From positions 62,001 to 126,000 of the forward strand of contig NZ_CABPSK010000001.1 of assembly GCF_902459645.1 (NCBI RefSeq): a stretch of DNA of 64,000 bases, given 5' to 3'. Each line of letters starts with the position of its first letter. Positions within the stretch are counted from its first letter, which is position 1. This DNA comes from Pandoraea pneumonica (GTDB lineage Bacteria > Pseudomonadota > Gammaproteobacteria > Burkholderiales > Burkholderiaceae). A program made the position numbers and the translations under genes. Below, piece by piece: positions 1 through 64,000 of the stretch. Below the pieces are notes generated by a model. The model did no database searches. It was not told where the DNA came from and was given only the letters and a program-made list of their open reading frames with translations.

Positions 1-93
1 ACGATTGCCGTGCTGCTGCTCGTGGCGAACCTGATCGTGATGCTGACGTATTACCGCGTGCTTGAGCGCCGTTACGCGCGCAGCATGGGTTGA
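1..93 (+). CDS. ABC transporter permease, C-terminal end (partial)
   Basis: The first 93 bases read as an open frame with no start inside the window. It encodes 30 residues beginning TIAVLLLVANLIVM and ending at a TGA at 91-93. A hydrophobic helix followed by a short basic tail (RVLERRYARSMG) is typical of the last transmembrane helix and cytoplasmic tail of a PotB-type permease. The next gene is a second permease of the same importer, which fits the usual two-permease arrangement of polyamine/opine-class ABC systems. Most of the gene lies upstream of the window. Confidence 0.7.
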   Translation, partial: TIAVLLLVANLIVMLTYYRVLERRYARSMG

Positions 94-133
94 GCCGCCA
101 GTCACCGCAGAACCGAACTCTACTGCCGCCATC

Positions 134-928
134 ATGCGTAAAAACAGTCCTCTGGCGCTCGCGTTCCACACGCTCGTCATCCTCTTCGTGCTCGCGCCGC
201 TCATCATCGTGACGCTGGTTGCCTTCACGCCCGAAGAAACTCTCTCGCTGCCGACGCACGGTTTTTCATTGCGCTGGTTCCGCGCGATTCTCGACTATCC
301 GGACTTCATCGCCTCGTTCTTCACGAGTTTGAAGCTTGCGTTTTTGTCGGCCACGCTCTCGCTGCTGATCTCGCTGCCCGCAGCGCTGGCCATCGGCCGT
401 GCCCGCTTTCCGGGGCGCAACTTTCTCAACGGCCTGCTGCTTTCGCCGCTGGTGATCCCGGGGCTGGTGCTGGGTATCGCGCTGTTGCGCTTTTTCGCGA
501 TGCTCGGGGTGACCGGCTCGTTTGCGGCGCTGACGTTCGCGCACATGATCGTCATCACGCCGTTCATCATGCGGCTCGTGCTCGCGTCGATCAGCGGGCT
601 CGATCGCAGCGTCGAGCATGCCGCGGCGTCGCTGGGGGCAGGCTCGTGGACCACGTTTCGCCGCGTCACCATGCCGATGATCTTGCCGGGCATCACGGGC
701 GGCTGGCTGCTGGCGTTCATCAATAGCTTCGATGAACTGACGATGTCGGTCTTCATCACGTCGCCGCAGACGATCACGTTGCCGGTGCGCATGTACATGT
801 ACGCCACCGAGTCGATCGACCCGATGATGGCGTCGGTCTCCGCGTTGGTGATCGTCATCACGCTGGGCGCGATGTTGCTGCTCGACCGCGTCTACGGCCT
901 GAACCGCATTCTGATCGGTCAGCACTGA
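134..928 (+). CDS. ABC transporter permease (PotC-like, polyamine/opine class)
   Basis: This is an inner-membrane permease of about 264 residues with roughly six hydrophobic helices. The cytoplasmic loop that contacts the ATPase reads EHAAASLGAGSW...RVTMPMILPGI, a standard EAA motif. Strong similarity in layout to PotC/YdcV permeases suggests uptake of a polyamine, opine or similar amine. The chosen ATG at 134 puts the first helix at the N-terminus. A TTG at 62 in the same frame would add 24 residues and overlap the preceding permease by about 30 bases; neither start has a clear ribosome site. It is followed within 25 bases by oxidoreductase genes, so import and oxidation of the substrate are probably co-expressed. 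Confidence 0.88.
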   Translation: MRKNSPLALAFHTLVILFVLAPLIIVTLVAFTPEETLSLPTHGFSLRWFRAILDYPDFIASFFTSLKLAFLSATLSLLISLPAALAIGRARFPGRNFLNGLLLSPLVIPGLVLGIALLRFFAMLGVTGSFAALTFAHMIVITPFIMRLVLASISGLDRSVEHAAASLGAGSWTTFRRVTMPMILPGITGGWLLAFINSFDELTMSVFITSPQTITLPVRMYMYATESIDPMMASVSALVIVITLGAMLLLDRVYGLNRILIGQH

Positions 929-952
929 GCGAGCGCTCACACGAGACTTTTC

Positions 953-1363
953 ATGGCCCGCCTCATGCAAGATCTGCAACATTCTCCACAACTGGCGCGT
1001 CTGGCAGAAACCGCGCGCGCGCCGGTGACGTTTTATCTCGATGGTGCGCCGGTGCAAGCACTCACCGGCGACACGCTGCTCACCGCGATTCTCATGCACC
1101 AGCGGCATGTGCGCATCAGCGAATTCAGCGGTGCGCCGCGCGCGGGCTTTTGCCTGATCGGCGCGTGTCAGGACTGCTGGGTGCGCTGCGAAATGACCGG
1201 GGGCGATGCGGTAGAAGCCGATAGCGCTGCGCCGCAAGGGCAGCAACTCACGCGACTGCGCGCGTGCTCGACGCTCGTGCGAGAGGGGATGCGCATCGTC
1301 ACCAGCGCAGCGGCCGCGCCGCAAATAAGCAGCGACGGCGTTTATTACGGGGGCGAAGCATGA
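953..1363 (+). CDS. (2Fe-2S)-binding subunit of amine/opine-type dehydrogenase (HcnA-like)
   Basis: A 136-residue protein with a plant-ferredoxin-type cluster site: Cys67, Cys72 and Cys75 (C-x4-C-x2-C in FCLIGACQDCW) and a distal Cys near residue 104 (LRACSTL). The fold matches the small iron-sulfur subunits of HcnABC hydrogen cyanide synthase, opine oxidase and hydroxyproline dehydrogenase complexes, and the N-terminal part of sarcosine oxidase alpha. It would pass electrons from the FAD subunit encoded just downstream. Its stop codon overlaps the ATG of the next gene (ATGA at 1360-1363), a sign of translational coupling. The substrate cannot be read from the sequence. Confidence 0.85.
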   Translation: MARLMQDLQHSPQLARLAETARAPVTFYLDGAPVQALTGDTLLTAILMHQRHVRISEFSGAPRAGFCLIGACQDCWVRCEMTGGDAVEADSAAPQGQQLTRLRACSTLVREGMRIVTSAAAAPQISSDGVYYGGEA

Positions 1364-2871
1364 GCGCCCGCCCGGAAGTGGTGATCGTCGGCGCTGGCCC
1401 TGCCGGGATTCGCGCCGCACAGACGCTCGTGGCCGCGGGTATCCGCCCGATCGTGCTCGACGAGAACGCGCGCTGGGGCGGTCAGATCTACCGCCAGCCG
1501 CCAGCCGATGCAGGCTTCGCAAGAAGTAAACAGACGCTCTACGGCTTCGAAGCGAAGAAAGCCGATGCCGTGCACGCCACCATGGCCGCATTGCTGCCGC
1601 AGATCGACTATCGCCCTGACACGCTCGTGTGGGCGTGCGACCCGGTGAGTACGTCGGCAGATATCGCGAGCACGACGGGCACCTCAGGCACAGCAGGCAT
1701 CGCGGGGCCAACGAGCGCGACGGGCCATCGATACCGACTGCACACGATGCACGCGGGCCGTGAGACGGCGGTGCCGTTCACGCATCTGCTCATCGCTAGC
1801 GGCGCGACCGACCGCGTGCTGCCTGTGCCGGGCTGGACGCTGCCGGGTGTCTACACGCTGGGCGGCGCGCAGGTAGCGCTCAAATCGCAAGGCTGCGCCA
1901 TCGGCGAGCGCGTGGTGTTCGCGGGCACGGGGCCATTGCTTTACCTCGTGGCTTATCAATACAAAAAAGCCGGGGCAAACGTCGTGGCCGTACTGGACAC
2001 GAGCGACTTCGCTACACAAGTGAAGGCGACGCCGCGTCTACTGAATCAACCGGGCACGTTTGCGAAGGGGCTGTATTACGTCGGGTGGTTGCGCACGCAT
2101 GGTGTGCGCATCGAACACGGGGTGACGCTCGCGGGGATCGATGGCACGGCTGGCGTGCGCGCCGTTCGTTGGCAGCGCGATGGACGTGAGCACACACTGG
2201 GGTGCACGGCGCTCGGGTTGGGTTTCGGCTTGCGTCCCGAGACGCAACTGGCCGACCTCGCGGGCTGCCGTTTCGTTTTCGATGCATTGAACCAATGCTG
2301 GTTACCCGAGCGTGACGCAGCGGGCCGCAGTTCGCAGGCAGGCGTGTATCTGGCCGGTGACGGTGCAGGTATCGCTGGGGCCGATGCCGCCGAGATGGCC
2401 GGTCGTCGTGCAGCGCTCGCGATGCTCGAAGACCTTGGCATTGCCGCGCCAGCCCTTCCCGACGCGCCGGACGCCGCCACGCTTGAGCGGCGTCTCGCAA
2501 GCATCCACCGGTTTCGTGTGGGGATCGAGCAGGCGTTTGCGCCGCCGTCGGACCCATCGGCCCAGTGGCCCGACGACATGCTGGTGTGCCGTTGCGAAGA
2601 GATCGACGCGCGCACATTGCGCGAATGCGTACGCTTTGACGGCGTTAGCGAAATCAATCGTTTGAAAGCACTCACTCGCGTGGGCATGGGCCGTTGTCAG
2701 GGGCGCATGTGTGGCGAGGCGGCTTGTCATCTGCTGGCCGAAGCGAGTGGGCAGAAGCTCGCCCAAGTGGGACGCTTGCGCGCGCAGGCGCCGATCAAAC
2801 CGATTCCGATTGCACCGATGCTGTTCGACGACAACGTCGCCGCCATTCCCGAGGAGGCGCGCGATGAGTGA
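1360..2871 (+). CDS. NAD(P)/FAD-dependent oxidoreductase with BFD-type 2Fe-2S domain (HcnB-like)
   Basis: This 503-residue flavoprotein starts at the ATG overlapping the preceding stop. The N-terminus VVIVGAGPAGIRAAQT is a Rossmann dinucleotide fold for FAD, and a second GxGP motif lies mid-protein (VFAGTGPLLYLVAYQ). Near the C-terminus a BFD-like cluster site is visible (VCRCEEI ... GRCQGRMCG, C-x-C and C-x4-C). This domain order is that of HcnB, OoxA/NoxA and the alpha subunits of proline/hydroxyproline-type dehydrogenases. It should form a heteromer with the 2Fe-2S protein before it and the DAO-type protein after it, which overlaps it by 8 bases. HCN synthase is possible, but the linked importer makes catabolism of an imported amine more likely. 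Confidence 0.85.
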   Translation: MSARPEVVIVGAGPAGIRAAQTLVAAGIRPIVLDENARWGGQIYRQPPADAGFARSKQTLYGFEAKKADAVHATMAALLPQIDYRPDTLVWACDPVSTSADIASTTGTSGTAGIAGPTSATGHRYRLHTMHAGRETAVPFTHLLIASGATDRVLPVPGWTLPGVYTLGGAQVALKSQGCAIGERVVFAGTGPLLYLVAYQYKKAGANVVAVLDTSDFATQVKATPRLLNQPGTFAKGLYYVGWLRTHGVRIEHGVTLAGIDGTAGVRAVRWQRDGREHTLGCTALGLGFGLRPETQLADLAGCRFVFDALNQCWLPERDAAGRSSQAGVYLAGDGAGIAGADAAEMAGRRAALAMLEDLGIAAPALPDAPDAATLERRLASIHRFRVGIEQAFAPPSDPSAQWPDDMLVCRCEEIDARTLRECVRFDGVSEINRLKALTRVGMGRCQGRMCGEAACHLLAEASGQKLAQVGRLRAQAPIKPIPIAPMLFDDNVAAIPEEARDE

Positions 2872-4009
2872 CACCTTGCACTACGACGTGGTGGTGGCCG
2901 GTGGTGGGTTGGTGGGCGCATCGGCGGCCCGCGCGCTTGCCGAGCGAGGCCTGCGCGTGGCGCTTTTCGAGCGACGCTACTGCGGCGCACAGGCCAGCGG
3001 CGTGAACTATGGCGGCGTGCGCTGTCAGGGCCGCCCCGAAGAGCAATTGCCGCTCGCCATGCGGGCGCGTCGCCTGTGGGACCGCTTGCCCGAACTGATC
3101 GGCATCGACGGCGAGTTCGTGCGCTCGGGCCATCTGCGACTCGCGCGCCGTGAGAGCGATCTTGAGCCGCTCGATGCGTGGTCGGCGATGGCGCGCACGC
3201 ATGGGTTAGAGACGGAAGTGTTGCGCGGTGCGGATTTCCGCAACCGCTTTCCGTGGCTTGGCGACGGTGCCGTAGGTGGTTCGCTTTGCCTGAGTGACGG
3301 CCATGCGAACCCGCGCCTTGTCTCGCCCGCCTTTGCGCGTGCGGCTCGGGCGCTCGGTGCCGATGTGCACGAGCGCACCCCGATTACCGCCATTGCGCAC
3401 GACGGCGTGCGTTTTCAATTGACGGCGCAACCTTTTGAGGGCGACGCGTTGCGAGTGAGCGCCGACTGGTTACTCAACACATCGGGCGCATGGGCAAATC
3501 ACATCGCGGGCACGTTCGGCGAGCGGGTGCCGATGCATGCCATCTACCCGAATATGTGGGTCACCGAGCCGTTGCCGAAGTGCATCGGCCACAACCTCGG
3601 CGTGTATGGCGGTGGCGTCTATGCGCGTCAGGTCGAGCGGGGCAATTGCGTGATCGGCGGCGGACGCGGCACCGGCAACGGCGAGTACGCGCAACCCTCG
3701 GCGGACACCACGCGCGCCGTCATGCGTGAAGCCTGCTCGCTGGTACCTGCGCTGCGCAACGCGCTGCTCATTCGCACGTGGAGCGGAGTAGAAGGCGAGA
3801 CGCCCGACAACAACCCGATCATCGGCGCGAGCGGTACGACGCCGCGTCTGCTGCACGCGTTCGGTTTTTCGGGCGGCGGTTTTCTGCTGGCACCGGGCGT
3901 TGGCGAAGTGCTCGCCGACCTCGTCACGCAGGGCGAGACCGTCACACCGCTCGATGCCTTTTCGATTGACCGTTTCTCGCAAGTGCCGTCGAATACCGCG
4001 CTCGCTTGA
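2864..4009 (+). CDS. FAD-dependent oxidoreductase, DAO/glycine oxidase family (HcnC-like)
   Basis: A 381-residue DAO-family flavoprotein. The start at 2864 lies inside the end of the preceding gene and is preceded by GAGGAGG at 2851-2857, a strong ribosome site. The N-terminal FAD motif is VVVAGGGLVGASAARAL. The C-terminal FAD contact region is also typical of the family (WSGVEGETPDNNPIIG ... FGFSGGGFLLAPGVGE). Such enzymes oxidise the C-N bond of amino acids, opines or N-substituted amines, and in three-subunit enzymes this is the catalytic subunit. Together with the two preceding genes and the ABC importer it forms an uptake-and-oxidation unit. The true substrate is unknown. Confidence 0.86.
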   Translation: MSDTLHYDVVVAGGGLVGASAARALAERGLRVALFERRYCGAQASGVNYGGVRCQGRPEEQLPLAMRARRLWDRLPELIGIDGEFVRSGHLRLARRESDLEPLDAWSAMARTHGLETEVLRGADFRNRFPWLGDGAVGGSLCLSDGHANPRLVSPAFARAARALGADVHERTPITAIAHDGVRFQLTAQPFEGDALRVSADWLLNTSGAWANHIAGTFGERVPMHAIYPNMWVTEPLPKCIGHNLGVYGGGVYARQVERGNCVIGGGRGTGNGEYAQPSADTTRAVMREACSLVPALRNALLIRTWSGVEGETPDNNPIIGASGTTPRLLHAFGFSGGGFLLAPGVGEVLADLVTQGETVTPLDAFSIDRFSQVPSNTALA

Positions 4010-4100
4010 AGCGTTGCGCCATTACGAATTACGTCATCACTCAACGTCAAAAAACGTCACTCACACGTTCCTTACCTCTCGAAACGCAAGGAGAACCACG

Positions 4101-5147
4101 ATGAAGCTATCCAAGAAGGTCGTCATGTGCGCTGCGGCGCTGGCACTGGGCGCGAGCAGCGCCGCTTGGTCGCAGAGCAAAACGCTTTACATCGGCATGA
4201 ACGGCGGCCCGATGGAAAAGGCTTACACGAGCCAAGTCTTTCCCGAGTTCGAGAAAGCCAACAACGTGAAGGTCGTGGTGGTGCCGGGCACGTCGTCCGA
4301 CGTGCTGGCGAAGTTGCTGGCCAACCGTAACAGCCCGCAGATGCATGTCGTGTTTCTCGACGACGGCGTGATGGCGCGCGCCATCAGCATGGGCGTGTGC
4401 CAGAAGCTCGACGACTCGCCGGTACTCAAAGAGTTGTATCCGTTCGCGCGTGTGAAAGACGACATGGGCGCCGGTGTGCAACTCGGCATGACCGGTATCG
4501 GCTACAACACGAAGGTGTTCAAGGAAAAGGGTTGGGCGGCACCGACCTCGTGGACCGACTTCGCCGATCCGAAGTTCAAGAACAAGGTGGTGTTCCAGTC
4601 GGCGTCGAGCAGCACGTTCGGCCTGCACGGCTTTTTGGCGCTGAACCGCATCTGGGGCGGTAGCGAGACCAACGTCGAGCCGGGCTTCACCAAATGGGCG
4701 AGCACCGTTGGCCCGAACGTCGTCGAGTACATCCCGAACTCGGCCAAGCTCTCCGAAATGATTCAGACCGGAGAAGCGGCCATCTTCCCGCTGACGCCCA
4801 CGGCGGTGAGCGACCTTCAGGACAAGAACATTCCGGTGGCTTATGTCGCACCGAAGGAAGGCGCGGTGCAGTTGCTGGTCGACCTGTGCGTGGTGAAGAA
4901 CAGCCCCGATAACGCGATGGCGCAGAAGCTTGCCCAGTACCTGCTGTCGGCACGCGGTCAGACGCTGGCGGCCGCCGCCGGTGCGTACATCCCGACCAAC
5001 CCGCAGGCCACCGTGCCCGCGGCGATGCAAAAGCGCTTGGGCAAGATCGACGATCTGGTCAAAGACATCAAGACCGTGGATTGGGACGCGATCAACCAGC
5101 GCCGCGCGCAGTGGGATCAGCGCTGGAATCGTCAAATCGAGCGGTAA
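4101..5147 (+). CDS. ABC transporter substrate-binding protein (periplasmic)
   Basis: A 348-residue periplasmic binding protein. The start at 4101 follows AAGGAGA at 4088-4094. A signal peptide with cleavage after SAAWSQ is evident (MKLSKKVVMCAAALALGASS). The mature part resembles PotD/iron-type family 1/8 binding proteins (LYIGMNGGPMEKAYTSQVFPEFEKAN; GMTGIGYNTKVFKEKGW; WAADPK-like WTDFADPKFKNKV). It completes the importer begun at the start of the window. No ATPase gene lies between the permeases and this gene, so the ATP-binding subunit must be upstream of the window. A hairpin terminator follows at 5211. Confidence 0.88.
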   Translation: MKLSKKVVMCAAALALGASSAAWSQSKTLYIGMNGGPMEKAYTSQVFPEFEKANNVKVVVVPGTSSDVLAKLLANRNSPQMHVVFLDDGVMARAISMGVCQKLDDSPVLKELYPFARVKDDMGAGVQLGMTGIGYNTKVFKEKGWAAPTSWTDFADPKFKNKVVFQSASSSTFGLHGFLALNRIWGGSETNVEPGFTKWASTVGPNVVEYIPNSAKLSEMIQTGEAAIFPLTPTAVSDLQDKNIPVAYVAPKEGAVQLLVDLCVVKNSPDNAMAQKLAQYLLSARGQTLAAAAGAYIPTNPQATVPAAMQKRLGKIDDLVKDIKTVDWDAINQRRAQWDQRWNRQIER

Positions 5148-5210
5148 GACAGCCGGGGCGGTGGGGTTGCCGTTCGGTAACGCCCACGCGGTCCCTAGGG
5201 TCGAATGTCA

Positions 5211-5247
5211 AACGCCGGGCACCTCTGAGGAGGCTGCCCGGCGTTTT
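5211..5247 (+). terminator. Rho-independent terminator after the ABC/dehydrogenase operon
   Basis: An 11-bp perfect stem, AACGCCGGGCA at 5211-5221 pairing with TGCCCGGCGTT at 5235-5245, has a 13-base loop and a run of four T at 5244-5247. It lies 64 bases after the binding-protein stop. The A-rich other side could also serve the minus-strand BLUF gene that ends at 5279. Confidence 0.75.
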
Positions 5248-5278
5248 GTCGTTTGCGGCAGGAAAGGGCTACATCGGG

Positions 5279-5674
5279 CTACATCGCGTCCGACTTCTCG
5301 GCGAGCGCGGCGAACGCGGCGACCAGGGCGGCGTGATCGGCGGGCATGACGAAAGCGCGCAGCGTGTGGGCGGGTTCGTCGAGCATCAGATAGCCCAGAC
5401 TCCACGTCGGGAACGCGCCGGGCGTGCGCGGTGTGCCGTCGAGCAGCACCCGGATGTCGGAGTGGTGGCGTGACGCTTCGATGCGCTGGCGGGCATCGGC
5501 AAGCGGCTCGGCTGGGCCTTCGATGTATTGGTAAAACGTGACGCCGTCGTAGAGCAGCACACCGGTAATGCCGTACGTTTCATTAAAGCCCCGGGAATTG
5601 ACGATGATCTTCGAGAGCATGAGCGGATCGAGGTCGGGCAGGGCACGGCTCAGGTACGCGTAGCACTCGGTCAT
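5279..5674 (-). CDS. BLUF-domain blue-light sensor, single-domain
   Basis: A 131-residue protein that is essentially one BLUF domain. The flavin-site residues of the family are present: Tyr7 (CYAYLSRA), Asn31 (SRGFNETYGITG) and Gln49 (TFYQYIEG). The conserved motifs GITGVLLYDG and FPTWSLGY also fit. BLUF proteins bind FAD non-covalently and signal after a light-driven rearrangement of the Tyr-Gln-Asn hydrogen-bond network. With no output domain, this one must act through a partner. The gene is divergent from a membrane diguanylate cyclase whose start is 86 bases away, which makes c-di-GMP signalling a plausible output. The start ATG at 5674 has only a weak ribosome site. Confidence 0.9.
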   Translation of the reverse strand: MTECYAYLSRALPDLDPLMLSKIIVNSRGFNETYGITGVLLYDGVTFYQYIEGPAEPLADARQRIEASRHHSDIRVLLDGTPRTPGAFPTWSLGYLMLDEPAHTLRAFVMPADHAALVAAFAALAEKSDAM

Positions 5675-5759
5675 AGGGTAGGTCCGGGAGGCGGTAATAA
5701 AGGGCAGTGTTAGTTGGGTCGACGCGCATTAGAATACATCAACTTCTCGCGAGGAAATC

Positions 5760-7328
5760 ATGGGCATGTCGACGCGTTCGGGCACCCAACGTCTCCACAC
5801 CTGGGCGGGCAAGCGCCTGCGGGTCATGGTCGAGAAGTTCGACCACCGGCCGGTCATGGTCGGCCTTGTCGGCACCGCCATCGCGCTGGCCATTCTGATT
5901 GGTGTGGCCATCTCGCTAGAGAACAATCGTGAAGCGAGGATAGAATCGACGCTCGACCGGGCGCAGAGCGCAGCGACGGTGGTCGCCACGAGTCTGGGCG
6001 GCAACATCGCCATCTACGACACGCTGCTCAAAGACATGGTGCGGGACGCCGAAAACCCGTCCACGCCGATGTTCACCGACCGGGTACGCGATCGCGTGCG
6101 CTTCGGCCAGATGCTGAGCCGCGACTTTCTCGACGACGCTTATGTGGTCGACAACACAGGCAAGATTGCGGCGCCTTTGCACCCGGATTCCGACAGGGTC
6201 GTCGATGTCTCCGACCGCGACTACTTCCGCTCGCATTTGGGCAACCCATCGCTTGGCTTGTATATCTCGCAGCCCTACAAATCGCGCTTGCACGGCGGTC
6301 TGTTGTCGGTGGCACTCACCCGTCGCGTGAGCGCACCGGACCATTCGTTTGCGGGCGTGGCGGTCATCGCGCTGCGTCTCGATCATTTCCAGAATCTGGT
6401 GGCGGAGGTCGAGTCGGAAGACATCAAGACCATCCAAATCATCGAGGACAAGGGCACGGTATTGGCGTGCGCCCCTTGTGGCGATGTACAGCCGGGGACG
6501 GTGGCAAAGCTGCCCGGCAATGCCACGCGCAATGGCAACCTGATTACGGCGTTGTCGTTTCCCGCCGGGGCGCGTTCGCACGATTACCGGTCAGTGCGTG
6601 TCCCGGGCGCGTCGTTGTTCGTGGTGATTACCCCGCTGACCGTTGGCACGATGCGCGAATGGCGTTGGAACGTGGCGACCTTCGGCTCGATCGCGCTGGC
6701 ATGCGCGGCGACGCTGATCGCGGGGTCGTGGCTGCTCGTCGCGGCCATTCGGATGCGCGCCGCTGCCATGACACGGCTGGCCAGTCTGTCGGTGACCGAC
6801 GGCCTGACCGGCTTGAACAACCGCCGCTCGCTCGACAGCAAGCTCGCGATGGAGTGGCGACGGGCGCAGCGCACGGGCGGGCCGCTCTCGGTGCTGTTCA
6901 TCGATATCGACTTTTTCAAGCGTTTTAACGACGAGTACGGTCATGCCGTGGGGGACGACGTGCTCAAAGCGGTCGCGCAGCACATTGCGGGACATGTCCG
7001 GCGCGATACCGACATGGCGGCGCGCTACGGCGGTGAAGAATTTGCGGTGATCATGCCCGACACCCCAGCAGCCGGGGCGGCCAAGATGGCCGAGCAGATT
7101 CGGCTGGGTATCGAACGGCTGCACATTGCCCATATCGGCAGCGACGTCGGCACGTTGACGGTGAGCGTCGGGGCGGCCACGGGGGCTGCCAGCGAGTGCG
7201 AAAGCGCTGACGCGATCTTGCGCGCGGCCGACGAGCAACTCTTCGAGGCTAAGCAGGCAGGGCGCAACCGCACGCGCGCCACGGTACTGGTGGCTGCGTC
7301 AGGGGGCGAGCATGGCAGCGAGGCGTAA
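5760..7328 (+). CDS. Membrane diguanylate cyclase with periplasmic CACHE-type sensor and GGDEF domain
   Basis: A 522-residue protein making c-di-GMP from two GTP. The start at 5760 has GAGGA at 5750-5754. A first membrane helix lies at about residues 38-60, then a roughly 250-residue periplasmic region that looks like a double-CACHE sensor (DDAYVVDNTGKIAAPL; VSDRDYFRSHLGNPSLGLYISQP). A second helix follows at about 300-325. The GGDEF domain carries an intact active site GGEEF near residues 424-428. An inhibitory I-site RDTD sits five residues before it, so product inhibition is expected. Its last 30 bases overlap the end of the convergent LuxR gene, and its neighbour on the other side is a BLUF photoreceptor. 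Confidence 0.92.
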   Translation: MGMSTRSGTQRLHTWAGKRLRVMVEKFDHRPVMVGLVGTAIALAILIGVAISLENNREARIESTLDRAQSAATVVATSLGGNIAIYDTLLKDMVRDAENPSTPMFTDRVRDRVRFGQMLSRDFLDDAYVVDNTGKIAAPLHPDSDRVVDVSDRDYFRSHLGNPSLGLYISQPYKSRLHGGLLSVALTRRVSAPDHSFAGVAVIALRLDHFQNLVAEVESEDIKTIQIIEDKGTVLACAPCGDVQPGTVAKLPGNATRNGNLITALSFPAGARSHDYRSVRVPGASLFVVITPLTVGTMREWRWNVATFGSIALACAATLIAGSWLLVAAIRMRAAAMTRLASLSVTDGLTGLNNRRSLDSKLAMEWRRAQRTGGPLSVLFIDIDFFKRFNDEYGHAVGDDVLKAVAQHIAGHVRRDTDMAARYGGEEFAVIMPDTPAAGAAKMAEQIRLGIERLHIAHIGSDVGTLTVSVGAATGAASECESADAILRAADEQLFEAKQAGRNRTRATVLVAASGGEHGSEA

Positions 7329-8387
7329 CAGCTCGCCCTGACGATGGCAGCCGGTCTTGCGTAGGATGGCCGACAACTGGGTGCGCAGCGTGCTGGTGCC
7401 CAGTTGCAGCACGTCGCTGCATTCGCCGATGGTCAATCCCGCGACGAGGTGATGAAACAGCCGCGCCTCGGCTCGCGTCAATGCAAAATGTTCGCGCAGT
7501 GCGGCTTCGGTCGGCACGTTGAAGATGCTGCGCCGCTCCACGCGAATTCCCACTGCCGAGCGCAAGCCGTGGTTCATATTGTTGGCGAGTGGGCGCAACG
7601 TCAGGCGATACGCGTGTCCCCACGAGTCGGGGACGACCAGCGACGCCGCCAACCCGGTAGCACTCACTTTCGCTAGCGTCTCCTCCAGCCGGGATTGCCA
7701 GTCGGACTGCCGGTGCGTGAGGCGGCGCTGCTTGAGCACGAGTTGGCTGTCGTCGCTGCCGAGTAAAACGTCGAGACCGCCTGCGGCGTCGAGCATCCAG
7801 CCGTCGGGCGAAACAATCAGAAAGCCTTCACGGGTGGGGTCGAGCATTTGCCCGAGGGCGTCGAGGCTCATGCGCGTTGCGGCGCGCCGGGCGGCGAACG
7901 CGGCGGCCAGCATGCGTTCGTATTCGGCGATGCGGGCCGCGTGCGCGAAGTCAGGTTCGACCACGTGCATGCGCTGAATGCTGAGCGCGGTGAGCACGTC
8001 GCTGTCGTTGCAGATCACCACGCCGACCAGTTGTTGCAACTGGTACGGGCGCATGAATTCGTTCCAGAAGACACGGTCGTTAGGCGATTCGTGCTTGAGC
8101 GCGACGGATGAGTCGTACCACGTACCGGCGGGCGCGTCCCAGAAGCGCCGGGTCGAGTCGTCGTACTGATAGTAGTGTTGTGCGTATTCCTGAATCAGGC
8201 CGTCTTCGTGGCCGGACTGTTCGATGAAACGCACGGAGCGGCTTTGCTTGTCGTGGCAAAGGAACGTGGCGGCTTCCGCGCCCAGAAAATCGCGTGCCGT
8301 CTTTACGACGTCGAGCCAGTCTGCTTGTCCGGCACCGACCGCCTGCACGGCATCCGACGCCCGTCGAAAACTGATGTCGTCCGACAT
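7299..8387 (-). CDS. LuxR-family transcriptional regulator (GAF/PAS-like N-terminus, LuxR HTH)
   Basis: A 362-residue regulator. The C-terminal 60 residues form a LuxR/GerE helix-turn-helix (LTRAEARLFHHLVAGLTIGE ... STLRTQLSAILRKTG). The N-terminal part is a sensory region rather than a receiver domain: a GAF-like segment with aromatic residues (QHYYQYDDSTRRFWDAPAG) and a PAS-like segment (GFLIVSPDGWMLDAAGGLDVLL). The start at 8387 has a strong ribosome site (GGGGGAT) and gives a more compact protein than upstream starts in the same frame. No AHL synthase is nearby, so quorum sensing is not supported. The 3' end overlaps the diguanylate cyclase by 30 bases tail to tail, so transcripts from one can interfere with the other. 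Confidence 0.88.
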   Translation of the reverse strand: MSDDISFRRASDAVQAVGAGQADWLDVVKTARDFLGAEAATFLCHDKQSRSVRFIEQSGHEDGLIQEYAQHYYQYDDSTRRFWDAPAGTWYDSSVALKHESPNDRVFWNEFMRPYQLQQLVGVVICNDSDVLTALSIQRMHVVEPDFAHAARIAEYERMLAAAFAARRAATRMSLDALGQMLDPTREGFLIVSPDGWMLDAAGGLDVLLGSDDSQLVLKQRRLTHRQSDWQSRLEETLAKVSATGLAASLVVPDSWGHAYRLTLRPLANNMNHGLRSAVGIRVERRSIFNVPTEAALREHFALTRAEARLFHHLVAGLTIGECSDVLQLGTSTLRTQLSAILRKTGCHRQGELLRLAAMLAP

Positions 8388-8634
8388 GGGATCCCCCGTA
8401 TGACCTGCTATCCCGTGGGCCTGTGGCCCATTTTTTGCGCAGTGTAGCAGAACGGGCTGCCGAAAATGAGAGGGGGTAGCGATACTTCGGGATACCCCGA
8501 GATACCCCGGCAAGGCACCGTCAACTGTGATTAGTGCGGGCGACAAAGGGCATGTCGGCTGAGACAATGCAGCCATGTCGAAACCGCTGCCACAGAGGAT
8601 TTCGACGCAACTGACAACTCAAACGGGGGCCAAC

Positions 8635-9003
8635 ATGAACCGTACCAATTTCCTTGCAGTCTGCCTGAGCACGGCAGCCGTTTGCTTCGCCACTTTCTTC
8701 GCAGGCCATGCGAGCGCGCAGTCGTATCTGGGCTCGGGCGACCTCAGTAGCATTCGTCAGACGAATCAGGCGGCACCTTCGCTGCATCCGTCGACGGGCC
8801 TCGTGGCTTCGGCGCCTGTCGCTGATGCGCAGTCGGCCAGCGCGGCCATCAACCGTGTGGCGAACGAGCGCAATGGCGCGCAACCGGGGCCGAGCGCACA
8901 GGATGTCGCCGCAACTCAACGGGCGCTCGATACGCGCGACTTGCAGCATCCGCGTCAGACGCGCACGTTCGATGCCATTGCGCGTCCGTCGCGGCCTGAA
9001 TAA
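8635..9003 (+). CDS. Hypothetical secreted protein
   Basis: A 122-residue protein with a clear Sec signal peptide (positively charged N-terminus, hydrophobic core about residues 8-22, cleavage likely after AGHASA). The mature 95 residues are polar, rich in Ala, Ser, Gln and Arg, and show no motif that I recognise. The start at 8635 is preceded by a GGGGG run. A longer in-frame start at 8575 would bury the signal peptide and is rejected. The gene is divergent from the LuxR regulator, so the 247-base gap may hold shared promoters. A strong hairpin follows at 9028. Confidence 0.65.
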   Translation: MNRTNFLAVCLSTAAVCFATFFAGHASAQSYLGSGDLSSIRQTNQAAPSLHPSTGLVASAPVADAQSASAAINRVANERNGAQPGPSAQDVAATQRALDTRDLQHPRQTRTFDAIARPSRPE

Positions 9004-9027
9004 TTCGATCGGTTAGGCATACAACGT

Positions 9028-9055
9028 CAGCCGTGTGATGCGCGTCACACGGCTG
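9028..9055 (+). terminator. Hairpin after the secreted-protein gene (terminator-like)
   Basis: A perfect 11-bp stem, CAGCCGTGTGA at 9028-9038 with TCACACGGCTG at 9045-9055, has a 6-base loop and lies 24 bases after the stop. The downstream tract (CGATATTTGG) is T-poor, so termination may be partial. Confidence 0.5.
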
Positions 9056-9119
9056 CGATATTTGGCATTCAGAATTTGTTCTGGATATCGAAGTATCGGT
9101 GTATCGGTGTTGCGGCCGA

Positions 9120-9365
9120 CTATTCAGCGAGTGCCGGAATCGCGCCCTCCTGAAACAGAACGCGCGGCGAATCCATCGTGCCGGACTCGTCGTCGACTAG
9201 CACTTCATAGGCGGCGATACCGGCAAAACCGGCGGCCATGGCTTGTGCGATGCGCACGGCGCCGAACTCGGTACTGGCCTGACGAAGTTCGCCGGGTTGC
9301 AACGCGCCGTCCTTATTCTTGCGATAGGGCACGACGATAAATTTGACAGATTTCGGATCACTCAC
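9120..9365 (-). CDS. Small protein of unknown function, probable SOS (LexA) regulon member
   Basis: An 81-residue soluble protein with the segment KFIVVPYRKNKDGALQPGE followed by an alpha-helical stretch and YEVLVDDESG. The GTG at 9365 is chosen because a strong ribosome site (GGGGAGAGG) sits just before it; an upstream ATG at 9422 lies within the promoter region. A near-consensus LexA box (CTGT-N8-ACAG) at 9415-9430 lies about 50 bases upstream, so the gene is likely induced by DNA damage. No enzyme motif or membrane segment is visible and I cannot assign a function. Confidence 0.7.
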   Translation of the reverse strand: MSDPKSVKFIVVPYRKNKDGALQPGELRQASTEFGAVRIAQAMAAGFAGIAAYEVLVDDESGTMDSPRVLFQEGAIPALAE

Positions 9366-9414
9366 GATGCCTCTCCCCAAGGAACTTTGGTGAAAGGAAA
9401 TGTAGCACAAGACA

Positions 9415-9430
9415 CTGTACAAAAAAACAG
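9415..9430. promoter_or_regulatory. LexA (SOS) box
   Basis: CTGT-ACAAAAAA-ACAG matches the gamma/beta-proteobacterial LexA operator CTGT-N8-ACAG exactly, and the flanks (CA before, TA after) also fit the extended site. It lies between the minus-strand gene starting at 9365 and the plus-strand acetyltransferase starting at 9530. A second inverted half, GTACAGTG at 9443-9450, pairs with CACTGTAC at 9413-9420 and may extend the operator. LexA repression of the minus-strand gene is the simplest reading. Confidence 0.75.
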
Positions 9431-9529
9431 TAATGTTTAAATGTACAGTGATTTTTTAGCGTGCTTCGTTCGTTGTTTCATTTTTCCTCGTTTTTTCCTC
9501 GTGCTTCCCCACCTCTCGCTCTGCCGATC

Positions 9530-10054
9530 ATGGCTAATTCGATTCACATCGTTTCGTGGCGCGACGATCACGTGCAGGCGTTGCCTGCGCTGGCCAACAA
9601 CCCGCGCGTGGCGGCGAATATGGCCGAGCGGTTTCCGTCGCCTTACACATTGCAGGACGCCCAGCGATGGGTCGCGACGGTGAGTGCGCCGCTGCTCGAC
9701 CCGAACCGTCCGGCTTGGGCGATCGAGGCGGATGGGCAGTTGGCGGGTGGCATCGGATTGCGCAGGCTATCGGGCGCTGCGTCGCATTGCGGGGTGATTT
9801 CCTACTGGCTTGGCGAGGCGTTTTGGGGGCAGGGGATTGCGACGGCGGCGCTCAGGCAGGCGCTGTCGCATGGCATCGACACGATGGGGCTGGTGCGGGT
9901 CGAGACGACGGTGTTCTCATGGAACGTGGCGTCCGCCCGTGTGTTGACCAAGTGCGGGTTCGTGCACGAGGGGACGCTGCGTAAGAGCTTCAACAAGCTG
10001 GGTGCGCTCGTCGACCGGGACGTGTTTGCGTTCGTGTGCGAGCGCAATGGGTAG
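9530..10054 (+). CDS. GNAT-family N-acetyltransferase (RimJ/RimL-like)
   Basis: A 174-residue acetyltransferase. The acetyl-CoA-binding region reads SYWLGEAFWGQGIATAALRQA, the RimJ/RimL-type motif A with a G-x-G-x-A core, followed by VRVETTVFSWNVASARVLTKCGFVHEG, the strand/helix typical of ribosomal-protein acetyltransferase relatives. It would transfer an acetyl group from acetyl-CoA to an amine on a protein or small molecule; the substrate is unknown. The ATG at 9530 is chosen because upstream in-frame codons encode a T-tract-derived Phe/Pro-rich stretch. It shares its upstream region with the divergent SOS-box gene. Confidence 0.88.
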   Translation: MANSIHIVSWRDDHVQALPALANNPRVAANMAERFPSPYTLQDAQRWVATVSAPLLDPNRPAWAIEADGQLAGGIGLRRLSGAASHCGVISYWLGEAFWGQGIATAALRQALSHGIDTMGLVRVETTVFSWNVASARVLTKCGFVHEGTLRKSFNKLGALVDRDVFAFVCERNG

Positions 10055-10131
10055 ACGAGGTGAAGCGCAAGGATCGGTGTTTGCGGGCGCGTGTGGCGAC
10101 GAGAAACTGAAACGCCGCGAGCCGTAGTTGA

Positions 10132-10162
10132 GAGCCCGTCGTTGTACGGGCTCGTCTGTTTT
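10132..10162 (+). terminator. Terminator after the acetyltransferase
   Basis: The stem GAGCCCGT (10132-10139) pairs with ACGGGCTC (10146-10153) around a 6-base loop. It is followed by a T-rich stretch ending in TTTT. It lies 78 bases after the stop and abuts the convergent small gene ending at 10161. Confidence 0.6.
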
Positions 10163-10349
10163 AACTGCCCGAGAGTTTCTTGGTCAGTGATTCGAGAAGA
10201 CTGTGCAGATATGCGGCGTCGCGTTCACCCGAGGCGGCCGGGTCGGTCACGCCTTTCGAGCCCGTCAGAGGGATGCCTTGCGCCTTGATGAGTTCTTGGA
10301 CGAAGGTTCTTGCAATTTGCCGAGCCTCAGGCAGATCGTATAGCGCCAT
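10161..10349 (-). CDS. Small hypothetical protein (62 aa)
   Basis: A 62-residue protein starting MALYDLPEARQIARTFVQEL, with amphipathic helical character and no membrane segment or signal peptide. The ATG at 10349 has a weak GGAG-like ribosome site (CGGAGCC) at 12 bases. The coding potential is supported by codon usage and by lack of a better frame, but it is short. Its role is unknown. Confidence 0.45.
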   Translation of the reverse strand: MALYDLPEARQIARTFVQELIKAQGIPLTGSKGVTDPAASGERDAAYLHSLLESLTKKLSGS

Positions 10350-10507
10350 GATATTTGGCTCCGATGTTGTGATGAGAGTCGGGATTGTGACACGGTGCGG
10401 CGCAAGCGCGGTTTATTCGAATCAAATGGCGTCGCATTCCGAGCCGTTAGAATTGGCTGGCAAACCGATTCCCTCGTGCCTTTATCGTGCTCTTAGTGAG
10501 TCTCGCC

Positions 10508-11260
10508 ATGCCGATCAATTACTTGCGGGGTTTTACCCAACCAGCGCGCACGGATGCGGCTAACCGCCGATTGGGGTGTTCTTTAGCGTTCGTTGCGGGC
10601 GCTGCGAACGCCGGTGGATTCTTGGCGGTTGGGCAATACACGTCGCACATGTCGGGCATTGTTGCGTCACTGTCCGACGACCTTGTATTGGGGCAGTTGG
10701 TGTATGTGTTTGCCGGTTTGAGCGCGCTGCTTGCATTTCTCTTTGGTGCTGCGACGTCCGCAATTCTCATCAATTGGGGGCGACGGCATCAGACGCATAG
10801 TGCTTACGCCGCGCCGCTGCTATTGGAAGCGGTGTTGTTGCTGTGTTTCGGTTTGGTCGGAACGAACTTGGAACACCATCGATGGTTATTCGCGTCTGCG
10901 ACGGTGGCATTGCTGTGTTACGTGATGGGGCTGCAAAACGCGATCATCACGAAGATATCCAAGGCCGAAATCCGCACGACGCACGTGACTGGGCTGGTCA
11001 CTGATATCGGTATTGAGCTGGGGAAGATGATCTACTGGAACCGGCCGGGACTTTTAGCTGAACCGCAACGGGTGACAGCGGATCAAGCGAAGTTGCGCCT
11101 ATTAGCATCGTTGCTCGGGATGTTTTTTCTCGGCGGCGTGGTGGGAGCGCTTGGTTTTAAACATCTCGGATTTGTATCGACGATTCCACTGGCGTTGATA
11201 CTCATCCTGTTGGCGATTGTGCCGTTGCTCGACGATATTTCGCATCGAACGACGAGGTGA
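10508..11260 (+). CDS. DUF1275 (YoaK) family membrane protein
   Basis: A 250-residue polytopic protein with about six hydrophobic helices and the family motifs: SLAFVAGAANAGGFLAVGQYTSHMSG near the N-terminus and MGLQNAIITKISKAEIRTTHVTGLVTDIG in the middle. DUF1275/YoaK proteins are inner-membrane proteins of unsettled function. The ATG at 10508 is preferred to one at 10487. Base composition of this and the next genes is slightly lower in GC and less codon-biased than the rest of the window. Confidence 0.85.
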   Translation: MPINYLRGFTQPARTDAANRRLGCSLAFVAGAANAGGFLAVGQYTSHMSGIVASLSDDLVLGQLVYVFAGLSALLAFLFGAATSAILINWGRRHQTHSAYAAPLLLEAVLLLCFGLVGTNLEHHRWLFASATVALLCYVMGLQNAIITKISKAEIRTTHVTGLVTDIGIELGKMIYWNRPGLLAEPQRVTADQAKLRLLASLLGMFFLGGVVGALGFKHLGFVSTIPLALILILLAIVPLLDDISHRTTR

Positions 11261-11325
11261 CATCGTGCGGGTGCATAGGCCGCGCATGCTAGGATTGCGC
11301 GCCAAAATAAGAACGGAGAAATCAC

Positions 11326-11700
11326 TTGATAAAGTGGTCTAGGGGAATCGGGGTACTGGTGTTTGCACTCACTTGTCTGAACGCGTATGGAACGACGTAC
11401 TCGGGCACGGTGCGACGCGCTGATCGGGTCATCAAATTCAAATGCACGCTGGGTCCGCATGTTTACCCGGCGGTCGCCAGAGACCATGAACTCGAGGGGT
11501 CGGTGAATGTTCGGGCTGTCATCAACATGTCAGGCCGGACTGAATCAGCGGTCATTGTGAAATCGTCGGGATGGCAAACACTCGACGAGGTGGCGCTCAA
11601 CTCAGTCAGAGAAACGAAGTGCGTTATCGAATCCACGGGTAAGCCGACGGAAGATGGCATTGGCGTGGAATTTCCTTTTGTATTTAGCTTAAAAGAGTGA
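11326..11700 (+). CDS. Secreted TonB C-terminal domain-like protein (TTG start)
   Basis: A 124-residue protein. A signal peptide (MIKWSRGIGVLVFALTCLNA) is followed by a single TonB-C-like domain (YPAVARDHELEGSVNVRAVI ... SGRTESAVIVKSSGWQTLDEVAL). There is no membrane anchor beyond the signal and no Pro-rich spacer, so it cannot be a classical TonB. Two Cys flank the domain (KFKC and ETKC) and could form a disulfide in the periplasm. The start is TTG at 11326 with GGAG at 11315-11318; no ATG is in place. The TTG lies in the context CACTTGA seen again in two neighbouring genes. Confidence 0.75.
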   Translation: MIKWSRGIGVLVFALTCLNAYGTTYSGTVRRADRVIKFKCTLGPHVYPAVARDHELEGSVNVRAVINMSGRTESAVIVKSSGWQTLDEVALNSVRETKCVIESTGKPTEDGIGVEFPFVFSLKE

Positions 11701-11800
11701 GCGCCTGAGGGCGCAAAGGCGGCGCATGACGCAGCCGAATTTCCATAAATAAGCGCTTGCGAGCCACCGTAGCGCCAACTCAACGAAACGGAAAATTCAC

Positions 11801-12172
11801 TTGAATATGTGGACCAAATTCGCAGGCGCGCTGGCCACCGTGGTACTTGCAACGCAAGCAAATGCGGACGTGGCGACGATAGATGTTGGGGGCACGCCAG
11901 TGACGATCGATTGTACGTTCACGAACGTTGAGTACCCTGCTCAAGCGCGGCGACTTGGTCTTGAGGGAACCGCTGTCGTTCAAACGACAATCGATTCGTC
12001 GGGCCGAGTTCGCGACCTTAAACTCCAAAGGTCATCGGGTCATCAGTTGCTAGACAATGCGGCGCTCAAAGCTTTTCGGGCTGCACAATGCAAGGTGGAT
12101 GCACAGGGACTCTCACCAGATAGCATGATCGCGTTTTCCAAGTCGGCCACGTTTGCCCTTAATCCGAACTAA
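11801..12172 (+). CDS. Secreted TonB C-terminal domain-like protein, paralogue (TTG start)
   Basis: A 123-residue paralogue of the preceding gene: signal peptide (MNMWTKFAGALATVVLATQANA), then a TonB-C-like domain (VEYPAQARRLGLEGTAVVQT ... SSGRVRDLKLQRSSGHQLLDNAAL). The two flanking Cys are conserved (IDCTF and AAQCKV). The likely start is TTG at 11801, preceded by a GGAAAA tract, in the same CACTTGA context; an ATG at 11807 would shorten the basic N-terminus by two residues. It ends 7 bases before the next gene, which also carries this domain, so the two are probably co-transcribed. Confidence 0.75.
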   Translation: MNMWTKFAGALATVVLATQANADVATIDVGGTPVTIDCTFTNVEYPAQARRLGLEGTAVVQTTIDSSGRVRDLKLQRSSGHQLLDNAALKAFRAAQCKVDAQGLSPDSMIAFSKSATFALNPN

Positions 12173-12179
12173 TACATCT

Positions 12180-13163
12180 ATGCGCAGCACACGGAAGTTG
12201 GTCGAAGTCGCGTTATCCATCACGGTGCTTTTTAGCACCGTATCTTTTGCGCAGTCGGTCGAAGCACCTCAGGACGCAAGCAAACTTGTGTCGGACTGCC
12301 GGCGTGAAATCGATGCCAAGCATTACGACACGATGAGCGACGTGTGCGAGCAAGAGGTGCGGCGCTTGAAAGAGGCGGGTGTTGCGCCCGGTGTCTACAT
12401 GGCATTGGATGTGGTCCGGGCCGCGATGCTATCGCAATCGGCGGCGGCTTGGCAGCAGCGCCTCGATCGGGCGCTACAGGAGACGCCCCCCGCGGACAAT
12501 GCGCGCTTGGCCGGGATCAACATGAATCTGGGCTCGGCATTGATGTTGGAGAAGGCGCCTCAGGCCGCGATCGCGCCGTTGACCCGAGCACTGTCGTTTG
12601 GTCCTGATGCCTTGGATGATAAGCAACGCGCTGAGACGGTTGCCTGGCTTGCCGATGCGCTGCTCCTGAGCGGCCAGTACAAGCAAGCCGCCCAACTCCT
12701 TGAGAGCCAAGTCGCGCCAGACGGTGCCGCAGTGCCGATGGGCCGCCGACTCAGCCTTCGCAAGGCGGAAGCCTATCTCGGTTTGCTGTCTGACCCTGCC
12801 AATATGCGCAGCGAAATGCGCCAGGTATGGCTGCAAAAGCGTTGGATGGCCTTGGAGAGTGCGGTTGGGGAGGGGCTTGCGTCGCGCGTGTCCCAGGTAA
12901 CGCCTAAGGGAGAGGTCAAATGTATTCTCCCTTTCGCCGACAGTTTGCCCGGTGGTAGTGGCGGCCGGCGCGGCTTGCAAGGAAAAGCGGCGGTCGATTT
13001 TGTGTTGGACGCTGAGGGTTCGCTAACGGATGCCCAATTAGCATCGTCGTCGGGCAACGACAGGCTCAACGAGCGCGCCGTCAGGGTGGTCAAGCATGCG
13101 CAGTGCCGACCGAATCCAGCACTGATAGGAATGCGGGTCCAAGCACCATTCATTTCCGAGTGA
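12180..13163 (+). CDS. Secreted TPR-like protein with C-terminal TonB-like domain
   Basis: A 327-residue exported protein. A signal peptide spans about residues 1-24 (cleavage near VSFAQ). Helical repeats resembling TPRs follow (about residues 50-215, including LNLGSALMLEKAPQAAIAPL-like and DALLLSGQYKQAAQLLESQ). The last 80 residues form a TonB-C-like domain (GLQGKAAVDFVLDAEGSLTD ... SGNDRLNERAVRVV) with the same Cys pair as its two smaller neighbours (VKCILPF; HAQCRPN). It lies 7 bases after the preceding gene. A role in periplasmic protein-protein interaction is likely, but no function is established. Confidence 0.7.
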   Translation: MRSTRKLVEVALSITVLFSTVSFAQSVEAPQDASKLVSDCRREIDAKHYDTMSDVCEQEVRRLKEAGVAPGVYMALDVVRAAMLSQSAAAWQQRLDRALQETPPADNARLAGINMNLGSALMLEKAPQAAIAPLTRALSFGPDALDDKQRAETVAWLADALLLSGQYKQAAQLLESQVAPDGAAVPMGRRLSLRKAEAYLGLLSDPANMRSEMRQVWLQKRWMALESAVGEGLASRVSQVTPKGEVKCILPFADSLPGGSGGRRGLQGKAAVDFVLDAEGSLTDAQLASSSGNDRLNERAVRVVKHAQCRPNPALIGMRVQAPFISE

Positions 13164-13201
13164 GTCTGCAAGAGGCGCTACAGATGCGAAGGAAGAATCA
13201 C

Positions 13202-13306
13202 TTGAGCCAGTGGTTGATAAGCAATGGTGTGTTGGCGATCGCTATTGCTTGTTTGAGTGGATGCAAGACAGGTGAGTTGAATAAGCCCGCGACGGGCGCT
13301 GAGTGA
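13202..13306 (+). CDS. Small lipoprotein, 34 aa (probable TTG start)
   Basis: A 34-residue peptide: basic/polar start, hydrophobic core (LAIAIA) and a lipobox CLSGC-K, followed by about 13 polar residues. The TTG at 13202 sits 6 bases after GGAAG and in the same CACTTGA context as the starts of the TonB-C-like genes at 11326 and 11801. All three then encode M-x-x-W. An in-frame ATG at 13184 (MRRKNH) is the alternative. It may be a remnant of a third paralogue that kept the signal sequence. The function is unknown. Confidence 0.5.
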   Translation: MSQWLISNGVLAIAIACLSGCKTGELNKPATGAE

Positions 13307-13388
13307 ATCAGATACCCTTGCGAGAACCGATCGACATTGAGTTCGAAGATTCGTGTCTCGTATCCGCATTCCTTGGGGGATCTGACAA

Positions 13389-13538
13389 ATGCGCAAACTG
13401 ACGTTCCTATTCCTTGCGTGCACGATGTTGCTTGCGAGCTGTGCCGTGTATGTTCCCGATGACGGTCCTCGCGGTGGGCGAGGCGGTCCTGGCAATGATT
13501 TCTGCCCGCCGGGACAGGCGAAGAAGGGTAACTGCTAA
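13389..13538 (+). CDS. Small lipoprotein, 49 aa, ending in CPPGQAKKGNC
   Basis: A 49-residue peptide with a lipoprotein signal (MRKLTFLFLACTMLLASC), then a Gly/Pro/Arg-rich linker and the tail DFCPPGQAKKGNC. Similar short lipoproteins with this C-terminal CPPGQAKKG tail occur in Burkholderiaceae, from memory. The two Cys in the tail could form a disulfide. Its function is unknown. A strong terminator follows 40 bases after the stop, which supports real transcription through this region. Confidence 0.6.
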   Translation: MRKLTFLFLACTMLLASCAVYVPDDGPRGGRGGPGNDFCPPGQAKKGNC

Positions 13539-13578
13539 CCCGGTCGGTGTGACGCACACCGCACTTGGGCCAATAACG

Positions 13579-13614
13579 AAAAAACCCGCACAGCCAAAGA
13601 CTGTGCGGGTTTTT
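13579..13614. terminator. Bidirectional Rho-independent terminator
   Basis: The stem AAAAACCCGCACAG (ending 13593) pairs with CTGTGCGGGTTTTT (13601-13614) around a 7-base loop. It has T-tracts on both strands, so it can end both the plus-strand lipoprotein transcript and the minus-strand tRNA transcript next to it. Confidence 0.85.
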
Positions 13615-13620
13615 CTATTC

Positions 13621-13697
<77 letters not shown>

Positions 13698-13955
13698 TGA
13701 GAGATGCATCGTTAAATGCATCGCTCGAAAGCAGGCGATTATAGCAGAGCTTTTCGCAGGAATGAAAGCGTCTGCGCGCATTCTCCGCATATTTTTTCTT
13801 CCGCCTACACCGCGCATCCATCTTGCCTCCCACCACGCACCGATCGCGCACCCACCGCAATCGCACCCGCAAACCCCATGATGGTTATCCCGAATGTCGT
13901 ATTCGGGGGGCCTCACCATAATGGAATCCTGCCTATCGAGGCTTGGAGACAAGCG

Positions 13956-15644
13956 ATGCCGCATATCCAGGGATTCGAGGCCGCACGCGACCTCTTGCTC
14001 GCGCAGCGCGCCCACTACGACGTGGCGTACCGTGACTTCCGCTGGCCCGTACTCACGCACTTCAACTGGGCCCTCGACTTTTTCGATCCGCAAGCACAAG
14101 ACAATCACACCACCGCCCTCTGGGTCGTAGAAGAAGACGGTGCCGACACGCGTCTCTCGTTCTCGCAAATGTCGGCACGCTCGAACCAAGTCGCCAACTT
14201 CCTGCGCGCCCAAGGCGTCGCCCGTGGCGACCGCGTCCTGCTCATGTTGCCCAATCAGGTCGAACTCTGGGACCTCATGCTCGCCTGCATGAAGCTCGGC
14301 GCCGTCATGATTCCCGCCACCACGCTCCTCGCTGCCGCCGACCTCGTCGATCGCATCGAGCGCGGCCGCGTGCGCCACGTCGTCACCACCACACGCGACG
14401 CCCTCAAGTTCGCCAACCTCCCGGGCAACTACCAACGCATCGCCGTCGGCGACAACACGCCCGAAGGCTGGACCTCGCTCGCACCCGCTTACGCCGAACC
14501 CGATACCTTCTCCGCCGAAGGCACCACGCTCGCCACCGACCCGTTGCTCCTGTACTTCACGTCAGGCACGACCTCGCGTCCGAAACTCGTGCTGCACACG
14601 CATCAGAGCTATCCCGTCGGTCACCTCGCCACGATGTACTGGCTCGGCCTCCAACCCGGCGACGTGCACTGGAACATCAGCTCGCCCGGCTGGGCCAAGC
14701 ACGCATGGAGCTGCTTCTTCGCCCCATGGAATGCCGGTGCGACGATCTTCATCTATAACTTCTCGCGCTTCGACGCGCGCGCCGCCCTCGAGACTGCCGC
14801 GCGCTGCGGTGTCACCACGCTCTGCGCGCCGCCGACCGTCTGGCGCATGATGATTCAGGAAGACCTCACGCGGCATCCAGTGAAGTTTCGTGAATTGATC
14901 GGGGCAGGGGAGCCGCTCAATCCCGAAGTCATCGATCAGGTGAGGCGCGCGTGGAACATCACCATTCGCGACGGCTACGGACAAACTGAAACTTGCTGCC
15001 AGATCGGCAACTCACCCGGCCAACCCGTCAAAGCCGGAGCGATGGGACGGCCGATGCCGGGCTACCGTGTCGTGCTGCTCGATCACGATGGCGTGCCCGC
15101 CGACGAAGGGGAAATCGCGCTCGTGATCTCGCCACGGCCCACCGGCCTGATGCAAGGCTACGAAGACGATCAGGAGAAAACCGCCGACGTGATGCGCGAT
15201 GGCTACTACCGCACGGGCGACGTGGCGATGCGTGACGACCGCGGCTACTTCACTTATGTCGGGCGCGCGGACGACGTCTTCAAAGCGTCGGACTATCGCA
15301 TCAGCCCGTTCGAACTCGAGAGCGAACTGATCAAGCACCCCGCCGTGGCCGAAGCTGGTGTTGTGCCAAGCCCCGATCCTGTTCGGCTCGCTGTGCCAAA
15401 AGCGTTTATCTCACTGCGCACCGGCTTCAAAGCCGACGACAAACTCGCGCTCGATATTCTGCGTTTCTGCCGAGATCACCTCGCGCCGTACAAGCGTATT
15501 CGCCGATTGGAGTTCTGCGATTTGCCGAAAACGATTTCCGGGAAAATCCGACGCGTCGAACTGCGCCGCACAGAAGAAGGGCGAAATCTCGACGCCCGCC
15601 GCGAACTTGAGTTCTGGGATGTTGATTTCACGGACTTGAAGTGA
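13956..15644 (+). CDS. AMP-forming acyl-CoA synthetase (acetyl/medium-chain type)
   Basis: A 562-residue member of the ANL superfamily that activates a carboxylic acid to an acyl-AMP and then an acyl-CoA. Core motifs are the ATP-binding loop YFTSGTTSRPK near residue 200, GYGQTE near 340, the hinge region YYRTGDVAMRDDRGYFTYVGR, and the C-terminal catalytic lysine in KTISGKIRR near 530. The layout fits medium-chain or acetyl-CoA-synthetase-like enzymes; the substrate is not determined. The ATG at 13956 is chosen because GGAGA lies 7 bases upstream. The gene stands alone, with no pathway partners beside it. Confidence 0.88.
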   Translation: MPHIQGFEAARDLLLAQRAHYDVAYRDFRWPVLTHFNWALDFFDPQAQDNHTTALWVVEEDGADTRLSFSQMSARSNQVANFLRAQGVARGDRVLLMLPNQVELWDLMLACMKLGAVMIPATTLLAAADLVDRIERGRVRHVVTTTRDALKFANLPGNYQRIAVGDNTPEGWTSLAPAYAEPDTFSAEGTTLATDPLLLYFTSGTTSRPKLVLHTHQSYPVGHLATMYWLGLQPGDVHWNISSPGWAKHAWSCFFAPWNAGATIFIYNFSRFDARAALETAARCGVTTLCAPPTVWRMMIQEDLTRHPVKFRELIGAGEPLNPEVIDQVRRAWNITIRDGYGQTETCCQIGNSPGQPVKAGAMGRPMPGYRVVLLDHDGVPADEGEIALVISPRPTGLMQGYEDDQEKTADVMRDGYYRTGDVAMRDDRGYFTYVGRADDVFKASDYRISPFELESELIKHPAVAEAGVVPSPDPVRLAVPKAFISLRTGFKADDKLALDILRFCRDHLAPYKRIRRLEFCDLPKTISGKIRRVELRRTEEGRNLDARRELEFWDVDFTDLK

Positions 15645-15693
15645 TGGTGTGAGGGCGGCGCCCTCACGTCACCACACCCGCGCAGCGACCGTC

Positions 15694-16467
15694 TCATCGC
15701 AAATGCTGAATCACCAATTCAGCGCCCAGCATCGCTAGCCCAACGAAGAAGCAGCGGCGAAACACCGGTGCGCTCACGCGTCCTCGCACCCACTGCCCGA
15801 AGAACATCCCGCCCAGCGCCGGTGCCAGTGCCAGCAACGACACACCCATCGCATGACCGTGGAAGATGCCGTCGCGTGCCAGCCCCGCGGCGAGCGCCAC
15901 TGTCGACACGGTGAACGACAACCCGAGCGCTTGCACCAGATCGTCCTTGTCGAGTTCCAACGCTTGCAGGAACGGCACGGCGGGAATCACGAAGACACCG
16001 GTCGCTGCGGTGACGAGTCCCGTCACCACGCCGATGCCGACCCCGAGCGCGCTGACTCTCCCGCTCGACCAGCCCGCCGGAATGCGCATACGCACTGCCG
16101 CGAGTCCCATCGCGGCGTACGCCAACAACGCGACGCCCAACGCAATACCGGGGGTATTGCCGCCACTCGCCAACCAGCCGCCGCCCGCCCACGTGCCAAT
16201 GCAAATGCCCACGAGCATCGGCCAGAGCCGCTTCGCCAGCGCGATGAAACGCGGGCCGGCCAGCAATTGCCAAACGTTGGTCACAAGCGACGGCACGATC
16301 AGCAGCGCGGCTGCTTCAGCCGTCGGCATGGCTAGCCCGAGCAACCCGACGGCGACCGTGGGCAAACCCAGCCCGATCACGCCTTTCACAAAGCCAGCGA
16401 GCAAAAAGGTAACGAGCCCCAGCGAGAGCAGGCGAATGAGATCGGTCAAGTGTTGTGTATTCATCAT
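15694..16467 (-). CDS. TSUP (TauE/SafE) family membrane permease
   Basis: About 257 residues with seven to eight hydrophobic helices. The N-terminal family signature is LAGFVKGVIGLGLPTVAVGLLGL, and the duplicated second half begins LGVGIGVVTGLVTAATGVFVIPAVPFLQAL. TSUP proteins export or import small anions such as sulfite, sulfoacetate or other organosulfur compounds. Two adjacent ATG codons (16467 and 16464) are possible starts; a longer version from 16503 is less likely. The gene converges on the acyl-CoA synthetase. Confidence 0.85.
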   Translation of the reverse strand: MMNTQHLTDLIRLLSLGLVTFLLAGFVKGVIGLGLPTVAVGLLGLAMPTAEAAALLIVPSLVTNVWQLLAGPRFIALAKRLWPMLVGICIGTWAGGGWLASGGNTPGIALGVALLAYAAMGLAAVRMRIPAGWSSGRVSALGVGIGVVTGLVTAATGVFVIPAVPFLQALELDKDDLVQALGLSFTVSTVALAAGLARDGIFHGHAMGVSLLALAPALGGMFFGQWVRGRVSAPVFRRCFFVGLAMLGAELVIQHLR

Positions 16468-16803
16468 GCTGCCCAGTATCGGTGCGCATGACCCCATCGC
16501 CAATGTGGCATTCGCACAGGGGCACTCAGCCTGACGCTGAGGCTCTTTTGACGCGCGATGGCGGGGTTTTAGGCGGCGTCCGACGCGCTTTGGCGTTTTC
16601 AGTTATGCTCAGGCCAAATTCGCGCCGTGCCGCGCCTGAAGTGCTTCCCGGAGACCGCTCCCGGCGAACCCACCGCAGGCCATCGGCACCCCGTAGACCA
16701 CCGTACGCCTGCCGTGCCCTCGTCCGCTCATGGCTTCGCTATGACAGGCACCGGCGGCGACAGCCATGCCGTACAGCATCGCGCCTCACCAGAGGGATGG
16801 AAG
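16468..16803. other. Divergent intergenic region between TSUP permease and gshA
   Basis: These 336 bases contain no supported gene. They should hold the promoters of both flanking genes; no operator or riboswitch-like structure stood out. In-frame codons upstream of gshA stay open back to 16627, so part of this stretch could be coding if gshA starts at the ATG at 16741. Confidence 0.5.
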
Positions 16804-18450
16804 TTGGAAAACAAGAATTGCCAAAACGAACGACGCGATGCGTCCTCCGCCGGTGACGTGCTCGATCGGCGTCTCGCACTCATCATGCAGCCCGCCCATC
16901 GCGCGCTGCTCGGGCAGGGCCTGTCCGGTATCGAGCGCGAAACGCTGCGCGTCGAAGCCGACGGCGCACTTGCCCTGACGCCGCACCCGCGCGCATTGGG
17001 CTCGGCGCTCACCAACGAAGAAATCACCACCGATTACTCCGAAGCGCTGCTCGAGTTCATCACGCCGCCGCAGCACGACGCCGCCGAAGTCATCGCCCGC
17101 CTCGACGAGATCCACCAGTTCGCCTACCGCAAGCTCGGCACCGAACTGCTCTGGAGCGACTCGATGCCGCCCGCGCTGCCGCCGGAAGCCATGATCCCCA
17201 TCGCCGATTACGGCACGTCGCATATCGGCATGCTCAAGCACGTGTACCGTCGCGGCCTCGCGCTTCGCTACGGCAAGCCGATGCAATGCATCGCCGGTAT
17301 TCACTACAACTTCTCGCTCGCCGAGCCCGTCTGGGAACTGCTGCGCGAACAGGAAGGGGTGACGGACACGTCGGCACGCGACTATCAATCGGCCCGCTAC
17401 GTGGCGCTGATTCGTAATTTCCGCCGCTATAGCTGGCTGCTGATGTATCTGTTCGGCGCGTCGCCAGTGCTGCATGCCGAGTTTCTGCGCGGCCGCCAAC
17501 ACGGGCTCGAATCGTTCGACGAAGGCACGCTCGGTCTGCCGTATGCGACCAGCCTGCGCATGAGCGATCTGGGCTATCAGAACAGCGCGCAATCGGAAGT
17601 CTCGCCGTGCTACGACTGCCTGCCGAGCTATATCGATGCGCTCACGCAAGCCGTCAGCCAACCGCATCCGCCGTACGAAGCCCTCGGCACGAAGCGCGAT
17701 GGCGAGTGGATTCAGCTCTCGACGAACTTGCTGCAAATCGAAAACGAGTTCTACGCGACGATTCGCCCCAAGCGCGTGACCTACAGCGGCGAGCGCCCGG
17801 TGCAGGCACTCGCACGTCGCGGTGTGCAATACGTGGAAGTGCGTTGCGTGGATATCGACCCGTTCCTGCCGGTCGGTATCGACGTGGATACGGCACGCTT
17901 CATCGACGCCTTCATGCTGTTCTGCGCGCTCGAAGACAGCCCGTCGTGCTCGAACGCCGAGAACATGGAAAACCGCGACAACTTCGCGCATGTGGTCAAG
18001 GAAGGCCGCAAGCCCGGGCTGGCGCTGCGCCGTGGCGGCGAGGCGATCACGCTGTTCGACTGGGCCGAGCAACTGCTCGACCGTATCGATCGCGCGGCCG
18101 CCGCCTTCGACGCCCAGCGTGGTGGCGCGCGCTACGCGCACACCATGGCCGTGCAGCGCGCCAAGGTGCAAGACGTGACGCTCACACCGTCGGCCCGTGT
18201 CATGGCGGCGCTTGAACCGTTGCGCGGCACCGCTGGCGGCGCGTTTCAAGCGTTCTCGCTGGCGCAGAGCAAGCGCCACGCACAGACGCTGCGCGAGATG
18301 CCGCTCGACGATAAAGTGGTCGAGCACTTCGAAACGCTCGCCCGCAAGTCGCTCGAGACGCAAGCGGAACTGGAGCGCACCCAAGTGGGTGACTTCGACG
18401 CGTTTGTCGCAGCGTATCGCGCAGGCACGTTGGGGACGGTGACGGTCTGA
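16804..18450 (+). CDS. gshA: Glutamate--cysteine ligase (type 1)
   Basis: Makes gamma-glutamylcysteine from glutamate, cysteine and ATP, the first step of glutathione synthesis. The E. coli-type catalytic domain is plain: [13 protein letters not shown] (substrate/ATP motif), [15 protein letters not shown], then [18 protein letters not shown] and [18 protein letters not shown]. From the TTG at 16804, which has AGAGGGA 7 bases upstream, the protein is 548 residues. From the ATG at 16741 it would be 569, with no ribosome site. E. coli GshA is about 518. The gene is monocistronic, with a strong terminator 20 bases downstream. Confidence 0.93.
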
Positions 18451-18470
18451 TCCTGTCTCGATGCAAAGCA

Positions 18471-18497
18471 AAAAGCGCCCGAAAGGGCGCTTTTTTT
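18471..18497 (+). terminator. Rho-independent terminator of gshA
   Basis: A perfect 10-bp stem, AAAAGCGCCC (18471-18480) with GGGCGCTTTT (18485-18494), has a GAAA tetraloop and a run of seven T. It can also act on the minus strand, where the azlD transcript ends nearby. Confidence 0.9.
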
Positions 18498-18530
18498 ATG
18501 ACCGTAAGCGGCCGCGCAATGGCGGCTTCG

Positions 18531-18854
18531 TCAGCCCAAGATCCCGAACTGCCAGCCGAAGAACACGCCCAAGCCCACACCGATCGTGAGTAGCTGATGG
18601 CGCGTCGCGGCGCACACGGCAATGGCCGCGAGTGCTGCCGCCAACTGCGGATTGCGCCACGTCAATTCCAGGCCGTTACCGTGCGGCGCCAGCGTCATCG
18701 GCACGATGATCGCGGTGAGCACCGTCACCGGCACGAACGACAACGCTTCACGTAGCCATTCGGGAAAACGCACGCGGTCGCCCAGTACGAAGATCCCCGC
18801 TTTCACGGCGAAGGTCACGACGGCCATGCCGAGAATCGCGATCACATAATTCAT
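18531..18854 (-). CDS. azlD: AzlD-type branched-chain amino acid exporter, small subunit
   Basis: A 107-residue membrane protein with four hydrophobic helices (YVIAILGMAVVTFAVKAGIFVLG; FVPVTVLTAIIVPMTL). It matches AzlD/YgaH, the small partner of AzlC/YgaZ in export of branched-chain amino acids. Its ATG overlaps the azlC stop (ATGA at 18851-18854), so the pair is translationally coupled. Confidence 0.88.
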   Translation of the reverse strand: MNYVIAILGMAVVTFAVKAGIFVLGDRVRFPEWLREALSFVPVTVLTAIIVPMTLAPHGNGLELTWRNPQLAAALAAIAVCAATRHQLLTIGVGLGVFFGWQFGILG

Positions 18855-19594
18855 CGTGCACCTCCCGGCGTCGACCCCTGCGTCAAGCCATTGCCTCGGC
18901 GGCGCAGATGCAGCGTAATCATCCCGGCGACGATACCGAGCGTCACCGCGACGAGCAGCCCGAGCTTGTACGGCAACCCCTGACAGAGATACGCCGCTGT
19001 GCCCGCGACGACGGTGGCAACCGCCCACGGCATGCGGGCCATCTGCGGCACGATGATCGCGATGAACGTCGCCACCATCGCGAAATCGAGACCGAGGGTT
19101 TGCAGGCGCGGGAAGGCCGCGCCGAACAGCAGCCCGGCCAGCGTCCAGAGTTGCCAGTTCAAATACATCGACACGCCGGAGCCAAGGAAATACCAATGGC
19201 CCATCGGGTCGTCCGGATGTTTGTGGAAATGACTGCTCGTCACCGCGAACGTCTCGTCCGTCAGGGTGAAGCCGAGCAGGCAGCGCCAACGCAAGTTCAG
19301 GTGCCGCACATGCGGCAGCAAGTTGGCTGCGTAAAGCATGTGGCGCAGATTCACGATCAGCGTCGTTGCCCAGAGCACCACGTAACCCACGCCCGTCGCA
19401 AATAGCCCGGCCGCGATGAACTGGCTGGAGCCTGCAAACACGGTCAGCGACATGAGTTGACCATGCCATGTGGCCATCGGCGTGGTGGCCACCAGCGCGC
19501 CGAAGATCAGGCCGAAGGGCGCAGCGCCGACAATCATCGGGAAGGTGTCGCGGACGCCAGCCGTGAAGCTGGCCGCGCGGGACGGGGCGGACAT
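18851..19594 (-). CDS. azlC: AzlC-type branched-chain amino acid exporter, large subunit
   Basis: A 247-residue inner-membrane protein with the family motifs GVRDTFPMIVGAAPFGLIFG, TVFAGSSQFIAAGL and LIVNLRHMLYAANLLPHV. AzlC/YgaZ exports branched-chain amino acids together with AzlD. I chose the ATG at 19594, which has a GAGG-like site and begins just before the conserved domain. An ATG at 19648 in the same frame is possible. It forms a two-gene operon with azlD. Confidence 0.9.
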   Translation of the reverse strand: MSAPSRAASFTAGVRDTFPMIVGAAPFGLIFGALVATTPMATWHGQLMSLTVFAGSSQFIAAGLFATGVGYVVLWATTLIVNLRHMLYAANLLPHVRHLNLRWRCLLGFTLTDETFAVTSSHFHKHPDDPMGHWYFLGSGVSMYLNWQLWTLAGLLFGAAFPRLQTLGLDFAMVATFIAIIVPQMARMPWAVATVVAGTAAYLCQGLPYKLGLLVAVTLGIVAGMITLHLRRRGNGLTQGSTPGGAR

Positions 19595-19752
19595 GATGGT
19601 GCGGACCTCGAATAACGCGAAAAAACGGTTGCGGATGGCTGCGAGCATAACGCGTTGTCAGTGCGCCTGACTTGTACGTTCTTGCGCATGGGGCGGGCGT
19701 GCGAGGCTCGTCGCCGAAAACCGGAAGCCAATAGGTTGCCCGCGCCTAAACA

Positions 19753-19776
19753 AACGGCCGCCCTGAGGCGGCCGTT
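19753..19776 (-). terminator. Terminator of mrcA
   Basis: A perfect 10-bp stem, AACGGCCGCC with GGCGGCCGTT, has a CTGA loop. On the minus strand it is followed by TGTTTAGG. It lies about 50 bases past the mrcA stop. Confidence 0.65.
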
Positions 19777-19824
19777 CGGACTTGCATCGCTGCCAAAGCC
19801 ATCGTGCGCTTTGGCAGGTGCCTG

Positions 19825-22362
19825 TCAGGGATGCTTGAACATATCGAGAATGCGCGCTTTCTCGCTGGCGTCGACGCCCCCAGGCGACGGCGGCTGACCG
19901 GCTGTCGGGGGCGGCGCAGCCGGGGCGGGCGACGGCGAATTGCTGCCGAAGAACGGCAGCGAGAAACCGCCGCCGCTGTTGTCGTCGATGCCGATGCTCG
20001 CCACGAAGCCGTTGCCCGGCAGCTTTTCGGTTTCATACAACTCGCCGTTCACGACGCTCACGCCTTCTGGCATCGTCATCTGTTGTTGTGGCACACCGTT
20101 CAACGCCACGCCCATGTACTTCGTCCACACCGGCAGAGCCAGTTGCGCACCGAATTCGCGGCTGCCCAGCGTCTTGGGCTGATCGAAGCCAAGCCATGCC
20201 ACGGCCACCAGCGAATGCTGATACCCGGCAAACCAGCCGTCGAGCGCATCGTTGGTCGTCCCCGTCTTGCCCGCCAAGTCGTTGCGCTTGAGCACGTTCG
20301 TGCCCGAACCCGTACCGCGCTGCGCCACGCTTTGCAGCAGGCTGTTCATGATGTACGCGTTCGGGGCCGAAATCGCACGCGCCGCATTGACGCCCGCAAT
20401 CACCGGCGTGGCTTTGTTCAGCACATTGCCGCGCGCATCGCGAATTTCGCTAATCAAGTAGGGCGCTACGCGATAACCGCCGTTGGCGAACACGGCATAC
20501 GCTCCGGCCAGTTGCAACGGCGTGGTTTGACCCGCGCCGAGTGCCATCGGCAGATACGGCGGCACCTTGTCGGCGTCGAAACCGAAACGCGTCGCGAAGT
20601 CTTGCGTGAACTGCGTGCCCGCAAATTGCAGCAAGCGAATTGCCACCAAGTTCTTCGAGCGTTGCAGACCTTCGCGCACGGTCATCGGACCGCTGAAGGC
20701 GTCGTCATCATGCGGGTCCCATGCCTGTCCGCCGGTTTGTGCCGGGGGCAGATTGAGCGGGCCATCCATGACCATCGTGGCGGGGCTCACGCCCTTTTCG
20801 ATGGCTGCCGAATACACCACCGGCTTGAACGTCGAGCCCGGTTGACGCCATGCCTGCGTCGCACGGTTGAACTTGCTCTGGTTGAAGTCGAAGCCGCCGA
20901 CGAGCGCACGAATGGCGCCGTCGTCAGGCGAGAGCGACACGAGCGAGCCTTGCACTTCCGGCAACTGGGTCACGCGCCACTTGCCGCGCGCGTCCTTCAT
21001 CACGCGGATGATCGAGCCCGGCCGAATGCGCACTTTCTCGTTGGCCTTGGCCGAGAGGGCGGGGGCGGCAAAACCGATGCCGTCACCGCTGATGGTCACC
21101 GCGTCGCCCGAGAGCGGAATCGCCGTAATTTGCGACGTGCTCGCCGCGACCACGACCGCCGCGACCAGATCGCCGTTGTCGGGGTGTTCGAGCAAGGCGT
21201 CTTCGATCGATTGCTGACGGTCGGGCATCGGCGCGGGCAACTCGACGAAGCCTTCCGGGCCACGGTACGAATGGCGGCGCTCGTAATCGAGCACGCCCAT
21301 GCGCACGGCGTCGTACGCCGCCTGCTGTTTCTTCGAGTCGAGCGTGGTGATGACCGTCAGGCCGCGCGTGTACGCCTCGTCCTTGTACTGGTCGTACACC
21401 GCTTGACGCACCATTTCGGCGACGTACTCGGCATGCACGTTGTATTCGTTACCCGCCGTGCGCGTGCGAATCGGCTCGTGCAAAGCGTCTTCGTATTGAT
21501 TGCGCGTGATGTAGCCCAGATCGAGCATGCGCTTGAGGATGTATTCCTGACGAATCTTGGCGCGCTTCGGGTTCACGATCGGGTTGTACGCGGACGGTGC
21601 CTTGGGCAGCCCGGCCAGCATGGCCGCTTCGCCCAGCGAAATGTCCTTCAAATCCTTGCCGAAATAGATGCGCGCCGCACTCGCGAAGCCGTACGCACGC
21701 TGCCCCAGATAAATCTGGTTCATGTACAGCTCGAGAATCTGGTCTTTGGAAAGTGCCGACTCGATCTTGTAAGCGAGCAGCATTTCGTAGATCTTGCGCG
21801 TCGCCGTCTTTTCACGAGACAGGAAGAAGTTACGCGCGACCTGCATGGTGATCGTACTGGCCCCTTGCGCGGCCCCGCGGTGAATCACGTCGGAGACGCC
21901 CGCCCGCAGAATGCCGATGAAGTCGACGCCGCCATGGTCGTAGAAGCGATAGTCCTCGATGGCGAGCACGGCCTTTTTCATCACGTCGGGAATCTGGTCG
22001 ATGGTGACCAGACTGCGGCGCTCCTCGCCAAACTCGCCGATCAGCACGTTATCCGACGTGTACACGCGCAGCGGCACTTTGGGCCGGTAGTCGGTAATGA
22101 CGTCGAGCGGCGGCAGGTTCGGGCGCATGACGATCAGCGCATAGCCGACGAGCAGGGCCCCGATAACGGCCAGACCGGCCAGTGCCGTCAGGATGACCGC
22201 AATCGTGCCGAAGCCGCGTTGGCGGTGCATCGCGCCCGACGGGCGAGCCGTGCGTCTGGTGCGCGCCGAATGAGCGGGAGTGGGAGCAGTAATGGAAGTA
22301 CGGGAAGTACTGGGCACCGGATCAGACGGCGCACGAGGCGGCAAATAATGCTTCAAGGACAT
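19825..22362 (-). CDS. mrcA: Penicillin-binding protein 1A (class A bifunctional)
   Basis: An 845-residue peptidoglycan synthase. A short Ser/Thr/Pro-rich cytoplasmic tail precedes one membrane helix (FGTIAVILTALAGLAVIGALL). The glycosyltransferase domain follows, with its catalytic Glu in AIEDYRFYDHGG near residue 136 and GASTITMQVARNFFL. The transpeptidase domain has SxxK in PGSTFKP near 508 and KTGTT near 699. The start at 22362 (MSLKHYLPPR) is preferred; an internal ATG before the helix is possible. It polymerises glycan strands and cross-links them. It stands alone, with a terminator downstream. Confidence 0.95.
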   Translation of the reverse strand: MSLKHYLPPRAPSDPVPSTSRTSITAPTPAHSARTRRTARPSGAMHRQRGFGTIAVILTALAGLAVIGALLVGYALIVMRPNLPPLDVITDYRPKVPLRVYTSDNVLIGEFGEERRSLVTIDQIPDVMKKAVLAIEDYRFYDHGGVDFIGILRAGVSDVIHRGAAQGASTITMQVARNFFLSREKTATRKIYEMLLAYKIESALSKDQILELYMNQIYLGQRAYGFASAARIYFGKDLKDISLGEAAMLAGLPKAPSAYNPIVNPKRAKIRQEYILKRMLDLGYITRNQYEDALHEPIRTRTAGNEYNVHAEYVAEMVRQAVYDQYKDEAYTRGLTVITTLDSKKQQAAYDAVRMGVLDYERRHSYRGPEGFVELPAPMPDRQQSIEDALLEHPDNGDLVAAVVVAASTSQITAIPLSGDAVTISGDGIGFAAPALSAKANEKVRIRPGSIIRVMKDARGKWRVTQLPEVQGSLVSLSPDDGAIRALVGGFDFNQSKFNRATQAWRQPGSTFKPVVYSAAIEKGVSPATMVMDGPLNLPPAQTGGQAWDPHDDDAFSGPMTVREGLQRSKNLVAIRLLQFAGTQFTQDFATRFGFDADKVPPYLPMALGAGQTTPLQLAGAYAVFANGGYRVAPYLISEIRDARGNVLNKATPVIAGVNAARAISAPNAYIMNSLLQSVAQRGTGSGTNVLKRNDLAGKTGTTNDALDGWFAGYQHSLVAVAWLGFDQPKTLGSREFGAQLALPVWTKYMGVALNGVPQQQMTMPEGVSVVNGELYETEKLPGNGFVASIGIDDNSGGGFSLPFFGSNSPSPAPAAPPPTAGQPPSPGGVDASEKARILDMFKHP

Positions 22363-22495
22363 ACCCAACGAAAATTGCAGGATGGGAACAGGCCGGCCGG
22401 CCTTGCGCTGCGTGGATCCCCGCCGCGCGGCGAAATTGGGAAATCGGAGAAGTATGCCACGCCGGGGCGGGCATCCTCTAAAAACTGGGGGGCGC

Positions 22496-23128
22496 TCAAC
22501 GGCGGGCTTCTGTCGCCATGCGCAGCGCAAGCGCGCCGAGTACCCCGCCCATCAGCCAGCGCTGAATGCGCAGCCAGGCAGGACGTTGCGCGAAGAACTT
22601 CGAGATGGCCCCCGCCGAGAGTGCCACGCTGCTGTTGACCAGTACGCTGAGCACGATCTGCGTGGTGCCCAGCAGCAACGACTGCGTGAGCACGCTGCCG
22701 TGTTCCGGATGCACGAATTGCGGCAACAGCGCCAGATACAGCATGGCGATCTTGGGGTTGAGCACGCTCGTGAACAGGCCCATCAGGAACAATCGACGAT
22801 TGCTGTCGCGCGGCAGTGCGCGTACTTCGAACGGCGAACGACCACCCGGCTTGAGCGCTTGCCAGGCCAGCCAGCCCAGATACAGCGCGCCGCCGAAGCG
22901 CAGCACGTCGTACGCGAACGGCACCGCGAAGAGCAGGGCGGTAATGCCGAACGCCGCGCTGATCATGTAGACCACGAAGCCGAGCGCCACGCCACCCAGC
23001 GACACCAGCCCCGCTGCGGGCCCCTGACACAGGGAGCGCGAGATCAGATACATCATGTTCGGCCCGGGCGTCAGGGCCATGCCCAGAGCGACGAGCGCGA
23101 AGGCTAACCAAGTGGCGATGGAAGGCAT
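22496..23128 (-). CDS. LysE/RhtB-family amino acid exporter
   Basis: A 210-residue inner-membrane protein with six hydrophobic helices. It has the family signature near the N-terminus (GMALTPGPNMMYLISRS) and the mid-protein motif LFTSVLNPKIAMLYLALLPQFV. LysE/RhtB proteins export amino acids or related metabolites. The ATG at 23128 gives the standard length. The longer frame back to 23227 is not needed. Confidence 0.9.
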   Translation of the reverse strand: MPSIATWLAFALVALGMALTPGPNMMYLISRSLCQGPAAGLVSLGGVALGFVVYMISAAFGITALLFAVPFAYDVLRFGGALYLGWLAWQALKPGGRSPFEVRALPRDSNRRLFLMGLFTSVLNPKIAMLYLALLPQFVHPEHGSVLTQSLLLGTTQIVLSVLVNSSVALSAGAISKFFAQRPAWLRIQRWLMGGVLGALALRMATEARR

Positions 23129-23305
23129 GTGGGGTGGCGAAGATTCAGTCGGTGCAGTGGAGGGCACAGGGCCGACGGGTGGGTAAACCAGCAGGCCAAA
23201 AACGTAAGCTGCAAGATACCACGTCAATGGCGTGCACGCCGGTTGGGTGACGCCAGGGGGCTGGCGGCGTGCGGGGAGAGCATTTCCCTCTCTCCAAAAC
23301 GGGGT

Positions 23306-23608
23306 TCAGCCGAGCCGTTTCAGAAAGACCGTCATCTCTTTTTCCGCCTGCCGATCGCCGTGCGCTTGCGCGGTGGCAATGCCATGCGTCCACGCGTCGC
23401 GGGCGCCCTCAATGTCGCCCGCGCCTTGTCGTGCCTTGCCCAGCAGCTTCCACGCGGCGGTGTACTTGGGGTCGAACGCGACGCAATGCGTCAGGTGATC
23501 GGCCGCCACGGCGAAGTTTTGCGCGTCCAGATAGGCCTTGCCTAAGCCAAACCGAAGCAACGCATTGTCTTTGCCCGCCGCCAGCAACTTCTCGAGTCCT
23601 TCGATCAT
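23306..23608 (-). CDS. Small tetratricopeptide-repeat protein
   Basis: A 100-residue soluble protein made almost entirely of TPR helices (ALLRFGLGKAYLDAQNFAVA; AAWKLLGKARQGAGDIEGAR). It has no signal peptide, so it is probably a cytoplasmic adaptor. It is conserved in length with small TPR proteins of Burkholderiales. The region upstream is AT-rich and holds an inverted repeat (23627-23650). Confidence 0.8.
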   Translation of the reverse strand: MIEGLEKLLAAGKDNALLRFGLGKAYLDAQNFAVAADHLTHCVAFDPKYTAAWKLLGKARQGAGDIEGARDAWTHGIATAQAHGDRQAEKEMTVFLKRLG

Positions 23609-23912
23609 GATTCGAATAAATTATGTTGATATATAAAATATGACATATCATCAGGCCGGCTTTTTCGGTCTGTCGACACATTTCGTTGTTTCGATGCGCA
23701 AGACGGCCGCACGGAAGCCAGGCAAGCGTCACCGGTTGATTTGCATCAATCCCGGCGCGTGCCAACGGCTAGGCGCGTAGGCACGTAAACCCGCAGGATG
23801 CTCAAGTCCGGGGCGGGCCGCGCCGATGTCACAAGTATGACCGGCCCGTTAGAGGCCGGACAGGGAGAACGGCCACTCATAGGCCACCCATGATAAAGAC
23901 GGAGACGACAGC
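23609..23912. promoter_or_regulatory. AT-rich divergent promoter region with inverted repeat TGATAT-N12-ATATCA
   Basis: These 304 bases between the divergent TPR and chemoreceptor genes have no supported gene. The first 45 bases are AT-rich and hold TGATAT at 23627-23632 and ATATCA at 23645-23650, a possible operator for the TPR gene. Nearer the chemoreceptor, CCGGCC and GGCCGG (about 23841-23859) can form a small hairpin. Confidence 0.45.
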
Positions 23913-25532
23913 ATGTTGCGTAGCTTTTCGATTAAGGCACGCCTTGGCTTGACCATGGCGTTGTTGGCGGCATTGTTGATTCTGATGGGCGCGCTGGGTA
24001 TCGCCGGGATGACACGCACGGGCGATGCGCTGCGCGAGACGTACGCAAGTCATCTAGCGGCAACCGTGGCACTCGGCAAAGACAACGCCACGCTGGCCCG
24101 CACCCGGGCCATTCTCGACCGGGTCGTGCTTCACCCCGATTCTCCCGACGTGGGCAAAGTGGTCAGCCGGGCACAGGGCATGCTCAAGGACGCCGACGCC
24201 GCATGGGCCGCCTATCTGGCCTTGCCGCGCGGCCCTGAAGAGCAACGCATGGCCGACGAAGTGGCCACCCGTCGCGCTACGTTCTTCGAAAAGGGCATGA
24301 ACCCGATGATCGCGGCCATCAACGCGGGCGATCGCGTTGCCATGGACGACATCACCATGAACGCGCTGCCCAAGTACTACGCCGCGCTCACGACCGTCAG
24401 CGATGCGCTGGCGGCCTACAAGATGAAGCTCGGGCACGACACGTACGAAGCGTCGATGACCGAACTCGCCATTTTCCGCTGGGTGAGCGTGGGGGCGACG
24501 ATACTGGGCGTGCTGCTCTCCATTGCCTGCTACTTCTCGCTGCGCGGCGCGATCATGCGGCCGTTGCACGACGCGCTTGCCCATTTCGAAGCGATTTCTG
24601 CGGGCCAACTCGACAACCAGATTGAAGTGCGCGGCAAGGACGAGATGTCGTTGCTCATGCGCGGTGTCGACGCCATGCAGTCGCGACTGGCGGGCACGAT
24701 TCGCGGCGTGCGCCGCAGTTGCGATGCCATGGCGACCGCGACGGCGGAAATTGCCGCGGGCAATACCGATCTGTCGGCACGCACTGAGCAGCAAGCGGCG
24801 TCGCTGGAAGAGACGGCGTCGTCGATGGAACAGTTGACCGCGACGGTGAAGCAAAACGCCGACAACGCGCGACAGGCGAGCCAACTGGCGGTGAATGCGT
24901 CGGATATCGCGTCGCGCGGCGGGCAGGTGGTCGCGCGCGTGGTCGACACGATGCACGGCATCTCGACGAGTTCGTCGCAGGTGGTGGAGATCATCAGCGT
25001 GATCGACGGCATTGCATTCCAAACGAATATTCTGGCGCTCAACGCTGCGGTGGAAGCCGCACGAGCCGGGGAGCAAGGACGCGGTTTCGCCGTCGTCGCA
25101 GGCGAAGTGCGCACGTTGGCACAGCGCAGCGCCACGGCAGCGCGCGAGATCAAGGCGTTGATCGAAGCGTCGGCACAGAAGGTGGCCGATGGTTCGTCGC
25201 TGGTGGCCGAGGCGGGGCGCACGATGGACGATATCGTCCATGCGGTGCAACGCGTGACCGACATCATGGGCGAGATTTCGGCAGCGTCCGACGAGCAGAG
25301 CGGTGGCATCGAGCAGGTCAATCAGGCCGTCACGCAAATGGATACGGTCACGCAGCAGAACGCGGCGCTGGTCGAGCAAGCAGCGGCGGCCGCCGCGTCG
25401 CTGGAAGACCAGACGAGTGCGTTGCGCAGCGAGATGGCGCGCTTCCGGTTAGGCGATGAAAGTCATGCCGCCACGACACGGCGCGCGGCATTGCACGCGG
25501 TGCAGACGTCGCCGCTGACGCTGGCCGCGTGA
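23913..25532 (+). CDS. Methyl-accepting chemotaxis protein
   Basis: A 539-residue class I chemoreceptor. TM1 is at about residues 12-32, then a roughly 155-residue periplasmic four-helix ligand domain of the TarH type, TM2 at about 189-210, and a HAMP domain. The cytoplasmic coiled coil has methylation-type sequences (EQQAASLEETASSMEQLTAT) and the highly conserved tip (DGIAFQTNILALNAAVEAAR, then GEQGRGFAVVAGEVRTLAQRS). It lacks a C-terminal NWETF-type pentapeptide for CheR docking. GGAGA precedes the ATG. No che genes are in the window. Confidence 0.93.
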   Translation: MLRSFSIKARLGLTMALLAALLILMGALGIAGMTRTGDALRETYASHLAATVALGKDNATLARTRAILDRVVLHPDSPDVGKVVSRAQGMLKDADAAWAAYLALPRGPEEQRMADEVATRRATFFEKGMNPMIAAINAGDRVAMDDITMNALPKYYAALTTVSDALAAYKMKLGHDTYEASMTELAIFRWVSVGATILGVLLSIACYFSLRGAIMRPLHDALAHFEAISAGQLDNQIEVRGKDEMSLLMRGVDAMQSRLAGTIRGVRRSCDAMATATAEIAAGNTDLSARTEQQAASLEETASSMEQLTATVKQNADNARQASQLAVNASDIASRGGQVVARVVDTMHGISTSSSQVVEIISVIDGIAFQTNILALNAAVEAARAGEQGRGFAVVAGEVRTLAQRSATAAREIKALIEASAQKVADGSSLVAEAGRTMDDIVHAVQRVTDIMGEISAASDEQSGGIEQVNQAVTQMDTVTQQNAALVEQAAAAAASLEDQTSALRSEMARFRLGDESHAATTRRAALHAVQTSPLTLAA

Positions 25533-25660
25533 CGGCGTAGCGGTGCGATCGGCATGCGCACGAGGGGCAAGGTTAGGCGCGCTGTTGGGTGGCTTCGTGG
25601 CGGTGGCGCGCCGAACCGGGTAACATTCGGCATCTTTTGATTAGTTGAGGGTGTCGAGGT

Positions 25661-26056
25661 ATGAAGCGAATGGCGCTGATGGCGGCAGTAGCAATCCTGG
25701 CAGGTTGCGGTCCGATCAACCAGATGTCCCGGCCCGATCCGGCGGCAGGGCGGTTGCTCGATCAAGGGACGTCGGCCGATCGCTTCATGGTGCTCAACTG
25801 CATCTATCACGGCTGGAGCGAACTGGCGCCGAACGTCGATTCGACGGGCTATGCGCGTGAGGGTGCCGACCGCGTGCGCGTCTATCGCGGACCGGACGCC
25901 AACGGCCAAGCGACTTACAACCCGTACGTGGACATCATGCAAGGCGGGTTCGGCGCCCGTGTGCAGTATTACGAGACGCCGGGCAGCAACCTGTCGCGCG
26001 ACTACGAGAACACGGTCAAGCGCTGCATGGTGCCTTACTCGGGCAGCAACGACTGA
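25661..26056 (+). CDS. Hypothetical lipoprotein
   Basis: A 131-residue protein with a lipobox (VAILAGC-GP, Cys near residue 16). The mature part contains paired Cys (MVLNCIYHGW and VKRCMVPYS) and many aromatic residues; I recognise no family motif. Gly follows the lipid Cys, so an outer-membrane location is likely. A terminator lies 27 bases after the stop. Confidence 0.7.
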   Translation: MKRMALMAAVAILAGCGPINQMSRPDPAAGRLLDQGTSADRFMVLNCIYHGWSELAPNVDSTGYAREGADRVRVYRGPDANGQATYNPYVDIMQGGFGARVQYYETPGSNLSRDYENTVKRCMVPYSGSND

Positions 26057-26082
26057 TCGACGCGCAAGCGTTCGAGCCAACA

Positions 26083-26112
26083 AAAAACGCGACGGGCAAC
26101 CGTCGCGTTTTT
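26083..26112. terminator. Bidirectional terminator between lipoprotein gene and cysI
   Basis: A 13-bp stem, AAAAACGCGACGG (26083-26095) with CCGTCGCGTTTTT (26100-26112), has a GCAA loop and T-tracts on both strands. It serves the convergent genes ending at 26056 and 26138. Confidence 0.9.
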
Positions 26113-26137
26113 GTTTTCAACCGAGCTTTCGTGGCGA

Positions 26138-27868
26138 TTAGCCGTGGAAGTCCTCGCGGGCTTCGACCACTTCCTTCACCACGCCTTGCCGCACGAGGAA
26201 GTCGCCGAACTTCTCGCCAGCCTCGCGTTCCTTGGCATATCGCTGGAAGAGGGGCGTGAGCTCTGCCACGATCTGATCGTCGTTCACCGACTCTTTATAC
26301 AGCTTGTTGAGACGCTGGCCGTGGAAGCCCGCGCCCAGATACAAGTTGTACTTGCCCGTCGATTTACCCACCAGACCGATTTCCGCCAGATACGGGCGTG
26401 CGCAGCCGTTCGGGCAACCGGTCGTACGAATGGTGATCGGCTCGCCAGCGAGACCCGTGTCGTCGAGCACCTTCTCCAGACGCGTCACGAGTTCGGGCAA
26501 TGCGCGCTCGCTTTCTGCCAATGCCAGACCGCAGGTCGGGAAGCCCACGCAAGCCATCGAGTTGATGCGCAGCGCGCTTTGTTGCTTGCCGTCGAGCAGG
26601 CCAAATTCCTTCACCAGCGCTTCGATCTGCGGCTTGTTCGCGTCGCTCACGCGGCCGATGATCAGGTTCTGGTTGCCGGTAATGCGGATATCGCCGTCGT
26701 GCACCTTGGCAATCTCGCGCAGGCCGGTCATCAGGCGATAGTCGTCCCAGTCCTTCACGCGGCCATTCTGGATGAACAGCGTGAGGTGCCACAAATCGTC
26801 GGCACCCTTGAGCCAGCCGTACTGGTCGCCGTTGGTCGTGAACTTGAATTCGCGCACCGGCTCGAGATTCCAGCCCAGATAGCGGTTGAGCTCTTCCTTG
26901 AACCACTCCACGCCGCGATCGTCGATGGTGTACTTCAGGCGTGCATGCTTGCGGTTCGTGCGGTCGCCAAAGTCGCGCTGCACCAACAGCACTTTCTCGG
27001 CCACGTCCACGACGCGATCGGCCGGCGTGTAGCCGATGACGGACGCCGTGCGCGGATATGTGGCTGCGTCACCGTGGGTCATGCCCATGCCGCCGCCCAC
27101 CGTCACGTTGAAGCCTTCGAGCTCGCCGTCCTTATTCACGATGGCGATGAAGCCCAGATCGTTGGCGTAGATGTCGACATCGTTGTTCGGCGGAATCGCA
27201 ATCGCGATCTTGAACTTACGCGGCAGGTAGTGCTTGCCGTAAATGGGTTCGTGATCTTCCTTGCCCGCGCCCAGACGCTTGTCGCCCAGCCAGATTTCAC
27301 GGTACGAGGTGGTCTGCGGCAGCAGATGCTGGTCGATCTTCAGGCACCAGTCGAGCGCGGCCGCGTGGGCCGGGGAGAGGTGCGGGTTGTTCGACACCAG
27401 CGTGTTGCGGTTCACGTCGCCGCACGCGGCAATGCTCGTCATGGCCACTTCGTCGATGCCGCGAATGAGCGGGCGAAGCTGATGCTTGAGCACGTTGTGA
27501 TACTGCACGGTCTGGCGCGTGGTCAGGCGAATGGTGTTGCCGCCGTATTTTTGCGCGAGATCGTCGAGCTTGAGCCACTGCTCAGGCGTGCACACGCCGC
27601 CCGGCATGCGCAGCCGGATCATGAATTGATAGGCCGGTTCGAGTTTCTGCTTCTGACGCTCGGCGCGCAGGTCGCGATCGTCCTGCATGTACGAGCCGTG
27701 GAATTTCAGGAGCTGCGCATCTTTCTCGAAGATAGCGCCGGTGAGCGGGTCGGCCAACCCTTCGGCAATGGTACCGCGCAGGTAGTTGGTTACGTCCTTG
27801 AGCTTCTCGACGTCATTGCGCGCCGAAACCGGCACGTCGCTTCCTGCTTGAATAATGGTCTGCGTCAT
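26138..27868 (-). CDS. cysI: Sulfite reductase hemoprotein, beta subunit
   Basis: A 576-residue assimilatory sulfite reductase that reduces sulfite to sulfide with six electrons from CysJ. The siroheme/4Fe-4S ligands are visible: ACVGFPTCGLALAE (Cys near 439 and 445) and TTGCPNGCARPYLAEIG (Cys near 483 and 487). The substrate-site region TRQTVQYHN and VAMTSIAACGDVNRN also fit CysI; the repeated half-domains match the usual length (about 570). It lies 66 bases after cysJ on the same strand, so cysJ-cysI form an operon. A terminator lies just beyond the stop. Confidence 0.93.
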   Translation of the reverse strand: MTQTIIQAGSDVPVSARNDVEKLKDVTNYLRGTIAEGLADPLTGAIFEKDAQLLKFHGSYMQDDRDLRAERQKQKLEPAYQFMIRLRMPGGVCTPEQWLKLDDLAQKYGGNTIRLTTRQTVQYHNVLKHQLRPLIRGIDEVAMTSIAACGDVNRNTLVSNNPHLSPAHAAALDWCLKIDQHLLPQTTSYREIWLGDKRLGAGKEDHEPIYGKHYLPRKFKIAIAIPPNNDVDIYANDLGFIAIVNKDGELEGFNVTVGGGMGMTHGDAATYPRTASVIGYTPADRVVDVAEKVLLVQRDFGDRTNRKHARLKYTIDDRGVEWFKEELNRYLGWNLEPVREFKFTTNGDQYGWLKGADDLWHLTLFIQNGRVKDWDDYRLMTGLREIAKVHDGDIRITGNQNLIIGRVSDANKPQIEALVKEFGLLDGKQQSALRINSMACVGFPTCGLALAESERALPELVTRLEKVLDDTGLAGEPITIRTTGCPNGCARPYLAEIGLVGKSTGKYNLYLGAGFHGQRLNKLYKESVNDDQIVAELTPLFQRYAKEREAGEKFGDFLVRQGVVKEVVEAREDFHG

Positions 27869-27934
27869 GTGGGCTGCTAGTCTACTTGTCTTGTCTGTGG
27901 GGCACTGGCTACTGACATGTGGGCGGCGTGCCGC

Positions 27935-29767
27935 TCAATACACGTCGCGCTGATAGCGCTTTTCGCGTTGCAGCGTCTTCACGTATTCGGCGGCGGCATC
28001 CGCTGCCAGGCCGCCATGCTCGGCGACGATGTCGATGAGCGCGGTGTTCACGTCACGGGCCATCTGGTCGGCGTCGCCGCACACGTACAGGTGCGCGCCT
28101 TCTTGCAGCCACGAATAGAGCTCCTTGCCCTGTTCGCGCATGCGGTGCTGCACGTAGACCTTGTCTTCCGTGTCGCGCGAGAAGGCCAGATCGATCTTGC
28201 TGAGTGCGCCGTCTTTCATATAACGCTGCCATTCGCGTTGATACAGGAAGTCGGTGCGGAAGTTGCGATCGCCGAAGAACAACCAGTTCTTGCCCGGTGC
28301 GTCGAGCGCCTGACGCTCTTCCACAAACGCGCGGAACGGGGCGATGCCAGTGCCCGGGCCGATCATGATGACCGGGGCGTTGGTATCGCTCGGCAGCTTG
28401 AAGTTGCGGTTCGCTTCGATGTAGACCGGCACCGTCTCGCCTTCGCGGGCGATGTCGGCCAGGTACGTCGATGCCACGCCACGGCGCGCACGGCCATGGC
28501 TGTCGTAACGCACGGCACCCACGGTGATGTGCACGGCTTCCGGATTGGCGGCGAGGCTCGAAGCAATCGAGTACAGACGCGGTTGCAGCGTACGCAGCGT
28601 GCCGACGAATTCGGCTGCCTTCACCTTGCGGGCCGGGAACTGGCGCACCACGTCGAGCACGTCGCGGCCATACAAATAGTCGCGCAGGGCCGTTTCGTTA
28701 CCCACGGCGAGCAGCGCCTTGAGTTCGGTCGACTCGGCCAGTGCCGCGTACTTCTCGAGGAAAGCGCGCGAGAGCGTGGTGATGTCGTAGGCGCGCAGGA
28801 AGGCGTCGCGCAGCGTGAGCGTGCTGTCTTGCGTGGTGGTGGTCGCTTGCGGGTCGAGGGCGAGCGTGTCAATCAGGTCGTCGACCAGCTTGTCGTCGTT
28901 CTTCACGACTACGCCCAGCGCGTCGCCCGGTTCGTAGGTCAGGCCCGAGCCTTCGAGCGAGAGTTCGACGTGATGCACTTCCTTCGACGAGCCACGGCCC
29001 GAGAGCTTGATGTTCTCGAGCACCGTCGCTTCGAACGGATGCTTGCGGCTGTATTGGCTGGCGGTAGCCGCCGGAGCCACGCCACTGGCGAGGGCAGCGA
29101 GGCTGAAACCGTCGTTGCCCGCAGCGCTGCCTGCGCCAGCGGCCACCGGAGCGGCCACGCGCTTGAGCGCTTCGACAGATTCTTCAATCCAGCGCTCGGC
29201 GGGGGCGTCGTAGTCGACATCGCTGTCGACACGGTTCACCAGACGCTCGGCACCCAGCGCGGCGAGGCGGGCGTCGAAGTCTTTACCGGCTTGGCAGAAC
29301 TTCTCGTAGCTCGAATCGCCCAGACCCAGCACGGCAAAGCGCGTGCCTTGGAGCTTGGGGGCTTTCTCGCCGTGCAGGAATTCGTAGAAATCGCGGGCGT
29401 CGTCGGGCGGTTCGCCCTCGCCCTGCGTGGAGACAGCCACGAGCAGCAGCTTGTCGTTCTTCAGGCGCGACGCTTTATAGTCACCCATTGCGAACAGGTC
29501 GACCTTGAAGCCAGCGGCGACGGCGCGTGCCTTCGCATGCTCGGCCACTTCCTGCGCGTGGCCCGTCTGGGAACCGTACAGAATGGTCAGTTGCGGGGCG
29601 GCGGCGCTGGCAGCAGCGGCCGGGGCCTGAGCGCCGGATTGCTTGACCGAGTGGTTGATGCCCGCGAGAAAGCCGCGCACCCACGCGAGCTGTTCGGTGG
29701 AAAGGCCTTGGACCAGTTGGCTGAGCAACTGGGCCTGCTGGGCGGTGAGAGGCGTCGTCTCTTGCAT
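27935..29767 (-). CDS. cysJ: Sulfite reductase flavoprotein, alpha subunit
   Basis: A 610-residue NADPH-dependent flavoprotein that feeds electrons to CysI. It has an N-terminal flavodoxin domain binding FMN (LTILYGSQTGHAQEVAEHAK; AVSTQGEGEPPDDARDF; FAVLGLGDSSYEKFC), then a connecting/FAD domain (PRLYSIASSL) and a C-terminal NADPH domain (APVIMIGPGTGIAPFRAFVEE; LYVCGDADQMARDV). The C-terminal KRYQRDVY matches CysJ. The ATG at 29767 begins the family N-terminus (ETTPLTAQQAQLL). The frame stays open to 29878, but those codons encode an atypical extension. Confidence 0.93.
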   Translation of the reverse strand: MQETTPLTAQQAQLLSQLVQGLSTEQLAWVRGFLAGINHSVKQSGAQAPAAAASAAAPQLTILYGSQTGHAQEVAEHAKARAVAAGFKVDLFAMGDYKASRLKNDKLLLVAVSTQGEGEPPDDARDFYEFLHGEKAPKLQGTRFAVLGLGDSSYEKFCQAGKDFDARLAALGAERLVNRVDSDVDYDAPAERWIEESVEALKRVAAPVAAGAGSAAGNDGFSLAALASGVAPAATASQYSRKHPFEATVLENIKLSGRGSSKEVHHVELSLEGSGLTYEPGDALGVVVKNDDKLVDDLIDTLALDPQATTTTQDSTLTLRDAFLRAYDITTLSRAFLEKYAALAESTELKALLAVGNETALRDYLYGRDVLDVVRQFPARKVKAAEFVGTLRTLQPRLYSIASSLAANPEAVHITVGAVRYDSHGRARRGVASTYLADIAREGETVPVYIEANRNFKLPSDTNAPVIMIGPGTGIAPFRAFVEERQALDAPGKNWLFFGDRNFRTDFLYQREWQRYMKDGALSKIDLAFSRDTEDKVYVQHRMREQGKELYSWLQEGAHLYVCGDADQMARDVNTALIDIVAEHGGLAADAAAEYVKTLQREKRYQRDVY

Positions 29768-30321
29768 ATCGTTGTTGGCTCCAGGGGCCGGACCAGCGCG
29801 GAAGCCCGGGCGGGTCTGACCCGTCAAGCCACCCCCAAGATGGACCGGCAAGGGGATAGTCGACACGATATCGGTCACTGATTAGAAATTAAAATAATAA
29901 AATTTAATTTCTATATATCCAATTTCCATATGAGCATAAAGCGCAAGCCGTTTCCCAAGGAACCGTGGCGTCACCGTCCTATGCGTGATGACGGCATGTT
30001 GACGACGCATTCGAGGGGAGGTGCCGCCATATCGGGGTCGGATAGCGGCAGTCAGTCGCGGGACGTGGACGCGTCAAACGGCCGTTTGCGGCGCTGACGG
30101 GGGTGCCCGGATGCGTAATGTGCGGTAACGCCGGTCAGCCCCGTGTGACGGCTTTCCAGCCCGATGACTGCGGGGAAAACGTGCTATGCTCCTCGCCGTG
30201 ATTGATCAGGTCCTTCCAAGCACCACTTGATTCACGCAATCCGCTATCCGGTCAGGCCGTGTCGCGGAAGGTTTCGTAACCCGCTATTTCTCGAGATACT
30301 CGTAGAAAAGGTGAGCGCAAA
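29768..30321. other. Intergenic region between divergent cysJ and sucA
   Basis: These 554 bases hold the promoters of cysJI (minus) and of the 2-oxoglutarate dehydrogenase operon (plus). An AT-rich segment at 29881-29930 stands out against the GC-rich surroundings and holds an inverted repeat (29884-29912). A 55-codon open frame at 29930-30097 has no ribosome site and is not called. Confidence 0.55.
29884..29912. promoter_or_regulatory. AT-rich inverted repeat upstream of cysJ
   Basis: AGAAATTAAA (29884-29893) and TTTAATTTCT (29903-29912) form a perfect 10-bp inverted repeat with a 9-base AT-only spacer. It is about 117 bases upstream of the cysJ start. CysB-type LysR regulators bind AT-rich sites upstream of cys operons, so this is a candidate activator site; the assignment is inference. 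Confidence 0.5.
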
Positions 30322-33183
30322 ATGAGTTTGATGGAACAATTCCAAGCGAACTCGTATCTCTTCGGCGGCAATGCCCCCTACGTCGAAGAACTGTACGAGT
30401 CGTATCTTGATAATCCGGCTTCTGTGCCGGACAACTGGCGCCAGTATTTCGACGCGCTGCAAAACGTTCCCGCTGTTGATGGTTCCAACGCCAACGACGT
30501 GGCTCATGCCCCGATCGTGGAGTCGTTCGCCCAGCGCGCGAAGGCCAATGCCTTCCTGCCGCGTGCCGGCGCTACCGACATGGCTGTGGCCCGCAAGCAG
30601 GTTCACGTGCAGTCGCTCGTTGCCGCTTACCGCTTCCTGGGTGCCCGCTGGGCCAACCTCGATCCGCTTAAGCGTCAGGAACGTCCGGCCATTCCGGAAC
30701 TGGAACCGGCCTTCTACGACCTGACCGAAGCCGACATGGATAGCGTGTACTCGGCAGAGAACACGTACTTCGGTTTTGAACAAGCCAGCCTGCGCGACAT
30801 CCTCAAATCGCTGCGCGACACGTACTGCGGCTCGATCGGCGCCGAGTACATGTACATCAGCGATCCGGTGCAAAAGCGCTGGTGGCAAGAGCGTCTGGAG
30901 AAGGTGCGTGCAACGCCCAACTTCACCGCTGAAAAGAAAAAGCACATTCTGGAACGCCTGACGGCCGCCGAAGGCCTCGAGCGTTACCTGCATACCAAGT
31001 TCGTCGGCCAGAAGCGCTTCTCGCTCGAAGGCGGCGAATCGTTCATCGTGGCGATGGACGAACTGGTTCACCACGCCGGTGCTAAGGGCGTGCAAGAAAT
31101 CGTGATCGGCATGGCCCACCGCGGCCGTCTGAACGTGCTGGTCAACACCCTCGGCAAGATGCCGTCGGACCTGTTCGCCGAATTCGAAGGCAAGCACGTC
31201 GACGACCTGCCGGCTGGTGACGTGAAGTACCACAAGGGTTTCTCGAGCGACGTCTCGACGAGCGGTGGCCCGGTCCACCTGTCGCTGGCGTTCAACCCGT
31301 CGCACCTGGAAATCGTGAACCCGGTGGTCGAAGGTTCGGCCAAGGCCCGTATGGACCGCCGCGGCGAAGCTGACGCTGCCAGCGTGCTGCCGGTGCAAGT
31401 TCACGGCGACGCGGCCTTCGCAGGTCAGGGCGTCGTGATGGAAACGCTGAACCTCGCCCAAACGCGCGGTTACGGCACGCACGGCACGGTGCACATCGTC
31501 ATCAACAACCAGATCGGCTTCACGACGTCGGACCCGCGCGATGCACGCTCGACGACGTACTGCTCGGACGTGGTCAAGATGATCGAAGCGCCGGTGCTGC
31601 ACGTGAACGGCGACGATCCGGAAGCGGTCGTGCTGGCCATGCAACTGGCCCTCGAATTCCGTCAGGAATTCAAGAAGGACGCCGTGGTCGACATCGTTTG
31701 CTACCGCAAGCTGGGTCACAACGAGCAAGACACCCCGGCTGTTACGCAGCCGCTGATGTACAAGAAGATTGCCCAACACCCGGGCACGCGCGCTTTGTAC
31801 GTCGAGAAGCTGGTCACGCAAGGCGTGATCACGGCCGAAGAAGGTAACGGCTTTGTTGCTGCTTACCGCAAGGCCATGGACGACGGTCATCACACCATCG
31901 ATCCGGTGCTCTCGAACTACAAGAGCAAGTACGCAGTGGACTGGGTCCCGTTCCTGAACAAGGCGTGGACCGACAAGGCCGATACGGCCGTGCCGCTGGC
32001 CGAACTCAAGCGTCTGGCTGAGCGCATCACCACGATTCCGGCAAACTTCAAGGTTCACCCGCTCGTCGAGAAGGTCATCAACGACCGTCGCAAGATGGGT
32101 CTGGGCGAGCAGCCGCTCGACTGGGGTATGGGCGAACACCTGGCTTTCGCATCGCTGGTCTCGTCGGGCTTCGCAGTGCGCCTGACCGGTCAAGATTCGG
32201 GCCGTGGCACGTTCACGCACCGCCACTCGGTGCTGCACGATCAAAACCGCGAACGTTGGAACGACGGTACGTACGTGCCGCTGCAACACGTGGCCGAAGG
32301 TCAAGCCAACTTCACGGTGATCGACTCGGTGCTGTCTGAAGAAGCCGTGCTCGGCTTCGAATACGGCTACTCGACGGCTGAGCCGAACACGATGGTGCTG
32401 TGGGAAGGCCAGTTCGGCGACTTCGCCAACGGCGCTCAAGTCGTGATCGACCAGTTCATCTCGAGCGGTGAAGTGAAGTGGGGCCGCGTGTCGGGCCTGA
32501 CGATGCTGCTGCCGCACGGCTACGAAGGCCAAGGTCCGGAGCACTCGTCGGCACGTATCGAACGCTATCTGCAACTGTGCGCCGATACGAACATGCAAGT
32601 GGTCCAGCCGACCACGCCGGCTCAGATCTTCCACCTGCTGCGTCGTCAGATGATCCGCCAGCTGCGCAAGCCGCTGATCGTGTTCACGCCGAAGTCGCTG
32701 CTGCGCCACAAGGAAGCTGTGAGCGACCTGTCGGAACTCGCCAAGGGCGGCTTCCAGACGGTGATCGGCGAAACCGATGCATCGATCGACGCGAAGAAGG
32801 TCAAGCGCGTGGTCGCCTGCTCGGGCCGCCTGTACTACGACCTGATTGCTCGCCGTCGCGAAGACAAGTCGACCGACACCGCGATCGTCCGTGTGGAACA
32901 GCTCTACCCGTTCCCGCACAAGGCGTTCGAGAACGAGCTGAAGAAGTACGAAAACCTCGCCGAAGTGGTGTGGGCCCAGGACGAGCCGCAAAACCAGGGT
33001 CCGTGGTTCTACATCGAACACCACCTGCTCGAAGCCATGAGCGCCGGTCAAAAGCTGGCTTACGCCGGCCGTCCGGCCTCGGCCTCGCCTGCGGTGGGCT
33101 ACTACGCCAAGCACTACGAACAGCTCAAGCAGCTGCTCGACACGGCTTTCGGTCGCCTCAAGGGCGCGACCGTGGTGCAGTAA
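30322..33183 (+). CDS. sucA: 2-oxoglutarate dehydrogenase, E1 component
   Basis: A 953-residue thiamine-diphosphate enzyme of the TCA cycle that decarboxylates 2-oxoglutarate and passes the succinyl group to OdhB. The N-terminus (YLFGGNAPYVEELYESYLDN) is the E1o signature. The TPP/active-site region includes GMAHRGRLNVLVNTLGK near residue 266 and LSLAFNPSHLEIVNPVVEG. The C-terminal transketolase region reads GQDSGRGTFTHRHSVL and VVWAQDEPQNQGPW. The size matches the family (930-955). It is the first gene of sucA-odhB-lpdA. Strong codon bias fits high expression. Also called odhA. Confidence 0.97.
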   Translation: MSLMEQFQANSYLFGGNAPYVEELYESYLDNPASVPDNWRQYFDALQNVPAVDGSNANDVAHAPIVESFAQRAKANAFLPRAGATDMAVARKQVHVQSLVAAYRFLGARWANLDPLKRQERPAIPELEPAFYDLTEADMDSVYSAENTYFGFEQASLRDILKSLRDTYCGSIGAEYMYISDPVQKRWWQERLEKVRATPNFTAEKKKHILERLTAAEGLERYLHTKFVGQKRFSLEGGESFIVAMDELVHHAGAKGVQEIVIGMAHRGRLNVLVNTLGKMPSDLFAEFEGKHVDDLPAGDVKYHKGFSSDVSTSGGPVHLSLAFNPSHLEIVNPVVEGSAKARMDRRGEADAASVLPVQVHGDAAFAGQGVVMETLNLAQTRGYGTHGTVHIVINNQIGFTTSDPRDARSTTYCSDVVKMIEAPVLHVNGDDPEAVVLAMQLALEFRQEFKKDAVVDIVCYRKLGHNEQDTPAVTQPLMYKKIAQHPGTRALYVEKLVTQGVITAEEGNGFVAAYRKAMDDGHHTIDPVLSNYKSKYAVDWVPFLNKAWTDKADTAVPLAELKRLAERITTIPANFKVHPLVEKVINDRRKMGLGEQPLDWGMGEHLAFASLVSSGFAVRLTGQDSGRGTFTHRHSVLHDQNRERWNDGTYVPLQHVAEGQANFTVIDSVLSEEAVLGFEYGYSTAEPNTMVLWEGQFGDFANGAQVVIDQFISSGEVKWGRVSGLTMLLPHGYEGQGPEHSSARIERYLQLCADTNMQVVQPTTPAQIFHLLRRQMIRQLRKPLIVFTPKSLLRHKEAVSDLSELAKGGFQTVIGETDASIDAKKVKRVVACSGRLYYDLIARRREDKSTDTAIVRVEQLYPFPHKAFENELKKYENLAEVVWAQDEPQNQGPWFYIEHHLLEAMSAGQKLAYAGRPASASPAVGYYAKHYEQLKQLLDTAFGRLKGATVVQ

Positions 33184-33197
33184 CCGGTTAGGTCTTA

Positions 33198-33229
33198 CAG
33201 CGGTCGTCCTCCCCCAGGGACGGCCGCTG
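33198..33229 (+). other. Intercistronic hairpin between sucA and odhB
   Basis: A 12-bp stem with one G-U pair (33198-33209 with 33218-33229) and an 8-base loop. There is no T-tract, so it is more likely a stability or processing element than a terminator. It may set the relative amounts of E1 and E2. Confidence 0.55.
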
Positions 33230-33272
33230 CCGTATTTCCGAATTGAACGTTTATCGAATCCAGGATCCAGAA

Positions 33273-34538
33273 ATGGCCATTGTTGAAGTCAAAGTCCCCC
33301 AGTTTTCCGAGTCGGTTTCCGAAGGCACGCTGCTCGACTGGAAGAAGAAAGTCGGCGAAGCATTCGCTCAAGACGAAACCATCATTGAAGTCGAGACCGA
33401 CAAGGTCGTGCTCGAAGTGCCGGCCCCCGCTGCTGGCGTGCTCATCGAAGTCAGCGCCAACGCTGGCGACACGGTGACGTCGGAACAAATCATCGCCAAG
33501 ATCGACACCGAAGCTAAGGCAGGCACCGCTGCACCGGTCGCCGCCAAGCCGGCAGAAGCCGCACCGGCCGCTGCCGCTGCTCCGGCTGCCGCTGCTGCTA
33601 CCGGTGGCGCATCGGGTGGCATCGCCAGCCCGGCCGCCGCTAAGGTGCTGGCCGAGAAGAACCTGTCGGCGACCGACGTCGCTGGCTCGGGCCGCGACGG
33701 CCGCGTGACCAAGGGCGACGCCCTGGCCGCTGGCGCCGCTAAGCCGGCTGCTGCCGCGTCGTCGATTCCGGCACCGGCGCAACGCGCCGCGCTGCCGTCG
33801 GTTGCAGCCGCCGTTGGCCGCGACACGTCGCTCGAAGGCCGTCCGGAACAGCGCGTGCCGATGTCGCGTCTGCGCGCCCGTATTGCCGAGCGCCTGCTGC
33901 AATCGCAACAGACCAACGCCATTCTGACCACGTTCAACGAAGTGGACATGAAGCCGGTGATGGACCTGCGCAACAAGTACAAGGACAAGTTCGAGAAGGA
34001 ACACGGCGTGAAGCTGGGTTTCATGTCGTTCTTCGTCAAGGCTGCTGTGCACGCGCTCAAGAAGTACCCGGCCGTGAATGCCTCGATCGACGGTAACGAC
34101 ATCGTCTACCACGGCTACTTCGACATCGGTATCGCTGTCGGCTCGCCGCGTGGTCTGGTGGTGCCGATTCTGCGCAATGCCGACCAGATGAGCCTGGCCG
34201 ACATCGAGAAGAAGATCGCCGAGTACGGTAAGAAGGCTGCCGACGGCAAGCTGTCGATCGAAGAAATGACCGGCGGTACGTTCTCGATCTCGAACGGCGG
34301 TGTGTTCGGCTCGATGCTGTCGACCCCGATTATCAACCCGCCGCAGTCGGCCATTCTGGGCGTGCACGCCACGAAGGAACGCGCTGTCGTGGTCAACGGC
34401 GAGATCGTCATCCGTCCGATGAACTATCTGGCCATGAGCTACGACCACCGCATCATCGACGGCCGCGAAGCCGTGCTGAGCCTCGTCGCCATGAAGGAAG
34501 CGCTGGAAGATCCGGCGCGCCTGCTGCTCGACCTGTAA
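33273..34538 (+). CDS. odhB: Dihydrolipoyllysine succinyltransferase, E2 of 2-oxoglutarate dehydrogenase
   Basis: A 421-residue E2 protein (SucB/OdhB) forming the core of the complex. It has an N-terminal lipoyl domain with the lipoylated Lys in [13 protein letters not shown], an Ala/Pro-rich linker, a peripheral subunit-binding domain ([19 protein letters not shown]) and a second Ala-rich linker. The catalytic domain ends in [13 protein letters not shown] with the active-site His. There is one lipoyl domain, as usual for E2o. The ATG at 33273 is 90 bases after sucA; an in-frame ATG at 33243 would add ten residues before the lipoyl domain. Confidence 0.96.
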
Positions 34539-34553
34539 GCGTTAGCGCGCACT

Positions 34554-34605
34554 GCGCGGTGTTTGCCCGGCGACGCACGACGTGCGTTAGGCCGGCGCAC
34601 CGCGC
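34554..34605 (+). other. Long stem-loop between odhB and lpdA
   Basis: An outer stem GCGCGGTG (34554-34561) / CACCGCGC (34598-34605), a middle GCC-rich pairing and an inner stem ACGCAC / GTGCGT (34573-34578 / 34582-34587) nest into one 52-base structure. It has no T-tract. It fills most of the 100-base gap in the operon and may tune lpdA expression or protect the sucA-odhB mRNA. Confidence 0.6.
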
Positions 34606-34638
34606 CTCCCCCTGCCGTCAACCTCACTGAGTCTCAAA

Positions 34639-36069
34639 ATGGCAAACAAAGAATTTGATGTCGTCGTTATCGGCGCCGGCCCCGGCGGTTACATCGCCGC
34701 GATCCGCGCTGCCCAACTCGGTTTCTCGGTCGCTTGCGTCGAGAAGTGGACCAACCCGGCCGGCAAGATGGTGCTGGGCGGTACGTGCCTGAACGTGGGC
34801 TGCATTCCGTCGAAGGCACTGCTCGCCTCGTCGGAAGAGTTCGAAAAGGTCGGTCATCACCTGGCCGACCATGGCATTACCACGTCGGATGTGAAGATCG
34901 ACATCGCCAAGATGCTCACGCGCAAGCAAGGCATCGTCGACAAGATGACGGGCGGTATCGAGTATCTGTTCAAGAAGAACAAGATCACGTGGCTCAAGGG
35001 TCACGGCAAGATCATCGCCAAGAACGACGCTGGCTATCAGATCGACGTGACGGGCGAGGCCAGCGAATCGGTCAACGCCAAGAACATCATCATCGCCACG
35101 GGTTCGAAGGCCCGTCACCTGCCGGGCATGCCGGTCGACAACAAGCTCATCTCGGATAACGAAGGTGCGCTCTCGTTCGACACCGTGCCGAAGAAGCTGG
35201 GCGTGATCGGCGCTGGCGTGATCGGTCTGGAACTGGGTTCGGTGTGGCGTCGTCTGGGTGCGGAAGTGACCGTGCTCGAAGCCATGCCGGAATTCCTGGC
35301 TGCCGCCGACGCAGGCGTGGCCAAGGAAGCCGCCAAGCAGTTCAAGAAGCAAGGTCTGGACATCAACGTCGGCGTGAAGGTCGGCGAAGTGAAGACCGGC
35401 AAGGACAACGTCACGGTCAACTACACCGACAAGGACGGCAACGCCCACGAGTTGGTCGTCGATCGTCTGATCGTGTCGGTGGGCCGCGTGCCGAACACCG
35501 ACGATCTGGGTCTGGGCAACATCGGTCTGGCGACCGACGAGCGCGGCTTCATTCCGGTGGACGACCACTGCGCCACCAAGCTGCCGAACGTGTACGCGAT
35601 CGGTGACGTGGTGCGTGGCCCGATGCTCGCACACAAGGCCGAAGACGAAGGCGTGCTGGTGGCCGAAGTCATCGCGGGCCAAAAGCCGCATATCGACTAC
35701 AACTGCATTCCGTGGGTGATTTACACCTCGCCGGAAATCGCATGGGTCGGTAAGACCGAGCAGCAACTGAAGGCCGAAGGCCGTGAGTTCAAGCCGGGGC
35801 AGTTCCCGTTCGCCGCCAACGGCCGCGCACTGGGTATGGGCTCGTCGGACGGTTTCGTGAAGGTGCTGGCCGATGCCAAGACCGACGAAATCCTCGGCGT
35901 GCACGTGATTGGCCTGAACGCTTCGGATCTGATCGCCGAAGCCGTGGTGGCGATGGAGTTCAAGGCCGCGTCGGAAGACATCGGCCGTATCTGCCATCCG
36001 CACCCGTCGCTGTCCGAAGTGATGCGCGAAGCCGCCCTCGACGTCGAGAAGCGCGCGCTGAACAAGTAA
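34639..36069 (+). CDS. lpdA: Dihydrolipoyl dehydrogenase (E3)
   Basis: A 476-residue flavoprotein that reoxidises dihydrolipoamide on OdhB with NAD+. The FAD motif [19 protein letters not shown] is at the N-terminus. The redox-active disulfide lies in [15 protein letters not shown], and the NAD fold in [19 protein letters not shown]. The C-terminal active-site His is in [16 protein letters not shown]. It is the third gene of the operon, with a terminator right after it, so it is probably dedicated to 2-oxoglutarate dehydrogenase but may also serve other complexes. Confidence 0.96.
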
Positions 36070-36092
36070 GCGAGTTGCACTAAGTTGTGAGA

Positions 36093-36123
36093 ACAAAGGC
36101 GAGGTAACTCGCCTTTGTTTTTT
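36093..36123 (+). terminator. Terminator of the sucA-odhB-lpdA operon
   Basis: An 11-to-12-bp stem, ACAAAGGCGAG with CTCGCCTTTGT, has a GTAA loop and a T6 run, starting 24 bases after the lpdA stop. It separates lpdA from zapE. Confidence 0.85.
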
Positions 36124-36199
36124 CCCGAATCCCGATCCACGTGGCGCTTGCTGCCCCGCTTTCTGCCCCGCTTTCTGCCCGCCTCCCGGCGCTGTACGC

Positions 36200-37297
36200 A
36201 TGAACGTTCGCGAATACTACCAACAAGAATTGGCCACGCGCGGCTACAAGCCCGACGAAGCGCAGGAGCGTGCCGTCGACCGCCTGCAACAATGCTACGA
36301 CGAATGGGCGGCGTATAAGGCCAAACGCTCGAACACGCTCAAGAAATGGCTCGTGCACCCCGATCTGCCCAAGGGCGTGTATCTGTGGGGCGGGGTAGGG
36401 CGCGGCAAGAGCTTCCTGATGGACAGCTTCTACTCGGTGGTGCCGTTGCAGCGCAAGACGCGTCTGCACTTCCACGAGTTCATGCGCGAAGTCCATCACC
36501 AGTTGCAGGCGCTCAAAGGCCTGTCCGATCCGCTGGACGAATTGGCCAAGCGCATTGCCAAGCGGTATCGGTTGATTTGCTTCGACGAATTTCACGTCTC
36601 CGATGTGGCCGACGCGATGATTCTGCATCGCTTGCTCTCGGAGCTGTTCAAGAACGGCGTGCAGTTCGTGATGACGTCGAACTATCGCCCCGACACGCTG
36701 TATCCCGATGGCCTGCATCGCGACCGCGTGCTGCCTGCGATCAAGTTGCTCGAAGAGAAGCTCGATGTGATGAACGTCGACGCCGGCATCGACTATCGCC
36801 GCCGCACGCTGGCACAGGTGCAGGTCTATCACTATCCGCTGGGTAACGAGGCGAACCGCGCACTGCGCGCGGCGTTTGCCGAGATTGCCGGGGTGCCGGA
36901 CGAAAGCCCGTTACTGCACATCGAACAACGTGAGTTGAAAGCGCTGCGCCGTGCTGGCGGGGTGGTGTGGTTCGACTTTCATACGCTGTGCGGCGGCCCG
37001 CGTTCGCAGAACGATTACCTCGAACTAGCGAATCGTTTTCACACCGTGGTGCTGTCGGATGTGCCGCAGATGACGCCGCGTATGGCGTCGGAAGCGCGCC
37101 GCTTCACGTGGCTCGTGGACGTGTTCTACGACCACAAAGTGAAGCTGCTGATGTCGGCGGCCGTGCCGCCCGAGCAGTTGTACACCGAAGGGACGCTCGC
37201 CAACGAGTTCACGCGCACGGTGTCGCGTCTGGTCGAGATGCAATCGCTCGAGTATCTAGAGACGCCGCGTCGCGTGGTGGATACGTCGCTGACCTGA
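36200..37297 (+). CDS. zapE: Cell division protein ZapE (AFG1-like ATPase)
   Basis: A 365-residue P-loop ATPase. Walker A is GGVGRGKSFLMD near residue 65 and Walker B is LICFDEFHVSDVADAM near 124; the sensor region VMTSNYRPDTLYPDGLHRDR is typical of AFG1/ZapE. ZapE acts at the division site in E. coli. Its place next to the sucA operon is common in beta-proteobacteria (family knowledge). Just upstream, a 12-base unit resembling CCCCGCTTTCTG is repeated around 36155-36180; it looks like slippage and is not part of the protein. The gene ends directly against the convergent gene at 37298. Confidence 0.93.
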   Translation: MNVREYYQQELATRGYKPDEAQERAVDRLQQCYDEWAAYKAKRSNTLKKWLVHPDLPKGVYLWGGVGRGKSFLMDSFYSVVPLQRKTRLHFHEFMREVHHQLQALKGLSDPLDELAKRIAKRYRLICFDEFHVSDVADAMILHRLLSELFKNGVQFVMTSNYRPDTLYPDGLHRDRVLPAIKLLEEKLDVMNVDAGIDYRRRTLAQVQVYHYPLGNEANRALRAAFAEIAGVPDESPLLHIEQRELKALRRAGGVVWFDFHTLCGGPRSQNDYLELANRFHTVVLSDVPQMTPRMASEARRFTWLVDVFYDHKVKLLMSAAVPPEQLYTEGTLANEFTRTVSRLVEMQSLEYLETPRRVVDTSLT

Positions 37298-37603
37298 TCA
37301 GCGGTTGCGGTTGCCCCGCTCGCGCGGCGGTGGCGGGGGCGGCGCCTGCCGTTGCTCGCGAATGTGATTGTAGATATCGCCGCGCAGGTCGCCTTGCGGG
37401 CGCACCTCTTGCGGCTGCGAGCGCGGCGGTGCGGGGCGTGCCCCGTTGTTGCCGCCGTTGCCATTGCCGCGTCCGTCCGGCCGCTCGCTGCCTTGCGCGA
37501 ACCAGCCTGCAAAAAAGCGGCCATTCGATTGCGCCGTTGCGCCCATCGAAACACCGGCCAGCATGACAAAACACAGTATCGGGACAAGTCGGGTGTGACG
37601 CAT
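37298..37603 (-). CDS. Hypothetical secreted Arg/Pro/Gly/Asn-rich protein
   Basis: A 101-residue exported protein with a signal peptide (MRHTRLVPILCFVMLAGVSM, cleavage after GATA). The mature part has low-complexity Gly/Asn and Pro/Arg stretches, six consecutive Pro, and a short helical motif DLRGDIYNHIREQRQ. A perfect ribosome site AAGGAGGT precedes the ATG at 37603. The stop codon lies directly next to the zapE stop on the other strand. The function is unknown. Confidence 0.7.
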   Translation of the reverse strand: MRHTRLVPILCFVMLAGVSMGATAQSNGRFFAGWFAQGSERPDGRGNGNGGNNGARPAPPRSQPQEVRPQGDLRGDIYNHIREQRQAPPPPPPRERGNRNR

Positions 37604-37805
37604 GTTGCCACCTCCTTGTCGGTGAAGTTGCCGCACGATGTTGTGTTCTAGCGCACCGTCGGATGTGCTCGATAGTGCGGCCACGCTTCGAGAGTAAGAG
37701 GGCTGCGCCCCGGCTGCTGTAAAGATTTGTAAAGCAATGTAAGTCGGTACGCACATGACGTAATGTGCTACGTACCATGCCCTGTTTATGGTCGGAGTTT
37801 TCCCA
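37604..37805. other. Divergent intergenic region
   Basis: These 202 bases lie between two divergently transcribed genes for exported proteins and must contain both promoters. A TTTGTAAAG-rich stretch around 37725-37745 is the only AT-rich part. No repeat or operator is evident. Confidence 0.4.
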
Positions 37806-38450
37806 ATGCGTAAGTTGTGGATTGCCCTAGTGGCGTTGGTGGTGGTGCTGGGCCTGCTGTTCGGCACGCCGTATTACACGTTGTGGCGTGCACGCGACGC
37901 GGCGAACGCGCGCGACGCCGATACGCTTTCTTCGTATGTCGACTATCCGGCCGTGCGAGAGAGCTTGAAATCGAGCCTGCACGACCAACTTGCGCGCCAA
38001 ATGGACAAACAGCGCGGCAACGCCTTGGGGGCGTTGGCCATGGCCTTAGGTGGCTGGGTGTCGGATCGGGTGGTCGAGGCGCTGTTGACGCCGGAGGCCG
38101 TCGCAGCGATGTTGCGCGGCGACAGCACCGGACTGCCGCCCGCGCCCGGCGCGCCCGCCCCGCAGGACGTGACGCCGCCGAATGCCGCCAATGACGCTGG
38201 CTCGGCGGCACCTGCCGCCCCGGCCACACCCACCGCGCCCGCACCCAGCAGCGCCGACGCGGGGGCTTCGGGGGCAGCCCCCGCGAGCGAAAGCCCGCGC
38301 ACGCTTACTCGCACCGAGTTTCAGGACTTCAATCACTTCCTCGTGCACGTCTCGCGCAGCGATCGTCCGGAGCGCGTGGTGACCTTCACGCTCACGCGTC
38401 GAAACCTTGTGCAGTGGCGTTTGACGGCGATTGCCGTTCCGCCGCTGTAA
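37806..38450 (+). CDS. DUF2939 family protein, membrane-anchored
   Basis: A 214-residue protein with one N-terminal membrane helix (KLWIALVALVVVLGLLFG) followed by the DUF2939 pattern: PYYTLWRARDAANARDADTLSSYVDYPAVRESLK and a second alpha-helical section. A Pro/Ala-rich linker leads to a C-terminal domain ending LVQWRLTAIAVPPL. DUF2939 proteins are anchored in the periplasm; their function is unknown. The ATG at 37806 is preferred over one at 37788, which would place charged residues oddly. Confidence 0.8.
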   Translation: MRKLWIALVALVVVLGLLFGTPYYTLWRARDAANARDADTLSSYVDYPAVRESLKSSLHDQLARQMDKQRGNALGALAMALGGWVSDRVVEALLTPEAVAAMLRGDSTGLPPAPGAPAPQDVTPPNAANDAGSAAPAAPATPTAPAPSSADAGASGAAPASESPRTLTRTEFQDFNHFLVHVSRSDRPERVVTFTLTRRNLVQWRLTAIAVPPL

Positions 38451-38622
38451 CGGTTCCTGTAGGGCTGCCACCCTTCGATCGCGCAATCCTGGTAAGCGCC
38501 GGAAATAAAAACGACGCAAAATGCGGTGACAATGCCTGGTTTCGGCCAACGGAATTCCCGATGGCGCGCGATCTCAGGGGTAGCACAAGGAACATCCCTT
38601 CAGTGGGACGAAGGTTAGTCTG

Positions 38623-39099
38623 ATGCAGATTTTGAACACGACGTCATGGCGGCGACTGGGCGCGGGAGCGCTGCTGGCCATGTCACTCTTGGGCGGTGCG
38701 GCGCAAGCCGCTCATGCCGACGGCACGACGCCTGCCGGGGTTTGGCAGATCATCGACGACAAGTCGGGCGAGCCCAAGGCGCTCATCACCATCACCGAGA
38801 AAGATGGCGAATTCGTCGGCGCGCTGACGCGCAGTCTGGGGCGTCACGATGCCCTCGACCGCGTGTGCAGCGCATGCACCGATTGGCGCAAAGGTCACAA
38901 GCTTCAGGGCCTGCAAATCATCCGTGGCCTGCACAAAGAGGGCGACGAATACACCGGCGGCAAGATCCTCGACCCGGACAGCGGCACCGAATACGGTTGC
39001 AAGGTGCGGGTGGTCGACGGCGGTAAGAAACTCGAAGTGCGCGGTTATCTGGGTGTGACCCTGCTGGGCCGCACCCAGACGTGGGTGCGCGAAGAGTAA
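38623..39099 (+). CDS. DUF2147 family secreted protein (copy 1)
   Basis: A 158-residue periplasmic protein. The signal peptide (WRRLGAGALLAMSLLGGAAQA, residues about 8-29) is followed by a DUF2147 domain: GVWQIIDDKSGEPKALITIT, CSACTDWRKGHKLQGLQII and TWVREE at the end. The CxxC and further Cys (YGCKV) suggest a disulfide or metal site. It is paralogous to the gene at 40586, with identical layout. DUF2147 has a lipocalin-like beta fold in solved structures; the ligand is unknown. Confidence 0.85.
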   Translation: MQILNTTSWRRLGAGALLAMSLLGGAAQAAHADGTTPAGVWQIIDDKSGEPKALITITEKDGEFVGALTRSLGRHDALDRVCSACTDWRKGHKLQGLQIIRGLHKEGDEYTGGKILDPDSGTEYGCKVRVVDGGKKLEVRGYLGVTLLGRTQTWVREE

Positions 39100-39110
39100 C
39101 GCTAGTCACG

Positions 39111-40304
39111 CTAGGCGATCGCACCTCTCAATCGAGCAAACAACGCGTAAATCATCTGATGCATGCCGTGACGCTCGATGGCGCCGCGAATGCCTGACGG
39201 TGGTTGCCAATCCGAGGCCTTTGCCTCGGGGGAGGGCGGTGGCGATGGCGGCAATGCGATCGACTGTCCGAGTTTGCGCGGAATGCTCGCGTCGACCCAT
39301 GGTTTGACGACGCCGCCAATGATCGGCAATTCCGACACAACGCGCGCAGCGGACTGCACCCACATTTGCACGACCGAAAGCGCTTCGCCTTCCACGTGAT
39401 ACGCCGTCACCCTACTATCGGTAAGCGCTGCGTCGTGCCGTGCCACTGTGCTGACGTGAACGCCTGCCGGATCGAACGTCAGCGCACGTGCCGACGGCAC
39501 CACGGCGGCTTCTGCCGAGGCGAGGCCACCTCCCAGCGAATGGCCGGTAAAGATGAGACGTGGTGAGGCGTATCGTCGCGACAGTGCTTCGGCCCACTCA
39601 ATGCCATGGTCATACTGGCTAGCGCGTAACCCCAACGCCTGCCGCACGTTTTGCTTCCAGTCGACACCCGATCTGCCGGCAATGCCCATTTCAGTGCCGC
39701 GATTTGCGGCAAAGACGTTGCCAGCTTTCTCATCTGAATAAAGTGCGCCGAAAAACCCAGATTGTCCCGGGCCGTTGTCGTCGTTCGTTTCGACACGGCG
39801 AACACGCTTAGGCAGAATCTGCGGAATCGATTCGTCGAAGTACACATCTTGATTGACGAGCGCAGCGGTGAGCGCCGTGCGCGTGTCCTGCAACGACGCA
39901 TCATTCGCGGCGTCATCCGTGGTGTCGGGCGAGCCATCGATTGAGTCGAGGTGTTGCGCAATCGGCACCAACTGCGATGTTTGATACGCATAGGCGGTCG
40001 CCTCGGGTTCGTCCACGAGTGAGCGCATCTGTGTGTAGGCGCTGTGGTACGCCTGCGCAGCGGGAACAGCATTCATAAACGCGCGACGGAGATCGCTTCG
40101 TAAGCGTTGTTCGCGTGCATAGGTCTGCCAGTGATTCGACGCTGGGGCGTCTTGCTCGCTGTATTCGTCTCGCGACTTGGCAGACGCATCCGGCGCATCC
40201 GGCGCGCACGTGACGCACGTCTCGTTGCGCGACTCGGCAGCGGCTGGCTGTGGAAATTTCGGCATCTGCACTGTGCCGGTGAGGGTGCTTAGGGTGCCGA
40301 TCAT
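39111..40304 (-). CDS. Lipase-like alpha/beta hydrolase (class 3, GHSLGG)
   Basis: A 397-residue protein. The nucleophile motif FTGHSLGGGLASAEA (Ser near residue 256) and the preceding ANRGTEMG with a following oxyanion region fit class-3 lipases. A catalytic Asp is probable in ALTFDPAGVHV and a His in HVEGEALSVV or downstream. The N-terminal 90 residues are polar and unlike the core. No signal peptide is apparent, so it may be cytoplasmic or carried by a type VI or type I system; neither partner is in the window. It is convergent with one DUF2147 gene and divergent from the other. Confidence 0.7.
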   Translation of the reverse strand: MIGTLSTLTGTVQMPKFPQPAAAESRNETCVTCAPDAPDASAKSRDEYSEQDAPASNHWQTYAREQRLRSDLRRAFMNAVPAAQAYHSAYTQMRSLVDEPEATAYAYQTSQLVPIAQHLDSIDGSPDTTDDAANDASLQDTRTALTAALVNQDVYFDESIPQILPKRVRRVETNDDNGPGQSGFFGALYSDEKAGNVFAANRGTEMGIAGRSGVDWKQNVRQALGLRASQYDHGIEWAEALSRRYASPRLIFTGHSLGGGLASAEAAVVPSARALTFDPAGVHVSTVARHDAALTDSRVTAYHVEGEALSVVQMWVQSAARVVSELPIIGGVVKPWVDASIPRKLGQSIALPPSPPPSPEAKASDWQPPSGIRGAIERHGMHQMIYALFARLRGAIA

Positions 40305-40585
40305 GGGGATGTGTATCTCGGTGAAGGAACGACGTGTAACGCTGTGTGCTCGCGTTCGACGCGCCTTGTGAGGCGTCGGGTCGCGTGAGGAGAAAGTGTG
40401 TGGGGACGAGCGCGGGAAGAAATGTAGAAATGGCTCACAAAGTGAGGAAACCGCTAGAGGACTTCCTCAGCACGACGTCACGGCTTTGGCGTACTCTTCA
40501 AAACGGCTGACGCGTGCGGCAGCATGAGACTTGCCGGCGAGTGGGCCCTATGAGAATCAATTCCGTATCTGGGAGGAAGACAATC

Positions 40586-41065
40586 ATGATGCAGATTTCG
40601 AACGCAACGTCGTGGCGACGTTTGGGTGCCCGTGCACTGGTAGCGGTGGCATTGCTAGGAGGTGCCGCGATGGCGATGGCCGCCGACGAGATGAGTCCGG
40701 CGGGGGTCTGGAAGACGATCGACGACAACACCGGCAAGCCGAAGGCGCTCGTGACGATCACCGAGAAAGACGGTGAATACGTCGGCACGATTACCAAGGG
40801 CCTCGGCGAGAACGACGATCCCGAGCGCATTTGCACCGCATGTACCGACGCCCGCAAGGGGCAGAAGATGCTCGGCCTGCAAATCATCAGCGGCATTCGC
40901 AAAGACGGCGAAGGGTTCGACGGCGGGAAGATTCTCGATCCTGAGAACGGCAAGGAATACCGCTGCAAGATGACCGTGCTCGACGGCGGTAAGAAGATGG
41001 AAGTGCGTGGCTACATCGGCATCTCACTGCTGGGCCGCACACAAACGTGGATTCGTGAGCAATAA
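40586..41065 (+). CDS. DUF2147 family secreted protein (copy 2)
   Basis: A 159-residue paralogue of the gene at 38623: signal peptide ending near AMAADE, then GVWKTIDDNTGKPKALVTIT, CTACTDARKGQKMLGLQII and TWIREQ. GGGAGGA lies 8 bases before the ATG at 40586; the ATG at 40589 corresponds to the start of the first copy and may be the true one. The pair flanks a minus-strand lipase-like gene. A strong terminator follows. Confidence 0.87.
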   Translation: MMQISNATSWRRLGARALVAVALLGGAAMAMAADEMSPAGVWKTIDDNTGKPKALVTITEKDGEYVGTITKGLGENDDPERICTACTDARKGQKMLGLQIISGIRKDGEGFDGGKILDPENGKEYRCKMTVLDGGKKMEVRGYIGISLLGRTQTWIREQ

Positions 41066-41094
41066 GTCGTCAGCGCGATTCGCGAGACGAAACA

Positions 41095-41120
41095 AAAACA
41101 CCCGCTACGGCGGGTGTTTT
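41095..41120 (+). terminator. Terminator of DUF2147 copy 2
   Basis: The stem AAAACACCCGC (41095-41105) with GCGGGTGTTTT (41110-41120) has a TACG loop and a T-rich tail. It is bidirectional and also serves the minus-strand gene ending at 41295. Confidence 0.85.
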
Positions 41121-41294
41121 GTTTTGACCTATGCATGTTCGCCAACGACAACGCCCGGACAGTGTCGCCACACTGTCCGGGCTCGCCGCCCACCCTAGCC
41201 CTGCCACAACTCTCTACACCCTCCACGCCCTTCACACCCCCAGCACTGCTTCCTCTCGCGAATCACGCACTACCGGCCCTGCCAACTTCGTTGT

Positions 41295-42620
41295 TCATTT
41301 CGCCAAGCCGCCCAGTCCGCCGAGCAGTCCGGTCACCGGCGCGAGCAGCCCACCGGCACCGCCCGCACCACCCGAGGGGGTGCCAGCAACAGACGTGAGC
41401 GGCGCGGTCACCGCAACCAACAACGTCGTGACGGGTGCTAGCGGATTGCTCGCGCTGCTTGATCCACCCGCGGCATTCGTTACGCCCCCGAGCAAGCCCG
41501 TGACGGCACCCAAAGGATTGCTTGCCGACCCGCCCGAGCCACTCGATCCCGACAGCCCGCCAAGCAGACCTGTGACGGCCCCCAACGGATTGCTGCCCGA
41601 TGTCGAGCCGCCTGAACCTGTCGCCCCGCCGAGTCCACCCAGCAACCCGGTCAACGCGCCCAGCGGATTGGTGCCGCTGGCAGACGTCGGCGTGACCGTC
41701 GTGTTGCCCACGTTGGCGAGCACGGTGCCGAGCGCATTCGCACTCGAGCCACTGGTGCTGCCGGTCAGCAAACCGCCTGCGCTGGTCACGGTGTTACCCA
41801 GTGCCATCAACGGATTCGCGAGACTCGCGACGACCGCGTTCGGTGCGGCGCCCTTGACTTGCAGTCCTGCCGAATTCAATGCGCCACCCACGGTGCCGAG
41901 CAGGCCGGAGAGCGGCGCGCCTAATCCCGTGGTGTTACCCACGGTTTGCGTGGTGTTCACCACGACATTCGTAATCGGTGTGACGGCTGACGAGAGCGCC
42001 GTCGTGGCCTGCACGACAGGTGCGCTGGTGAGCGCCTGCGTTAGCACCGCGCCACCCTTCACACCACCCTGACCGACGGTGGCGACCACATTGCCGAGCA
42101 CGCCCGTGAGCGTATCGACCGGCGTGCCTGCAAGCGGTCCGCTCTTGCCAATGCCCGCAATACCGCTCCCTAGCGATACGCCTGCATTGCCCAGATCGGT
42201 GACGACGTTGCCGGTGCTGGCCAGCGTGGTGCCCACCGGGTCGGTGCCGGATTTGCCGAGTTGTCCGAGGCCGTTGCCGACCCCGGTGCCCAAATCGGTC
42301 ACGGCATTCCCCGTTTGCGTGAGGGCGCCGCCGAAGCCTTGATTCACTTGCGGCGAGACGCCGGGAATCGTCGTGCCCGACACCTGATTGCCGACCGCGC
42401 TCACCACCGAACCCACCGAGCTCACGACACCGTTGCTGCTGGTGGTGGGGTTAGTGGGGTTGGTCGGATTCGTCGGGTTTGTCGGGTTTGTCGGATTGGT
42501 GGGGTTCGTCGGGTTGGTGGCGGTCGCACCGCTGCCGCCTCCCGAGCTGGAGCAACCGGTCACGCCCACGACACCGGCGACGAGCGCGGTGAGCAGGGTA
42601 GGACGCAAAAGCTTCGACAT
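41295..42620 (-). CDS. Gly/Leu-rich surface lipoprotein, paralogue 1
   Basis: A 441-residue lipoprotein (lipobox GVTGC-SSSGGG, Cys near 23). After a (TNP)n stretch of about eight Asn-Pro-Thr triplets it has a 200-residue conserved core (GNVVTDLGNAGVSLGSGIAG; TPVDTLTGVLGNVVATVG; AVTPITNVVVNTTQTVGNTTG). A repeat region follows, with NPLG(A)VTGLLGGL units. Annotation pipelines tend to call this type collagen-like, but no Gly-X-Y runs are present. Its closest relatives are the genes at 43500 and 45115. RBS GAGGAG precedes the ATG. The MarR gene 51 bases upstream on the same strand probably shares its transcript. The role is presumably surface adhesion or matrix. Confidence 0.75.
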   Translation of the reverse strand: MSKLLRPTLLTALVAGVVGVTGCSSSGGGSGATATNPTNPTNPTNPTNPTNPTNPTNPTTSSNGVVSSVGSVVSAVGNQVSGTTIPGVSPQVNQGFGGALTQTGNAVTDLGTGVGNGLGQLGKSGTDPVGTTLASTGNVVTDLGNAGVSLGSGIAGIGKSGPLAGTPVDTLTGVLGNVVATVGQGGVKGGAVLTQALTSAPVVQATTALSSAVTPITNVVVNTTQTVGNTTGLGAPLSGLLGTVGGALNSAGLQVKGAAPNAVVASLANPLMALGNTVTSAGGLLTGSTSGSSANALGTVLANVGNTTVTPTSASGTNPLGALTGLLGGLGGATGSGGSTSGSNPLGAVTGLLGGLSGSSGSGGSASNPLGAVTGLLGGVTNAAGGSSSASNPLAPVTTLLVAVTAPLTSVAGTPSGGAGGAGGLLAPVTGLLGGLGGLAK

Positions 42621-42670
42621 GAGATGTCTCCTCAAAGGGGCAGCGCAAAGGGGCAACGCGTCGTGCAGCG

Positions 42671-43402
42671 TTAGCCGCGTACCGGGGCAGGGCGGCCGGT
42701 CGAAACCAGTCCGGCGATGTCCTGATCCGCTTCGAAGCGCAGACGGAACGTCTCGCTCTTGAGCGTGCGAATGCTCTGCACCAGAAAGTCGTGAATGGCA
42801 GCGAGTTCGTTGTGGTCGTACGCGGCACTCACCGCAGTGAGTTCGCGCGACACCGACGACAAGAACTGTTCGATTTGCGCGCAGCGCGATTCGATCGGAT
42901 GAATCATCACCATGCGGCGATCGTGCGGGTTCTTCTCGCGCTCGACGAAGCCCGCGCGCTCGAGCCGGTCGATGACGGTGGTGATACCGCCCGAGCTCAC
43001 GCCCATGAGTTCGGCGAGTTGCCCGGCGGTGATCGATTCGAGTTCGAGAATCAGATCGAGCGCGTTCAGATCGGTGACGTTCAATCCGAGTTGTTCGGCG
43101 AGCGCCGCGTGATAGAGCGCGGTGTACACGGCGAGCCGGCGTCCGAGCGAGCGGACGATGCCGGCGACGAGGTCGTTGCGATTCGTGTGTCGGTCGCTCA
43201 TGGTGCCGTGCGTTCCGTTGAGCTGAGAGGCAGAAGACGTTGCCCCGTAAGCGGCACCGTGGTCGGTGCCGGAGGTGTTGTGCAAGTGGCTCGAAAACGT
43301 ACCGTTGCCGGGTTCGCGCATTGCTGCCGGTTCGGTCATTTGCGTGGCGGACTCGCCATGGCCGCGCATCAAAAGGCCGGTGTCGGGAATGAAGCGGGCC
43401 AT
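42671..43402 (-). CDS. MarR-family transcriptional regulator with long N-terminal extension
   Basis: A 243-residue regulator. The winged helix (DLILELESITAGQLAELMGVS, SGGITTVIDRLERAGFVERE, DRRMVMIHP) occupies residues about 75-185. The first 66 residues are Ser/Gly/Thr-rich and disordered, which is unusual. The start at 43402 is supported by AAGGAGAT, so the extension is likely real; the ATG at 43204 without an extension is the alternative. MarR proteins repress nearby genes and respond to small aromatic or oxidant ligands; the adjacent lipoprotein gene is the likely target. Confidence 0.85.
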   Translation of the reverse strand: MARFIPDTGLLMRGHGESATQMTEPAAMREPGNGTFSSHLHNTSGTDHGAAYGATSSASQLNGTHGTMSDRHTNRNDLVAGIVRSLGRRLAVYTALYHAALAEQLGLNVTDLNALDLILELESITAGQLAELMGVSSGGITTVIDRLERAGFVEREKNPHDRRMVMIHPIESRCAQIEQFLSSVSRELTAVSAAYDHNELAAIHDFLVQSIRTLKSETFRLRFEADQDIAGLVSTGRPAPVRG

Positions 43403-43499
43403 GGCATCTCCTTATCGATCAAGTGCGCAAAGCATCGGTGTCTGTTGCCGTTGCGCGATGGGTATGTCTTAAGCGTTCACTACGCGCTTTTACTACGCG

Positions 43500-44813
43500 T
43501 TACTTGGCAACCGAACCCACGCTGCCGAGCAGGTTGGTGACCGGCGCGAGCAAGCTGCCCAGCCCTGCCGTCGTGCCCGAACCCGTGCTGCCGCCAGCTG
43601 CGCCGGTGACGCCGGAGAGCAGATTCGTGACCGGGGCCAGCGGATTGCTGCTACCCGAACCCGAGCCGCCACCCGTGACGACCACCAGCAGGCTGGTCAC
43701 CGGAGCGAGCGGGCTGCTGCCGCCCGTGCCGCCTGCGGCACCCGTCAGACCGGAGAGCAAACTGGTCACCGGCGCGAGCGGGCTGCTGCCGCCGCTGGCT
43801 CCGCCCAGACCGCCCAGCAGACCAGTGACCGACGACAGCGGGCTGCTGCCACCCGTCGCTCCGCCCAGACCACCCAACAGACCCGTCACCGAGCCGAGCG
43901 GGTTGCCCGACGTGCCGCCGCCAGCGGCCGTATTGCCGAGGTTGCCGAGCAGCGAGCCGAACGGGTTCGACGAGCCAGTCGAGGTCGAGCCGTTCACGAA
44001 GCCGCCCAGCCCAGACACCGTGTTGCCGGTGGCGATGACCGTGCCGCCCAGTGCGTAGACCACCTGATTCGACGAAGCGCCGCGCAGCGTCGTGCCGACC
44101 GTGCCGACCGTGTTACCCAGCGTGGTCAACAGGTTCTGCACCGGGCCGCCCAGACCCGTGGTGTTACCCACGGTGCGCGTCGTATCCGAGACCACGTTGG
44201 TGATCGGGGTGATGGCCGACGAGAGTGCCGTCGTTGCCGTCACCAGCGGGCCGCCGCTGAAGGCTTGTTTGAGAATCGCGCCGCCAGCGATGCCGCCCTG
44301 ACCGACGGTGCCGACAACGTTGCCGAGTGCCGTCGTCAGCGTGTCGACAGGCGTGCCCGCAAGCGGGCCGCTCTTGCCGATGCCTGCGACGCCGCTGCCC
44401 AGCGACACACCCGCGTTGCCCAGATCCGTCACGACGTTGCCGGTGCTGGCGAGCGTGGTGCCGACGGGGTCTTTCGAGGCGCCGACCTGACCGAGACCGC
44501 TGCTCACGCCGTTGCCCAGATCGGTGACGGCGTTGCCGGTCTGCACGAGGGCGTTGCCCATGCCTTGCGTGGCTTGCGGCGAAACCAGCGGGAGGTTGGT
44601 GCTGGCGACCTGATTACCCAGGGCGCTGACCACGTTACCCGTGGAGCTCACCACACCGCCTGCGCCGGTGGCCGTCGTGCCGACCGCATTCGGAGTGCCG
44701 GTGGTGCCGGAGGCGGTGGCACCGCTGCCGCCACCGCCGCTGGAGCAGCCCGTGAGAGCGATGGCGCCGATGGCGGCAGAGGCGAAAAGCGTACGTTGCA
44801 GTGCGTTCGACAT
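43500..44813 (-). CDS. Gly/Leu/Ser-rich surface lipoprotein, paralogue 2
   Basis: A 437-residue lipoprotein: signal and lipobox ALTGC-SSGGGG, an Ala/Thr/Gly linker, then the same conserved core as its neighbours (GNVVTDLGNAGVSLGSGVAG; TTALGNVVGTVGQGG; AITPITNVVSDTTRTVGNTTG). The C-terminal half repeats units such as SPLAPVTSLLSGLTGAAGG and ends in LGSVGSVAK. The ATG at 44813 has GGGAGA at a proper distance, whereas the in-frame ATG at 44822 overlaps that site. The upstream region (44814-45114) separates it from paralogue 3 on the same strand. Confidence 0.75.
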   Translation of the reverse strand: MSNALQRTLFASAAIGAIALTGCSSGGGGSGATASGTTGTPNAVGTTATGAGGVVSSTGNVVSALGNQVASTNLPLVSPQATQGMGNALVQTGNAVTDLGNGVSSGLGQVGASKDPVGTTLASTGNVVTDLGNAGVSLGSGVAGIGKSGPLAGTPVDTLTTALGNVVGTVGQGGIAGGAILKQAFSGGPLVTATTALSSAITPITNVVSDTTRTVGNTTGLGGPVQNLLTTLGNTVGTVGTTLRGASSNQVVYALGGTVIATGNTVSGLGGFVNGSTSTGSSNPFGSLLGNLGNTAAGGGTSGNPLGSVTGLLGGLGGATGGSSPLSSVTGLLGGLGGASGGSSPLAPVTSLLSGLTGAAGGTGGSSPLAPVTSLLVVVTGGGSGSGSSNPLAPVTNLLSGVTGAAGGSTGSGTTAGLGSLLAPVTNLLGSVGSVAK

Positions 44814-45114
44814 GATGTTCATCTCCCTGATTTTTCCTGTGTCCCGGCGGCGAGCCGCGCAGTGACGTTCTGTGGTTATGTCTTCGGTTGCTCGGTTACT
44901 TCCATTTCAGAAACCTGGGCCGTTCGCTCTGTAACCGTTGAAGCCTTGATGTACGGTTGGCACAGTTGAGACGAGCCGCGTTCGGGGCGGGCCGGACCCG
45001 GACCTTCTCGACCCGATGTGCGGACATCGGGAGGAGGGCCGGATCGCGGCGATCGCAGGCGGGTGGGGGAATCGCACGGGTCATGGTCTTGGCGCTCCAG
45101 TTCGCGATCTGCGC
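44814..45114. other. Intergenic region upstream of lipoprotein paralogue 2
   Basis: About 300 bases with no supported gene; promoter of the gene at 43500. A weak GG-N10-GC pattern on the minus strand at 44890-44903 could be a poor sigma-54 site, but the remaining consensus bases are missing. Stretches of GGTTAC/GTAACC around 44893 and 44932 recall the CGTTAC motif found upstream of the next operon. Confidence 0.35.
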
Positions 45115-46767
45115 TTACTTCTTGGCGCCGAGCAGGCCGCCCAGCAAGCCGGTCACAGGAGCCAGTGCACCGCCGCTGGCGCCTGCCGAGCCGGTGGCAC
45201 CGCCCACGGCACCGGTTACCGCGCCGAGAAGGTTGGTCACCGGGGCGAGTGCGCCCGTCGAAGCCGAGCCGCCCGCGCCTGCCGAGGCACCGCCCGAACC
45301 GGCCGAGCCGCCTGCCCCTGCCGAAGCCGTGCCGCCGAGCGCACCCGTCAGACCGGCGACGAGGTTGGTGACCGGGGCAAGCGGGTTGCTACCCGAAGCA
45401 CCGCCGGCTGCGCCGCCGAGACCGCCTGTCAGGCCCGAAACCAGGTTCGTGACCGGGGCGAGCGGGTTGCTGCCCGAGGCACCGCCTGCTGCGCCGCTGA
45501 GACCGCCGGTCAGGCCCGAGACCAAGTTGGTGACCGGGGCAAGCGGGTTGCTGCCCGAGGTGCCACCTGCTGCGCCGCCGAGTGCGCCGGTCAGGCCCGA
45601 GACGAGGTTGGTAACCGGGGCAAGCGGGCCGCTGCCGCCTGCGCCGCCGAGGCCGCCCAGACCGCCGAGGGCCGACGTGATGGGAGCGAGCGGGTTGGTG
45701 CTCGTGGGCGTGCCGTGCACGAGGCCGCCGAGGCTGGCCACCGTGTTGCCTACACCCGCCACCAGGCCGCCGACATCGGTCGCGATCGGGTTGTTGAGTT
45801 GCGATGCCACCTTGGTGCCCACACCGGCGAGGCCGCCGCCGACTTGAGCCAGCAGACCGGCGACCGGCGTGCCCAGGCCCGTGGCGTTGCCAACGGTTTG
45901 CGTGGTGTTGGTGACGACGTTCGTGATCGGGGTGATGGCCGACGACAGACCCGTCGTGAGTTGTTGCACCGGTGCGCTCGTGATCGTGCTTGTGAGGCTG
46001 TTGCCGATTGCGACGCCGCCGTTGCCGACTGCCGTGACGACACCGCCGAGCAGCGTGGTCACGCCATTGATCGGGGTGTTGGCCAAGGGGCCGGTTTGGC
46101 CGAGGCCAGCCACTGCGCTACCCAGTTGCGTGCCGGCCGTGCCGAGGTTCGAGACCACGCCACCGACGCTGGCGAGCGTGGGGTTGAGCGGGTCGGAGAC
46201 CGAACCCAGCTTGCCCAGACCGTTCGTCAGGCCGTTGCCGAGCGTTTGCACGGCGTTGCCCGTGGAGACGACCGCGCCGGACAGGCCGCTTTGCGTTTGC
46301 GTGCTGACCAGCGGCAGTTGCGTGCCGGCGAGCGTGGTGCCCAGGTCGCTGACCGTCTTGCCCACTTGCGTCACGACGCCCGTGCTGGCCGTACCGGCCA
46401 CCGTGCCGATCGGGTTGGTGGAGGCACCACCGCTGCTGCTACCACCGCTGCTGCTACCGCCGCTGCTGCTGCCACCGCTGCTGCTACCGCCGCTGCTGCT
46501 ACCGCCGCTGCTGCTGCCACCGCTGCTGCTGCCGCCACTGCTGCTACCGCCGCTGCTGCTACCACCGCTGCTGCTACCGTCGGTACCCGTGCCGGTGCCC
46601 GAACCGCCGCCGCTGCCGGTGCCGTCACCGCCGCTCGAGCCGGCGCTGGTGCCGCCGCCGCCAAGCGAGCCGCTGGTGCCGCCCGAGCCGGAGCTGGCGC
46701 AACCGGTCATGGTGACGAGTGCGAGAAGGCAGGCCGAAGCGATAAGGTTGCGTTGGATGCTGTTCAT
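45115..46767 (-). CDS. Gly/Ser/Leu-rich surface lipoprotein, paralogue 3, with tandem repeats
   Basis: A 550-residue lipoprotein, the largest of the three: lipobox VTMTGC-ASSG, a Gly/Ser linker that includes ten tandem SSSGG units, the conserved core (GNGLTNGLGKLG; TPINGVTTLLGGVVTAVG; AITPITNVVTNTTQTVGNAT), and a C-terminal half with four 27-residue repeats of type NPLAPVTNLVSGLTG. It ends in VTGLLGGLLGAKK. It lies 29 bases after the small gene at 46797, so the two should share the sigma-54 promoter at 47151. RBS AGAGGAC precedes the ATG. The repeats are a likely site of length variation between strains. Confidence 0.78.
   Translation of the reverse strand: MNSIQRNLIASACLLALVTMTGCASSGSGGTSGSLGGGGTSAGSSGGDGTGSGGGSGTGTGTDGSSSGGSSSGGSSSGGSSSGGSSSGGSSSGGSSSGGSSSGGSSSGGSSSGGASTNPIGTVAGTASTGVVTQVGKTVSDLGTTLAGTQLPLVSTQTQSGLSGAVVSTGNAVQTLGNGLTNGLGKLGSVSDPLNPTLASVGGVVSNLGTAGTQLGSAVAGLGQTGPLANTPINGVTTLLGGVVTAVGNGGVAIGNSLTSTITSAPVQQLTTGLSSAITPITNVVTNTTQTVGNATGLGTPVAGLLAQVGGGLAGVGTKVASQLNNPIATDVGGLVAGVGNTVASLGGLVHGTPTSTNPLAPITSALGGLGGLGGAGGSGPLAPVTNLVSGLTGALGGAAGGTSGSNPLAPVTNLVSGLTGGLSGAAGGASGSNPLAPVTNLVSGLTGGLGGAAGGASGSNPLAPVTNLVAGLTGALGGTASAGAGGSAGSGGASAGAGGSASTGALAPVTNLLGAVTGAVGGATGSAGASGGALAPVTGLLGGLLGAKK
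45362..45685 (-). repeat. 81-bp tandem repeat array within lipoprotein paralogue 3
   Basis: Four near-identical 81-bp units start at 45362, 45443, 45524 and 45605, each encoding a 27-residue block that contains APVTNLVSGLTG. They lie fully in frame, so gain or loss of a unit changes protein length without a frameshift. Confidence 0.8.
46426..46576 (-). repeat. 15-bp tandem repeat (SSSGG) within lipoprotein paralogue 3
   Basis: Ten units spaced exactly 15 bp apart (GCTGCTGCT blocks at 46432, 46447 and so on to 46567) encode SSSGG repeats. It is a flexible linker and a slippage-prone tract. Units differ at synonymous third positions only. Confidence 0.85.
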
Positions 46768-46796
46768 GATGGTGTCCTCTGGTCGTTTGTGTGTGA

Positions 46797-47108
46797 TCAG
46801 GCGAGCGCTTCTTGCGCTGCCAGTCGGGTGTTCATGCGTTGTGCGATGAGTGCGAACAGAAGCGCCTCGACAGCTGCGCTGGTGGGGCCCGTCATCGCCA
46901 GGGCCTGATTCGTGCGTTGGGTGCCAGCCGTGTCGAACGGTGTGGCGGTGGCGCGTACGCCACCGCCGTCCTCACCGCTCCTCCCTGGGCTTGCGCCTCT
47001 ACGATCGTCTTGGGCGGCAGCGCTGCGCTGCATGGCCCCGACGCGTTGCTGCGAGGCCGTAAGGCCTGCGGTGCTGAGCGTCGTTTGTTTGGTAATGCCA
47101 ATGATCAT
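46797..47108 (-). CDS. Small hypothetical protein, first gene of a sigma-54-type operon
   Basis: A 103-residue protein with no signal peptide. A polar, Ala/Gly/Arg-rich N-terminal half leads into a helical C-terminal segment (MTGPTSAAVEALLFALIAQRMNTRLAAQE). The ATG at 47108 has GGGGGAC 6 bases upstream, and a sigma-54 promoter lies about 45 bases before it. It precedes lipoprotein paralogue 3 by 29 bases. The hydrophobic C-terminal helix could mediate self-association. I do not recognise the family. Confidence 0.6.
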   Translation of the reverse strand: MIIGITKQTTLSTAGLTASQQRVGAMQRSAAAQDDRRGASPGRSGEDGGGVRATATPFDTAGTQRTNQALAMTGPTSAAVEALLFALIAQRMNTRLAAQEALA

Positions 47109-47150
47109 GGTGTCCCCCGGTGATCTTTAGCGTTGCGATGCAGGGATATG

Positions 47151-47168
47151 CGCAAGAGGTGTGCCAAC
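47151..47168 (-). promoter_or_regulatory. Sigma-54 (RpoN) promoter
   Basis: On the minus strand the sequence reads TTGGCACACCTCTTGCG. It has -24 TGGCAC and -12 TTGC with the required GG-N10-GC spacing (CC at 47164-47165 and GC at 47152-47153 on the plus strand). The start of transcription should fall near 47141, leaving a leader of about 33 bases with a good ribosome site for the gene starting at 47108. A sigma-54 activator is encoded at 61219. Confidence 0.8.
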
Positions 47169-48241
47169 CTCTAAATCCGGGGTTGAGTAATCGCTCTAGT
47201 TTTCCGATCGATAGCCGCGAAAGCCTGTATTTATTTGCGTTTCGGAAAACAAGAATCTTTTGGATCGAGAGATCGACGACTGGCACGCCTGATCAAAAAT
47301 CAGGGTTAACGAGATCGGGAAAAGGTGAAATGGCGACGAAATGTGGCGAATAACTGTTCCCGTTACGAGGGGCGTTACGGGTAACGTTACGTAACGTCGT
47401 GCCGTGTTTGTCCGGGTAAATACGCGGATAAAGAGGGGCCGCCCATATGCGTAAACGCAATTGCGATCGATTCTCGTGAGGCGCCGCCGGAGTACTTGGC
47501 GATACGAGGTAATTTTCCGAAATCACGTTACGCAAGCCGTTCGCAATGCGATGCGCTGCTCGCTGCGGCAAAGGTGATTGCCGCTCTGGAAAAGGGGGCT
47601 TGCCGCAGGCGAATAGGAGGTAATGCGGATGGAATTCGACGCGCTAATTCGGGCAGTATGGAAATGCCACGGATGGCGAAAGATTTCGAAAGATTAGATG
47701 GTTGCGCGGATGGCGGTGGAAGTGTCAGATATCGCCTGACGCCGTAACTGGCAAGGATTGCGAAGTCATCGGCGGAAGATGAGGCGCAATGAGGGTGTTG
47801 CGATGTGGTGCTGGCGGATGGATGAAAAGTTATTTAAATGTCCGCTGCATTTGAAGCGTTGTTTCGCTCACACGCACAGAATCATGGTTTTCCCTCGACG
47901 GTGTTGCATTGCTTAGTTTTGGAGTATTGTTTGAGCAACCCGTGTAACGTTTTCTTACATTCTCCGCGGCGATTGGTAGAAGTGCTCTAGTTTTTGCGTT
48001 TTAGTTTAAATTAGCATCGAAAAAAAATAGTGCGCCGTCCCAACGGTTACTTCGGCAGGCTGGGAAATAATGGCGTACAAAGTAAAAGAGGTTCGGAAGC
48101 CTTGCTGCGTATCGAACCCAGGGTCGAAGTCAAGAGTTGATAAGCGATATGGCGGGTTTGCGCCTTTCAGGTTTGCGCCTGAGTGTGACTCGCTGTGTAT
48201 GCCAACGGGCGAAAATCGCCTTAATAGTGAGGGAGGGTGAG
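47169..48241. other. Long non-coding region between the lipoprotein operon and the Tad locus
   Basis: About 1.07 kb with no supported gene; the open frames here are short, lack ribosome sites and are rich in rare codons. The stretch is AT-richer than its surroundings, especially 47830-48030. It holds the sigma-54 promoter of the divergent operon, a cluster of CGTTAC/GTAACG motifs (47361-47396, with further copies at 47526 and 47944), and a direct repeat GGTTTGCGCCT at 48155-48165 and 48170-48180 just before the first pilin gene. It very likely contains the regulatory sites of both the pilus and lipoprotein operons. Confidence 0.65.
47361..47396. promoter_or_regulatory. Cluster of CGTTAC/GTAACG palindromes (candidate activator sites)
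   Basis: Within 36 bases there are CGTTAC at 47361 and 47373, the palindrome GTAACGTTAC at 47381-47390 and the palindrome CGTTACGTAACG at 47385-47396. The block lies about 220-255 bases upstream of the predicted sigma-54 start, the usual place for enhancer sites of sigma-54 activators. The assignment to the regulator at 61219 is inference. Confidence 0.5.
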
Positions 48242-48427
48242 ATGAAACTCGGCAATCGTATTCGACTGTTTGCGCGCGATGAACGTGGCGTAACTGCGCT
48301 GGAGTACGGCATTTTGGCCGCCATTGTCGCCGTGGTGATTGGGGTGACAGTTTCCTCGTCGTTGACGACTACCTTTACGCAGATTTTCAGCAAGGTTCAG
48401 TCCGTCATCACTTCTGCCGGCACTTGA
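48242..48427 (+). CDS. flp: Flp-family type IVb pilin 1
   Basis: A 61-residue prepilin. The leader ends at G and is followed by VTALEYGILAAIVAVVIGV, so the prepilin peptidase site is ERG|VTALEYG with the conserved Glu at +5 and Tyr at +6. The hydrophobic helix forms the pilus core. It is preceded by GGGAGGG. An in-frame ATG at 48137 is too far upstream. It is the major subunit of the Tad pilus and first gene of the locus; the second pilin starts 24 bases on. Confidence 0.93.
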   Translation: MKLGNRIRLFARDERGVTALEYGILAAIVAVVIGVTVSSSLTTTFTQIFSKVQSVITSAGT

Positions 48428-48450
48428 TCGTTTAGTCCTGGAGACGGCGT

Positions 48451-48663
48451 ATGGGACACATGCGGCGTTTACAGGCCGTGCAGCGAAGCCGAAGGCGGCC
48501 TGGCGCGCGACGACAGAAAGGGGTGACGGCGCTTGAATACGGCCTTCTCGCCGCGATTGTGGTGTTGATCATCGGGACGACCGTCTATACCCAGTTGGGT
48601 GGGGTGATGACGTCGTTATTCAGCACCATGTCGTCGGCCGCCATCTCGGTGATTTCGCACTGA
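48451..48663 (+). CDS. Flp-family type IVb pilin 2
   Basis: A 70-residue prepilin with a longer, very basic leader (MGHMRRLQAVQRSRRRPGAR), then QKG|VTALEYGLLAAIVVLIIGT, again with Glu +5 and Tyr +6. The mature part differs from pilin 1 (YTQLGGVMTSLFSTMSSAA). GGAGAC precedes the ATG. A second, divergent pilin is common in Tad loci and may be a minor subunit. Confidence 0.9.
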   Translation: MGHMRRLQAVQRSRRRPGARRQKGVTALEYGLLAAIVVLIIGTTVYTQLGGVMTSLFSTMSSAAISVISH

Positions 48664-48676
48664 AACGAGGGCCATC

Positions 48677-49156
48677 GTGCTCACCTTGCTGTGGTTGCTC
48701 TGCGTGCCGATTATGGTCACCGATCTGATCGCACGCCGCATTCCCAACGTCTGGCTGCTGTGGGTGGGCGCACTTGCACTGGCGTGGATAGGGTGGCGGG
48801 CGTGGCAGGGAGAGCCTCGCGTCCTCTGGGTTCACGGTCTCGGTGCGCTGCTCGGATTGATCGTACTACTACCGTTTTGGTGGCGCGGTGTGATGGGGGC
48901 GGGCGACGTCAAGTTGTTCGCACTGATCGGTTTGATTGCCGGCTACCCGGCGCTGTTGCCGGTGTGGTGTCTGGCGAGCGTCGCGGCAGGTGTGCATGCC
49001 CTTGTGCTGCTGACAGGGCGCCTCGCATGGCTCAAGCGATGGCGTGAGCGAATGGCGGCAACCGCCACGTGGCAACGCGTGGAGCGATGGCGGGCCGGGC
49101 GTATCGGGTTGCCTTACGGGGCGTATCTGGCCGCGGCAGCGCTGGTGGTGCGGTAG
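48677..49156 (+). CDS. cpaA: Tad prepilin peptidase (TadV/CpaA, A24 family)
   Basis: A 159-residue membrane aspartyl peptidase that cleaves Flp leaders. Both catalytic Asp motifs are present: VTDLIARRIPN near residue 15 and GAGDVKLFALIG near 75. Several hydrophobic helices match the family; it lacks the methylase domain of PilD. The start is GTG at 48677 with GAGGG upstream. It lies 13 bases after pilin 2. Confidence 0.9.
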   Translation: MLTLLWLLCVPIMVTDLIARRIPNVWLLWVGALALAWIGWRAWQGEPRVLWVHGLGALLGLIVLLPFWWRGVMGAGDVKLFALIGLIAGYPALLPVWCLASVAAGVHALVLLTGRLAWLKRWRERMAATATWQRVERWRAGRIGLPYGAYLAAAALVVR

Positions 49157-49304
49157 CGGTTTGAACAGTGGGACGGGTATGTCGAGTGCCGCAAAAAGCG
49201 GCACCGCAAAAACGGGAGGCGCGGGCGACGCCGCGCGAATAGGCAGGACCAATGCGTCGCCAAACACGGCCTACAAGCGCCGTGCGCGACGGGGGAGTGT
49301 CGTC

Positions 49305-49784
49305 ATGAAGCGGTACGGGACACCGATGGGATCAGGGCTGAGGCAAGCGCACGCGCGCGGTGTCGCCGCTCTGGAGTTCATGCTTATTCTCATCATCCTG
49401 TTGCCCGCTTTCTACGTCGCCGTTGGCTTCTCCATCAACATTCTTGCGCGTCAAATGCTGACGCAGGCGGCGTCGGAAGGCGGCCGGGCGATGTTGCGCG
49501 CCGGTACGCTGTCGCAGCGCCAGAGCTTCGCCACGCAGGCGGTGGGTAACACCCTGGCGTGGCCTGCATCGAGCGCGGTGACGACCAGCTTTGTGCCCGA
49601 CACCACGTATCCGTGCCCTGCCTCCGGCGCGACGAGCTCCGCCTCGCAATGCATCGTTCACGTCAACCTCAGCCTGAATCAGCCGATGACCATCAATTGG
49701 CCGGGGCTGGGGAGTCTGGTGCCATCGACCATCAATGGCACCGCCGCAGTCACGCTCGACACGTCGACACTTGGCGGCAGCTAA
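49305..49784 (+). CDS. tadE: TadE-like pilus assembly protein
   Basis: A 159-residue pseudopilin-like protein. The N-terminus has a G|VAALEFMLILIILLPAFY processing site (ARGVAALEF), then the TadE-like helix and a roughly 100-residue extracytoplasmic part. GGGGGAG precedes the ATG at 49305. In-frame starts at 49179 and upstream would add a basic tail and are less likely. TadE-like proteins are minor pseudopilins needed for Flp assembly. Confidence 0.82.
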   Translation: MKRYGTPMGSGLRQAHARGVAALEFMLILIILLPAFYVAVGFSINILARQMLTQAASEGGRAMLRAGTLSQRQSFATQAVGNTLAWPASSAVTTSFVPDTTYPCPASGATSSASQCIVHVNLSLNQPMTINWPGLGSLVPSTINGTAAVTLDTSTLGGS

Positions 49785-49877
49785 GGGTTCGCGTGAGAAA
49801 GGATTGACCGACGTTGTCATGCCGCCGGCTCGCCGGCGCCCGAAATTTGTGACTGAACGGCCGCAGGGCCTCAAGCC

Positions 49878-50897
49878 ATGAACAAAGCCACCAAGATTAT
49901 TGCTGTCGTGCTGGTCATTGCCGGGGTGGTGCTGGCGATCTTCGCGCTGAAATTGGGTACGCAAAACGCGCCAGCCCCGGCGGCGACGCCGTCGGCGGTC
50001 ACGCAAACCCTCACACAGCGCTACCCGGCCGTGGTGGCGGCCAAGGCGCTTTCTCCGGGACAGCCCATCGCCGCCGACGCCGTCAAGATCGTGCAGTTCG
50101 ACGCCCAGACACCGGGCGCTTTCACCAACCCCGCCGATGTCGTTGGCCGGGTGCCGCTCGTGGCCCTTGCCGCCGGGGTGCCGGTCACGCAAAACACCCT
50201 CGCACGCGGTCTGGCCATGCAACTCGCGCCGGGGGAGCGCGCCGTCGCGTTGCCGGTCACCGAAGTCGTGGGGGTTTCCAACCGCATTCGCCCGGGTGAC
50301 TACGTCGACGTGTTTTTCACGATGAAGACCAATCAGGCACCCGGTCCGGCCGTTGGGCTGGTGGACGACACGCAGGCCCGGTTGCTCGCGGCGCGTGTGC
50401 GCGTGCTGAGCTACGGCAATGCCTCGCTCGACGACGTCGCGCCGGTACCCACCACACCGGGTGTCGCGTCGACCGTGCAAGCGGCCACGACCACGGCACC
50501 GCCGCCGCCGCCGGCCAATGTGAATGTGCAACCGCCGATGCCCGCGACCGCCGCCGTCGTGGCTGTGCCGGTGGACGAGGTCAATCGCGTGGTGCTCGGC
50601 ACGCAGCAAGGAAAGATCACGCTCGCGTTGCGCAACCCGGCGGATGACGCCAAACCCGATACGTCGCTCTTCCCGTCGCCGCCGCCGGTACTTGCCGGAA
50701 AGGCCGGGCTCAAGGGCGACGACAAGGCGGCACTCGACACGCCGGAGAATCAGGCTTACGCCGGTATCGCCACGACGGGGCTGGCCGGTGCGCCGGTGCG
50801 TCCGGCCGCTGCCCCGCGCCCTGCTGGCGGCGGGCATGGTGGCGGCGGTTCCATCGAGGTTGTGCGCGGTGCAGAGCGCACGACGGCAGCATTCTGA
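49878..50897 (+). CDS. cpaB: Flp pilus assembly protein CpaB/RcpC
   Basis: A 339-residue protein with an N-terminal membrane helix (IIAVVLVIAGVVLAIFALKLG) and an SAF domain (VVAAKALSPGQPIAADAVKI; NPADVVGRVPLVALAAGVPV). A CpaB-type region follows (LAPGERAVALPVTEVVGVSNRIRPGDYVDVFFT), with low-complexity Pro/Ala linkers. RcpC/CpaB works in the periplasm with the secretin. It lies upstream of the secretin as in other Tad loci. Confidence 0.9.
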   Translation: MNKATKIIAVVLVIAGVVLAIFALKLGTQNAPAPAATPSAVTQTLTQRYPAVVAAKALSPGQPIAADAVKIVQFDAQTPGAFTNPADVVGRVPLVALAAGVPVTQNTLARGLAMQLAPGERAVALPVTEVVGVSNRIRPGDYVDVFFTMKTNQAPGPAVGLVDDTQARLLAARVRVLSYGNASLDDVAPVPTTPGVASTVQAATTTAPPPPPANVNVQPPMPATAAVVAVPVDEVNRVVLGTQQGKITLALRNPADDAKPDTSLFPSPPPVLAGKAGLKGDDKAALDTPENQAYAGIATTGLAGAPVRPAAAPRPAGGGHGGGGSIEVVRGAERTTAAF

Positions 50898-50986
50898 GCG
50901 GCAAGATCGTAGACCAGACGACGTAGAGAAGCGCTTGACCCAAGGCTTTCAAGTTCAATCGAAACAGTGACCGATACAGCCACGCC

Positions 50987-52378
50987 ATGATCAGAAGCCA
51001 GGTTCGCACTGCCAGACGAGATGTCAGACGTGTCACGGGGACGCTGTTGTGCTTCGCCGCGCTGGTCGCGTGCGCTGCCACGGTGTCGGTGCGTCTGGCC
51101 GAAGCCGCAGACACCTCGCAAAGCGCGACGCGCTCATTGACGCTGGGGGTGCACGAGCAACGCGAACTGCCGTTGCCCGGCACCCTCGAGCGGATCGCCG
51201 TGGCCGACCCGGCCGTGGCCGATGTGGTCGTGTTGCGGGGTTCGGGCGGACGCAAAGGGTCGGTGCTCGTAGTCGGCAAGAAGGCGGGCACGACGCAGGT
51301 GTCGGCCTGGCCGCGCGGCGGCGAGGCCATGCGCTGGGAAGTGCACGTGACGGGCGATCTGCAAAGCGCCTTGGGCGATACCGGGACCGCGAATGTCGAC
51401 GCACGCGGCGGCGCAGCGCTCATTCAAGGCCATGCGAATACGATGATCGAGCATAGCGGCCTGCAAGCGGCTGCCGTCGATGCGACGGGCAAGGGCGGTG
51501 TGGTGGTCGATCGCTCGACAGTCGGCGAGACGGGAGTCGTGCAGGTCGATGTGAAGATCGTCGAAATCAACCGCAACATCCTGAATCAGATCGGGGCGAG
51601 CTTCGCCGCGTCGAAGAAGAGCGGGTCGGGCAGCTTCGGGGTGGTCTCGCAACTGGCCGGGGCCTTCGGCGGGTCGGGCGGAACGGGCAGCGGTCAGGTC
51701 TCCAGCTTCGGCACGTTCTTCGGCTCGATCACACGCGGCGCGTTCACGCTCTCGGCGGCCATCGATTTGGTGCAGACGAACGGCTTGGGCCGAATTCTGG
51801 CGGCACCGACGCTCGTTGCGCTCTCCGGCCAAAGCGCGAGCTTCCTCGCCGGTGGCGAGATTCCGGTGCCGCAATCGGGCGGTCTGGGCACGACGACGGT
51901 GACGTATAAGCCGTTCGGTGTGGGCTTGACGGTGACGCCGACGATCCTCTCGCCCGGGCGCATTGCGTTGAAGGTGGCGCCGGAAGCGTCGGACATCGAT
52001 TACACCAACGCGATCGTGACCGATTCGGTGCAAATTCCCGCGATCACGACGCGTCGTGCCGATACGACGGTCGAGTTGGGCGATGGTGAAAGCTTCGTCA
52101 TCGGCGGGCTGATTTCACGTACGACGACCGCTTCGGTCGACAAGATTCCGTTGCTCGGCGACTTGCCGCTCATCGGCGCATTTTTCCGGGACTTGAAGTA
52201 CTCGAGTGCAGAAAAAGAATTGGTCATCATCGTGACGCCGCATTTGGTCAAACCGGTTGCCGCCGGTGTGGCCATGCCGTTACCGGGCGATACGCGCGAG
52301 CAACGTCCCGGTCAGGTGTGGGGCGCTTACTTGATGGGCGGGGCAAGCGACAGTGAACTGCCGGGGTTCTCGAAGTAA
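50987..52378 (+). CDS. cpaC: Outer-membrane secretin of the Tad pilus (CpaC/RcpA)
   Basis: A 463-residue secretin. A signal peptide is followed by an N-terminal RcpA-type domain (LERIAVADPAVADVVVLRGS; VLVVGKKAGTTQVSAW) and the secretin core: ILAAPTLVALSGQSASFLAG, GEIPVPQSGGLG, VTYKPFGVGLTVTPTIL and IPLLGDLPLIGAFFRDLKYSS near the end. It forms the ring through which the pilus passes. It lies 90 bases after cpaB. The gene order cpaB-cpaC-tadZ-tadA-tadB-tadC is canonical. Confidence 0.93.
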   Translation: MIRSQVRTARRDVRRVTGTLLCFAALVACAATVSVRLAEAADTSQSATRSLTLGVHEQRELPLPGTLERIAVADPAVADVVVLRGSGGRKGSVLVVGKKAGTTQVSAWPRGGEAMRWEVHVTGDLQSALGDTGTANVDARGGAALIQGHANTMIEHSGLQAAAVDATGKGGVVVDRSTVGETGVVQVDVKIVEINRNILNQIGASFAASKKSGSGSFGVVSQLAGAFGGSGGTGSGQVSSFGTFFGSITRGAFTLSAAIDLVQTNGLGRILAAPTLVALSGQSASFLAGGEIPVPQSGGLGTTTVTYKPFGVGLTVTPTILSPGRIALKVAPEASDIDYTNAIVTDSVQIPAITTRRADTTVELGDGESFVIGGLISRTTTASVDKIPLLGDLPLIGAFFRDLKYSSAEKELVIIVTPHLVKPVAAGVAMPLPGDTREQRPGQVWGAYLMGGASDSELPGFSK

Positions 52379-52406
52379 CGCTGGCGGAGCAGTAAGGAGT
52401 GCAAAC

Positions 52407-53738
52407 ATGAACGCACCGAACCGAATACTGGACACCATGACTGAGTTGCATCGCTTCCTCTTTTGCAGCGCGCACGCCGGCCACGGTCAGTGGCTCTCGG
52501 CTGCGCTGCGCGAAGAGGGCGTGTTGCTTCAGGAGGCGGGTCGGCCAGCGCAATTGCAGCAGCGCATCGGCGATCTCGATCCGCAGGTGGTGTTGCTCGA
52601 CTTCTCGGGCGAACCGACGGGGCACGCCGATGAGCCGGCCGACGGCGGCATCGCACAGGCGGCCGAACTCGCGCAGATGCTCAAACGTGTGGCGCCCAAG
52701 CTGCCGCTCGTGGCGGTGGGGTCGATGGTGCGTGCCGACGGCATGAAGGCCGCCATTCGCGCCGGTGTGCACGATTTCATCGATATGCACTCCACGCACG
52801 AAGAGGCGCTCGACGTCATTCGCCGCGTCATCGATCAGACGCCGCCGCCCAGTGCTTCGGCACCTTCCCGGCACGGCCGCTTCGTGGTGCTGCTCGGCGC
52901 GCGTATCGGCGTGGGCTGTAGCACGCTCGCCGCGCACCTCTCCCAACTGTCGCAAGAACTCGCGGTCGGGACGCCTTCGGCGAAACCGGCTAAGGCGTCC
53001 GCGTCGAAAGACGATAAGTTCGACGCCGCGTTGCTCGGTCACGTGGCGCTGCTCGATCTCGGGCTGCCCTCGGGCGACGGTCTGCTGTATCTGAATACGC
53101 AAAGTCAATTCAGCTTCGCCGAAGCCGTGCAGAACCTGCGCCGCTTCGACGAGACGCTGGTGCACACGGCGATCTCCCATGCGTCGAGCGGTCTGGCCGT
53201 GTTGCCGCTGCCGCTCGATCTCGGCGATATGCGCAGCGTGGCGGCGGCCGACGCGCTCGCGCTCACCGACCGCCTGCGTTCGTTCTTCGATTTGATCGTG
53301 GCCGACCTGGGCGGCTTCTCCAACCCGGCGTTCGTGGCGAGCCTGGTGCGCGCCGCCGATGAAGTCTGGCTCGTGGTCGATCAGAGCGTGGGTGCCATCG
53401 TCTCGCTGGCGTCGCTGCTGCGCGATCTCGAAGAGAAGAGTGTGGAGCGCAGTCATCTGCAACTGGTGCTCAATCGCTACGACCCGCGTTACGGCATGGC
53501 AGCCGATCAGATCGCCAAACGCTTCGACGTGCCGCTGCTCGCCACGCTGCCCGACCGGCCGCTGGCGATGCTCTCGGCGACCAATCAGGGCAAGCTGATT
53601 CTCGACACGGCGCGCAGCGACCCGTACGTGCGGGCGTTGCAACCGCTTGCGGAACGACTGCTTGCCGCGCAGCACGCGGGCGCTGCGGCTCAACGTCAGG
53701 CTTCGGGCTGGCTTGGCCGCTTCATTGGAAAGCACTGA
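52407..53738 (+). CDS. tadZ: TadZ/CpaE-like pilus localisation protein
   Basis: A 443-residue protein: an N-terminal receiver-like domain without the phospho-Asp (VVLLDFSGEPTGH), and a C-terminal MinD/ParA-type ATPase fold. The P-loop is degenerate, GARIGVGCSTLAAHL near residue 164, with Cys where ParA has Lys. This change is seen in TadZ proteins and suggests weak or no ATPase activity. Later motifs fit the family (LDLGLPSGDGLLYLNTQ; IVADLGGFSNPAFVASLV). AAGGAG precedes the ATG. It targets the pilus machine to its cell position. Confidence 0.9.
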   Translation: MNAPNRILDTMTELHRFLFCSAHAGHGQWLSAALREEGVLLQEAGRPAQLQQRIGDLDPQVVLLDFSGEPTGHADEPADGGIAQAAELAQMLKRVAPKLPLVAVGSMVRADGMKAAIRAGVHDFIDMHSTHEEALDVIRRVIDQTPPPSASAPSRHGRFVVLLGARIGVGCSTLAAHLSQLSQELAVGTPSAKPAKASASKDDKFDAALLGHVALLDLGLPSGDGLLYLNTQSQFSFAEAVQNLRRFDETLVHTAISHASSGLAVLPLPLDLGDMRSVAAADALALTDRLRSFFDLIVADLGGFSNPAFVASLVRAADEVWLVVDQSVGAIVSLASLLRDLEEKSVERSHLQLVLNRYDPRYGMAADQIAKRFDVPLLATLPDRPLAMLSATNQGKLILDTARSDPYVRALQPLAERLLAAQHAGAAAQRQASGWLGRFIGKH

Positions 53739-53739
53739 T

Positions 53740-55101
53740 ATGACTGACTCGATCGAATTTGCCGACGACAGGCGTGCATTTGCCAACTCGCAGCAATTTC
53801 AGGACATCAAGACCGCAGCGCACGAGCATCTGCTCGCGCGGATCGAGGAACTCGGCGCGGAATTCGGCCGTTGGAGCCGTGGCGCGATTCAGCAGTTTGT
53901 CGATTTGGAGATGGACGGCTTCGTGCGGCTGCGCCGCATTCCGATCAACGAAGCCGAACTGCGTCAGATCTCGGATGCGCTCACAAAAGAACTGGCCGGT
54001 TTCGGCCCGATCGAGGACTTGCTCGGCGACCCCGCGGTCGAAGACATTCTGATCAACGGCTACAACGACGTGTACGTGTCGCGCAACGGCGTGCTCGCGC
54101 GCGAGGCGTTGCGCTTCTCCGATAACGCGCATTTGCTGCGCATCGTGCGCCGCATTCTGGCGCCCATCGGACGTCGGCTCGACGAATCGAATCCGATGGT
54201 CGATGCGCGCCTGCCCGATGGTGGCCGCCTGAATGTGGTGATCGAACCGCTGGCCGTCGACGGCCCGGTGGTGTCGATCCGGAAATTCCGTAAAGACCCG
54301 CTCAAGCCGTCGGACCTGCTGGCGCTCGGCAGCTTTAACGAAGAGATTTACGGGCTGCTCGAAGCGGCGGTGCGCTCGCGATGCAACATTCTTGTGTCGG
54401 GCGGTACCAGCTCGGGGAAGACATCGTTGCTCAATGCGTTGGCTAGCTTCATTCCGGCCACCGAGCGTGTGGTGACGGTGGAAGATACGGCCGAACTCTC
54501 GCTCAATCACCCGCACGTGGTGCGGCTGGAGTCGCGCCAAGGCGGCTTCGACGGCTCGGGCGAGGTGACCATTCGCGACCTGATTCGTAACAGCTTGCGG
54601 ATGCGCCCGGACCGCATCATCGTGGGCGAAGTGCGCGGCTCGGAAGTGCTCGAAATGATGCAGGCGATGAACACGGGGCACGAAGGCTCGATGGCCACGA
54701 TTCACGCCAACTCGCCGCGCGAATGTCTCTATCGTCTCGAAATGCTGGCGGGTTTTGCGGGTTTTCAGGGCAGCGAAAGCAGCCTGCGCCGCCAGATCAC
54801 GAGCGCGCTCGATTTCATCGTGCAGATCGGCCGCTTGTCGAGCGGACGCCGCCGCATTCTGTCGATCACTGAAGTCACGGGTGTCTCGGACACGGTGATT
54901 TCCACGCAGGAACTCTATCGCCACGAAGCCTTTGTCGGTCCCGACGGTGAAGAGAAAGACCGCTGGGTGTCCCTGGGTATTCAACCGCACTCGCCCAAAT
55001 TGCAGCGCTACAAGGACCAGACGCGCAATGCGACGGCGGCAGCGCAGGGCAATACGCCGCCCGACTCGGGTGGCGGCGGCTTCTTCGGACGGCGTCGATG
55101 A
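53740..55101 (+). CDS. tadA: Tad pilus assembly/retraction ATPase (TadA/CpaF)
   Basis: A 453-residue secretion ATPase. The Walker A is [15 protein letters not shown] near residue 221; the Asp and Walker B regions are [10 protein letters not shown] and [14 protein letters not shown] near 289; the His box is [15 protein letters not shown]. The N-terminal domain carries the CpaF signature [20 protein letters not shown]. It powers both extension and retraction in Tad pili. It starts 1 base after tadZ and overlaps tadB by 4 bases, so tightly coupled translation is likely. Confidence 0.96.
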
Positions 55102-56021
55102 ACCCCGTCGTGTTGTGGATCTCGTGTGTCGCGCTGCTGCTCGTGGCCGCGGGGCTCGAGTTGTGGCGGCGCACGCATCAGCGTGCACGCGAGCAGGCGA
55201 CGAGTGCTTTTATCGAACGGCAACTGGCCAACAACGCGCCGCAGTTCGCGGCTGCGGAAGGCGCCATCGCACGGGTGGCGCGCCGCAAAGCGCTGCCGTG
55301 GGAATTCTTCTTCGAGCGCGCGGGCGTGTACCCGACGACAGGCTTTTACGCGATGTTGATTGGCGGCGGGGTGGGGCTCGCATTGCTCTTCTTGCTGTGG
55401 CACGGGCCGTTCTCGGCGCTGATTGTGCTGATTCTGTATGTGATTGGGGTGGTGCTGCGCTACTGGTTGAAAGGCGTACGCCGCCATACCGAGATCGTGA
55501 AACAACTGCCGATATTTCTCGATGGCATGGTGCGCATGCTGACGGTCGGCAACAGCTTGCCTGCGGCGTTTCAGACGGCGTCGGGCAACGCGGATATGCC
55601 GCTGCGCGAACTGCTCGACAGCGCGGTGCGTCAAGTGCAGGCCGGGGTCGATCTCGATGTCGCGCTCAAGCAAATTGCGCGGGTGTATCGCGTCGAAGAA
55701 ATTTATCTTTTCGCGTCGGTGGTCGATTTGTCGACACGCTTCGGCGGGCGCGCCGATCAGATTCTCGCGCGCATGGCGGGCTTCATGCGCGATCGTGAGC
55801 AGGCGCAGGCGGAATTGCATGCACTCTCGTCGGAGACGCGGATGTCGGCCTGGGTGCTCGCCGCGTTGCCGATTGTCGTGAGCGCATTTCTGATGCTGTT
55901 CAATCCGGCGTTCTTCGAGCCCATGTTTCAACAACCGGCGGGCCTGAAGATTATTGGCATCGGTCTTGGGCTGGAAGCCCTTGGCGGCTTCATTCTGTAC
56001 CGCCTGGCCAAATCCATCTGA
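55098..56021 (+). CDS. tadB: Tad inner-membrane platform protein TadB
   Basis: A 307-residue polytopic protein with a GSPII_F domain (LPIFLDGMVRMLTVGNSLPAAFQTASGNA), an N-terminal helix, two central helices and C-terminal helices. It works with TadC as the membrane platform of the Tad machine. It overlaps tadA at ATGA (55098-55101) and ends 18 bases before tadC. Confidence 0.92.
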   Translation: MNPVVLWISCVALLLVAAGLELWRRTHQRAREQATSAFIERQLANNAPQFAAAEGAIARVARRKALPWEFFFERAGVYPTTGFYAMLIGGGVGLALLFLLWHGPFSALIVLILYVIGVVLRYWLKGVRRHTEIVKQLPIFLDGMVRMLTVGNSLPAAFQTASGNADMPLRELLDSAVRQVQAGVDLDVALKQIARVYRVEEIYLFASVVDLSTRFGGRADQILARMAGFMRDREQAQAELHALSSETRMSAWVLAALPIVVSAFLMLFNPAFFEPMFQQPAGLKIIGIGLGLEALGGFILYRLAKSI

Positions 56022-56039
56022 GCGAGAGGCGATCCCCTA

Positions 56040-57080
56040 ATGAACCTTTCGTCCTTCACGTCGCTGGCCGCCGATTCGCATACCTGGCTGATGCTGGGTT
56101 TGCTGCTGGTCGCCGCCGGTCTGTTGCTCGCGGCTTCGGCCATTTTGCTGCGGGGGCTGCGTCAGGATCGAAGCGGGCGTGTGATCGATCAGGTGATTGC
56201 GAGTCGGCAACAGCAGGCGCTGGCGGCGCTTAGAGCGGCGACGGCACCGATGGGGAGTTCGCTTTCGCCAGCGCAAGAGGACGATGGGACCAACACCGGG
56301 GCGAAGGGCTGGCGCTCGCTTTTCGATCGTGCAGCGGCGCTCGGCAAGCGTTGGTCTGAGACGCGTCTGGGGCAGTATCTGATCGCGGCCGAAGATCGCT
56401 TGTTGCTCGCGCAATGCGGTTGGGACAGCGTTCGCGCGAAGTCGTTGTTCTTGTTTTCTCGCGTGGCGTTGGCCGGGGCGTTGCTGTTGTTCGTGTGGGT
56501 CTGGATGCCGGGTAACGGCGGTCTGGGCACGCTCTTGCGGCTGATCGGCGCGATCTGTGTCGGGCTGATGCTGCCGAAGCTTTACGTGCAGCGCCGGGCC
56601 AATCAGCGCCGTCGCGAGTTGGTGGAAGAGTTGCCGCTGCTCATCGACTTGCTCCGTCTGTTGCAGGGCGTGGGGTTGTCGATGGATCAGAGCTTGTATG
56701 TGGTGGTGTCCGACTTCCGTGAGGTGCTGCCGATTCTGTCGAAGGAATTCGAGAACGCGAATCGTCAATATGCGTCCGGGCGAGGGCGCGAAGCGTCGAT
56801 GGTGCGCTTGCGCGAGGTGTACAACAACGACGATCTGCGCGCGCTGGTGCGCTTGATCGTGCAGGTCGAACAACACGGCGGTGCGGTGCAAGAGCCGTTG
56901 CAGCAGTTCAGCGACCGGTTGCGCGAGCAGCGGCGCCAGACGATGAAAGATCGCATCGGCAAGCTCACGGTCAAGATGACCCTCGCGATGATGCTCACGT
57001 TGTTACCCGCGCTGATGGTGGTGGTCGCGGGGCCGGCGATTCTCTCGCTGGCGAAAACTCTGGAGGGCCTGCAACAATGA
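56040..57080 (+). CDS. tadC: Tad inner-membrane platform protein TadC
   Basis: A 346-residue polytopic protein with a GSPII_F domain (RRELVEELPLLIDLLRLLQGVGLSMDQSL; LRALVRLIVQVEQHGGAVQEPL) and hydrophobic helices at both ends. It pairs with TadB. Its stop overlaps the start of tadD (ATGA at 57077-57080). Confidence 0.92.
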   Translation: MNLSSFTSLAADSHTWLMLGLLLVAAGLLLAASAILLRGLRQDRSGRVIDQVIASRQQQALAALRAATAPMGSSLSPAQEDDGTNTGAKGWRSLFDRAAALGKRWSETRLGQYLIAAEDRLLLAQCGWDSVRAKSLFLFSRVALAGALLLFVWVWMPGNGGLGTLLRLIGAICVGLMLPKLYVQRRANQRRRELVEELPLLIDLLRLLQGVGLSMDQSLYVVVSDFREVLPILSKEFENANRQYASGRGREASMVRLREVYNNDDLRALVRLIVQVEQHGGAVQEPLQQFSDRLREQRRQTMKDRIGKLTVKMTLAMMLTLLPALMVVVAGPAILSLAKTLEGLQQ

Positions 57081-58261
57081 CACGTTCCGCTTTCGCAATG
57101 GCACGGGAAGACTCGCCGCAGCGCGCGCGTAAGCCCGTGGCGCGTTGGGTCGTCGGTGCGCTGTGCGTGCTGATGGTGGCCGGATGCGCGTCGAAGGGCG
57201 GCGGTTATGGCGCACCCTCGGCCGCCGCGCTCATGCGTGCACAACAGGATGACGAAGCGAAGGCTAAGACGGCCGCGCCCGATACGAAGGAACTGTATCT
57301 GTCGATGATTCGCGAGATGCAGGACCGGGGGGCTTACTTCGCCTCGTTGGCGCATATCGATCAGTTCCGAATCCAGTACGGCAGCTCGCCGGATGTCGAC
57401 ATTCTTCGCGCCGATGCATTGCGCGAGACCGGCCAACCCGACGCGGCCGAAACGACCTATCGAACGCTGCTTGGCAGCAGTGTGGCCGCCGCCGCATGGC
57501 ATGGCCTCGGGCTAGTCGCGGCGCAGCGCAAAGACTATGCAGGCGCGACGCAAGCACTACGCGAAGCGGTGAGCCGGGCACCGACCGAACCGTTCTATCT
57601 CAGCGATCTCGGCTTTGCGCAGTTGAGCAACGGCGACACCGCCGGGGCACGCGTGCCGCTGGCCCAGGCGGCCGAACTCAAACCCGATAGCCGCAAGGTG
57701 CTGAGCAATCTCGCCGTGTATTTGCTGGTGACGGGAGAGACGACGCGGGCCGACCAGATGATGTCGCAGGCGAAATTCCCGCCCGCCACGCGTGAGGCGA
57801 TTGCCAAGCTCGCGAGCGATATTCGCGCCCACGCGCAAGCTGCGCGCGCTGCGGCAGACGCGGCAGCGGCAAGGGCAGCGGCGCAGGCGGCAGCTCAGGC
57901 GGCGGCTCAAGCAGCGACGATTGTGCCTGCGGCACCGGCTGCGGTACCCGTCGCTTCTGCATCTGCTTCCACATCCGTTTCCCCATCCGCACCCGCTGGC
58001 GCTGTCGTCGTGCGCTTGCCGGAACCGGGTGCGCGTGCCGTGGCGGCGACGGCGGACGGGGCTCCGGCAACGGCTCCGGTCAATCGCGTGGCGTCGAACA
58101 GTGCCGCAAATAATGCGGTGAATAGTGCTGCGGATAGTGCCTCGAAGGGTGCCCCGAAGAGCGCCGCGAGCGGTGCGGACGCCAAGCTTGCGCGGGCCAA
58201 CGATGTCTCGCGCAGCGATATGCCGACCTCGTTGCTCGACCGGTTCTCGAATTCACAATGA
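57077..58261 (+). CDS. tadD: TPR lipoprotein of the Tad system (TadD)
   Basis: A 394-residue lipoprotein (lipobox MVAGC-ASKGG, Cys near 36). TPR repeats (LRADALRETGQPDAAETTYRT; AAAWHGLGLVAAQRKDYAGA; LAVYLLVTGETTRADQMMS) fill residues 70-240. The last 150 residues are Ala/Pro/Ser low complexity. TadD is the pilotin-like lipoprotein needed for secretin assembly. Translation is coupled to tadC by a 4-base overlap. Confidence 0.88.
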   Translation: MTRSAFAMAREDSPQRARKPVARWVVGALCVLMVAGCASKGGGYGAPSAAALMRAQQDDEAKAKTAAPDTKELYLSMIREMQDRGAYFASLAHIDQFRIQYGSSPDVDILRADALRETGQPDAAETTYRTLLGSSVAAAAWHGLGLVAAQRKDYAGATQALREAVSRAPTEPFYLSDLGFAQLSNGDTAGARVPLAQAAELKPDSRKVLSNLAVYLLVTGETTRADQMMSQAKFPPATREAIAKLASDIRAHAQAARAAADAAAARAAAQAAAQAAAQAATIVPAAPAAVPVASASASTSVSPSAPAGAVVVRLPEPGARAVAATADGAPATAPVNRVASNSAANNAVNSAADSASKGAPKSAASGADAKLARANDVSRSDMPTSLLDRFSNSQ

Positions 58262-58323
58262 TTCGCGGGGCAGCCCGCAAGCAGCGAAACGCATAAGTAG
58301 TCACGCAACTTCAGGGAGACGTG

Positions 58324-58947
58324 ATGATGGCAGGCCAAATGCAACGATGGGAGCAAGTCTCCCCGCCGACCCGGGCGATGCATCGGGACACGTCGGCCCA
58401 TACGGCACCGGCAGCGCAATGGCTTGCCGGTATCGCGCTGGCGTTGTGCGCAAGCTGGGCCGGTGCGCAAACGAGTCCGCCCTTGACGGGGCAAATGGGC
58501 GGCGCCGATACGCGTACGGTCGCACAGGCGACGGCGGAGCCGACCGCGCCGACAAATGCCGCCGTCGTCCAGCAAGTGCCCGCGCAAGCCCCGGCAGCAC
58601 AGACGACCCAAGCGACCCAAGCGGCGCCAGTTTCGCAAGCGAGCCGTGTGCCGCCCAATACGGTGCGTCGTACCACACCGTTGCGCGTCGGCGAGCATGC
58701 CGCCGACGGCATGTTGGGCGACGAGACGGAGGCGTTGCTCACATTGCAGGCGAGCAATTTGGCCGCCGGGCGCGGTTTGCCGATGCTGGGGGCGACGGCC
58801 TCGCGCGCTTACCGGCGGTATCTCGAGAGCTTTAACTACGCGATTCCCGCGTTCTACCCGACGATGGTGCAAAGCGATAGCAGCACTGGCGGCGGCGGTG
58901 GCGCGGGCGGGGCGACATCGAGCGGAGGGGCTGGCGCAAGCCAGTGA
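58324..58947 (+). CDS. DUF3613-family protein of the Tad locus
   Basis: A 207-residue exported protein. A hydrophobic segment (WLAGIALALCASWAGAQ) serves as signal; then a Gln/Ala/Thr-rich disordered linker and the DUF3613 domain (LGDETEALLTLQASNLAAGR ... TASRAYRRYLESFNYAIPAFY). The tail is Gly/Ser-rich. GGGAGAC precedes the ATG at 58324. DUF3613 genes sit in Tad loci of Burkholderiales and Xanthomonadales; the role is unknown. Confidence 0.83.
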   Translation: MMAGQMQRWEQVSPPTRAMHRDTSAHTAPAAQWLAGIALALCASWAGAQTSPPLTGQMGGADTRTVAQATAEPTAPTNAAVVQQVPAQAPAAQTTQATQAAPVSQASRVPPNTVRRTTPLRVGEHAADGMLGDETEALLTLQASNLAAGRGLPMLGATASRAYRRYLESFNYAIPAFYPTMVQSDSSTGGGGGAGGATSSGGAGASQ

Positions 58948-58953
58948 TTCGTC

Positions 58954-61131
58954 ATGACACCCCGTGCGCGTGCGCGCAAAACGGCTTCACCAGCGGCATC
59001 GCAAGCCGCACCTTCTGCGTGCGCCGCATCCCGCGACGCACAGGCGACATGGCTGGGTAACCTGCGCCGCTTCGGTGGGCGGCAGCGCGGTTCCGTGCCG
59101 GTCGTCGCGTTTTCTTTTGTCTTTGTGGTGCTGCTGCTGTCGTTGGCCATCGACGCGGGCTATGCCTTCATGAAACGGCGCGACCTGCAACGCGCCGCCG
59201 ACATGGCAGCGCTTGCCGGTGCACAGACGCTGCCGGGTTGTGCGAACGCCACCTCCTACGACACGGTGGCCCGTGCAAATGCAACGTCGAATCTGGGTGC
59301 CGACGCCGCCAAAACGACGATCACGACGGCGTGCGGCGTCTGGACCAACCCGACGGCAAGCGCCACCACGCCGGGTACGTTTGCGGCTGTGAGTTCAGGG
59401 AATGCAGCCAGCGGCAACGCTGTACAGGTGACGCTTACGTTGCCGGTGGTGTCGTTCTTCCAACTCACCGGCTCGCGCAATATTTCGGCAACCGCCATCG
59501 CCCGGAAAGCACCGGCGGTGGTGACATTCACCGTCGACTCCGGGCTGCTCGCGCTAAATGCGAATAACTCGATACTGGCGCCGTTGCTTCAGTCGATCGG
59601 GATTTCGCCAACGCTCTACGTCGGCGCGGCGCAGCAGCTTGTAGGGGTGAACATCACGCCGCAAGGGTTGCTGCAAGCGCTGGGCGTGCCTGTCACGGGC
59701 GACGTGTCGGTGGCGTCGCTCTCAGGCGTGGCGGCGGTCAAGAACCTGACGCTCGGCACCTTGCTTAGCGCGACGAATACTGCGCTGGCCACGCAGAACG
59801 GGGCCGTGTCGGCTTCGGTGACGGCGCTGAACAATCTCATCAACGTGTTCGGCAACAGCCCGGTGTTGAATCTGCCGATTCAGTTGCTCGGTACCGCGAC
59901 GAGCCCCGGCATCATTGCCAATATCGATGCGGCCGGTGTGTCGGCGGCCAACGCGCTGACGGCCAATATCGGCGTGGCCGATCTGATTACGGCGGCCATC
60001 GTCGGTGCGAACGGGAATAACGCGATTGCGATTAACGGGCTGAGTCTGCTGGGCAACGCGGTGAACGTCAGCGCGAACGTGATCTCGCCGCCGCAGGTCG
60101 GCGTTGGCGGCGTCGGTGCGACGGCGACGACGGCACAGGTGCGGCTGTTTCTCACGCTCAACACGGCGGCGGCATCTGGGTCGCTGGGTTCGGTGGCGGG
60201 TTCGCTGCTGAACTCGCTGGGCACGACGTTGAATTTGCCGCTGGTGCTGGAAGTCGCCCAGTCGACCGGCACGGTCACGGCGGTGCAGTGCGGCGCGACA
60301 CCGTCGACGACGATTCAGGTGAACTCCGGGCTGGTCAACGTCTGCGTGGGCGCGGCGGCGAGCGGTGTGAACGTGAAAACCAATCCGGCGAGTTGCACCA
60401 CGCTCATGACCAATCGCGTGAACATCGCGACGCTGCTTGGACTGATTAACGTGTCGGGGAATGTGAATCTGTCGCTCGTCACGAACTCGCCTGCGCCGAT
60501 TACCTTCAGTGGTCCATTCCCGCAGAAGGTCGGGCCGATTGGGTCGAGCGTGAACCTGAGCCAGATCGTGACGGCGCTGCTCACGGGGTTGTCGCTGGAT
60601 GTGAGCGCGGGTGGGGGAACGTCTTCAACGAGTACGACCGCGGGTGGGCTGGTGGGCAATGTGCCGAACTCCGCCGTCGGGTTGTCGGTGACGACGGTCA
60701 ACAATTTCCTTAGCTCTGCGGCCTCAGGGCTTCAGTCCACTGTGAACGCGCTCGGGACTACGCTTGGCGGCGTGCTGACGCTAAATCTTCCGCAAGTGCT
60801 GGGCGGTGTGGGTGGTCTCGTCACCGGGCTTCTCAACACGCTCGGTGGCATTGTGAACGGGCTGCTCAGTACGCTGACCGATGTGGGGTGCGACTTGCTC
60901 GGCAGCGGGGCAAATCAGTGCCGGGTCGATGCGGTGAAGAGCGGCCTGAGCACCAGCAACATCTCGCCCGTGCTCGGCAGCATTCTCTACACGCTACTCA
61001 ACCCGTTGCTCACGCCGATCAGCACGTTGCTCAACACGTTGCTCAATGCGCTCGGCATCACGCTTGGCATGACGACGGTGACCGTGGACAGCATCAACTG
61101 CCAGAACGGGCTGGTGCAACTGGTGTATTAG
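58954..61131 (+). CDS. tadG: TadG-like pilus assembly protein with Gly/Leu/Asn-rich extension
   Basis: A 725-residue protein. It has one N-terminal membrane helix (VPVVAFSFVFVVLLLSLAID) and the TadG signature AGYAFMKRRDLQRAADMAAL. A long extracytoplasmic part is rich in Ala, Gly, Val, Asn and Thr. Its C-terminal third has LGTTLGGVLTLNLPQVLGG and GLLNTLGGIVNGLLSTLTDVG, a composition resembling the Gly/Leu-rich lipoproteins at 41-47 kb. Four Cys lie near the C-terminus. It starts 6 bases after the DUF3613 gene. No vWA domain is visible. Confidence 0.8.
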   Translation: MTPRARARKTASPAASQAAPSACAASRDAQATWLGNLRRFGGRQRGSVPVVAFSFVFVVLLLSLAIDAGYAFMKRRDLQRAADMAALAGAQTLPGCANATSYDTVARANATSNLGADAAKTTITTACGVWTNPTASATTPGTFAAVSSGNAASGNAVQVTLTLPVVSFFQLTGSRNISATAIARKAPAVVTFTVDSGLLALNANNSILAPLLQSIGISPTLYVGAAQQLVGVNITPQGLLQALGVPVTGDVSVASLSGVAAVKNLTLGTLLSATNTALATQNGAVSASVTALNNLINVFGNSPVLNLPIQLLGTATSPGIIANIDAAGVSAANALTANIGVADLITAAIVGANGNNAIAINGLSLLGNAVNVSANVISPPQVGVGGVGATATTAQVRLFLTLNTAAASGSLGSVAGSLLNSLGTTLNLPLVLEVAQSTGTVTAVQCGATPSTTIQVNSGLVNVCVGAAASGVNVKTNPASCTTLMTNRVNIATLLGLINVSGNVNLSLVTNSPAPITFSGPFPQKVGPIGSSVNLSQIVTALLTGLSLDVSAGGGTSSTSTTAGGLVGNVPNSAVGLSVTTVNNFLSSAASGLQSTVNALGTTLGGVLTLNLPQVLGGVGGLVTGLLNTLGGIVNGLLSTLTDVGCDLLGSGANQCRVDAVKSGLSTSNISPVLGSILYTLLNPLLTPISTLLNTLLNALGITLGMTTVTVDSINCQNGLVQLVY

Positions 61132-61218
61132 CGAAGCTCACAAAAATAATTCGATAACTCGACGACAAAACTTCACCATGACGGACGCCCGGGGGCGTTC
61201 GGCGACCAGCGGATAAGC

Positions 61219-62616
61219 ATGAAAAGCAAGCCAGTACGTGAAGACCTCGACGTGTACGTGTGGGAAGGCAAGTCCGACATTGCCGACCGGGTGGCGCATT
61301 GCCTCGCCAGCTTCGACATGGAAGTGATTCGCGCCGACGGGGCCGACCTCTCGCGCGAGCGCACCAAGACGCGGGCGTCCATCGCCGTGGTGAGTGTCTC
61401 GGTCATCGAAGGGGCATCGACCAACGCGCATGAGTGGCAACTCGGCCACGGCATGCCGGTGATCTGGGTGGCGACGGCACCGCGTGAGAACGATCCGCGC
61501 GTCTATCCGCCCGAGTACAGCAACATCCTGACGCTCGACTTCTCCGGCGCGGAACTGCGCACGCTCATCTTCAAGCTCTCAGGGGCGATTGCCGAAGCCG
61601 ATCGCGCTCCGGCGCCGTCCGACCCGCTGGTGGCGCAGTCGAGCGCCATGCTCAATCTGCTGGCCGAAGTCGATGCGTTCGCCGATTGCGACTCGAACGT
61701 GATGATTCACGGCGAGACGGGTGTGGGCAAAGAACGCATTGCGCGGCTGCTGCACGACAAGCAGAGCCATTACGGGCAAGGACCGTTCGTCGCCGTGAAC
61801 TGTGGCGCGATTCCCGACGGCCTGTTCGAGTCGCATTTCTTCGGGCATGCAAAGGGGGCGTTCACGGGCGCGCTGTATTCGCACAAAGGCTATTTCGAGC
61901 AAGCCAACGACGGCACGCTGTTCCTCGACGAAATTGGCGACCTGCCTCTGTATCAGCAGGTCAAACTGCTGCGCGTGCTCGAAGACAGCGCGGTCACGCG
62001 TTTGGGCTCGGCCCAGCCGGTCAAGCTGGACTTCCGGCTGGTGGCGGCGACCAACAAGAATCTGAAGTCGATGGTGCGCGACGAACTGTTCCGCGCGGAC
62101 CTGTTTTATCGACTGGCTGTGATCGAGCTACATATCCCTAGCCTTGAAGAGCGCGGACCGGTCGACAAGCTGGCGGTGTTCAGCGCCTATCTGGGCAAAG
62201 TGGCGGGCGACCCGGAGATCGGCAGCAAAATACCGCCCTGGCTGCGCGAACTGGTCGAGGGCGGCGTGTTCCCCGGCAATGTGCGGGAGATGCGCAATAT
62301 CGCCGAGCGCGTCGGCATCATCTACCGCCAGTTGGGCACTTGGGACGAGCGCCGCATCCGGGCCATCTTCGAGGCGCTGGCCACCGGTGTCGTGGTACGC
62401 AGCGATGACCCGGTACGCGGCGGCGCGCTCACCGACCGCGCGCGCTGGGACGCCACCGAGCGCACCCGCATCGTGGCGGCGCTCGACGCCAACGGCTGGC
62501 GGCGGCAGGATACGGCCAATGCGCTAGGGATCAGCCGCAAGGTGCTGTGGGAAAAAATGCGCAAATATCAGATTCTGGGCAACGACTCGGAATTGGCCAG
62601 CGAATATGAAAGCTGA
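61219..62616 (+). CDS. Sigma-54-dependent transcriptional activator with degenerate receiver domain
   Basis: A 465-residue enhancer-binding protein. The AAA+ core is complete: Walker [16 protein letters not shown] near residue 164, GAFTGA near 214 and Walker [12 protein letters not shown]. The C-terminus holds a Fis-type HTH ([21 protein letters not shown]). The N-terminal 120 residues look receiver-like, but the position of the phospho-Asp reads AVVSVSV, so control may not be by phosphorylation. It sits at the end of the Tad locus and is a good candidate to activate sigma-54 promoters such as the one at 47151. Confidence 0.92.
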
Positions 62617-63059
62617 GTGAGGGCTGAGCCAAAGCTGATCCGGTGCTGACCGGCCGACGACGGCAGCGGTACAAAATCCCGCCGGTCAGGCTTTCCGCGT
62701 ACTGCGTAGTCCGTAGGTCTTTAAATCCCGCTCAATGCAGGGATTTGTCTGACACACAACTTCGGTTTAAGGGAAAACCTTCGGCTGCGGGGTTGCGCGT
62801 TATCAACAGTTGAATTTCTCCCGGCCCAATATTGCATTCCGCGCTTGGAAGAGCGCCGCGCAATGGATAGAATTGGCGGCTATTGTGAGCGTGCGGTGAA
62901 TATCTGCCGGCAGCGCGGCGGCGGGACATGATGTCCGTTACACTGTCGTGGCAAAAAAACGCAGGTCTCAGATCCTCGGGACGGAGTCCGGGGGGGCGGA
63001 ATGAATGCGACGCATAAGGGTCGTTGAACGATCCGGTCGATAACAGGAAAACAGATCAG
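62617..63059. other. Intergenic region after the sigma-54 activator, with inverted repeat
   Basis: About 440 bases without a supported gene. AAATCCC (62723-62729) and GGGATTT (62740-62746) form an inverted repeat with a 10-base spacer, a possible operator or weak terminator. The rest should hold the promoter of the DUF2968 gene. Other small frames on either strand lack ribosome sites. Confidence 0.5.
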
Positions 63060-63785
63060 ATGAAAATCAGTGATTGCCGGGGGCGGTTTTGGTTGGGCGT
63101 GGGGGTGGCATGCCTGGCAGCCTGGGGGACGTCAGCGGGGGCCGCAGAAGCGGTCAAGGATGTGACCGGGTCGTCAACCCCGGGTCAGTTCGCCGCACCG
63201 GCAGTGCCCACGCAAGCCCCTTCGGGCCCGGCATCGGCCTCGGGCACGATTCAAGAACTGCGTGATCGCATTCAGAACAAGGAAGTCACCGAACTTCGCA
63301 CGACGTACAACGGCCGCTACGGCGCCAGCCTGCTGTTTTATCCGCAAACGATGGGCTACTACGTCGCGCTGTTCCACGAAGGCCAGTTCTGGCGCGTGGT
63401 CAAGCTGAGCAACGAAAAGAAGGCCGAAGCACTGTACGGTGACTTCGTGCGTCAGACGCAAGTGCTGGCCGACGTCGAGATTCGCCGGATCAAGCTCGAA
63501 GCGCAGAAGGCTCTCATGGAGCGCCAACTGGCCGAGAGCGAATCCCGCCTGAACGCGGTGCAGAACGATCTGGCTATCCAGCGTCAGCAGGAACAAGCGC
63601 TGGCACAGAACCAGCAAGCCGTGCGTGAGCAGGCTTCGGCGCTTGAAACCGAACGCACTGCCGCCCGTCTGCGTTTGAACGACCTGCAAGGTCAGATTCG
63701 TTCGCTGGAAGCCGAGCAGAACAGCGCCGACTCCGATCTGGTCCGCTCGGTGAAGACCACCAGCAGCCGCAAGACGAAGCGTTAA
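63060..63785 (+). CDS. DUF2968 family secreted coiled-coil protein
   Basis: A 241-residue exported protein: signal peptide (cleavage near AGAA, about residue 28), a Pro/Ala/Ser linker, then the DUF2968 domain (VTELRTTYNGRYGASLLFYPQTMGYYVALF, FWRVVKLSNEKKAEALYGDF). A long coiled coil follows (KALMERQLAESESRLNAVQN through RSLEAEQNSADS). The ATG at 63060 places the signal properly; a TTG at 63024 would add 12 polar residues. The function of DUF2968 is unknown. Confidence 0.85.
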   Translation: MKISDCRGRFWLGVGVACLAAWGTSAGAAEAVKDVTGSSTPGQFAAPAVPTQAPSGPASASGTIQELRDRIQNKEVTELRTTYNGRYGASLLFYPQTMGYYVALFHEGQFWRVVKLSNEKKAEALYGDFVRQTQVLADVEIRRIKLEAQKALMERQLAESESRLNAVQNDLAIQRQQEQALAQNQQAVREQASALETERTAARLRLNDLQGQIRSLEAEQNSADSDLVRSVKTTSSRKTKR

Positions 63786-63814
63786 TTCGCCGTTCGCTGC
63801 CGTCCGCTTGTGAG

Positions 63815-63839
63815 AAAGCCGCCTTCGGGCGGCTTTTTT
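63815..63839 (+). terminator. Terminator of the DUF2968 gene
   Basis: A perfect stem AAAGCCGCC (63815-63823) / GGCGGCTTT (63828-63836) with a TTCG loop and a T6 run, 29 bases after the stop. Confidence 0.92.
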
Positions 63840-64000
63840 CATGCCCGATGCATGCCCGATTCGTGTCCGATCAATGGAAATCGAGGGCAATCAGGGCGTT
63901 TTGCGCCGCGATGCTGCAAACGGGCGGCATGCGCTACACGCAATCGCTGGGACTGTCGACTGGCGAATCGCTCATGTCTCGCATTTGCAACTCAAATGAC
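63840..64000. other. End of window: no supported gene
   Basis: An ATG around 63917 opens a plus-strand frame that stays open to the edge, but there is no ribosome site and the fragment is too short to judge. Confidence 0.3.

Follow-up and report, generated by a model that had tools for sequence, protein, structure and literature searches.

The region between positions 47151 and 47395 of the window (the whole 64,000-nucleotide stretch of Pandoraea pneumonica DNA analysed here) is very probably the promoter of a GtrR-sigma-54 regulon. The gene for GtrR closes the neighbouring Tad locus; the protein would bind a cluster of GTTAC/GTAAC half-sites upstream of the promoter (here denoted UAS) and would contact sigma-54 polymerase at a -24/-12 element, thereby switching on a transcript from near 47140. 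This transcript would cover the genes of a small protein, of three collagen-like lipoproteins and of a MarR regulator, probably ending at hairpins near 41150. Probable further targets of GtrR in this genome are an exported protein (locus L072) and an sRNA of ~80 nt (locus L070). We infer binding, activation, the extent of the operon and the existence of the RNA from observed sequence elements, their conservation, linkage and co-occurrence.

Table 1. Features of the proposed regulon and the adjoining Tad locus in the window and, in the last two lines, elsewhere in the host genome (G000)
Feature	Position	Strand	Basis or remark
Sigma-54 -24/-12 element TGGCACACCTCTTGCG	47151..47166	-	Sequence match; position kept in 26 loci
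UAS, five GTTAC/GTAAC half-sites	47362..47395		Proposed GtrR binding site
Conserved block between UAS and promoter	47220..47260	-	Alignment of 26 same-genus intergenic regions
First gene, 103-aa protein	46797..47108	-	No Pfam match
Collagen-like lipoprotein 1, PF15984	45115..46767	-	Lipobox and GGSSS repeats by eye
Collagen-like lipoprotein 2, PF15984	43500..44822	-	Lipobox by eye
MarR-family regulator inside operon	42671..43402	-	Domain search
Collagen-like lipoprotein 3, PF15984	41295..42620	-	Lipobox by eye; start chosen by hand
Two terminator-like hairpins, 41182-41153 and 41120-41095	41095..41182	-	After last operon gene
First Flp pilin, divergent Tad locus	48242..48427	+	Pfam; start chosen by hand
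Second pilin and Tad assembly genes to TadG-like protein	48451..61131	+	Pfam on TadG-like protein only
Sigma-54 activator, GtrR ortholog	61219..62616	+	Domain search, phmmer
UAS-sigma-54 pair and exported protein	G000:C3, L072:2047-3219	-	Pattern search
sRNA-like gene behind UAS-sigma-54 promoter	G000:C7:58454-58534 (L070:2955-3035)		By PAS-MCP, CheR and CheD genes

A conserved sigma-54 element precedes the operon

The preliminary description of this DNA placed a sigma-54 -24/-12 element before the ATG at 47108 on the minus strand, and the sequence bears this out. TGGCACACCTCTTGCG has the form GG-N10-GC, with two mismatches to TGGCACG-N4-TTGCW and the TGGCAC/TTGC context present; its 3' end lies 42 nt from the ATG, and transcription is predicted to start near 47140. 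Scored with our own position weights, it is the top sigma-54 site of the window (15.3; runner-up 13.4). The motif by itself is not above chance. When the window was shuffled 60 times with its dinucleotides kept, 23 shuffles contained a site scoring at least 15.3 (mean 0.53 per shuffle), the 64-kb window contains 16 consensus matches with two mismatches where 16.9 are expected, and genome-wide TGGCAC-N5-TTGC with at most one mismatch is found 631 times, barely more than the 590 of the reversed-pattern control. Hence, we rejected the motif alone as a measure of significance, and the case rests on position and conservation.

Conservation in relatives, a check proposed in the preliminary description, was examined at the 29 small-ORF loci fetched. 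In 26 of them the element starts 57-60 nt upstream of the ATG; of the remaining three, L027 and L028 have diverged and still contain an element, and L025, from the same genome as L029, is the latter part of a match that is split in two. The sigma factor gene rpoN is present in the host genome (G000:C2:923014-923481; PF04552, E = 9.1e-67). Among 32 same-genus genomes, 31 have it and only G003, of 1.2 Mb, does not.

Two further sigma-54-like sequences were noticed. One, scoring at least 13 in 12 of 26 same-genus loci (L007, L009, L011, L013, L014, L016, L017, L018, L019, L020, L022 and L029), lies 666-867 nt ahead of the small ORF, near the pilin gene and oriented toward the collagen operon; it is not in the window. 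The other is the 15-mer TGGCCCATTTTTTGC, identical at window position 8424 (G000:C1:70424) and at G000:C1:1746763, which is perhaps a repeated element.

Clustered GTTAC/GTAAC half-sites lie upstream of the element

The UAS, which was not part of the preliminary description, accompanies the sigma-54 element across genera. In genera other than Pandoraea, collagen-like genes beside Tad have near-consensus sigma-54 elements preceded by these half-sites, mostly at a distance of 100-310 nt from the -24 element. The half-site cluster of the window includes the palindrome GTTACGTAAC at 47386-47395, a sequence that the 5.85 Mb genome contains just twice, and is located ~196-229 nt upstream of the -24 element. 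We propose that this cluster is the GtrR binding site. The conserved islands in an alignment of the intergenic regions include the element, a block at ~47220-47260 possibly acting in DNA bending, and a block at ~47355-47400 that corresponds to the half-site cluster. We also weighed a possible second small gene near 47885 (GAGGGAAAACCATG) and discarded it, since its frames vary from 5 to 41 codons and are unconserved over 26 loci.

The operon encodes collagen-like lipoproteins

The operon had been described as one of a small protein and Gly-rich lipoproteins, and we can now identify the three lipoproteins as collagen-like. Their PF15984 (Collagen_mid) scores are 183, 163.6 and 149.8 bits against a cut-off of 31.1. 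Inspected by eye, their repeats appear to be GGSSS and APVT..LLGGL, not regular G-X-Y. A search of 101 related genomes detected relatives of the first-gene protein in 28, every one from the same genus, with a nearly invariant core (RRGASPGRGG..GGGVRATATP); by an approximate method the median Ka/Ks is 0.55, and all 299 scored pairs, from 25 sequences, are below 1. The MarR gene is also found in same-genus relatives. The two hairpins after the last gene have the longest stems of five terminator-like sites in 41000-48400, a number not above that of shuffles (5 versus 6.4). The gap of 292 nt between collagen genes 1 and 2 leaves the extent of the operon uncertain.

The Tad locus encodes a GtrR ortholog

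Divergent from the operon is a Tad locus whose gene order is similar in relatives; most of the gene names between 48451 and 61131 are those we presume to apply. No sigma-54 element was found before the first pilin gene in the window, as the preliminary description had stated, and the same holds for 12 pilin ORFs of 11 loci from other genera, where the best score within 450 nt is 6.6. A sigma-54 promoter for the pilins was thus sought and not found in either set.

The full sigma-54 activator reported at the far end of the Tad locus is indeed intact, with a Sigma54_activat domain, a Fis-type HTH and an AAA+ module carrying GAFTGA. phmmer matched it to the structures of Burkholderia cenocepacia GtrR (PDB 7vbs and 7vbw) with E = 8e-181 over residues 1-458 of 465 (7vbs_A), and by sequence the Tad-linked activator is an ortholog of GtrR. 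Published gtrR primers (PMC8174753) translate, in our reading, to the termini found in the Tad-linked proteins of L034 and L035, and the published size of 463 aa (PMC8174753) agrees with these proteins. Residues 11-128 of the activator are predicted to form alternating strands and helices (pLDDT 59-87 in the block, overall only 57); matches to receiver-only proteins are weak, and by eye the acceptor Asp of the receiver-like domain is apparently absent. The HTH helix is nearly invariant across the orthologs compared. We noticed that GAFTGA is replaced by GSFTGA in many orthologs (L034, L035, L036, L037, L039 and 44 of 72 named activators), and by GALAGA in G037, a genome without a PF15984 gene.

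Activator, collagen genes and the UAS-promoter pair occur together

Among 101 related genomes, with a GtrR match cut-off of E = 1e-140 or better chosen by us, 44 contain the activator and 41 a PF15984 gene, and all 41 are within the 44. No PF15984 gene was found in the 57 genomes without an activator match, though 41 of these have rpoN. The three genomes with an activator match and no PF15984 gene are G006, where the match is split over two frames and no Tad gene is present in the 20 kb fetched, G037, and G029, whose contig begins inside the locus. Searches for the pattern of half-sites followed by a sigma-54 element (the pair) detected it in 33 of the 101 genomes, all with a GtrR match, while reversed-pattern controls gave 0 and 1.

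We then drew a larger sample from 551 TadA-related loci in named genomes, taking the 80 best. The activator is present in 73 of these 80, and the seven misses are loci cut by the contig end. A complete collagen ORF is present in 46 non-Pandoraea loci; in all 46, a sigma-54 element scoring at least 11.5 and accompanied by at least two half-sites precedes a collagen gene, and 45 of 46 still qualify at a threshold of 12.5, both thresholds having been set after the list of loci was seen. Of the 83 collagen ORFs in these loci, 31 are without a pair of their own, and these are mostly second genes. The genera with the pair include Burkholderia, Paraburkholderia, Caballeronia, Trinickia, Ralstonia, Cupriavidus, Herbaspirillum, Collimonas, Oxalicibacterium and Allopusillimonas. 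Twelve more loci (Achromobacter, one Bordetella and partial Burkholderia-group loci) have the pair before a gene cut by the edge of the locus, and 11 of these 12 partial proteins match the collagen profile. Across the 80 loci, 72 sigma-54 sites carry at least two half-sites (five shuffles gave 1, 0, 0, 2 and 0) and 70 carry at least three (0 in five shuffles). We first spotted the half-site motif by eye in Pandoraea and had already noticed it in other genera before the larger test, and the genomes are related; hence, these counts are not independent.

Away from Tad, the pair precedes collagen genes at four of ten loci (L044, L048, L051 and L052); none was found at L043, which starts at a contig end, nor at L045, L046, L049 and L050, and L047 is doubtful. 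An activator-like gene lies beside the distal collagen gene of G041 (L048). We rejected it as a GtrR copy since its HTH differs, and it was not used as evidence on GtrR.

Could sigma-54 drive the operon with a different enhancer-binding protein, of the nitrogen or flagellar type, acting on the UAS, and GtrR merely be linked? The host genome encodes nine strong Sigma54_activat domains, eight besides GtrR, and G006 keeps the promoter of the sRNA-like gene despite its split activator match. In nine Variovorax loci the activator is present and its HTH is very similar, but the locus has neither a collagen gene nor the pair. The pair pattern was also found in none of eight Variovorax genomes; the same search missed Achromobacter G109, a known positive (L144), so this genome search is weak evidence. 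Against another activator stand the complete absence of PF15984 genes from genomes that lack a GtrR match, the recurrence of the UAS with GtrR across genera, and the coincidence of collagen gene absence with the split match in G006 or with GALAGA in G037. We consider such an activator unlikely. It is highly improbable that the -24/-12 match is fortuitous, with sigma-70 transcribing the operon and the repeats serving an ordinary regulator such as the operon's MarR protein: the motif alone is not above chance, but the spacing is constant in 26 loci, the same element precedes collagen genes in other genera, and no sigma-70-like promoter was found in 41000-48400, though shuffles yield only 0.9.

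Control of at least this operon by the Tad-encoded activator, as put forward in the preliminary description, is therefore strongly supported by the comparison, through co-occurrence (41 of 44) and the shared UAS. The arrangement of UAS, promoter and collagen genes looks ancestral in Burkholderiales, and the small ORF looks to have become the first gene in Pandoraea.

Other candidate targets include an sRNA-like gene

The sequence GTTACGTWAC occurs at four places in the host genome, three of which have a sigma-54 element correctly spaced downstream: the collagen operon, L070 on contig C7 and L072 on contig C3. The fourth, L071 on contig C2, was dropped as a target, being located within a long frame and having no sigma-54 score above 9.7. 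L072 has four half-sites and the sigma-54 element TGGCATACAAGTTGCT, scoring 15.9, and 181 nt past TGGCATACAAGTTGCT begins a gene for an exported Ser/Thr/Gly-rich protein of 263 aa with no Pfam match.

In related genomes, we saw further possible targets as single observations. In G010 (L127) and G027 (L126) the pair precedes a secreted protein with APVT..LLG, SPLAPVTGVVGTVTGALGG-type repeats, which resemble the C-termini of the collagen lipoproteins. In G029 (L128, G029:C377) it precedes a PilZ/YcgR-like protein, which could be chance, and in Herbaspirillum (L147:3062, plus strand) a ShlB/FhaC-type transporter near a Tad locus.

At L070 the palindrome is followed after 95 nt by a sigma-54 element scoring 18.1, a 5' stem-loop and a GC-rich intrinsic terminator with a T-run. 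Judged by promoter geometry, transcription would begin where the first stem begins, at its base, and the structure has z = -4.29. The locus likely encodes an sRNA of ~80 nt. The pair and the sRNA-like gene were found in 26 of the 32 same-genus genomes searched, and strong matches to the sRNA model among 101 genomes are limited to Pandoraea, with weak ones in G012 and G019. In the alignment 98.9% of cells are paired, and the covariation score was reached by none of 500 shuffles; the three doubly changed pairs were equalled in 150 of 500, and these shuffles ignore relatedness. No Rfam family reached its gathering score. We rejected the best match, RF00625, with E = 0.22.

The next gene encodes a PAS-HAMP-MCP protein and is followed by cheR and cheD. 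In 23 of 26 loci a long MCP frame begins on the same strand, 336-390 nt further downstream, the frame of L094 being shortened. In 22 of 25 species the loop UUGCCCCG could form 7-8 base pairs with its complement CGGGGCAA, which is located 20-27 nt ahead of the MCP start; in L093, L094 and L097 the pairing is broken or weakened. Over the 25 species the mean z is -2.16, with no covariation. The MCP leader was the best of 12 leaders tested against the RNA (z -3.45 for the loop), making it a suggestive candidate target. Pairing with the leader of the collagen operon was weak (z -1.95 for the 5' part and -1.45 for the loop) and was set aside. The same-strand MCP frame and its complementary leader would also fit a terminated leader, or attenuator, of the PAS-MCP gene instead of a free sRNA. 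The strong terminator with its T-run, the conserved sequence of the 5' stem and loop, and the more than 300 nt between the RNA and the MCP gene argue the other way, and we regard an attenuator as possible though somewhat doubtful.

For the regulon as a whole, we tentatively suggest an adhesion switch, ancestral in Burkholderiales, in which GtrR and sigma-54 act via clustered GTTAC/GTAAC sites, and that in Pandoraea the UUGCCCCG loop of a free sRNA may block the start region of PAS-MCP. If so, collagen-like adhesins would be turned on as the chemosensory operon is turned off.

Comparison with known systems

Sigma-54-dependent sRNAs such as the Vibrio Qrr RNAs have a -24/-12 promoter, an upstream enhancer and an intrinsic terminator. 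L070 resembles this class in all three features and in the shortness of its predicted RNA. It differs in having no Rfam family above threshold and strong matches only within Pandoraea among the 101 genomes.

GtrR and collagen-like proteins are already known; in the parts of the open-licence literature available, we found no report joining GtrR, a GTTAC/GTAAC UAS and collagen genes, and none of the L070 sRNA. The closest published item is a list of predicted RpoN sites in Ralstonia solanacearum that includes RSp1093 and RSp1094, as hypothetical genes (PMC4371752). The two genes are adjacent and a sigma-54 site close to consensus is listed for each, much as in the divergent collagen pairs of Ralstonia loci L197, L199 and L200, and we infer that they are the Ralstonia collagen pair. 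They differ in that the available part of PMC4371752 gives no UAS and no activator.

In B. cenocepacia, the PF15984 relatives are the Bcc-CLPs BCAL1523 and BCAL1524, lipoproteins divergent from the flp genes (PMC10224339), and BCAL1524, which promotes auto-aggregation, is also of importance in a larval infection model (PMC10303873). The Pandoraea lipoproteins share the PF15984 domain, the lipoprotein character and the orientation relative to the flp genes (PMC10224339); the leading small ORF and the internal MarR gene are Pandoraea additions. The available parts of the Bcc-CLP descriptions (PMC10224339, PMC10303873) do not mention sigma-54 control. Contact with host-derived membrane vesicles induces the Flp genes BCAL1525, 1526 and 1528-1532 along with BCAL1520, 1523, 1524 and 1533 (PMC7970998). 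The preliminary description had tied the lipoproteins to the Tad pilus in one adhesion programme. This joint induction of Flp and lipoprotein genes supports such a programme, though the first pilin gene of the window and the 12 tested pilin ORFs are without a sigma-54 element, so that the tie to pilus expression is supported in part.

GtrR is BCAL1536 of B. cenocepacia (PMC12838280, PMC9684580). It acts with RpfR on cepI (PMC12838280) and affects motility, biofilm and virulence (PMC9684580), and a BCAL1536 mutant is attenuated in a rat model (reviewed in PMC5295037). No GTTAC/GTAAC UAS and no collagen-lipoprotein or sRNA regulon is described in the available parts of PMC12838280 and PMC9684580. 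The Pandoraea activator is like this RpfR partner in BDSF/c-di-GMP signalling in its full-length sequence match and its sigma-54 activator architecture, and BCAL1536 falls inside the Flp locus BCAL1520-1537 (PMC7970998), as the Pandoraea gene falls inside the Tad locus. GtrR has so far been studied as a quorum-sensing and c-di-GMP regulator; here its gene is part of the Tad locus, and the most conserved of its probable targets lies close by. Our analysis proposes members of its regulon in Pandoraea, the sRNA-like gene among them. A defined enhancer sequence would make the direct GtrR regulon predictable across Burkholderiales, and it provides a concrete test of the link between surface contact, c-di-GMP signalling and collagen-like adhesins.
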